From: a virus
DNA length: 25,188 nucleotides
Direction: 5' to 3' (one strand)
IMG/VR virus record: IMGVR_UViG_3300036862_000007
Location: 1 to 25,188 of that record
The position numbers and the translations under genes were made by a program. The first letter of the stretch is position 1. Each line of letters starts with the position of its first letter. The notes beneath the pieces are model-generated. The model had not been told where the DNA came from. It saw nothing but the letters and a program-made list of their open reading frames with translations, and made no database searches. Of this stretch, positions 1 to 25,188 are shown piece by piece.

Positions 1-120
1 CCCAAAAGGTTTAGAGAGGCTAGGGCAACCGGATAGCTAGCAAAGCTAAAACGGCAATGCGTCACTCTCACAGAAAGGAACCCCGGTAAACACAACACTA
101 GCCAACCGGGGCTAAACAAT

Positions 121-309
121 CTAACTCCGTAGCAAGGGTCTGCGATAGAGAGGATGACAAAACTAACAGGCGTCACCCTGTTAGGACAAAACATCCGGCT
201 AGTGACGTAGCAGGCGACGGGTTAAACCGTTCCGTAGACCCTTGCTAGGGAGTTAGGTAGCCTCCGGCCACAAGCTGCGAGAGAGGCAACGCAGACCGCC
301 TAACTCCCT
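121..309 (+). ncRNA. Long-range stem with an alternative pairing partner
   Basis: 121-141 and 236-256 are complementary over 21 positions with a single G-G mismatch. Inside are a perfect 8-bp hairpin (163-170/177-184) and GGATG/CATCC arms (152-156/192-196). The right arm segment 247-256 (AGGGAGTTAG) is also perfectly complementary to 300-309 (CTAACTCCCT). It can therefore pair with 121-128 or with 300-309, but not both. This is seen directly in the sequence. A switching or folding role for an RNA is inferred. Confidence 0.5.
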
Positions 310-313
310 AATA

Positions 314-374
314 GATGCTAACGTAATGACCTAGATGATCCCGTCCGAGAGCAGGCTTTAGGTGCGTTAGCATC
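314..374 (+). ncRNA. Stem-loop with 10-bp perfect closing stem
   Basis: GATGCTAACG at 314-323 pairs perfectly with CGTTAGCATC at 365-374. Within the 41-nt loop, ACCTA (329-333) and TAGGT (359-363) can pair, giving a two-tier structure. Its right arm could also pair over six bases (TTAGCA) with the TGCTAA arm of the next hairpin at 401-406. The pairing is visible directly. The function is unknown. Confidence 0.45.
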
Positions 375-398
375 ATAAATCCCCCTTACGGGTGATAG

Positions 399-431
399 CG
401 TGCTAAGCGTAGCCCTGCTACGTTTAGCATG
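399..431 (+). repeat. Stem-loop before first gene (hairpin family A, copy 1)
   Basis: Fourteen base pairs (399-412 with 418-431, including two G-U pairs) enclose a 5-nt loop. The flanking text GATAGCGTGCTAAGC and GTTTAGCATGTA recurs in copy 2 at 914-957, while the loop-proximal bases differ but still pair. That covariation suggests an RNA structure under selection. The ribosome binding site AAAGGA of the gene at 458 follows about 10 nt downstream. Confidence 0.55.
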
Positions 432-457
432 TAATCAACGAAAGGAAACCGCACAAA

Positions 458-736
458 ATGGAATACGCTAACGGAACCTCGTTAGAGTTTTCCCAACCGT
501 GGGGCTTTACCTGCAAAGGCAAAGCAGTTTGCCCCGATGGAAGGGTTAGAGCGTTTCGCGGTGGTACCGCAGATACGTTCTTTTCAATCCCTACGCGCGT
601 GAGCGCAAAGGGGACTACTGTTACAGGTTATGTCACAGTAGAGTCTGAGCAGGGATACTCAGTACCTACCGACGACGACCCTGCAATCGTCAAATTCTTC
701 CCGTACCATTACGGGAAGAATTGGGAGTTGGTGTAA
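458..736 (+). CDS. Hypothetical 92-aa protein
   Basis: The family is not recognised. The ORF starts at ATG after a GAAAGGAAA ribosome binding site. Alternating hydrophobic and polar residues with many Gly, Thr and Val suggest a small beta-rich soluble protein. It has two cysteines (in FTCKG and AVCPDG) and no signal peptide or membrane segment. It is the first gene after the structured region, and its stop abuts the ATG of the next gene directly (TAAATG), so the two are probably translated together. Confidence 0.7.
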   Translation: MEYANGTSLEFSQPWGFTCKGKAVCPDGRVRAFRGGTADTFFSIPTRVSAKGTTVTGYVTVESEQGYSVPTDDDPAIVKFFPYHYGKNWELV

Positions 737-907
737 ATGCAAAAACGTTACAAGTACAATCCGTATTTCTGGATGGACTATTATTGGAACAGGTTCCTGT
801 GTCTATTCAGTCTGCATATCTGGATTTACCTTCCAGAGAAGCACTGTTACGACGAGGATGATGTACCGGGCGAGATAATTTGCGCCTGCTGTTCCAAAAA
901 GCCATAG
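737..907 (+). CDS. Hypothetical 56-aa aromatic/Cys-rich protein
   Basis: The start codon immediately follows the stop of the upstream gene, with GGGAG as a plausible Shine-Dalgarno inside that gene. The N-terminal half is very rich in Tyr, Trp and Phe and includes a hydrophobic stretch (residues about 20-32). The C-terminus carries CACC, which with an earlier Cys could bind metal. The family is not recognised. The stop codon lies in the first arm of the hairpin at 906-925, so translation to the end would disturb that structure. Confidence 0.6.
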   Translation: MQKRYKYNPYFWMDYYWNRFLCLFSLHIWIYLPEKHCYDEDDVPGEIICACCSKKP

Positions 908-954
908 CACGCTTGATAGCGTGCTAAGCATGTGCCGCGCGCATGTTTAGCATG
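906..954 (+). promoter_or_regulatory. Two mutually exclusive hairpins (family A, copy 2)
   Basis: Hairpin 1 pairs AGCACGC (906-912) with GCGTGCT (919-925) around a 6-nt loop. Hairpin 2 pairs 920-934 with 940-954 (15 pairs including G-U) around a 5-nt loop. Both need bases 920-925, so only one can form. Hairpin 1 includes the last bases of the upstream stop codon. Hairpin 2 lies before the AAAGGAGGTG ribosome binding site of the gene at 986. The layout resembles a translation-coupled attenuator, which is an inference. Confidence 0.5.
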
Positions 955-985
955 TAGTCCGGCATCCCAGAAAGGAGGTGAACCA

Positions 986-1156
986 ATGAAGATTGGAGTA
1001 AATTTGTTTATCGCAGGAATCTGTCTAATGTTTTTTGGGATAGTTGGTATCCCGGTTTTGTTTCTGCTGTTCCTAATCATAGGAGCATTCTTCAAGTACG
1101 TAGCAATCGGCTTCCTAATTATCGTCGGGATGATTGCTCTGGCTAAGAAACAATGA
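986..1156 (+). CDS. Small membrane protein, 56 aa
   Basis: The start is the ATG 5-6 nt after a near-perfect AAAGGAGGTG ribosome binding site. An in-frame ATG further upstream at 932 lies inside the hairpin and is unlikely. Almost the whole protein is hydrophobic: one long segment at residues about 6-36 and a second at about 39-52, ending in a positive AKKQ tail. This predicts one or two transmembrane helices in the host inner membrane. Its stop overlaps the next start (ATGA). The role is unknown. Small early membrane proteins of phages can act on host envelope functions, but nothing here shows that. Confidence 0.75.
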   Translation: MKIGVNLFIAGICLMFFGIVGIPVLFLLFLIIGAFFKYVAIGFLIIVGMIALAKKQ

Positions 1157-1326
1157 AGGAGAAAAACTCGATATATCTTAACAAAGAGAGTATTCTCCTT
1201 GTGCAAGAACTTAAGTCCGACGACGAAACGGTCAGCGCATTCTTTCAGCGAGTGTTAAAAGAGTACGCTGCAACGCAAGGGCTGTCAGTTGAAACAGTCA
1301 CAAGGGTGATCAGAAAGCAAGTCTAA
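1153..1326 (+). CDS. Putative ribbon-helix-helix-like small protein, 57 aa
   Basis: The gene is coupled to the upstream membrane protein by an ATGA overlap. The layout is a short beta-like segment (SIYLNKES, residues 6-13) followed by two predicted amphipathic helices (about 14-22 and 26-41) and a third basic helix at the C-terminus. This resembles CopG/Arc ribbon-helix-helix DNA-binding proteins, but the match is by pattern only. If correct it would be a dimeric transcription regulator. Its last codons and stop overlap the first arm of the structured element at 1316-1461. Confidence 0.6.
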   Translation: MKEKNSIYLNKESILLVQELKSDDETVSAFFQRVLKEYAATQGLSVETVTRVIRKQV

Positions 1327-1461
1327 TCTAGGCTTGCTAAGCTAGTGAGTCTAAGACCTAGTTAACCCAAGGGCATGGGAGTAGTAGTTCTAGACAACGC
1401 TACTGTCACTAGGCGTCCACATTAGCCAGGGACATGACTCACTAGCTCAGCAAACCTAGAT
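1316..1461 (+). promoter_or_regulatory. Long stem with competing upstream hairpin
   Basis: 1326-1351 pairs with 1436-1461 over 26 positions with two mismatches (C-A and A-C). On the minus strand those two would be G-U pairs. Internal arms CCTAGT/ACTAGG and GTAG/CTAC could add branches. Upstream, AGCAAG (1316-1321) can pair with CTTGCT (1333-1338), which uses the left arm of the long stem, so the two folds compete. The AAAGGAGGG ribosome binding site of the next gene follows directly at 1465-1473. Confidence 0.5.
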
Positions 1462-1478
1462 CGGAAAGGAGGGTTGTT

Positions 1479-1676
1479 ATGGTCAATGGTTTGACACACG
1501 GCGATAGCGTAGCGATTCATTTTACTACGGAAACCGCCGGCCCGTATGTACTGCATGGCAGTTTTGTCAATCAGGATGAGGAATATGTCCGGATTGAGGG
1601 AACTGTTGGTGATACTCTTGGGCACGAAATGTTCGTGCCTAAGTCACAGATCAAGTTCATCGAACGTTACACATGA
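1479..1676 (+). CDS. Hypothetical 65-aa protein
   Basis: ATG start with AAAGGAGGG a few bases upstream. The sequence reads like a small beta-barrel (repeating short strands: DSVAIHF, YVLHGSF, YVRIEGTV, MFVPKSQIKFIE), similar in texture to SH3-like or Sm-like folds. No specific family is recognised. There are no cysteines and no membrane segment. The stop overlaps the next start by ATGA. Confidence 0.65.
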   Translation: MVNGLTHGDSVAIHFTTETAGPYVLHGSFVNQDEEYVRIEGTVGDTLGHEMFVPKSQIKFIERYT

Positions 1677-1840
1677 CCCCAACATGGGACATTATTGTTC
1701 CAATCAAAGATTCAGAGGGTAGGATCGTTGATTGGAAGCTAGCCGGCCGTGTTTTGGCTGCTACGCTTGATGACGCAATCCGTTTTGCTAAGCGCAATTA
1801 CGGATTGGAGGCGGATATCCAATCCAGCTCCGGCCGTTAA
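1673..1840 (+). CDS. Hypothetical 55-aa protein
   Basis: The gene starts within an ATGA overlap with the preceding gene. The protein has a beta-like N-terminus (TWDIIVPIKDSEGRIVDWK) and an alpha-helical middle (LDDAIRFAKRNYG), a pattern seen in many small phage proteins of unknown role. It ends with a short Ser-rich tail. A promoter (1848-1876) lies immediately after the stop, so this gene closes the first small operon. Confidence 0.6.
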   Translation: MTPTWDIIVPIKDSEGRIVDWKLAGRVLAATLDDAIRFAKRNYGLEADIQSSSGR

Positions 1841-1847
1841 CTCGGAC

Positions 1848-1876
1848 TTGACTTTCCGGCGGTTTTGTGCTATACT
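1848..1876 (+). promoter_or_regulatory. Sigma-70-type promoter
   Basis: TTGACT (1848-1853) and TATACT (1871-1876) are separated by 17 bases, with TGC directly before the -10 (extended -10). Transcription would start near 1883 and run through a 110-nt structured leader into the gene at 1995. The same layout and the same TGC before the -10 occur at 6774 and 9999. Confidence 0.8.
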
Positions 1877-1882
1877 CCGGAG

Positions 1883-1994
1883 AGGTGGGTTTCCGCACTA
1901 ACCTTCGTCTGGAGCTTAGTGCCCTGTGGGCCTCTTACCACGGAACCCGCTGTTGTCAAATCAGACAACGCCGTAACAACGAAAGGGGGTGTAA
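1883..1994 (+). ncRNA. Structured 5' leader of the 1995 gene
   Basis: An outer stem pairs 1885-1894 with 1942-1950 with one bulged T. Inside it, GCACTAA (1895-1901) pairs perfectly with TTAGTGC (1916-1922). A separate hairpin pairs GTTGTC (1952-1957) with GACAAC (1964-1969). The ribosome binding site GAAAGGGGG follows at 1981-1989. The leader starts at a strong promoter and is long for a phage gene of this size, so it may have regulatory function. Confidence 0.45.
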
Positions 1995-2270
1995 GTGGCT
2001 ACTAAGGGTGTTACGTGGGATCGCATAGATAGCGAGTTCTGCGAGAAACAGATTAACAAGATCAACAAGCGGCTTGGTCTTAGAAAGAACGATGACGGTA
2101 AGTACGAGTACGACAAGGACATGATTGCTTACTGTGCTGCGATTTTCGAGGCCGGTAGGCAGGCTGAGCGTGAAGCGATATTGAAAAACACGCAAAGTCG
2201 AATCGCGCGCGGCAACACAGAACACGAGCAACGTAGGGAAAAAAGAACAACGCAAACACAAGCAGCGTAA
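1995..2270 (+). CDS. Hypothetical 91-aa charged protein
   Basis: GTG start after AAAGGGGGTG with suitable spacing. It is probably alpha-helical and highly charged. Residues about 10-30 are Lys/Arg/Ile-rich, the middle (DKDMIAYCAAIFEAGRQAER) looks like an amphipathic helix, and the tail is basic and Gln/Thr-rich. The family is not recognised. It is the first gene after the promoter at 1848 and so is probably expressed strongly and early. Confidence 0.65.
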   Translation: MATKGVTWDRIDSEFCEKQINKINKRLGLRKNDDGKYEYDKDMIAYCAAIFEAGRQAEREAILKNTQSRIARGNTEHEQRREKRTTQTQAA

Positions 2271-2282
2271 ATTTCACAACAA

Positions 2283-2354
2283 CTAACCCCGGTAGTGGGG
2301 TTAGTGAGATAGTTTGGTGCCCTACTAGCTAGACTGTCTCACTAAACCCACTAC
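2283..2354 (+). promoter_or_regulatory. Competing hairpins (family B, copy 1)
   Basis: The main stem pairs 2292-2313 with 2333-2354 (22 positions, one G-A mismatch and one U-G pair). A competing hairpin pairs CTAACCCC (2283-2290) perfectly with GGGGTTAG (2297-2304), inside the main left arm. The loop and inner stem (GTGAGA, TTTGGTGCCC, TAGCTAGACTGTCTCAC) are nearly identical to copy 2 at 2879-2939. The ribosome binding site GAAAGGAG begins immediately after the right arm. Confidence 0.55.
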
Positions 2355-2366
2355 GAAAGGAGATAA

Positions 2367-2570
2367 ATGGCACAAAGGATTGGTATTTGGACAGTCCGTT
2401 TAATGCGTGAGGACGAACCTGACGAACCTTACGATCCACAGAGTATTAAGAAGTGGGACAATGAGAACGAGGATATCGTCAACAAGTTCATGGGCGATAT
2501 TAGCTTGGCTGAGGATAAGCTTAGCTCGGTATTGCCAGACGGATACTATGTCAAGATCGAGGACTACTAA
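2367..2570 (+). CDS. Hypothetical acidic 67-aa protein
   Basis: ATG start after GAAAGGAGATAA. A short N-terminal beta segment (RIGIWTVRLM) is followed by an acidic, Pro-containing region and a helix, ending in YYVKIEDY. The family is not recognised. It is strongly acidic, with no membrane or metal-binding motif. It is followed after 14 nt by the next gene. Confidence 0.65.
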   Translation: MAQRIGIWTVRLMREDEPDEPYDPQSIKKWDNENEDIVNKFMGDISLAEDKLSSVLPDGYYVKIEDY

Positions 2571-2584
2571 GAAAAGAGGTTAAT

Positions 2585-2860
2585 ATGTCCGAGATTGAAA
2601 CAGAAACAACTCAGGAAGTCGAGACAAGAACTTTCATCTGCTTCAAAGAACAGCCTAACGGCGATCTTAAGAGGATGGGAGAACTTGTCACCGAAGACAA
2701 GTACAGTCCTAGTGCCGATGAATTCGGTACGAAGTGGGGCAGCGGAGTTTACTGGTACTTTGATAACAAGCCTTCGTATGGTTACACCATGCGAGCCATC
2801 AGGGTCGAGTCAACTACGTACTTCAGCGAAGACTACAAGTACGGTCGAGCAGAAGACTAA
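2585..2860 (+). CDS. Hypothetical 91-aa protein
   Basis: ATG start after AAAAGAGG. The N-terminus is Glu/Thr-rich. The rest has a beta-rich look with clustered aromatics (GVYWYFDNKPSYGYTMRAI). The family is not recognised. A longer overlapping frame at 2595-2918 runs into the hairpin downstream and has poor start context, so it is treated as a shadow. Confidence 0.65.
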   Translation: MSEIETETTQEVETRTFICFKEQPNGDLKRMGELVTEDKYSPSADEFGTKWGSGVYWYFDNKPSYGYTMRAIRVESTTYFSEDYKYGRAED

Positions 2861-2866
2861 AACCGC

Positions 2867-2939
2867 ACCAATCTCGCTCGGCGGGATTGGTGAGACAGTT
2901 TGGTACCCGGATAGCTAGACTGTCTCACTAATCCCACCG
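2867..2939 (+). promoter_or_regulatory. Competing hairpins (family B, copy 2)
   Basis: The main stem pairs 2879-2899 with 2919-2939 (21 positions, one C-A mismatch and one G-U pair). A competing hairpin pairs ACCAATC (2867-2873) with GATTGGT (2885-2891), using the main left arm. The outer stem bases differ from copy 1 yet still pair, while the inner stem and loop are almost unchanged. The ribosome binding site GAAAGGAGG begins at 2940. Confidence 0.55.
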
Positions 2940-2957
2940 AGAAAGGAGGTAACTGGG

Positions 2958-3155
2958 ATGACAGTAATAGAGCCCATGTTTTTCAAGGCGCATTACGAGA
3001 TCATCGCTGATGCGATAGCCGAAGAGCACAACAAGGGTGGTAAGGATGCTAAGATCGCTCTTGAAACTTTGGCTCTTAAGTTTTCAGTGATCTTTTCACA
3101 TGACAACGTGAACTTCGATCAAAAGAAGTTCCTTCAACGTTGCGGAATGGTATGA
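2958..3155 (+). CDS. Conserved phage-type hypothetical, 65 aa
   Basis: ATG start after AAAGGAGGTAACTGGG. The pattern (FFKAHYEIIADAIAEEH, then ALKFSVIFSHDNVNFDQKKF followed by LQRCG) matches a type of short helical protein common in actinobacterial phages and plasmids, with a conserved NxxFDxxxFLxxCG ending. Its function is unknown. The stop overlaps the next start by ATGA. Confidence 0.75.
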   Translation: MTVIEPMFFKAHYEIIADAIAEEHNKGGKDAKIALETLALKFSVIFSHDNVNFDQKKFLQRCGMV

Positions 3156-3499
3156 GAAGCCACGATGAAGTAAAAGACGAGGCTTACTACTGGAGAGAAG
3201 TAATAAAAGACTGTGGTAGCCTCAACGAGATAATCCACGAAATGGGTGAGATTATCCGTGACGTGGCTGTTAATATTCCATCATCTGCACTAGCAATGAT
3301 GGACGCAGTTTTGGAAGGTCCGACAGAAAACGCCACCATGAAACCCTATGACTTGCTAGGTGAGCAGGTTGAGCACGTCAAGAGTTTGCAGGAAATTATC
3401 CTTGAAAAGATGTTTCCGGTGATTCATGGTCTTCTTGAACTTGCAAGCGGTAGGGTCAAGATGCTGCAAGAGGAAATGGATGGTGACGATGCAAGCTAA
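3152..3499 (+). CDS. Hypothetical helical 115-aa protein
   Basis: The chosen start is the ATG overlapping the upstream stop (ATGA). A TTG 12 nt upstream is also in frame but has no better support. The protein looks wholly alpha-helical with heptad-like hydrophobic spacing in the second half (about 70-110), suggesting a coiled coil or four-helix bundle. The family is not recognised. Confidence 0.65.
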   Translation: MRSHDEVKDEAYYWREVIKDCGSLNEIIHEMGEIIRDVAVNIPSSALAMMDAVLEGPTENATMKPYDLLGEQVEHVKSLQEIILEKMFPVIHGLLELASGRVKMLQEEMDGDDAS

Positions 3500-3971
3500 C
3501 GCATTGTGGGCAGGTAATGATTATGCCTACATACACGACCGTGGGAATTTAACTTTTTCCTACAGCGCGCAAAGAGTGCGTGTCATGCGTGTTTTCAAGA
3601 GAAGAGAAAACACTTGGAGTCAACGTATGAAGACTTACGTTGATGTTATCGTCCTTGACAATGATGGCACACCGAAATTGCGTGATAATGGGCAGCAGAT
3701 TTCCAAGACAGTGGTTGCTAGGGATATCGTGTCCGAGTGGGAAGAATACGCTGATGAGCGTGGACACCGAGAAGAAACAGCTCGCAAAGCCAGAGAGGAA
3801 TCACAACGTAAAGCAGCTGCTTTTGCTGCTGAGAGTGAAACAATCATGAATGGGTTGGAAAGGCTTGGCATCCCTAGAGATGCTATCTCCTTTCCAGCCT
3901 ATGAACATGACTCCATCAAGCTTAAGAGGGAGGTGATTCTAAATTGGATGAAAAACGCAAGCTCAGTTTGA
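3480..3971 (+). CDS. Hypothetical 163-aa protein with helical Ala/Glu/Arg region
   Basis: The chosen start is ATG 3480, which has AGAGG about 6 nt upstream. ATG 3489 is an alternative, and the frame is open further upstream without a good ribosome binding site. Residues about 1-85 look beta-rich (VDVIVLDNDGTPKLRDNGQ). Residues about 88-125 form a highly charged helix (YADERGHREETARKAREE), probably a coiled coil. A short C-terminal domain follows. It overlaps the upstream gene by about 20 nt and the downstream gene by 28 nt. The function is unknown. Confidence 0.6.
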   Translation: MVTMQANALWAGNDYAYIHDRGNLTFSYSAQRVRVMRVFKRRENTWSQRMKTYVDVIVLDNDGTPKLRDNGQQISKTVVARDIVSEWEEYADERGHREETARKAREESQRKAAAFAAESETIMNGLERLGIPRDAISFPAYEHDSIKLKREVILNWMKNASSV

Positions 3972-4246
3972 GCGAGGTAAACTCCTTGCTCCACAAGTCT
4001 GAGCATACCAGAATAGCCCCGCTGACTCAGTCAGACGAGGCTTACAGGCGTAGCGCAGTTGACCTGCTTAACCTTCTTGACAAGAAAGTCAAGAGTGTTT
4101 TTGTGGGTGGCATCGAGGTAGTTGCGACAAAAAGGCCAGACAGCGATACGATGTATATCCGTCCTAAGGAGGGTTTTGTGCCCTGTGGGTGGATTGATCG
4201 TAGTTGGCTCGACGAGAACATCGTGCGTAAGACTAAGAGGGGGTAG
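3944..4246 (+). CDS. Hypothetical 100-aa protein
   Basis: The start is TTG at 3944, placed 8 nt after GGGAGGTG, which lies inside the preceding gene. No ATG in frame has a comparable site. The N-terminus is helical and Lys/Ser/Leu-rich. The second half is beta-like with clustered aromatics and one Cys (FVPCGWIDRSW). The family is not recognised. Confidence 0.6.
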   Translation: MDEKRKLSLSEVNSLLHKSEHTRIAPLTQSDEAYRRSAVDLLNLLDKKVKSVFVGGIEVVATKRPDSDTMYIRPKEGFVPCGWIDRSWLDENIVRKTKRG

Positions 4247-4247
4247 C

Positions 4248-4448
4248 GTGCGAACACCAAAAAACTATGCAACTATGCTTAACGATCCTGACTTCATATT
4301 CAGGATTGGTAGGTTGCATGGTGCAGCAGAGCAGGCTGCAATCTTGCTAACTAAGCAAGAAAATCCTGATGTGAAGACTATAGGCGAAAACCTAGCTGCT
4401 CACACTGACTGGTTTTTCATGGACGATAAAGTAAAGGGGGTGAAATGA
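4248..4448 (+). CDS. Hypothetical 66-aa helical protein
   Basis: The most likely start is GTG at 4248, two bases after the upstream stop and after AAGAGGGGG. The open frame extends to 4122, but that part overlaps the upstream gene and has unlikely composition. The protein appears helical (DPDFIFRIGRLHGAAEQAAI, then NPDVKTIGENLAAHTDWFF). The family is not recognised. Its stop overlaps the DUF2786 gene start. Confidence 0.55.
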   Translation: MRTPKNYATMLNDPDFIFRIGRLHGAAEQAAILLTKQENPDVKTIGENLAAHTDWFFMDDKVKGVK

Positions 4449-5179
4449 CAACAGAACAGCAAGATAAGATGTATAACCGTATTCGTGGTCTTTTGCGTAA
4501 GGCGGAAGGTACGAATAACGAGCATGAAGCAGAGGCTTTCTTTGCTAAGGCTCAGGAACTCATCATGCGTTATGCAATTGATGAGGAGCGTATGTGGTCT
4601 GACGATCCTGAGAAGCGTAGTAAGATTGAAACGCTTAACATAAAGATCGTGGATCGTTCGGCTGGAGCCGATTACAAGCGTAAGATCCTGAACGCTTGTG
4701 CTAGGTCTAACCGCTGTCAGATGTGGTATAGTCCCGGCATGGATCAGAGCACGTTAGCAGGCTACAGCAGCGATATCTTGTTTGTGGAGATGCTTTACAA
4801 GAGTATCGTAACACAGATGAATTTCAAGATGGCGTTTGCTCAGGCGGTAAGCAAGGGAGTTCACCACAAAACGTTTAAGAATTCTTTTATCGCCGGTTTT
4901 TCTAGCAGGATTTCTATGCGGTTCGGTGAGATGAACCGTAAGAAGATGGATGACCTTGCTAGTGAGGGTACTGGTATGGAGCTTATTCTCGCTGATAGAG
5001 CGGCCAAGGTCGCTCAATGGGTTGACGAGAACATTCGTCTAGGCCGTGCCAGGTCTACTGGCTCTCGCAATATTGACGCCGGTGCCTACAGTAGTGGTAC
5101 TAACGCGGCTAACCAGACGGATATTTCTGGCGGCCGTGGCAGGGTAACACGAAGCGAACAGAAAGGGCTAGGTAGATGA
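4445..5179 (+). CDS. DUF2786 domain protein, 244 aa
   Basis: Residues about 8-46 match the DUF2786 pattern (RIRGLLRKAEGTNNEHEAEA followed by FFAKAQELIMRYAIDEERMW). This domain is widespread in actinobacterial phages and some bacteria and has no established biochemical role. The central part (about 60-200) is mixed alpha/beta with DYKRKIL, SDILFVEMLYKS and an Arg/Lys-rich helix. The C-terminus (200-244) is Gly/Ser/Arg-rich and probably flexible. The start is ATG after AAAGGGGGTGAA. It overlaps its neighbours on both sides (ATGA type), in an operon with zinc-ribbon mini-proteins. Confidence 0.85.
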   Translation: MTTEQQDKMYNRIRGLLRKAEGTNNEHEAEAFFAKAQELIMRYAIDEERMWSDDPEKRSKIETLNIKIVDRSAGADYKRKILNACARSNRCQMWYSPGMDQSTLAGYSSDILFVEMLYKSIVTQMNFKMAFAQAVSKGVHHKTFKNSFIAGFSSRISMRFGEMNRKKMDDLASEGTGMELILADRAAKVAQWVDENIRLGRARSTGSRNIDAGAYSSGTNAANQTDISGGRGRVTRSEQKGLGR

Positions 5180-5403
5180 GTAACATCATATGGGAAGACC
5201 CGCCTTTGGAGAAGTATTCAAAGGCCGAAACCCATGAATGCAGGGTTGAGGAAGAAACATGCGATAAGTGTGGCAACACGGCTTTCCAGCTATCGTGTGT
5301 ATGTGGCTGGAAAGATAGTGCTGCCATTGAATCGCTTGCCCGAAAAAAGTGGGTAAAACACGTCAACGACGTAAAAACATGGATAAGGAATCATCCCCGA
5401 TGA
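5176..5403 (+). CDS. Zinc-ribbon-like protein with CxCGW, 75 aa
   Basis: Cysteines occur as CDKCGN (C-x2-C, about residues 29-32) and CVCGW (about 41-44), with later His residues in a C-terminal helix (WVKHVNDVKTWIRNH). This is a compact zinc-binding arrangement seen in actinobacterial phage mini-proteins. CVCGW plus a His-containing helix recurs in the 11125 gene. Nucleic-acid or protein binding is likely but unproven. It starts in an ATGA overlap with the DUF2786 gene. Confidence 0.7.
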   Translation: MSNIIWEDPPLEKYSKAETHECRVEEETCDKCGNTAFQLSCVCGWKDSAAIESLARKKWVKHVNDVKTWIRNHPR

Positions 5404-5558
5404 TAGACAAGTGTAGTCTTTGTGAGGAAGTTAAGGAGCTTCCTTACAAAACACCGTATGAGCCACCATGGTATTACGGTGGTCGCCATTGCGAGGATTG
5501 TGAGCATTGGCTACAGACGGGCGAACTAACTAAGTACGGTAGGAGGGAGGGCAGATAG
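5400..5558 (+). CDS. Zinc-finger-like mini-protein, 52 aa
   Basis: The start is the ATG in the ATGA overlap with the upstream stop. The longer frame from 5349 is rejected because it lies inside the previous gene. Two C-x2-C pairs (CSLC near residue 5 and CEDC near residue 32) are separated by about 24 residues, with a His just before the second (RHCEDCEHW), forming a likely single zinc site. The family is not recognised. Confidence 0.65.
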   Translation: MIDKCSLCEEVKELPYKTPYEPPWYYGGRHCEDCEHWLQTGELTKYGRREGR

Positions 5559-5559
5559 T

Positions 5560-5835
5560 GTGCAAAAGCGCCTAGACAATGCCACCATCGCCGGCTTGCT
5601 AGCGAAGGATAAGGAACGCAAGCCGAAACAGCCGAAAGACGTAACAGAGCCGCGTGACTATCAAACGTGGTTCAAACTCAGAACTACAGTTAGAGAAAAC
5701 GGCTGTGAGAACCCTAATTGTCACGATCCGCGGCCCAAGAGTGACTACGGAACTGGCGTTGTATACCAGATAAAGGGACAGTTCATCTGTCGCTATTGTT
5801 TTCTGGAGGGCTACCTGAGTGAACGAGCATCGTAA
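5560..5835 (+). CDS. Zinc-binding phage protein, 91 aa
   Basis: GTG start one base after the upstream stop, with GGAGGGAGGG upstream. The N-terminal helix (NATIAGLLAKDKERKPK) is followed by a linker and a Cys4-type site: CENPNC and CRYC about 30 residues apart, with GxGVVYQIKGQFICRYC between. The layout resembles the 14934 gene (NxxIAxLLA..K start, then CxxxxC and GQPYC), so the two are probable distant paralogs. Function unknown. Confidence 0.7.
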   Translation: MQKRLDNATIAGLLAKDKERKPKQPKDVTEPRDYQTWFKLRTTVRENGCENPNCHDPRPKSDYGTGVVYQIKGQFICRYCFLEGYLSERAS

Positions 5836-6238
5836 GACAGAGTACCTCTCACATGCTATGAAACTGTGGGAGGTACTCTACGAGGGTTCTAACGATGAGC
5901 ACGTTTGGACGGGCTTATTGCAAGATGCCGAACGTGAAGCAGGACTGTCAAGAGCACAACGAGATAAGGCGATAAAGTTTCTCAAAAAGACCGAATGCAT
6001 AGACTCGGTAAGAGTGGGAAATCGTTACGGAGCAACTGAGCTGATTCTTAACCGGCCGCCGACCGCCGAAGATTTATCGGAATTCCTCTTGACAAATCGC
6101 CGCCCGACTGGTAAGCTTGAGCGCAGAGTGATCCGCCTAGAGGAACGGATAGGAGGTGCTAATATCGTAGAGGCGATAGCCGCTCTAGACGCTCGCATTA
6201 CCAAGATCGAAAACATCAATAACGAGGGGGATTCATGA
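5819..6238 (+). CDS. Winged-helix protein with C-terminal coiled coil, 139 aa
   Basis: GTG start overlapping the end of the upstream gene by 17 nt. Residues about 10-75 have helix-turn-helix character: EAGLSRAQRDKAIKFLKKTE is a recognition-helix-like segment followed by a possible beta wing (SVRVGNRYGATELILN). Residues about 98-135 (LERRVIRLEERIGGANIVEA) form a coiled coil, suggesting oligomerisation. It is probably a DNA-binding regulator or replication accessory. The assignment is by pattern only. Confidence 0.65.
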   Translation: MNEHRKTEYLSHAMKLWEVLYEGSNDEHVWTGLLQDAEREAGLSRAQRDKAIKFLKKTECIDSVRVGNRYGATELILNRPPTAEDLSEFLLTNRRPTGKLERRVIRLEERIGGANIVEAIAALDARITKIENINNEGDS

Positions 6239-6603
6239 GTACACAGCTTCCAGGGTCTTCACTTGATCCAAGTCGTATTCAGCAGTTGCTTAAAAAGGGT
6301 CGTACCCGTGGTGACTATGAAGGCGTCATTAGGGCATTTCTGGAGAGCAGCGAGGCAGGTATCGAGGTTCCGCTTGATAGCGGTCCGTTCGCTGGCAAGA
6401 CAGGCGAGCAAGTCAAGATCGGTCTTGACAATGCTCGCAAGCGTGTTGACGGTAAGACAGGTCAGCCCGCTATCGAGGGTGGACATGCGCTCAAGGTAAT
6501 TAAGGAGGGTAACTCCGAGAAGAACGAAGAGCAGCACGTCTATCTTATCGACACTCGTAAGGTAGAAATGCCTGAGGGTGCAGAGGCCGAGGTTCCAGCG
6601 TAG
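6235..6603 (+). CDS. Hypothetical 122-aa protein
   Basis: ATG start in an ATGA overlap. A helical N-terminus (SRIQQLLKKGRTRGDYEGVI) is followed by a basic segment with GPFAGKTGEQVKIGLDNARK and a beta segment near the C-terminus (HVYLIDTRKVE), ending in an acidic tail. It has the look of a small nucleic-acid-associated protein, but no family is recognised. Confidence 0.65.
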   Translation: MSTQLPGSSLDPSRIQQLLKKGRTRGDYEGVIRAFLESSEAGIEVPLDSGPFAGKTGEQVKIGLDNARKRVDGKTGQPAIEGGHALKVIKEGNSEKNEEQHVYLIDTRKVEMPEGAEAEVPA

Positions 6604-6626
6604 GTTTAACTCGGGAGGCGTGGGGT

Positions 6627-6839
6627 ATGATAACAACTATGACAACTTCATACTCCACGCCTGACGAGTTCTACCGCGCACAAGTAGCCCTGTGGGGTTT
6701 TGAGGCGATAAGCGAGCTTCTCGACCTTGGATGGGTTATCGTGTTTAAGCCCGATAAGGGGTGGACGTGGGACTTGACAAATGGCTCGGAGTCTGCTAGG
6801 CTCCATCCAAGCGGTGATAGGGAGGCTAATGGCTCTTAA
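6627..6839 (+). CDS. Hypothetical 70-aa protein
   Basis: ATG start after CGGGAGG with about 8 nt spacing. It is soluble and aromatic-rich (DEFYRAQVALWGFEAISELL, then WVIVFKPDKGWTWDL). The family is not recognised. The last third of this gene contains the promoter at 6774-6802, and its stop overlaps a 24-codon ORF. Confidence 0.65.
   Translation: MITTMTTSYSTPDEFYRAQVALWGFEAISELLDLGWVIVFKPDKGWTWDLTNGSESARLHPSGDREANGS
6774..6802 (+). promoter_or_regulatory. Sigma-70-type promoter upstream of the Rpf-like gene
   Basis: TTGACA (6774-6779) and TAGGCT (6797-6802) are 17 bases apart, with TGC before the -10 as at 1848 and 9999. The -35 is consensus and the -10 is weak. Predicted start is near 6809, inside the end of the upstream gene, giving the exported protein its own transcript. 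Confidence 0.6.
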
Positions 6840-6903
6840 ACCTCGTGCGGTGGTTTATTACCTTAGCCTCCCTGATCCGCGTACCGGCCATGTAAACAAC
6901 TAA
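6829..6903 (+). CDS. Possible 24-aa leader peptide
   Basis: ATG follows GGGAGG with a short 3-nt spacer and overlaps the stop region of the 6627 gene. The peptide is MALKPRAVVYYLSL followed by PDPRTGHVNN. It would be the first ORF on the transcript from the 6774 promoter, and it ends 10 nt before the TTG of the Rpf-like gene, so it may couple translation. It could also be chance. The short spacing lowers confidence. Confidence 0.35.
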   Translation: MALKPRAVVYYLSLPDPRTGHVNN

Positions 6904-6913
6904 GGGGGTAGTA

Positions 6914-7261
6914 TTGTTGCGGACGCTCGCAACTATTTGCGTCATCGCACTAATCGCAATAAGTACGAGCCAAGCACAAGCAGTAGCAAAGAAGTTAAGC
7001 AAAAAGATTTTCCCGGCATGGTGGTTAAAGGCAGCATTATGTGTCCACAAGTACGAAGGTAGTTGGCAAGACACAGGAGCACCATACTACGGAGGAATGC
7101 AGTTTGATATTCCAACGTGGTTAACGAACGGTGGTGGCAGGTATTCGTATTATCCTCATATGGCGTCGCCAACTAACCAACTTCGCATCGCCTATAAGTT
7201 GTGGCAGCGTCGGGGATGGTTTCCATGGCCTAACACGGCGAGGATGTGTGGGCTGATTTAA
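6914..7261 (+). CDS. Exported Rpf-like transglycosylase domain protein, 115 aa
   Basis: Residues 1-23 form a signal peptide (hydrophobic core ATICVIALIAIS, then SQAQA), so the protein is secreted. The mature part matches the resuscitation-promoting-factor/lysozyme-like fold: LCVHKYEGSW with the expected catalytic Glu48, YYGGMQF, and GWFPWPNTARMCGL at the end. Cys43 and Cys112 are placed for the family's disulfide. Such enzymes cut peptidoglycan of actinobacteria. The start is TTG 6914 after GGGGG, with a second TTG directly following. It lies among replication genes, far from the lysis cassette, with its own promoter. Confidence 0.85.
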   Translation: MLRTLATICVIALIAISTSQAQAVAKKLSKKIFPAWWLKAALCVHKYEGSWQDTGAPYYGGMQFDIPTWLTNGGGRYSYYPHMASPTNQLRIAYKLWQRRGWFPWPNTARMCGLI

Positions 7262-7271
7262 GGGGATAGTT

Positions 7272-7718
7272 ACGGAAGCGTGTTGTAACTGTGGTGAATT
7301 AGTAGTGGTGCTAGACCCAATAAGCGGGTGGTGTTATACCTGCGCGCCACCCGCTTGCATTAACTGTGGGGAGGAATTTAGTACCTATGGTCAGCGCAGG
7401 GATTTATGCCCTAAGTGCCGGCGAGAGTTATGGGATCAACATAATGCCGACGCGATAGAAAGATACATGGGAGTTGGGTTGACTCTTACACAAGCTAGGC
7501 TGTGCGTCAAAGAAGAAAATCGGCCTAGGTGCTTGTGTTGTGGTGAGCCCATCTTCTACGGTAATCCGGAGAAGGATAGGTTCTGCAAACGCACTGAGCT
7601 ATGTCGCAAAGCGGCAAGGAGGTACAAGTACTATAGGAGAGATAAGAAGTTTTCGCCAGAGTTAGCTCTGGCTCAAGTCGTACAGTCAATGACTGTACCT
7701 ACTCGGGAGATAGTATGA
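7272..7718 (+). CDS. Triple zinc-ribbon protein with probable ACG start, 148 aa
   Basis: Three Cys4-type sites are visible when read from ACG 7272: C4/C7 with C21/C24, C29/C32 with C46/C49, and a third with C87, C89/C90, C105 and C111. A basic helix (CRKAARRYKYYRRDKK) follows. The first ATG/GTG/TTG in frame is GTG 7305, which would remove the first CxxC pair and has a poor ribosome binding site. ACG 7272 lies 6 nt after AAGGGG. A conservative annotation would be 7305-7718. It is probably nucleic-acid binding. The stop overlaps the helicase start (ATGA). Confidence 0.65.
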   Translation, partial: TEACCNCGELVVVLDPISGWCYTCAPPACINCGEEFSTYGQRRDLCPKCRRELWDQHNADAIERYMGVGLTLTQARLCVKEENRPRCLCCGEPIFYGNPEKDRFCKRTELCRKAARRYKYYRRDKKFSPELALAQVVQSMTVPTREIV

Positions 7719-9265
7719 GCAAGTTCGAGATAACACCGTGGCAGCTTGAGGACTTGCAACAGTTGGTTGGGCGAGATGGCTCAGCTAACTGGAGCGAGAT
7801 GGGCTGTTACAAAACCACCACAGGGCTGTGGCTCATGGAGGGTAAGGTCCGTAACCTTGAGAACCCCAATGTTCTCATTGTGACCACTAAGTCTGGTAAG
7901 GGAACTTTCTTCCAGATTGCCCCAGAGCTTTTCCCTGAATGGTACTTGTTCAACTTGGGAACTACTGCTCTCATGTATGTCAAGGATGGCGAAGAGCACA
8001 AGATTGATAAATTCGTTCCGGACGTGTTCGACATGCCAACCATCGTAGTCACTCATTACGATGTGTTCAGCGACAGCAACAAGAACAAATACGAAACGGA
8101 CAGTCAAGGTAATCTGCTAAGAATCAATGGTAAGTTGCTTCCTAAGCAGAAGAAAGCTTGTGACTATATCCTCGACAGAGAGTGGGATTTTGTGTGGCTG
8201 GACGAAGCACACAGAATCAAGAATAAGGATACCAAGTGGACAAGCAATCTCAAGAAGATCAAGACAAAACAGCGCCATATCTCGACTGGTACTGGTATCA
8301 TCAACAGGCCATCTGAGTTGTGGTCGCTCTTGAACTTCTTGAACAAGAAGGAGTATCCATCCTTCAATCGGTTCAAGGACAAGTATTCCTTGATAGACAT
8401 TTGGGATGGGTATGGCAAGGAGATTGGTATCAATCCTGCGTACAAGGACGAGTTGCGAGACATCGTCTTTAATATCGGAGTGCGTAGGACACTAGACGAG
8501 GTTATGCCTTGGATTCAGAAACCAATCTTTATGAAGTACGACGTTGATCTTAACCCGATTCAGCGTAAGATGTACGACGAGATCAAGGCCGAGTTGTTGA
8601 CGTATGATCGTAATGGTCTACCGATTCACTCGCCTAACGTCTTGTCAGCACTCATGCGACTGAGGCAGGTTACTGTAGCAACTCCGGAAATCGAAGAGGA
8701 CTACTTCGATGAGAAGCTTGGCAGGCGAATCCAGAAGATTCGTTTGAAGGAACCGTCCTCTAAGCTCGATACCGTCATGGAAATCATAGAGGGTCTTGAG
8801 TGGGACGAAGAGAGTAAGCAACCTCTCGTAGTATTCTCATGCTTCAAAGATCCATTGGAGTTGCTTAAGGCAAGGCTGGATGAATCTGGTACTAGTTACA
8901 TTCATCTTGAGCAAAAGGACAACGATCAAGAGCGTAAGCGAAAGTGGCTAGAGGAATTCCCGAAGATGAATCATCGGGTGTTCATGTCCACGCTCCAATT
9001 GGGAGGCGAGTCTATCAATCTCACTCCAGCAAGGCATGTAGTGTTCCTCGACAGGTCTTGGAGTCCTAAGGATAATTCGCAAGGTATTGGTAGGCTGCGT
9101 CGTCCTGGGCAAGAGGGACAGCCTGTTGTCATCAATGTCAACGGTAAGCATACAACTGACCAGCGGATTGAATCCGTGGTAATGCAGAAACAGTCATGGT
9201 TCAATGAGTTGTTCGGTAAGGATGAAAGCATTACCGATGACATGGAGGAGATGATGGCAGCATGA
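7715..9265 (+). CDS. SNF2-family helicase/ATPase, 516 aa
   Basis: This is a superfamily 2 DNA translocase. Visible motifs: a Walker A variant SEMGCYKTTT (residues 27-36, Lys33; usual form MGLGKT), motif II DEAH (163-166), motif III region ISTGTGIINRPSELWSLLNF, and the C-terminal RecA-like domain with LGGESINL, FLDRSW and motif VI QGIGRLRRPGQ (456-466). The length suits compact phage SNF2 helicases. It probably remodels or unwinds DNA during replication or recombination. It is coupled by ATGA overlaps to the zinc-ribbon gene upstream and a small gene downstream. Confidence 0.92.
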   Translation: MSKFEITPWQLEDLQQLVGRDGSANWSEMGCYKTTTGLWLMEGKVRNLENPNVLIVTTKSGKGTFFQIAPELFPEWYLFNLGTTALMYVKDGEEHKIDKFVPDVFDMPTIVVTHYDVFSDSNKNKYETDSQGNLLRINGKLLPKQKKACDYILDREWDFVWLDEAHRIKNKDTKWTSNLKKIKTKQRHISTGTGIINRPSELWSLLNFLNKKEYPSFNRFKDKYSLIDIWDGYGKEIGINPAYKDELRDIVFNIGVRRTLDEVMPWIQKPIFMKYDVDLNPIQRKMYDEIKAELLTYDRNGLPIHSPNVLSALMRLRQVTVATPEIEEDYFDEKLGRRIQKIRLKEPSSKLDTVMEIIEGLEWDEESKQPLVVFSCFKDPLELLKARLDESGTSYIHLEQKDNDQERKRKWLEEFPKMNHRVFMSTLQLGGESINLTPARHVVFLDRSWSPKDNSQGIGRLRRPGQEGQPVVINVNGKHTTDQRIESVVMQKQSWFNELFGKDESITDDMEEMMAA

Positions 9266-9447
9266 GTGACGATGTTAAAGACGTAACCGCATGGGCGCAT
9301 TACTACGCGCCGGAACCTCTCAAGACTAAATTGCAATCAATCATCAAGGATTGTGAGCGAATGAGAGAAATTGATGAGGCAGTAGCAAACGATTCACTAG
9401 CAAGCGATGGTATGGAAATGATCCAGTCAGCGATGCACGATGACTGA
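9262..9447 (+). CDS. Hypothetical 61-aa acidic protein
   Basis: ATG in an ATGA overlap with the helicase gene. Helical and acidic, ending MHDD. The family is not recognised. Its final codons GAT GAC TGA contain the ATG of the next gene, a junction form found twice more in this window. Confidence 0.65.
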   Translation: MSDDVKDVTAWAHYYAPEPLKTKLQSIIKDCERMREIDEAVANDSLASDGMEMIQSAMHDD

Positions 9448-9601
9448 ACAAGAGAAGATAGGTCAAGCGATCTTTGACTTGAAACTCATCCATCCGGAGT
9501 TGTCAGCTAGTAAACGTGCCACCATTGTGATGACAACCGGCTACGGTCTAAGACCGGAGCGAAATGGGCATGAAGGAAGAGAGATTTACCCCCGTCACTG
9601 A
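9440..9601 (+). CDS. Hypothetical 53-aa protein
   Basis: It begins at the ATG inside GATGACTGA, an 8-nt overlap with the previous gene. N-terminal helices (EQEKIGQAIFDLKLIHPELS) resemble a short DNA-binding or adaptor segment, and the tail is basic. The family is not recognised. It overlaps the next gene by 38 nt, which lowers confidence in one of the two starts. Confidence 0.5.
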   Translation: MTEQEKIGQAIFDLKLIHPELSASKRATIVMTTGYGLRPERNGHEGREIYPRH

Positions 9602-9956
9602 AAGTATTAAAGCAGCAATAACTAGAGCTGCGATACTAGAAGGTGGTGTAAAGCCAGCTTCTATGATATGGGGGATTTCTGATAGGAGTATACGACGTAT
9701 TCGAAACGGGCAGAAGTTTGTTAGTTTGTCGTGGATGGATAGATTCTGTTGCGTGGCTCCCACAGAACTTTGGGTATCAGACTTTGAATGGAAATCTAAC
9801 GCAGAGTTGGTAGCTGAAGGCTTGTGGGAGCCAGGTGGTACAAGGGAGATACAGCGGCCATGCAAAGTCTGCGGACGGGAGATAGAAGACGCTAACAGAC
9901 GTATCTACTGTAGCGACGATTGCATGCATTGGGCTAACCACCATAGGGATGCTTGA
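9564..9956 (+). CDS. Helix-turn-helix plus zinc-ribbon protein, 130 aa
   Basis: The start is ATG 9564 (GGAG 4 nt upstream); ATG 9570 is equally possible. Residues about 12-65 look like a homeodomain-like or Xre-like HTH (ITRAAILEGGVKPASMIWGI, then SDRSIRRIRNGQKFVSLSW). The C-terminus has a zinc site, CKVCGRE and YCSDDCMHW. It is probably a phage transcription regulator or site-specific DNA-binding protein. It is the last gene before a weak terminator and the 9999 promoter. Confidence 0.75.
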   Translation: MGMKEERFTPVTESIKAAITRAAILEGGVKPASMIWGISDRSIRRIRNGQKFVSLSWMDRFCCVAPTELWVSDFEWKSNAELVAEGLWEPGGTREIQRPCKVCGREIEDANRRIYCSDDCMHWANHHRDA

Positions 9957-9973
9957 GGGCTCAAGTATTTTTA
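9951..9973 (+). terminator. Weak intrinsic terminator candidate
   Basis: CTTGA (9952-9956) and TCAAG (9961-9965) form a 5-bp stem with a GGGC loop, followed by TATTTTTA (9966-9973). The stem is short, so termination would be partial. Its position fits, directly at a stop codon and 26 nt before a new promoter. Confidence 0.4.
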
Positions 9974-9998
9974 GTGTGCTGGACGGGATAAACCCGAC

Positions 9999-10027
9999 TT
10001 GACATTCGGCCTCCGATCTGCTATGAT
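9999..10027 (+). promoter_or_regulatory. Sigma-70-type promoter for the long right operon
   Basis: Consensus TTGACA (9999-10004), 17-base spacer, TATGAT (10022-10027), with TGC before the -10. Transcription would begin near 10034. The leader contains a perfect 6-bp hairpin CCGCTC/GAGCGG (10053-10058/10067-10072) just before the ACGGAGG ribosome binding site. No other strong promoter is seen until 23.9 kb, so this probably drives most replication genes. Confidence 0.8.
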
Positions 10028-10086
10028 CTAGGGTTCAACCGCACAGCGACCGCCGCTCAAGGATAAGAGCGGTACGGAGGTAAATA

Positions 10087-10914
10087 ATGAACCGCACGTT
10101 AGTTAGTGATTGGCCGTTTGAGATAAGACTAGTCCCGCTGGATGAACTGTTTGCCGATGGTAGGTATCAAAGGCCACCACAGGAGAACTTCATCGAGAGG
10201 TTGGTTAACTCGTGGGACGACTCGCTTGTGGGTGTTCTCGATGGTAGCGAGAGGCAGAACGGTAGCAACGGTAAGCCTCACTTGTATGCCATCCTAGACG
10301 GCCTACAGCGTTACGAGGGAATGCAGAAGGTAGGGAAGACTACGGCTTATGTCGCGGTCTACACTGGTATGACGCTAGCGGAAGAAGCGATGTTCTTTTA
10401 TCGTAAGAACCGCGACCGTCGTACCGTTCACCCGTTCTACAGTTTTCGAGCTAAGATGGTAGCCGGGGATGAGACGTGCAAGAACATTAATGCCATCGTG
10501 GAGTCTCAGGGTTATAAGCTAGGTGTAAGTGCTAGCCCTACGGATATGATTCCTAGCGTTCGCGCCTGCGAAGAGGCGTACAGCTACTCTAGTCCGAATC
10601 GTAGAGAAAGTCTTACTGCTGCTCTCAACATGCTGCGTCGAGCGTGGTACGGTAGAAAGGGTGGTAAGAATGGTGAGTTGATTAGAGGGTTGGGAAGGTT
10701 TTTCCAGCCTTTCGGTCACGACGAGCTAGACATGCAATGGTTGGAAGACAAGCTTACCGCGGAGAATCCGCTAGGTGTGTCTGCTCGCGCGAGAGACTCT
10801 TACCACGCAGGGACGTACATGAGTAACCCTGTCGCAGAAGAAGTCCTTAAGCTCTATAACAAGGGTCGGAAGTCCGGCCGTCTTGACCGCAACTTCCTCA
10901 CTAAGACGAAGTAA
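10087..10914 (+). CDS. ParB-like (DUF6551-type) protein, 275 aa
   Basis: The N-terminal domain has the ParB/sulfiredoxin-type fold pattern: VPLDELFADGRYQRPP (about 17-32), a helix ERLVNSWDDSLVGVL, and ILDGLQRYEGMQKVG (about 69-83), which corresponds to the family's DGQHR-like motif. TLAEEAMFFYRKNRDRR follows. Such proteins in actinobacterial phages are annotated as ParB-like nuclease or DNA-binding proteins. Their role (nicking, partition or replication initiation) is not settled. The first gene after the 9999 promoter; ATG start with GGAGG 6 nt upstream. Confidence 0.8.
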   Translation: MNRTLVSDWPFEIRLVPLDELFADGRYQRPPQENFIERLVNSWDDSLVGVLDGSERQNGSNGKPHLYAILDGLQRYEGMQKVGKTTAYVAVYTGMTLAEEAMFFYRKNRDRRTVHPFYSFRAKMVAGDETCKNINAIVESQGYKLGVSASPTDMIPSVRACEEAYSYSSPNRRESLTAALNMLRRAWYGRKGGKNGELIRGLGRFFQPFGHDELDMQWLEDKLTAENPLGVSARARDSYHAGTYMSNPVAEEVLKLYNKGRKSGRLDRNFLTKTK

Positions 10915-11138
10915 TGGCTACGATCAACAGCAAGGTTATAGTGGATAAAATCATAGCCGGAAACGGCTGGTTTGAGGACGTAGGTAGCGAACCACGAGTT
11001 ATCCGCATAGTCCAGTATAACAACAAATTCAACGGGGGCATTGCCTATGGATTGATTTTCGAGGGCGAAGACCCGTTGCGGTACCACATGTCCTACGACT
11101 GTCACAATCCTAGGACGATTTGGGATGCCGGGTCATAA
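10914..11138 (+). CDS. Hypothetical 74-aa protein
   Basis: ATG overlaps the stop of the ParB-like gene by one base (TAATG). The protein looks beta-rich (KVIVDKIIAGNGWFEDV, then RVIRIVQYNNKFNGGIAYGL) and ends with aromatic and His/Cys residues (YHMSYDCHNP). The family is not recognised. Confidence 0.65.
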   Translation: MATINSKVIVDKIIAGNGWFEDVGSEPRVIRIVQYNNKFNGGIAYGLIFEGEDPLRYHMSYDCHNPRTIWDAGS

Positions 11139-11271
11139 GACTGAAATCTTGGTAATGCATTTTCTTGGTAAACATTACCAAGCGGAGTGTGTTTGTGGGT
11201 GGCGTTCTCGCACTTACCCTCAACGCAAACACGCCATGCGCGACGCGCGCAATCACAAAAGGAATCCATAA
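11125..11271 (+). CDS. CxCGW zinc mini-protein, 48 aa
   Basis: ECVCGWRSR at residues 21-29, followed by an Arg/His-rich helix with His36 and His44, gives a CxC-H-H metal site. This is a common layout in actinobacterial phage and plasmid mini-proteins (beta hairpin with CxCGW plus one helix). The same CVCGW and His helix appear in the 5176 gene. It overlaps the previous gene by 14 nt. The C-terminus KRNP and the following start are encoded in an 18-nt sequence that recurs at 12721. Confidence 0.65.
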   Translation: MPGHKTEILVMHFLGKHYQAECVCGWRSRTYPQRKHAMRDARNHKRNP

Positions 11272-11273
11272 TG
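11256..11273 (+). repeat. 18-nt exact repeat at a gene junction, copy 1
   Basis: This 18-nt stretch is identical to 12721-12738. In both places it encodes the last residues KRNP, contains AAAAGGAA as ribosome binding site, the TAA stop and the overlapping ATG start of the next gene. It may mark a past module exchange or duplication. Confidence 0.6.
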
Positions 11274-11621
11274 CCTAGTTGGTTTAGAACACTCACCATC
11301 TACGATGCAAGAGATGGTGAGCAACTGCTTCAAGTATCTATTCCCGAAGAAGTTGATGATCCTATTCCTCCCATAGTGTTGCTTAGAATGGAATGGGAAG
11401 AGTTTGGCAAAGCACAGTGGTTTTGGACGGAAAAGCATAACCCTACTCCAGAAGTACCTCAAAGCGACGAAGTCCTGACACAAATGGGTAAGGACGCCGC
11501 TAGGGATTTCGCTGAGAAAGGTTTTGAGAGTGAAATTGTGTTTGCGCCGGACAAGGATTTAAGGGTTGAGTGGACTATCGAACCAACACAAGAGTTTGAT
11601 CTTGGTGGCGACGATGACTGA
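11271..11621 (+). CDS. Hypothetical acidic 116-aa protein
   Basis: ATG overlapping the upstream TAA, with AAAAGGAA as ribosome binding site. The frame is open upstream to 11187, but that part overlaps the previous gene. The protein is strongly acidic with scattered Trp (MEWEEFGKAQWFWTEK) and an acidic end (DLGGDDD). No known domain is recognised. Confidence 0.65.
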   Translation: MPSWFRTLTIYDARDGEQLLQVSIPEEVDDPIPPIVLLRMEWEEFGKAQWFWTEKHNPTPEVPQSDEVLTQMGKDAARDFAEKGFESEIVFAPDKDLRVEWTIEPTQEFDLGGDDD

Positions 11622-11850
11622 ATGGGAAGACGTTATCGTGATTGCACAGCAACACGGCTATGACGGGGAAAGGAGTCAGACCGGCAGCGTAGCTCGTTTT
11701 CTCGCTAAAGAGCTAGCCGATATGGAAAAGAGAGTAATCGAATCTCGTCGGTCATACACGTTAATGGTGAACAGCAGTAGTCCCAGGCGTAAAACCGTTC
11801 CAATCCAAGTCGTAGAAGATATCTTCGATCACATAGCGAACGTCCGATGA
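11614..11850 (+). CDS. Hypothetical 78-aa helical protein
   Basis: It starts at the ATG inside GATGACTGA at the end of the previous gene. Predominantly helical (VARFLAKELADMEKRVIESR), then a basic, Ser-rich stretch and a C-terminal helix. The family is not recognised. A structural or DNA-binding adaptor role is possible but unsupported. Confidence 0.6.
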   Translation: MTEWEDVIVIAQQHGYDGERSQTGSVARFLAKELADMEKRVIESRRSYTLMVNSSSPRRKTVPIQVVEDIFDHIANVR

Positions 11851-12107
11851 GTAAGCCAGAAAAAACAGTTAACGACTTCACCAGGGTTATTTTGGAGGTC
11901 TTGACAAAGGACGAAGGCCCGACAGCATGGGCAAATAATCAAGGAATTCCTGAAGAGGTCATCCAACATATCGTCGAAATCCTCGATTTCTCGCTGGTCG
12001 AGTTAACGAAGGGCGAGGATTCTATGCCTACTCTTACAGCGTATAGAGGTATACTGGTTACGGCGTTTATGTTTGGTTGGGAATGCGGAATCGAGTTAGG
12101 ACGATGA
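11847..12107 (+). CDS. Hypothetical 86-aa protein
   Basis: ATG in an ATGA overlap. Mostly helical and acidic (VNDFTRVILEVLTKDEGPTA, then EEVIQHIVEILDFSLVEL), with a more hydrophobic helix near the end (RGILVTAFMFGWECGIELGR). The family is not recognised. A single weak membrane-associated helix cannot be excluded. Confidence 0.65.
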   Translation: MSKPEKTVNDFTRVILEVLTKDEGPTAWANNQGIPEEVIQHIVEILDFSLVELTKGEDSMPTLTAYRGILVTAFMFGWECGIELGR

Positions 12108-12337
12108 TACACCGCAAAAGGAAAGAGAAGTGTATGTGGTGTGGAGGCAAGTTCAGTGATGAAGAGGTTTACTATCTCATTGCTCGAATCGACCCACACA
12201 GCCGCATGCTTCGATTTAGAACGGATGATGAAATAGGGAATACTCCAGAGAATTTGCAGAAAGCCGCGCAGCAAGGCTACGTGTTTGCTGTAGCTTGTGA
12301 ATCATGTCGTGATGAGCAGGAGTCCATAAGGCAATGA
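12104..12337 (+). CDS. Zinc-finger-like protein, 77 aa
   Basis: The start is the ATG of the ATGA overlap. The frame continues upstream to 12077 within the previous gene and is rejected there. CMWCGGKF near residue 9 and CESC near residue 67 give a Cys4 site about 55 residues apart, with a beta-rich middle (YYLIARIDPHSRMLRF). This layout recalls HNH-like or zinc-ribbon proteins, but the His-Asn catalytic set is not apparent. Function unknown. Confidence 0.65.
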   Translation: MIHRKRKEKCMWCGGKFSDEEVYYLIARIDPHSRMLRFRTDDEIGNTPENLQKAAQQGYVFAVACESCRDEQESIRQ

Positions 12338-12555
12338 GGGTGCGACTAGCAAGCGGCGTAGAGCTAACCTTTCTACAAGCGGTGAAACTGGGCGATCTAG
12401 TCCAGGAGATGAAAGAAAGGGGAGAGAAGTCACATTGGCACCTTAATGAGTGTGGCTGTTGTTTGACGCTGCACGGTTCAGACTGTGCCTACGTCATTAA
12501 CTCCGACGGAGAAGATACACTCTATCCTGGCAAGGGTTGCAGTTGCGATGACTGA
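12334..12555 (+). CDS. Cys-rich conserved-type hypothetical, 73 aa
   Basis: ATGA overlap start. The core WHLNECGCCLTLHG and a following YVINSDGEDTLYPG look like a small beta-sheet protein type seen in actinobacterial phages (xWHLNxxGCCxxxHG). It ends CSCDD. Six cysteines in 73 residues suggest metal binding or a redox role; neither is shown. Confidence 0.65.
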   Translation: MRVRLASGVELTFLQAVKLGDLVQEMKERGEKSHWHLNECGCCLTLHGSDCAYVINSDGEDTLYPGKGCSCDD

Positions 12556-12736
12556 AGTGTTCGCAGATGGCAAAGGTAACACACCGGGTTGCCGTTGTAA
12601 ACCGAATTGCGAGTTTCCATGTTGGCAAAGAGAAGGAGTCGGGCCACCATGTCCCGATTGCGGTTGTCCTCCTGACCTTTTCCCGGAATCGACGATAGCA
12701 ACCGTAACGGACATACATAGCAAAAGGAATCCATAA
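12548..12736 (+). CDS. Cys-rich mini-protein, 62 aa
   Basis: It begins at the ATG inside the GATGACTGA junction. Eight cysteines occur in CRCKPNCEFPCW and CPDCGCP, enough for one or two zinc sites. Many Pro and Gly suggest an extended fold. The ending HSKRNP resembles the ending of the 11125 protein and shares its 18-nt DNA junction. The family is not recognised. Confidence 0.6.
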   Translation: MTEVFADGKGNTPGCRCKPNCEFPCWQREGVGPPCPDCGCPPDLFPESTIATVTDIHSKRNP

Positions 12737-12738
12737 TG
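12721..12738 (+). repeat. 18-nt exact repeat at a gene junction, copy 2
   Basis: Identical to 11256-11273. It spans the end of the Cys-rich gene and the start of the 12736 gene, acting as coding end, ribosome binding site, stop and start at once. Confidence 0.6.
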
Positions 12739-12894
12739 AAGCTAGACGAGTTTTCAGCAGAAGTAGAACCTAGCGAGGGCCAAGGCGATTATGAGGTTGT
12801 CGTAGAAAACGATGCTGACCCTGATACCGAGCCCTTCCTTGTTACTGACGTTCGTTGGGATCACGATAACAAGCAAGTGGTAATCTCGATATGA
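12736..12894 (+). CDS. Hypothetical acidic 52-aa protein
   Basis: ATG overlaps the upstream TAA and uses the AAAAGGAA site in the repeated junction. Strongly acidic, with beta-like YEVVVEND and KQVVISI segments. The family is not recognised. The stop overlaps the next start (ATGA). Confidence 0.6.
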   Translation: MKLDEFSAEVEPSEGQGDYEVVVENDADPDTEPFLVTDVRWDHDNKQVVISI

Positions 12895-13088
12895 AAAACT
12901 CTTGGCTGATACCGCAATTACTTGCTTTGCCGCGTGGCTCGCGTGTAAAGCCCAAAGAAGCTTTTATTGGCGAACCTAATTACATATTTCGTGCCGACAA
13001 CACTCATGCGTTGCGTCAGAGACTAGCTAATTTGTCCAAACAAGGTAAATTCCGCATGATCGGAAACGATGAATGGGAAAGGGCATAA
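12891..13088 (+). CDS. Hypothetical basic 65-aa protein
   Basis: ATGA overlap start. Basic, with a helix NTHALRQRLANLSKQGKF, which could be a winged-helix-like recognition segment (compare RVKPKEAFIGEPNYIFRADN before it). No family is recognised. Stop and next start overlap by one base (TAATG). Confidence 0.6.
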   Translation: MKNSWLIPQLLALPRGSRVKPKEAFIGEPNYIFRADNTHALRQRLANLSKQGKFRMIGNDEWERA

Positions 13089-13309
13089 TGAAGTGGTATG
13101 ACAATCGACGAGAGCTAACCTACTTCGCTATGATTCTCTTGGATTCAGAGCAGCTTGAGGATGACGCGCGTGAAGTGATTTACTACTTCGATAAGCCCTG
13201 GAAATGGGATAAGGAACATAGCATTTGGGAATCCCAAGGTCGTCCCTCTCCCGCCATTGAAGAAGATTGGGAGACATACTGCAACAATGCAAAAGCGTGG
13301 ATGGTATGA
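13088..13309 (+). CDS. Hypothetical acidic 73-aa protein
   Basis: The start is the ATG at the TAATG junction. The 13073 start would lie inside the previous gene. Rich in Trp, Tyr, Asp and Glu (EVIYYFDKPWKWDKEHSIWE). The family is not recognised. ATGA overlap with the next gene. Confidence 0.6.
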   Translation: MKWYDNRRELTYFAMILLDSEQLEDDAREVIYYFDKPWKWDKEHSIWESQGRPSPAIEEDWETYCNNAKAWMV

Positions 13310-13605
13310 CAAAATACGTCACTAAGAGCGGTCGTGTGCTTACCGACGAAGATATCCAAAAGCTTGCTGACGAAGCCGAACAAGGCTACGACGTAGAACA
13401 ACTTAAAGACCTGGACGAAGCACGGCGACGAATCAACGAGGCCGCCGATATTATTCGTTCCGCGATAAGGATAGGTGGCGACCCAGAATTTGTCATTGAT
13501 GCCGTTAAGACAGCAATCAAGGTTGGAACGGAGCAATATGCTGCTGACGCCGTAGGGTTGGAACGGAGCAGTATGCTGCTGAAAGCGTACAAGAAAAAAC
13601 TATGA
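13306..13605 (+). CDS. Small protein with antitoxin/CopG-like N-terminus and frameshifted tail, 99 aa
   Basis: The N-terminus TKYVTKSGRVLTDEDIQKLA followed by DEAEQGYD matches a pattern common in actinobacterial ribbon-helix-helix or antitoxin-like proteins (SGRxLTDxDIxxLAxEAExGYD). The middle is a long charged helix. Near the C-terminus a 35-bp tandem duplication (13521-13582) is read first as VGTEQYAAD and then, one frame off, as GLERSSMLLK. The present C-terminus is therefore probably recent. ATGA overlaps on both sides. Confidence 0.65.
   Translation: MTKYVTKSGRVLTDEDIQKLADEAEQGYDVEQLKDLDEARRRINEAADIIRSAIRIGGDPEFVIDAVKTAIKVGTEQYAADAVGLERSSMLLKAYKKKL
13521..13582 (+). repeat. 35-bp offset tandem duplication
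   Basis: 13521-13547 and 13556-13582 are identical except one base (27 positions). The 35-bp offset is not a multiple of three, so the two copies are translated in different frames. The second copy, read in the frame of the first, stays open into the nuclease gene at 13602. Confidence 0.85.
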
Positions 13606-14927
13606 CAACGCTTGACTTTAAGAACGTAGGACGGGAAGCACCGGCTAACCCGTCGAAATATGATATCATTCCATTGCACGCTAGCGACCGAGCATCGTTC
13701 AAGTTCTGTCGTAGGCAATGGGCGTGGTCAAGCCCTGCTAGACGGAATCTCATCCCTAAGTCTCAAGTGCATGGTATCCGTACTGCCCTGTGGTTTGGTT
13801 CGGGTATCCATTACGCGCTAGAGCGGTATTACAATCCTACCCTACGGGAAGACCCAGAAACAGTATTTCGGGCATGGTTTAGGCTCGAATGGGAGGGAGG
13901 GCAGGTTACGGATGACGAAGTGCCTAAGTATGTTGACCGCGAGCCTGAGCGTAGGTCGGATAATACTTGGCGTATTACTGGCCTGCGTGATCTGTTGCCT
14001 AGCCCTGATGAAGAAGCTTTCCTAGAGCTGGAAGATATCGGCTGTGGGATGATGAAGTTCTACAAAGAGTACAGCAAGGAAAACGATAACTTTACGGTTA
14101 TCGCAACCGAGCACGAGTTTTCCGTGCCTGTCCTAAAACCCGATGGTAGTCCACTCTACATGGTAGACAAGCGACAAATGCCCAAAGGTTGGGAACCGAA
14201 CTTCGATGCGGGTAACGAGTACGGGCCGCTTTTGGACGTAAAGCATCTTAATCCTGACGATAAAGGATATAGCATCGCCAAGCAAGTCCATGCAAGAGGT
14301 CGGATGGACATGATTAAGCAAGATAACGATTCAGGTTATTTTGGCATCCAGGACTACAAGACAACGAGTAGGCTCGACGATGATTATTACCGTCATATCG
14401 AGCTTGACGAGCAATGCACTACCTACCTGTGGGCAGGAGAAATAGAAGCCCGTATTCACGGATTGGAGTATACTCAGCTTGACTACATCACTTACCAGGC
14501 AATGCTCAAGAAGTACCCTAAGCCCCCAACAATTACAAGCAGGGGAGAGCCTAGCATCAATCGTCAGACCGAAAGTGCTACCGCTGAAATGTACGCCGAG
14601 TGTATTAACTCTAAACCAGCTTGGCGATCAATGTACGAGTTTAAGAGAGACTGGCAGTTCTACTACGAATGGTTGCTAGAGGTTGGCGACAGGAGGTTTA
14701 TCGACAGAAGGGACATTCGACGAAATAAGCATCAGAAGCACAACATGGGAGTACGACTCTATTACGAAACTCTGGACATGCTCAATGACCCTATTGCTTA
14801 CCCAAACCCAACCAAGAACTACTCGTGTCTCAACTGCGTATTTAGAGCGCCTTGTATCGCTGCTGAGGACGGCTCTGACTTTGAAATGATGTTGGATGAC
14901 GGCTACGTTAAGAACTGGGATAGGTGA
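13602..14927 (+). CDS. RecB/Cas4-like PD-(D/E)XK nuclease with Fe-S cluster cysteines, 441 aa
   Basis: The nuclease core shows GRMDMI (Asp236) and GIQDYKTT (Asp251-x-Lys253), the RecB-type catalytic set, plus FGSGIHYALERY near residue 66. Cys36 (in FCRRQW) and the C-terminal cluster Cys409, Cys412 and Cys418 give the C-xn-C-x2-C-x5-C pattern that holds a 4Fe-4S cluster in Cas4 and AddB. It is probably a single-strand DNA exonuclease for recombination or replication. It lies in one operon with the Sak4-like ATPase and DUF669-like protein. No cas1 or cas2 is present. ATGA overlap with the upstream gene. Confidence 0.88.
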   Translation: MTTLDFKNVGREAPANPSKYDIIPLHASDRASFKFCRRQWAWSSPARRNLIPKSQVHGIRTALWFGSGIHYALERYYNPTLREDPETVFRAWFRLEWEGGQVTDDEVPKYVDREPERRSDNTWRITGLRDLLPSPDEEAFLELEDIGCGMMKFYKEYSKENDNFTVIATEHEFSVPVLKPDGSPLYMVDKRQMPKGWEPNFDAGNEYGPLLDVKHLNPDDKGYSIAKQVHARGRMDMIKQDNDSGYFGIQDYKTTSRLDDDYYRHIELDEQCTTYLWAGEIEARIHGLEYTQLDYITYQAMLKKYPKPPTITSRGEPSINRQTESATAEMYAECINSKPAWRSMYEFKRDWQFYYEWLLEVGDRRFIDRRDIRRNKHQKHNMGVRLYYETLDMLNDPIAYPNPTKNYSCLNCVFRAPCIAAEDGSDFEMMLDDGYVKNWDR

Positions 14928-14933
14928 TAATCT

Positions 14934-15203
14934 TTGAACGAGAAGTTGAGTGCCCAACAGATCGCTGCTCTGCTTGCACCTAAGAAGGCAAAGGCCAAGA
15001 CTAAGCTAACAGTGGTGAGAGAAGATGCTTACGAGCCCCAATACCGGCCAGTAAGTAAACACGTTAAATGGCTAGACGAGCGGCGAGTATGCAAACCTGG
15101 ACAATGCGGTAGTCAGGCTTATATAGCCGTCGATGGGCAACCGTACTGTCTCATGCATGCTTTTCATGCAGTCGTAGCACTCTTACAGGAGTGTGAAACA
15201 TGA
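14934..15203 (+). CDS. Zinc-binding phage protein, 89 aa
   Basis: TTG start with AGGTGA upstream. N-terminal helix SAQQIAALLAPKKAKAKTK, then a zinc site: CKPGQCG and GQPYCLMHAFH. The same layout (IAxLLA helix, basic linker, CxxxxC, GQxxC) is found in the 5560 gene, suggesting paralogs or a common mini-family. Function unknown. Confidence 0.7.
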   Translation: MNEKLSAQQIAALLAPKKAKAKTKLTVVREDAYEPQYRPVSKHVKWLDERRVCKPGQCGSQAYIAVDGQPYCLMHAFHAVVALLQECET

Positions 15204-15403
15204 TGATTGCGGCCACTACAACCAAAGACGATAGAAAGCTGCTTATTCTCGGCTTGCAAGACAAAAACATTGAGTTGTTAAAAAACGATCAACCGATCTA
15301 CAAGAACCTAGCCGACGAAGGAGTGCCTGGACTCGAAGATTGGGACGTTACAATTCTTGGCCCGGAAGACACCGAAAGATTTGTTCGGACGGTAACGGTA
15401 TGA
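15200..15403 (+). CDS. Hypothetical 67-aa protein
   Basis: ATGA overlap start. Mixed alpha/beta with KLLILGLQDKNIELL and WDVTILGPEDTERFV. The family is not recognised. ATGA overlap with the next gene. Confidence 0.6.
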   Translation: MMIAATTTKDDRKLLILGLQDKNIELLKNDQPIYKNLADEGVPGLEDWDVTILGPEDTERFVRTVTV

Positions 15404-16065
15404 GAGCAGCAGTAATCCTAGACTTGCCAGGGCATTTCGGCCCGATAGAGGCCGATGGCATTTGGAAACGTGTTAACCATTACCAGCTAGATCGTCTGTA
15501 TTTCGATATCAGACAGATCGACAATCACATCATCGACGTGTGCAAGAGCCACTCGACTATCGCTGGTATCAACATAGACCCGAAAGCGTGGTTTAACGAG
15601 GATCTTGTGGCTGGCGCGATCCGCACCACAAAGAAACTCAACGACTTAGGCTTCGATAAAAGAAACCCCACGGGAATTTGTCCTGTGATGTTCGACTATG
15701 AAGAACACAGTATTGAGAAAGTCATCGCAGGCTTGCAACAATGGCGTAGAGCCAGATATAGGCGAGACACGATATGGACGTTTGAACCGCTACAGGGCGG
15801 TTGGGTTGGCGACCCGCAAATGAAGCTACAGATTAAGCCGGACACTAACCTCGTACTCATGCCTCAGACTTACCGTTTCGATATGTCTCCGGTAGCGCAA
15901 GATCAAGTGCTTTACGACTTACTCCGTAACTACGACAGACGGCAGATCAAGCTGTATTACCAGTCTTTTTACAAGGTGCCTGCTGATGATAGATACCCAA
16001 AATTTCCAGTTCAAGAAGCTTGGGACGGTTGCATCTACGATCTAGAACATCTGCCACTACCATGA
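15400..16065 (+). CDS. Possible TIM-barrel, glycoside-hydrolase-like protein, 221 aa
   Basis: The start is the ATG in the ATGA overlap; the frame is open upstream without support. Alternating beta and alpha segments (AGINIDPKAWF, GICPVMFDYEE, TIWTFEPLQGGW, LVLMPQTYRF, IKLYYQSFYK) look like successive strands of a TIM barrel with acidic and aromatic residues at strand ends, as in glycosidase-like phage proteins. No signal peptide is seen. Substrate and activity are unknown. It sits between replication genes, so a cytosolic role is as likely as a wall-related one. Confidence 0.55.
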   Translation: MRAAVILDLPGHFGPIEADGIWKRVNHYQLDRLYFDIRQIDNHIIDVCKSHSTIAGINIDPKAWFNEDLVAGAIRTTKKLNDLGFDKRNPTGICPVMFDYEEHSIEKVIAGLQQWRRARYRRDTIWTFEPLQGGWVGDPQMKLQIKPDTNLVLMPQTYRFDMSPVAQDQVLYDLLRNYDRRQIKLYYQSFYKVPADDRYPKFPVQEAWDGCIYDLEHLPLP

Positions 16066-16304
16066 TAAACGAAGTTAAAGCATTTGAAGTCGTAATCGGA
16101 CCAGAACGTCTTGGCTGGATTGTCGAAGTTCCAGAAGAAGTCGGCTACGGTAAGCCTCATTGGGCGGCTATCGTGACACTTCCCAAGCTGCATAATAGAG
16201 GCGATTTACTAGGTATCTTCGACACATCGCACAAAGCCCACGAAGCCCTTTTGAAACATGAGGGCATTGAAAAGATTAACGTGGAAGGAGGTGAATCTAC
16301 ATAA
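16062..16304 (+). CDS. Hypothetical 80-aa protein
   Basis: The start is the ATG of the ATGA overlap. Beta-rich first half (KAFEVVIGPERLGWIVEVP) and a helix near the end (SHKAHEALLKHEG). The family is not recognised. Its last codons contain the AAGGAGGTG ribosome binding site for the next gene, and its TAA stop overlaps an ATA. Confidence 0.65.
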   Translation: MINEVKAFEVVIGPERLGWIVEVPEEVGYGKPHWAAIVTLPKLHNRGDLLGIFDTSHKAHEALLKHEGIEKINVEGGEST

Positions 16305-17053
16305 GCGCAGTAGTACCAATTCGGGAACGGCTAGATGCCAAAACCCCACAAGAGGCAATTGAGTATTTCAACCTGCTTATTTATGGGGAACCCGGCTCTG
16401 GTAAAACCTACTTATTGGGCACAGCAGAGGATCACGAAGATACCTCGCCTATGCTGCTAATCGACATTGAAGGAGGTACACTCACTCTCAGGCGTAGAAA
16501 CATAGATGTGGTTCAGGTTCGTAACATGAAACAAATTGAAGCTGTCCATAACGAGATTGCTAACGATACGGAACGTTATTACAAAACAGTGGGCATTGAC
16601 TCGTTAACGGAGCTTCAAAAACTGGACATGCGAACGGTGATGATGGAGCAATACAACAAAAAGCCTGACAGCACAGATATGTTTGTTCCATCCCAACGTG
16701 AGTGGGGTAAGTCGGGAGAGCGAGTTAGAATGATTGTCCGCGCTTTCCGAGACTTGCCGGTAAACACGATTGTCACGGCTTTAATGTCTAGTGACAAAGA
16801 CGAAAGGAGCGGTATCACATCATTTTTCCCGTCTTTTCCTGGTAAACTCCGTAGTGAGATTCCAGGGTTTTTCGACGTTGTGGGACTACTCACGACGTTT
16901 AACGAGGACGGTGGAGTACACCGTCAACTACAGTTCGCAAAGACGCAGAGGGTTGTCGCTAAAGATCGTACCGATAGCCTTGGCGAAACAATGATAGATC
17001 CATCAATTCCCCTAATGTGGGAACGGATCACAAAGGAGGAAGAAGAAACGTGA
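16301..17053 (+). CDS. Sak4-like P-loop ATPase, apparent AUA start, 250 aa
   Basis: Walker A is GEPGSGKT (residues 29-36 counted from ATA 16301) and Walker B is TVGIDS (Asp100), as in RecA-like Sak4/AAA_24 phage recombinases that anneal or exchange strands. The first ATG/GTG/TTG in frame is TTG 16415, which lies after Walker A and cannot be the true start. ATA 16301 is 9 nt after AAGGAGG and overlaps the upstream TAA as ATAA, copying the ATGA overlaps around it. The next gene encodes a DUF669-like protein, the usual partner. Confidence 0.85.
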   Translation: MSAVVPIRERLDAKTPQEAIEYFNLLIYGEPGSGKTYLLGTAEDHEDTSPMLLIDIEGGTLTLRRRNIDVVQVRNMKQIEAVHNEIANDTERYYKTVGIDSLTELQKLDMRTVMMEQYNKKPDSTDMFVPSQREWGKSGERVRMIVRAFRDLPVNTIVTALMSSDKDERSGITSFFPSFPGKLRSEIPGFFDVVGLLTTFNEDGGVHRQLQFAKTQRVVAKDRTDSLGETMIDPSIPLMWERITKEEEET

Positions 17054-17502
17054 GTGTTTTGGACCTTTCAGGAGCCGATCTTTCCGGTTTTGATGCAATT
17101 CCGTCTGGCTGGTACGACGCCGTGGTTTTTGAAGTTAATGCGGCTGAGGTAGAGAACGATACTGGTAAGCTTCCTGTCGGCACAGAAGGTATCAGTGTCC
17201 GCTTCAAGGTTGATGGCGGGGAGCACGATGGCAAGTCGGTTTGGAATCGTTACTGGTTTGCGCCTGCTAGCTATGAGAAGAAAGCGCAGCTCGATGGCAT
17301 CCTCGCTAGGTTCCTGCTGGCTGTGGGATATACCGAGGAACAGGTAAAAAGCGGTACTTTCGAGATTAACCCATCTGACATGGAAGGTCGTCAGTGTGCG
17401 GTTAACGTCAAGAAGTACACTTATGACGGCATGGATCGTAACCGCGTTCAAGGTGTACGACCGCGCGGTGAGGTGACAACGGAAGGGGCAGGTCTGCTGT
17501 AA
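17050..17502 (+). CDS. DUF669-like single-strand DNA-binding protein, 150 aa
   Basis: GTG start in a GTGA overlap, 9 nt after GGAGG. Pattern: SGWYDAVVFEVNAAEVEND, then GISVRFKVDGGEHDGKSVWN and RYWF, a helical part, and GRQCAVNVKKYTYDGMDRNR. This matches the OB-fold DUF669 type proteins that accompany Sak4-like recombinases in phages. It probably coats single-stranded DNA and loads the recombinase. The assignment is by pattern and context. Confidence 0.75.
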   Translation: MSVLDLSGADLSGFDAIPSGWYDAVVFEVNAAEVENDTGKLPVGTEGISVRFKVDGGEHDGKSVWNRYWFAPASYEKKAQLDGILARFLLAVGYTEEQVKSGTFEINPSDMEGRQCAVNVKKYTYDGMDRNRVQGVRPRGEVTTEGAGLL

Positions 17503-17511
17503 ACATCAAAG

Positions 17512-17546
17512 GTTGGGGGTGATAGCATCGGGGCATCACCCCCAAC
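17512..17546. terminator. Perfect 12-bp inverted repeat, possible U-less terminator
   Basis: GTTGGGGGTGAT (17512-17523) and ATCACCCCCAAC (17535-17546) pair perfectly around an 11-nt loop, 10 nt after the stop of the DUF669-like gene. No T-run follows. Actinobacteria can use strong hairpins without U-tracts, so partial termination is possible. It could also be an mRNA stability or processing site before the primase gene. Confidence 0.5.
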
Positions 17547-17564
17547 GCCCCTGGAAAGGGAACT

Positions 17565-19772
17565 GTGTCAACATCGGTAAGCTCTACACGAGGGAAATTT
17601 TTTGAGTATCTATTTGGGGATCATAAAGGCAACGTTTGTATAGCTTACGCTCCTCCGACTAAAACACAGTTCAAGCAGGCATTTTGGGAGTGGCCTCGGG
17701 CTAAAAGTAGTATGGGGGCTTTCGTAGACCAAATAAGCCACGGACACAATGTTTGGTTTGGCGTGAATCTTTTGAGCAAGCCGGAGCGCAGAAAAGAAAA
17801 TACGTTGCCAGGATATATCGTGTGGGCAGACCTTGATACCGTTGAACCTGTCGGCATAGACCCTCCGCCGTCTTGCGTTGTTAAGAGTTCCCCCGGTCGC
17901 TTTCAGGGTTATTGGCGTTTGGACAAATTGATTGTCCCTGAAGCACAGGAAGAGTTTTCTCGTAAACTTGCCTACAAGTATCACTTCGATAAAAGCGGTT
18001 GGGACTTGACTCAGATTTTAAGAGTTCCTTACACTTTCAACTACAAACCGGAGTACGAGCGCCAAGGCGAAGACCCTCCCGCTGTGGAGATTGTTTGGGC
18101 TAAAGAGGAACTATATTCTACCGACGTTTTTGAGAGGATCGTGATTCACGATCCTTACGCCAGCAAGGATGTTGTAACGAATAAGCCTCTCCCGGAGATT
18201 AAGAGTCTACCCTCCGTATCGGAGGTACAACTCAAATACATCTCTAGTATTACCCCTTCCTTCCACGAACTTTTCGAGCTAGAGCCCGGTAAGGGAGATG
18301 ACTGGTCTAGAAAGATTTGGCGGTTTATCAACTTTTGCCTCGAAATAGGCATGAGCGAGGAAGAAACCCTCGTTATGGCTATGAACGCAAAATGCAATAA
18401 ATACGAGCGCGATCATAGACCACTAAGTCATCTGTGGAAAGAAGTGCTTAAGGCTAGTGAGAGGCAACAGGTAGTTGTCGGTTTCCAAGACGGTAGGCCG
18501 GCTTTCAAGCTAGAGATGCCTAAGCTGGTTGACGATGAAGAAATTGGCAATCCGTTTGTCATGGAATACAAGGCTTGGGCTATGGAAAGGACTGACGCTC
18601 CTCCCCAATATCACGAGCTTTGCGCTGCTATTCTGCTAAGCGCACTTCTTTCTCCCCGCCTAAGACTGGAAACATCTTCGGGAGAAGTTATCCCTAACCT
18701 CTGGGGCATTATTCTTGGTGGTTCCACGTTAGCACGCAAGAGCACGTCCATGGGTTATATGCACGATATCCTGCTTGAGTTCGATCGGGAGTTAATCCTT
18801 GCTCAAGATGCCTCTCCGGAAGGCTTGCTATTTGCGCTATCGCAAAGACCCCACAGGGTGAGCATGTTCTACCGTGACGAGCTATCCGGGTTTTTGAAGT
18901 CTCTGCGAAGCAAGAAGTATAACGTCGATCTGCCGGAGCTTCTTGCTAATCTGTACGACGCTCCTGCTACAATGACCAGGCTTCTTCGTAAAGAAACTCA
19001 TACCCTGCTTAGACCGTTTTTCATCATTATGGGCGCAGGAATCCGCGACGCAGTCTACGCAGAAATTGAGGAAGATTGGATCACAGGCGGGTTTATCCCC
19101 CGTTTCCTCGTTGTTAGTGGAGATACGACTAGAGATCAACGACGGAGAACAGGCCCACCAGTACCCGGTAACTTCGAGAAACGCCAAAACATCATAAAAA
19201 GGTTGGCGGACGTTATTGAGAGATACGAGGTTACGACCAATATCAAGACTATCTCCGGCGTTCACCAGCAAACCGACTTCGTAACGGCTTATCTTAGTGA
19301 GGGGTCTTGGGAGCTTTACGGAGAATATGAGGACAAGCTAGAGATAGCAGCGGAGAAAAGTATTGTTCAGACTGTCGCTTTTCCGACATTCGCACGTCTA
19401 TCAAGTTCCCTGCTCAAACTAGCTACGTTGTTTTCGGCTCTAAGATCAACGCCAAACGATGAAAACGCCATCGAGGTAATAGAGCGTGACCTAATCGAAG
19501 CGGCGTACTATATTCAAAAGTGGGGAAAACACGCCGTCGAACTGGTACTCTATGCCGGCAAGGCCGATATCGACAAAAAGAGTGACCGGGTTTACGAGTT
19601 TATTAGGAACAAGCCTGGAGTTAACCAGACAGAGGTTTTCTACAGGCTGCATCTTCGATCTATGGAGGGAAAGGAAATCATCGCTACTTTGGTAGATAGA
19701 GGACAAATCTATCAACTGACTGAAAAGGGCCAGGGCACTAGATTTTACGCTTACACTGAGAGGACTGTATGA
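17565..19772 (+). CDS. Primase-helicase (AEP-like primase plus RKST-type P-loop), 735 aa
   Basis: GTG start after GGAAAGGG. Residues about 20-170 resemble archaeo-eukaryotic/RepB-type primase: VWADLD with Asp89/Asp91, SSPGRFQGYW (108-117) and WDLTQILRVPYTFNYK. Residues about 340-560 form a DUF3987-like ATPase with a Walker A variant GGSTLARKST (385-394) and a Walker B-like FYRDELSGF near 438. The C-terminus (about 670-730) has winged-helix character (KPGVNQTEVFYRLHLRSMEG). It probably primes and unwinds at the fork. ATGA overlap with the next gene. Confidence 0.82.
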   Translation: MSTSVSSTRGKFFEYLFGDHKGNVCIAYAPPTKTQFKQAFWEWPRAKSSMGAFVDQISHGHNVWFGVNLLSKPERRKENTLPGYIVWADLDTVEPVGIDPPPSCVVKSSPGRFQGYWRLDKLIVPEAQEEFSRKLAYKYHFDKSGWDLTQILRVPYTFNYKPEYERQGEDPPAVEIVWAKEELYSTDVFERIVIHDPYASKDVVTNKPLPEIKSLPSVSEVQLKYISSITPSFHELFELEPGKGDDWSRKIWRFINFCLEIGMSEEETLVMAMNAKCNKYERDHRPLSHLWKEVLKASERQQVVVGFQDGRPAFKLEMPKLVDDEEIGNPFVMEYKAWAMERTDAPPQYHELCAAILLSALLSPRLRLETSSGEVIPNLWGIILGGSTLARKSTSMGYMHDILLEFDRELILAQDASPEGLLFALSQRPHRVSMFYRDELSGFLKSLRSKKYNVDLPELLANLYDAPATMTRLLRKETHTLLRPFFIIMGAGIRDAVYAEIEEDWITGGFIPRFLVVSGDTTRDQRRRTGPPVPGNFEKRQNIIKRLADVIERYEVTTNIKTISGVHQQTDFVTAYLSEGSWELYGEYEDKLEIAAEKSIVQTVAFPTFARLSSSLLKLATLFSALRSTPNDENAIEVIERDLIEAAYYIQKWGKHAVELVLYAGKADIDKKSDRVYEFIRNKPGVNQTEVFYRLHLRSMEGKEIIATLVDRGQIYQLTEKGQGTRFYAYTERTV

Positions 19773-20095
19773 GCACGCACGATAAGATCACAGCTACTAA
19801 CTCGTTAATCGAGCAAGAACTTAAACAGTGGGAAGAGATCGGCGCTACACCGCAGAATATCCAGGTAGACTCGTTTATCCTCGATGCGTTTATAAACTCG
19901 CTAGCGGCATTTCTCGTAGATAAGGGCATCATAGACGATGAAGAATTCACGCTCGCGTTTAAGGAACGTCTACTCGGTAACCTCATAAAATTCCGTGAGG
20001 ATGTTGTCGAGCCTGGAATGGCGGAAATGCGTAGACAGCAAATCGTCAACGGTCTTCCTAACCAAGATATCCCCAAGAAACGAAGAATGCATTGA
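19769..20095 (+). CDS. Hypothetical 108-aa protein
   Basis: ATGA overlap start between primase-helicase and polymerase. Helical and acidic at the N-terminus, with FILDAFINSLAAFLVDKGII, and a basic tail (PKKRRMH). It could be a replication accessory factor by position only. The family is not recognised. Confidence 0.65.
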   Translation: MSTHDKITATNSLIEQELKQWEEIGATPQNIQVDSFILDAFINSLAAFLVDKGIIDDEEFTLAFKERLLGNLIKFREDVVEPGMAEMRRQQIVNGLPNQDIPKKRRMH

Positions 20096-22437
20096 GCTTT
20101 GAACGTAAGCATGTGCTTGCGGCTTGCGAGGCGTGCCCGCTATTGCATAAGCAAATCGCACCCACGTCTGGGCCGAAAGATGCTAAGGTGGCGTTCGTGT
20201 CTCGTAGCCCAGGAAAGCACGATGTTAAAGCCGGTAAGCCATTTGCCGGGCCTAGCGGTAAAGTACTGGATTATCTATTAAATCGACATGGAGTGAAAAG
20301 GAGTGATATCCTCACCACTAACGTTGTTCTTTGTGAGACGGACGATCCGCCGCTTGCAGCAATCAATGCTTGCAGACCCAGACTTGAGCATGAAATCCGC
20401 AACTGCGAACTTATCGTTGCGGGAGGTACAGAGGCTACTAACGTACTTACACGGAAAAGATCAGTATCCACAGCTCGTGGTTTTGCTCACGAAAGAACTT
20501 CTTGCGAGGGAAATCAGCAAAGAGTCGTCGTAACGAATAATCCTGCTGTGGTGCTTCGTAATTCTGACAGCTTTCCAGACATGGTTAGGGATTTTCGTCG
20601 TGCTTTCGATCCTATCCCTGAGCCGACACTTCCCGAGGTTGAAGTCATTGACGATCCTAACACCGCCTGTGGGGTTTTGCGGCGTTGGCTTTCAAACCCC
20701 CCACAGCAGCTAAGCTCAGACCTGGAGTGGCATCTCCATACGGAGGAAATCTATTGTGCAGGTTTTAGTCGGAGTGGACGTAAGAGTGTGGTCTTTGGAC
20801 GGGAGGCCGTTAGGGACGAGTCGGTACGAAGACTCCTTAGAGATTTTTATGGACGAAGCCGATTTTGCTGGCATAACGGTAAGTCCGACACAAAAGTCCT
20901 TCACCGCAACGATATACCCGCAACAGTCAGTGATGACACGTTCCTACTTAGTTACGCTCTCGATGAAAGACCGGGAGTCCACGCCCTAGAGTACCTGTTG
21001 CAAGATGAATTCGGTTGGCCGGATTACGAGCCTGATGCGGTAAAGAAGTTTAAACGGACAGGAGAGATAAGTAATGTCGGCCTACAGTTGCTCTACGAGT
21101 ATAACGGATGGGATGCCGCTGGAACACAGCAACTTCTTAACCATCTTACACCCAAGGCTAAGGCAGACGGGGTCTACGATCTTTATCGAGATAGACTACT
21201 CAGAATTGGCGAGGCGTTTAGAGCTGTCGAGCTTAGAGGGTTCCGGTACGACGTTGAAGGTGCAGCCAATCTTAACGAGCGTGAAGTGCTACCAAGACTG
21301 TGGAGATTGGAAAGCGATATGCAGCGGATATCTGGCCTACCGCTGCTAAACCCGCGAAGCCCGAAGCAGCTCCAGCACGTTTATTACCAGCATTTCGGCC
21401 TTAAGCACGATCTTAAGGATATGGGCAAAAAGAAGCTAAGAGATTCTACAGGCAAAGAAATCCGCACGGAGATTCTTGAGGGTCGTTTCAAGTGTAAGCC
21501 AGGTTACAAGGAAAATCTAGTTCAATTTGCTGATGCGCATCGTCAGTTTTCATTGGTAGATAAACAACGGGGGACTTACATCGAGGGACTTATCGAGAGG
21601 GCCAAAACGAATGGCAGAGTTTACTGCGACTTTAACCCTGGAGGAACTGTTACAGGACGGTCCTCGTCAAGAAGACCAAACCTTCAAAACATCACGCGCG
21701 AAGGGAGAGCAGGAATACCCGGAATTAGAACTCTATTCCTCCCTTCTGACGGCTGCGTCCTTATCGGAGCTGATTACAGTCAAGCTGAGCTTAGAGCCTG
21801 TGGAGTTTTCTCTAATGACTCCAATCTCCTTGGAGTGTATAGCGACAATACACGTTCTCTCCATAAAGAACGAGCCGCAGCCTTCTACGGAGCAAACTAC
21901 ACTAAAGAAGAGTACGTTAAAAGTAAGAATATCAACTTTGGAGTGACGTATGGACAAAGCGCATACGCCTTCGCGCAGATGTATCATATGCCAGAAGGGG
22001 AAGCGCAGGCTTATATTGATAGTTGGTGGCAAGCATTTCCCCAACTCCAGCAGTGGACTAATGAAATTAAGCAACGGGCAAGAACTGATGGTGTCATTGT
22101 CAGTCCATTCGGACACAAACGACGTTTTCATCTCATTACAGACGAAAACTTTGGAGACGTTATGCGAGAAGCCGTTAACTTTTTGCCTCAAAACGTCGCA
22201 GCGTGGTTAACCATGTCCGCGATTATCGATCTCGTAGAGCTAGACGTGCCTATTATCGCTACCGTCCACGACAGCATAGTAGCCGACGTTCCCAAGAACG
22301 AAGCTGAAGAAATTGCCGTTATGATGAAAATCGTTATGGAAGCTCAAGCTAAAGAAAAACTCGGTTGGGATTTGCCGTTTCTAGTAGACGTATCCGTAGG
22401 AGAGAACTGGGGCAGTATGCGAGAGTTGATCGTATGA
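20092..22437 (+). CDS. UDG-domain/DNA polymerase I fusion, 781 aa
   Basis: Family A polymerase with a uracil-DNA-glycosylase-like N-terminus. UDG part (1-172): Fe-S cysteines C12, C15, C81 and C94 as in family 4, KPFAGPSGKVLD and TNVV, but SRSPG replaces GExPG and NNPAVVLR replaces HPS, so it may not cut uracil. Exonuclease: D210/E212, N262/D266, Y337/D341 all present. Polymerase: motif A DYSQAELR (561-568), motif B KNINFGVTYG (612-621), motif C VHDS (725-728). TTG start in a TTGA overlap. It is likely the replicative polymerase. Confidence 0.93.
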   Translation: MSFERKHVLAACEACPLLHKQIAPTSGPKDAKVAFVSRSPGKHDVKAGKPFAGPSGKVLDYLLNRHGVKRSDILTTNVVLCETDDPPLAAINACRPRLEHEIRNCELIVAGGTEATNVLTRKRSVSTARGFAHERTSCEGNQQRVVVTNNPAVVLRNSDSFPDMVRDFRRAFDPIPEPTLPEVEVIDDPNTACGVLRRWLSNPPQQLSSDLEWHLHTEEIYCAGFSRSGRKSVVFGREAVRDESVRRLLRDFYGRSRFCWHNGKSDTKVLHRNDIPATVSDDTFLLSYALDERPGVHALEYLLQDEFGWPDYEPDAVKKFKRTGEISNVGLQLLYEYNGWDAAGTQQLLNHLTPKAKADGVYDLYRDRLLRIGEAFRAVELRGFRYDVEGAANLNEREVLPRLWRLESDMQRISGLPLLNPRSPKQLQHVYYQHFGLKHDLKDMGKKKLRDSTGKEIRTEILEGRFKCKPGYKENLVQFADAHRQFSLVDKQRGTYIEGLIERAKTNGRVYCDFNPGGTVTGRSSSRRPNLQNITREGRAGIPGIRTLFLPSDGCVLIGADYSQAELRACGVFSNDSNLLGVYSDNTRSLHKERAAAFYGANYTKEEYVKSKNINFGVTYGQSAYAFAQMYHMPEGEAQAYIDSWWQAFPQLQQWTNEIKQRARTDGVIVSPFGHKRRFHLITDENFGDVMREAVNFLPQNVAAWLTMSAIIDLVELDVPIIATVHDSIVADVPKNEAEEIAVMMKIVMEAQAKEKLGWDLPFLVDVSVGENWGSMRELIV

Positions 22438-22694
22438 ACAAAAGTGCTGAAATCGTGGTTAATGGAATTACAGTTGGGCACGGGCTGATCGGGATGTTAT
22501 CGGCTTTGGACATTATGTTAGGAGAAAACATGATTAAGAAACTTGATCCTAACGATTTTCGTCCTGTCATCATTATTGACAAAATCAATGAGATTATTGA
22601 CAGTCTTAATGAGAGGGAGGCACGAGAAGATGCGAACGCTAGTAGTGTGGTGGAAGATGCCGAATCTTCTCATGTCAACGAAGCAGATGATTGA
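22434..22694 (+). CDS. Hypothetical 86-aa protein
   Basis: The start is the ATG in the ATGA overlap with the polymerase; the longer open frame lies inside polymerase. It has a small hydrophobic start (IVVNGITVGHGLIGMLSALD), a helix FRPVIIIDKINEIIDSLNER and an acidic, Ser-rich tail. The family is not recognised. Confidence 0.6.
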   Translation: MNKSAEIVVNGITVGHGLIGMLSALDIMLGENMIKKLDPNDFRPVIIIDKINEIIDSLNEREAREDANASSVVEDAESSHVNEADD

Positions 22695-22740
22695 CGTAGG
22701 ACTCTATCCCAAGGGTAAGCAGTTAAAGTTGTGGCTATGA
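22630..22740 (+). CDS. Basic 36-aa mini-protein overlapping its neighbour
   Basis: ATG 22630 lies 9 nt after GGGAGG. It overlaps the 3' part of the 22434 gene by 65 nt in another frame. An internal ATG 22672 would give a 22-aa peptide without a good ribosome binding site. Peptide with MPNLLMSTKQMIDVGLYPKG, basic and hydrophobic. The stop overlaps the next start by ATGA, which supports translation. Function unknown. Confidence 0.5.
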   Translation: MRTLVVWWKMPNLLMSTKQMIDVGLYPKGKQLKLWL

Positions 22741-22886
22741 GAGATGCAGCAAGCGGTGTACTGCTCTTGCTGCTTGTGGTGTTACTGATTTGGGCAGTGC
22801 TTAGCATCTCAAGCCCATGGGAATTTTTAATCCTCGTGCTGGCAATTCTCATCATAGGATACTTTGCAGCTTACAGAAGGCGATAG
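22737..22886 (+). CDS. Two-helix membrane protein, 49 aa
   Basis: ATGA overlap start. Residues about 7-25 (GVLLLLLVVLLIWAVLSI) and 28-45 (PWEFLILVLAILIIGYFAAY) are two transmembrane helices with a tight turn SSP, ending in RRR, which places the C-terminus in the cytoplasm. It lies away from the lysis cassette. The role is unknown. A holin-like or envelope-modifying role is speculative. Confidence 0.7.
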   Translation: MRDAASGVLLLLLVVLLIWAVLSISSPWEFLILVLAILIIGYFAAYRRR

Positions 22887-22893
22887 GAGAGAG

Positions 22894-23205
22894 ATGGATC
22901 ATTACCCACCAGAAGGTTACAAAGTAAGTTCATATTGCCGCACTTGTGGCAGAGACTTCGTTAACGACAAAATATTTGACCAACATCGTACAGGCAGCTT
23001 CGAGCATAACTTTAGTACGGAGCACCCTGACGGTAGAAGATGCAAAGACGATGATGAGCTTATGGAGGACGGGCTACGTCCGATGACTGAGGAGGAAATG
23101 ACGGATAGCAGGCACAAACATCGCGTAGGCTACAACGTGGAAATGTGGTTTGACCCTGCTAAGGCCGAAAGCGATCGTCAGCGGTTTAAGGCTCTTAAGG
23201 GATGA
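22894..23205 (+). CDS. C2H2-type zinc-finger protein, 103 aa
   Basis: The start is ATG after AGGAGAG. YCRTCGRDFVNDKIFDQH followed by RTGSFEH is a C2H2-like finger (C-x2-C, conserved Phe, then His-x6-His). The rest is acidic then basic, ending with DPAKAESDRQRFKALKG. Probably nucleic-acid binding. Just upstream of the RuvC-like gene. The stop overlaps the next start (ATGA). Confidence 0.75.
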   Translation: MDHYPPEGYKVSSYCRTCGRDFVNDKIFDQHRTGSFEHNFSTEHPDGRRCKDDDELMEDGLRPMTEEEMTDSRHKHRVGYNVEMWFDPAKAESDRQRFKALKG

Positions 23206-23306
23206 GTCGTCCGAAGACTGTCGGGACTGGCTACCCTAGCCTATTCGCTGCGGGTTTGCTCAGAGAGGCGAATGGGGGGTGTCCCAAGGGTGGGGGAAGG
23301 GTCTGA
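23202..23306 (+). CDS. Possible 34-aa Gly-rich peptide
   Basis: ATG in an ATGA overlap with the zinc-finger gene. Sequence texture: SRPKTVGTGYPSLFAAGLLR then a Gly-rich end with one Cys. G-rich DNA in this stretch provides ribosome binding sites for the RuvC-like gene. Coding status is uncertain: the overlap supports it, the short length and composition do not. Confidence 0.4.
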   Translation: MSRPKTVGTGYPSLFAAGLLREANGGCPKGGGRV

Positions 23307-23310
23307 CACG

Positions 23311-23823
23311 ATGGAGGAAAGCCGGAGCGTTGTCCAAGGAGACAACACCGACAACCACGTTAAAGAGATCCCCGTAACTACATTAAAGGCAATAGCTTTT
23401 GACCCTGGAATAACCACCGGATACGCAGTAGGTATCATGCAGAACGGTCTTATGGAGGTTAGAACGGGGCAGTCTAAGTGGCGTCATATCGACCTTTACA
23501 ACCAGCTTGTACTCGGAAATCCTGACTACGTTATCTGGGAAAAGTTTTATTTCCGCAAGCACTATCAGAAGGAAGGCGTTGAGCTTTACCCTAAAGAACT
23601 CATCGGAGTCTTGCAACTATATTGTCAGCAAAATAACAAGCCGGCGTTCGATCAGAACCCTATGAAATCACAAGGGAGCTTCCATAGCAACCTCAAGCTT
23701 AAAGAAGATGGCATTTATGTTGCGGGACAACCACACGGCATGGATGCCCTACGACACTTACTCTATTGGTTTACCTTCGGTCCCGGATATAAATTCAATA
23801 CGAAAGGGTACAAAAAAGCATGA
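23311..23823 (+). CDS. RuvC-like Holliday junction resolvase, 170 aa
   Basis: An RNase H-fold nuclease resolving recombination junctions. Catalytic acids: Asp31 in AIAFDPGITTGYA, Glu77 in VIWEKFYFR, and Asp145 in PHGMDALRHLLYW. The start is ATG 23311 with GGAAGGG about 9 nt upstream. ATG 23272 (13 residues longer, low-complexity) is possible. The last enzyme in the replication operon, where it fits resolution of concatemer branches before packaging. ATGA overlap with a small membrane peptide. Confidence 0.85.
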   Translation: MEESRSVVQGDNTDNHVKEIPVTTLKAIAFDPGITTGYAVGIMQNGLMEVRTGQSKWRHIDLYNQLVLGNPDYVIWEKFYFRKHYQKEGVELYPKELIGVLQLYCQQNNKPAFDQNPMKSQGSFHSNLKLKEDGIYVAGQPHGMDALRHLLYWFTFGPGYKFNTKGYKKA

Positions 23824-23975
23824 ACTATCGGACCGCTACTCTCGGTGAAATTGCACTCGTTGTTATTGCCGTTTTCGTCGTCCTCGCGTTTTTTAAGGGT
23901 TGGGGTTAATGAACGGGGCGATAGTTTATAATATGCCGGTTTTACTGTGGCTCGCTTTTTACAATCACCGATCAA
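23763..23975 (-). CDS. Doubtful leftward ORF with a good ribosome binding site
   Basis: On the minus strand AAAGGAGGTG (23987-23978) is followed 2 nt later by TTG, opening a 70-codon frame that runs antisense through the 29-aa membrane gene and the end of the RuvC-like gene. The ribosome binding site is the best argument for it. The protein (basic, then Asp/Glu/Asn-rich) looks unremarkable and may be a chance frame. Confidence 0.2.
   Translation of the reverse strand: MIGDCKKRATVKPAYYKLSPRSLTPTLKKREDDENGNNNECNFTESSGPIVHAFLYPFVLNLYPGPKVNQ
23820..23909 (+). CDS. Single-helix membrane peptide, 29 aa
   Basis: ATG in an ATGA overlap with the RuvC-like gene. Residues about 9-25 (GEIALVVIAVFVVLAFF) form one transmembrane helix, followed by KGWG. 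Too short for automatic callers but well placed. It is the last rightward gene before the convergent zone. Confidence 0.6.
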   Translation: MNYRTATLGEIALVVIAVFVVLAFFKGWG

Positions 23976-24104
23976 CACACCTCCTTTCACATTAAGATCG
24001 CCCCGCAAACTAATGTTAAGGTTGGGTGAGGGGAACAATGTGCCCTTTGCGCCCCTCACCCTGTCCTACGAAGCGCAGAGGAGAGAGATCACTACGCTTC
24101 GATC
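23910..24104. terminator. Convergent zone with three inverted repeats
   Basis: Rightward and leftward transcripts meet here. CGGGGCGAT (23914-23922) pairs with ATCGCCCCG (23997-24005) across a 74-nt loop. GGGTGAGGGG (24024-24033) pairs perfectly with CCCCTCACCC (24052-24061). CGAAGCG (24069-24075) pairs with CGCTTCG (24095-24101). None is followed by a clear T-run, though CGCTTTTT at about 23954 could help the rightward transcript. It is probably a bidirectional termination region of the U-less type. Confidence 0.55.
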
Positions 24105-24437
24105 TTAAGCTTGCAAGCACGTATAGATAGTTGTTTGTCCACCGGGATGATTGATAACAAGTGTGCCCGGAGTAAACCCGTCAGGACACACAAAACCGCC
24201 ACCGCCACCTGTATTAGTACCGGGAGGGCCAGGTGGGCCTTGAGGCCCAATAGGCCCAGTATCGCCTTTAGGCCCAGGTGGTCCAGCAGGTCCAGGTAGC
24301 CCCGTACCAACATTAACAGTAGTTGTTGGGCCGGTCGGTGGATTACCTGCACTTATAGCCTGCGAGGTAAGGAAACCCGATGCACCCGCTAAGCTAAGAC
24401 CCGTCGCTAGGAGGATTATCGGTTTTGTCAGCCTCAT
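24105..24437 (-). CDS. Secreted collagen-like protein, 110 aa
   Basis: N-terminal signal peptide (KPIILLATGLSLAGASGFL, residues 5-23). Residues 46-73 contain nine Gly-X-Y triplets (GLPGPAGPPGPKGDTGPIG and on), a collagen-like triple-helix segment. Then a Gly run and a small C-terminal part with Cys84 and Cys107, possibly a disulfide-linked cap. The trimer would lie outside the membrane. It is the last gene of the leftward lysis cassette, with GGGAGG 5 nt before ATG. Collagen repeats are usual in tail fibres, but this protein has a signal peptide, which fibres lack. Confidence 0.8.
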   Translation of the reverse strand: MRLTKPIILLATGLSLAGASGFLTSQAISAGNPPTGPTTTVNVGTGLPGPAGPPGPKGDTGPIGPQGPPGPPGTNTGGGGGFVCPDGFTPGTLVINHPGGQTTIYTCLQA

Positions 24438-24552
24438 CTTTTCCTCCCTTCTGTGCGGCTTTCAAAGCGGCGTATCCGGTTAACATGCTACCCACACCAG
24501 CTAGAAATGCACCTAATCCCACCAGAACGCTTCCGTTGATTCCAAGTAGCAC
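24394..24552 (-). CDS. Small membrane protein of lysis cassette, 52 aa
   Basis: GTG start sharing one base with the holin stop (TAGTG), so translation is coupled. One hydrophobic segment (residues about 1-30: GINGSVLVGLGAFLAGVGSM) is followed by a charged, Pro-containing tail (KGGKDEADKTDNPPSDGS). One-helix topology with a charged cytoplasmic tail suits a second holin, antiholin or lysis-timing protein. It overlaps the start of the collagen-like gene by 44 nt. Confidence 0.6.
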   Translation of the reverse strand: MLLGINGSVLVGLGAFLAGVGSMLTGYAALKAAQKGGKDEADKTDNPPSDGS

Positions 24553-24731
24553 TATGTCTTACGCACGTATTCTACGATTCCTGTGACTACAGACGGAATG
24601 AATCCTATGACAACGGCGATAGCTGTGATAGTATCGGGGTCGTCGAGGCCGAACGCTTTAGCTATCAAAAGCGCCACAGCGGCGGCGAACGCCGTAAACT
24701 CGGCGGGACGTTTCGCGGGCAAGCTTTTCAT
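24552..24731 (-). CDS. Holin, 59 aa
   Basis: The start is the ATG at the TAATG junction with the endolysin stop. Two transmembrane helices (about 11-25, FTAFAAAVALLIAKAFG, and 31-50, TITAIAVVIGFIPSVVTGIV) separated by DDPD, with a basic end EYVRKT. This size and the PSVVTGIVEYVRKT ending match small holins of actinobacterial phages. It would permeabilise the membrane to release or activate the endolysin encoded just upstream. Confidence 0.75.
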   Translation of the reverse strand: MKSLPAKRPAEFTAFAAAVALLIAKAFGLDDPDTITAIAVVIGFIPSVVTGIVEYVRKT

Positions 24732-25188
24732 TACTTGCCTACGTGGACAAAGCACTGCACGGTACTGTTCTTGGTTCTATCTCTAGCCATGACCTCACCA
24801 CCGTTGCTATCGTTGCCGACCGCTGTATTCCCTTCGACCGTCTTGAACGTATTTTTGCTCGTCCAGTGGTCAAAGAAGCCAATGTGGTCAGCTACCTTAT
24901 CACCATCCCAATCGAATAGGACTAAATCTCCTTCCTGTGGGCTGTAAGTTACTGCGATACCGTTACGACCAGCGCGAGCGTCGTTAACGATATAAGGACA
25001 GTAAGCCCATCGATTGCCTCGTGCAAAGGCTTTTGAGCCTACCATGACGCCGCAGTAGGTAACGAACATAGCGCACCATGGGCCGACTAGCCCGTACCAT
25101 TTCGTGAACATGACTTGGTTAGTGTTAGGTGGGCTTTCTTTCGTACCAATGTGTTTACGAGCTTCTCCGATCATACGGAGTCTAATCG
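24731..25188 (-). CDS. CHAP-domain endolysin, N-terminus cut by window edge
   Basis: Cysteine/histidine peptidase or amidase that cuts peptidoglycan. Counting from ATG 25174: IGTKESPPNTNQ, then GPWCAMFVTYC with catalytic Cys34, DHIGFF with His97 and VEGNT with Glu114/Asn116. The frame is open to the window end and ATG 25174 has no ribosome binding site, so the true start probably lies beyond 25188. No separate wall-binding domain is seen in the visible part. It is followed by the holin in a TAATG overlap. Confidence 0.85.
   Translation of the reverse strand, partial: IRLRMIGEARKHIGTKESPPNTNQVMFTKWYGLVGPWCAMFVTYCGVMVGSKAFARGNRWAYCPYIVNDARAGRNGIAVTYSPQEGDLVLFDWDGDKVADHIGFFDHWTSKNTFKTVEGNTAVGNDSNGGEVMARDRTKNSTVQCFVHVGK

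Follow-up and report, generated by a model that had tools for sequence, protein, structure and literature searches.

A three-arm RNA element at gene junctions of uncultured soil phages and its possible part in intercistronic mRNA processing

The early mRNA of phage T7 carries RNase III processing hairpins between genes, repeated along the early operon. Alternative pairing is the hallmark of attenuators of the trp and ermC type, in which arm 2 pairs with either arm 1 or arm 3, and sometimes a fourth arm takes part. A further class of repeats, the ESAS of cluster K mycobacteriophages, consists of 17 bp imperfect inverted repeats with a variable spacer, found directly upstream of the starts of some non-structural genes and conserved along with the downstream gene (PMC3203893, Pope et al. 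2011; PMC12699233). Their arms follow one consensus per genome, lie beside the 13-bp SAS, and are described without a third arm (PMC3203893; PMC12699233). No account of a three-arm element at phage gene junctions was found in the part of the literature that was searched, which agrees with the original prediction that such a phage element had not been described; the nearest relative is the cluster K ESAS.

The DNA analyzed here, termed the window, is a 25,188-base IMG/VR virus record. Phage replication genes within it encode a SNF2-type helicase (7715-9262), a primase (17565-19769), and a UDG-PolA fusion (20092-22434), and no close cultured relative of the phage was found. Positions 1-8000 have no DNA match among 50,697 phage records, while the helicase reaches at most ~32% identity to those of the listed cultured phages and PolA at most ~30% among the listed matches. 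Since no relatives of genes 2585-2857 and 4445-5176 were found in viral contigs, related phages were gathered from these contigs by helicase (57) and by PolA (22), with nearly the full length of most larger contigs covered piecewise. A search of bacterial genomes found no helicase relatives and so pointed to no host. The phages that carry the element described below are a group of uncultured soil phages.

Four gene junctions of the window, denoted J1 to J4, hold a long stem (B:C) whose left arm B can alternatively pair with an upstream arm A through a loop of 3-4 nt. All features lie on the plus strand. At J1, arm A (905-913) holds the stop codon TAG (905-907) of gene 737-907 and pairs with 918-926 (9 bp, loop TGAT); arm B (915-935) pairs with arm C (939-959), which lies 10 nt before the ribosome binding site (SD) GAAAGGAGG at 970-978 and the ATG at 986. 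At J2, arm A (1316-1325) overlaps the stop codon TAA (1324-1326) of gene 1153-1326 and pairs with 1329-1338 (10 bp, loop ATC), and the inverted repeat of arms B (1326-1351) and C (1436-1461) encloses an 84-nt loop, with the SD GGAAAGGAGG (1463-1472) and ATG 1479 next. The stop codon TAA 2268 of J3 lies 14 nt before arm A (2282-2291), which pairs with 2296-2305 (10 bp, loop GTAG); the first four bases of arm B (2292-2318) double as the A:B loop, and arm C (2328-2354) is followed by the SD GAAAGGAG (2355-2362) and ATG 2367. At J4, with its stop codon TAA 2858 placed 8 nt before, arm A (2866-2877) pairs with 2881-2892 (12 bp, loop TCG), arm B spans 2877-2904, and arm C (2914-2941) leads into a second copy of GAAAGGAGG (2941-2949) and ATG 2958.

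The original prediction of paired, mutually exclusive hairpins is borne out at all four junctions near the positions it gave, as are an SD within 0-15 nt of each right arm and an overlap of A with the previous gene's stop codon at two of them (J1 and J2). The upstream hairpins are present as well, though longer than predicted, with A:B actually 9-12 bp. When shuffling is confined to the 45 nt upstream of B, the A:B hairpins of J1 to J4 have P values of 0.0075, 0.0035, 0.0030, and 0.0005. Folding energies are -25.9, -58.4, -41.4, and -47.2 kcal/mol for the whole long-stem hairpins and -14.9, -12.6, -16.1, and -19.4 kcal/mol for A:B, and the minimum-energy fold of each junction is B:C, with arm A unpaired with B. 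That the four junctions follow one plan also held, with the reservation that they are not fully independent: J4 is a diverged paralogue of J3 (82% over 74 nt). A fifth junction, J0, has a long stem (398-413/417-432) that is paralogous to that of J1, after which come GAAAGG and the start of gene 458-736; it has no A arm, its best candidate being 5 bp.

The arms of J1 to J4 have almost no sequence in common. Searched for as exact patterns in viral contigs, the right arm of J3/J4 and the left arm of J0/J1 have no match, and so give no sign of a fixed-sequence mobile element. Because the arms share so little, a covariance model was replaced by a scanner for structure, controlled by shuffling, that accepts a B:C stem of 16 or more pairs if it is overlapped by the right arm of an A:B hairpin of 9 bp or more. 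Such an architecture-based scan provides a sequence-independent means of finding the layout. The related soil-phage contigs that were scanned amount to 1.14 Mb. On the strand carrying the helicase or PolA they contain 31 matches, of which 23 are unique, where 40 dinucleotide shuffles averaged 0.4 and never exceeded 2. The thresholds were chosen after the window had been seen (only three of the 31 come from the window), and the contigs are mutually related, so that neither these counts nor those of stems are fully independent events. A:B hairpins are 9-17 bp long (median 13 bp) and reach at least 12 bp in 20 of the 31 matches; for B:C the median is 21 bp and the range 17 to 34 bp, with some loops of more than 80 nt.

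The layout has a direction, with 31 matches for A-B-C versus 6 for its mirror image. Among 108 oriented unique stems, 27 have an upstream A arm and 5 a downstream mirror arm, where shuffled flanks of the same stems give 1.0 and 1.5, respectively. Arm sequences vary widely among the elements of one genome, and many junctions in the same genomes are single hairpins without an A arm. In seven segments of cultured phages (320 kb), the scanner returned two doubtful matches, of which one lies in high-GC sequence and the other, in Arthrobacter phage Rings, is imperfect.

Conservation at a homologous position is seen upstream of the helicase. Relatives of the small gene 6235-6603 of the window occur in 27 of 29 genomes, and an A-B-C element directly follows the stop codon of this homologue in 18 of 24, a hand count over the genomes readable past the stop with the near-identical G001 and G002 taken as one. 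Two further genomes have a bulged A:B at this junction, and G011 has a five-arm chain A:B:C:D:E. The common plan is a stop codon, usually 8-18 nt, then A, a B:C stem of ~21 bp, and often an SD 0-30 nt farther on, with A mostly forming 12-17 bp with B. Between genomes the arm sequences at this junction are mostly unrelated while the layout is identical. The window's own copy is a long stem without A (6608-6670, plus strand; 21 of 23 pairs), and gene 6627-6839 has its SD and ATG within the left arm of this stem.

Long inverted repeats commonly serve as operators, and a third partial arm can arise by template switching at palindromes, so that a DNA-level feature (operator, cruciform, or template-switching by-product) is an alternative to RNA structure. 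The kind of pair deviation separates the two, since pairing in the sense RNA produces an excess of G.U and selection on DNA leaves G.T and A.C equal. With both deviations treated alike in the search, orientation by coding strand gives 107 G.U versus 48 A.C (P ~1e-6), orientation by downstream SD gives 43 versus 13, and A:B hairpins by themselves give 23 versus 7. This excess on the coding strand points to selection on the sense RNA. Between J3 and J4, A:B has two double compensatory changes, two one-sided changes, and none that breaks a pair, so that all 10 pairs are kept; B:C has three double compensatory changes and one mismatch per copy. Most of the differences thus preserve pairing, and both alternative helices are maintained. 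Together with the polarity relative to transcription and a layout conserved without sequence at the homologous junction, these results largely refute the DNA-level reading, which is now very improbable. The G.U excess and the upstream bias of the A arm identify the element as a polar, sense-strand RNA structure. A layout that is kept while its letters change is a real RNA device, and the three-arm element is almost certainly real and under selection.

What the element does is less certain. The reading favored here, at a probability of roughly 0.4, is that it serves intercistronic mRNA processing and stabilization. Each junction specifies a three-armed sense-strand RNA, in which the small A:B hairpin (9-17 bp) would form once B is transcribed and the emerging C would then displace A to give the more stable B:C, at ~two A-form turns. 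B:C would be cut near its middle by RNase III of the host or by a similar double-strand nuclease, after which the 5' part of B could re-pair with A, so that a protective 3'-terminal hairpin would close the upstream message just beyond the stop codon. In elements with a D arm, that arm may pair with the 3' part of C to form a 5' hairpin on the downstream message.

Several dimensions of the element accord with such processing. A stem of about two turns (median 21 bp) lies between the stop codon and the SD, as for an RNase III site, and A:B, at a median of 13 bp, is shorter than two helical turns. The A:B arm ends at a median of 0.48 of the B:C stem, so that a cut in mid-B:C would leave the A-pairing strand on the upstream RNA. 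The enzyme has to be assumed to come from the host, as none of 25 phage genomes encodes a recognizable RNase III. Against processing stand the position of the stop codon at J1 and J2, within A, the spread of B:C lengths and the very large loops, and the absence of an A arm from the window's conserved-junction copy. Clear D arms occur in only some elements; pooled C:D stability is slightly above that of shuffled sequence (mean z -0.56), and D arms able to cap the downstream RNA are found in G001, G004, G006, and G031 (z -2.1 to -3.4). A general role for the C:D arm as an SD switch was considered and rejected, given SD accessibility that is independent of the fold and the weak pooled C:D stability. 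Should the swap work as proposed, it would offer a phage a compact way to split a long operon into messages that are each stable on their own, and would be an unusual natural case of RNA strand displacement. More tentatively, the elements may form a phage RNA family defined by architecture, with three to five neighbor-complementary arms that exchange partners co-transcriptionally and again after cleavage, placing a hairpin on both cut ends.

The main rival to processing is a folding relay without cleavage, in which A:B covers B until C arrives, keeping the untranslated junction RNA double-stranded throughout transcription and the gap shielded from Rho, single-strand nucleases, and ribosome read-through. 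A relay accounts for the A arm, the small loops, the position of A just past the terminating ribosome, and chains such as the five-arm one of G011, and it agrees with the absence of a U-run and of an SD switch. It leaves unexplained why B:C lengths cluster near 21 bp and why A:B ends at mid-stem, and many junctions in the same genomes manage with a single hairpin and no A; it is possible but rather doubtful. Alternatively, a phage or host protein (e.g., an anti-termination or RNA-chaperone factor) might bind the nascent RNA by recognizing the three-arm fold, which would fit the arm cores that by eye seem to recur across genomes (TAGGCTTAGT-like and TATGGGA/TCYCATA-like). The wide differences in arm sequence between the elements of one genome argue against such a binding site, as does the finding of neither a matching Rfam family nor a conserved unpaired motif, and it is decidedly unlikely. 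At the gathering threshold Rfam gave no matches, and at E<=1 only a chance match to a miRNA precursor (E=0.05), far below the threshold of that family.

The original prediction took the geometry as that of an attenuator or ribosome-sensing switch, in which ribosomes on the upstream gene would block A and so favor B:C, with A:B forming otherwise and the expression of the next gene altered. The alternative pairing does resemble trp or ermC leaders, J1 and J2 have the stop codon within A, and the C:D hairpins of some relatives look like a 3:4 stem. A terminator is nonetheless missing: no U-run follows A:B or B:C on the sense strand (the next 8 nt hold a mean of 1.45 and 1.74 T, respectively, against a genome expectation of 2.1), and a scan of J1 to J4 found no terminator-like sites on that strand. 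Nor does the fold alter modeled SD accessibility, which averages 0.48 versus 0.45 in the two folds (16 elements), with a shift of more than 0.3 in one of the 16 in each direction. B:C exceeds A:B in stability in 94% of elements (medians -34 versus -19 kcal/mol), which limits A:B to a short kinetic window, so that it can matter only before C is made or after B:C is cut. Among 31 scanned elements, two have the stop codon within A or at its beginning and 29 have it before A, its offset clustering at 8-18 nt upstream; J1 and J2, where it overlaps A, are atypical. A distance of 8-18 nt is about that of the leading edge of a terminating ribosome. At this spacing A would mostly escape the terminating ribosome, making control of the fold by upstream translation unlikely. 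The paired, exclusive geometry of the original prediction is therefore right, at the level of RNA, polar, and conserved in relatives, and its mechanism is probably wrong; attenuation by translation sensing is unlikely on the absent U-run, the equal SD accessibility, and a stop codon usually outside A.

The comparison with attenuators can be stated accordingly: the middle arm B pairs with A or C, and some elements have a D arm, as in trp and ermC leaders, whereas no leader peptide was seen at the elements, and there is neither a terminator tail nor a change in SD sequestration. Processing of T7 early mRNA offers a likeness of position, with intercistronic hairpins just before the next ribosome binding site; the scanner did not find the three-arm exchange in T7, and cleavage at the present junctions is only predicted. 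The ESAS resemble B:C in being inverted repeats upstream of a start, where here B:C of 17-27 pairs precedes the SD, and differ in having only this B:C-like repeat without an A arm; a scan of a 30 kb segment of cluster K phage Anaya found no A arm. They differ also in their consensus, as no half-site shared between the J0/J1 pair, the J3/J4 pair, and J2 is apparent by eye, and the 13-bp SAS (GGGATAGGAGCCC) has only matches with 3 mismatches, below chance and none of them at J0 to J4. The soil phages, for which no close cultured relative was found, thus hold a repeated RNA layout under selection, and the three-arm element is a possible point of comparison for the ESAS repeats of mycobacteriophages.

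The junction that follows the conserved small gene (6235-6603 in the window) is structured in the window and in most of its relatives. A stem of 21/23 pairs at 6608-6670, whose left arm contains the SD and ATG of the gene at 6627-6839, lies where relatives carry A-B-C elements, three-armed RNAs in which B can pair with either A or C. It is possible that this stem sequesters the SD of that gene in the window's phage. The related soil phage G011 has, immediately 3' of its conserved small gene, a five-arm chain (L112 1778-1963; G011 about 21778-21963) in which neighbouring arms pair, with 17 bp for A:B, 18 for B:C, about 6 for C:D, and 20 for D:E. When the lengths of all long stems in the relatives are tallied over both strands, 21 pairs stands out as a local maximum (52 stems, versus 31 at 20), approximately two A-form turns.

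Several relatives have predicted tRNA genes (L160 2954-3026 and 3850-3920; L157 6245-6332; L114 1833-2834). Because a predicted tRNA lies immediately 3' of the four-arm A-B-C-D element in G031, it may be that some of the elements divide mRNA from stable RNA. In G027, about 700 nt 3' of that genome's A-B-C element, ARAGORN also calls a tmRNA whose tag is unusual (L151 15383-15676), a prediction that could be spurious.

The first 460 bases of the window (1-460) contain no plus-strand ORF of at least 40 codons and are predicted to fold strongly (-176.5 kcal/mol across 441 nt), with a stem of 25/26 pairs at 119-144/233-258 overlapped by a second at 246-266/290-310. A structured non-coding RNA may lie here. 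At 1848-1876 (TTGACT-17-TATACT) and 9999-10027 (TTGACA-17-TATGAT) there are good sigma-70-like promoters, both with an extended -10; in both cases a structured 5' leader comes next, ahead of an SD. A promoter resembling this pair also occurs in one relative (L009 about 7500-7530).

A single open frame at 20092-22434 joins an N-terminal uracil-DNA glycosylase-superfamily domain (26-168 of the frame) to a C-terminal family A DNA polymerase (398-774), and is 42-63% identical to full-length relatives.
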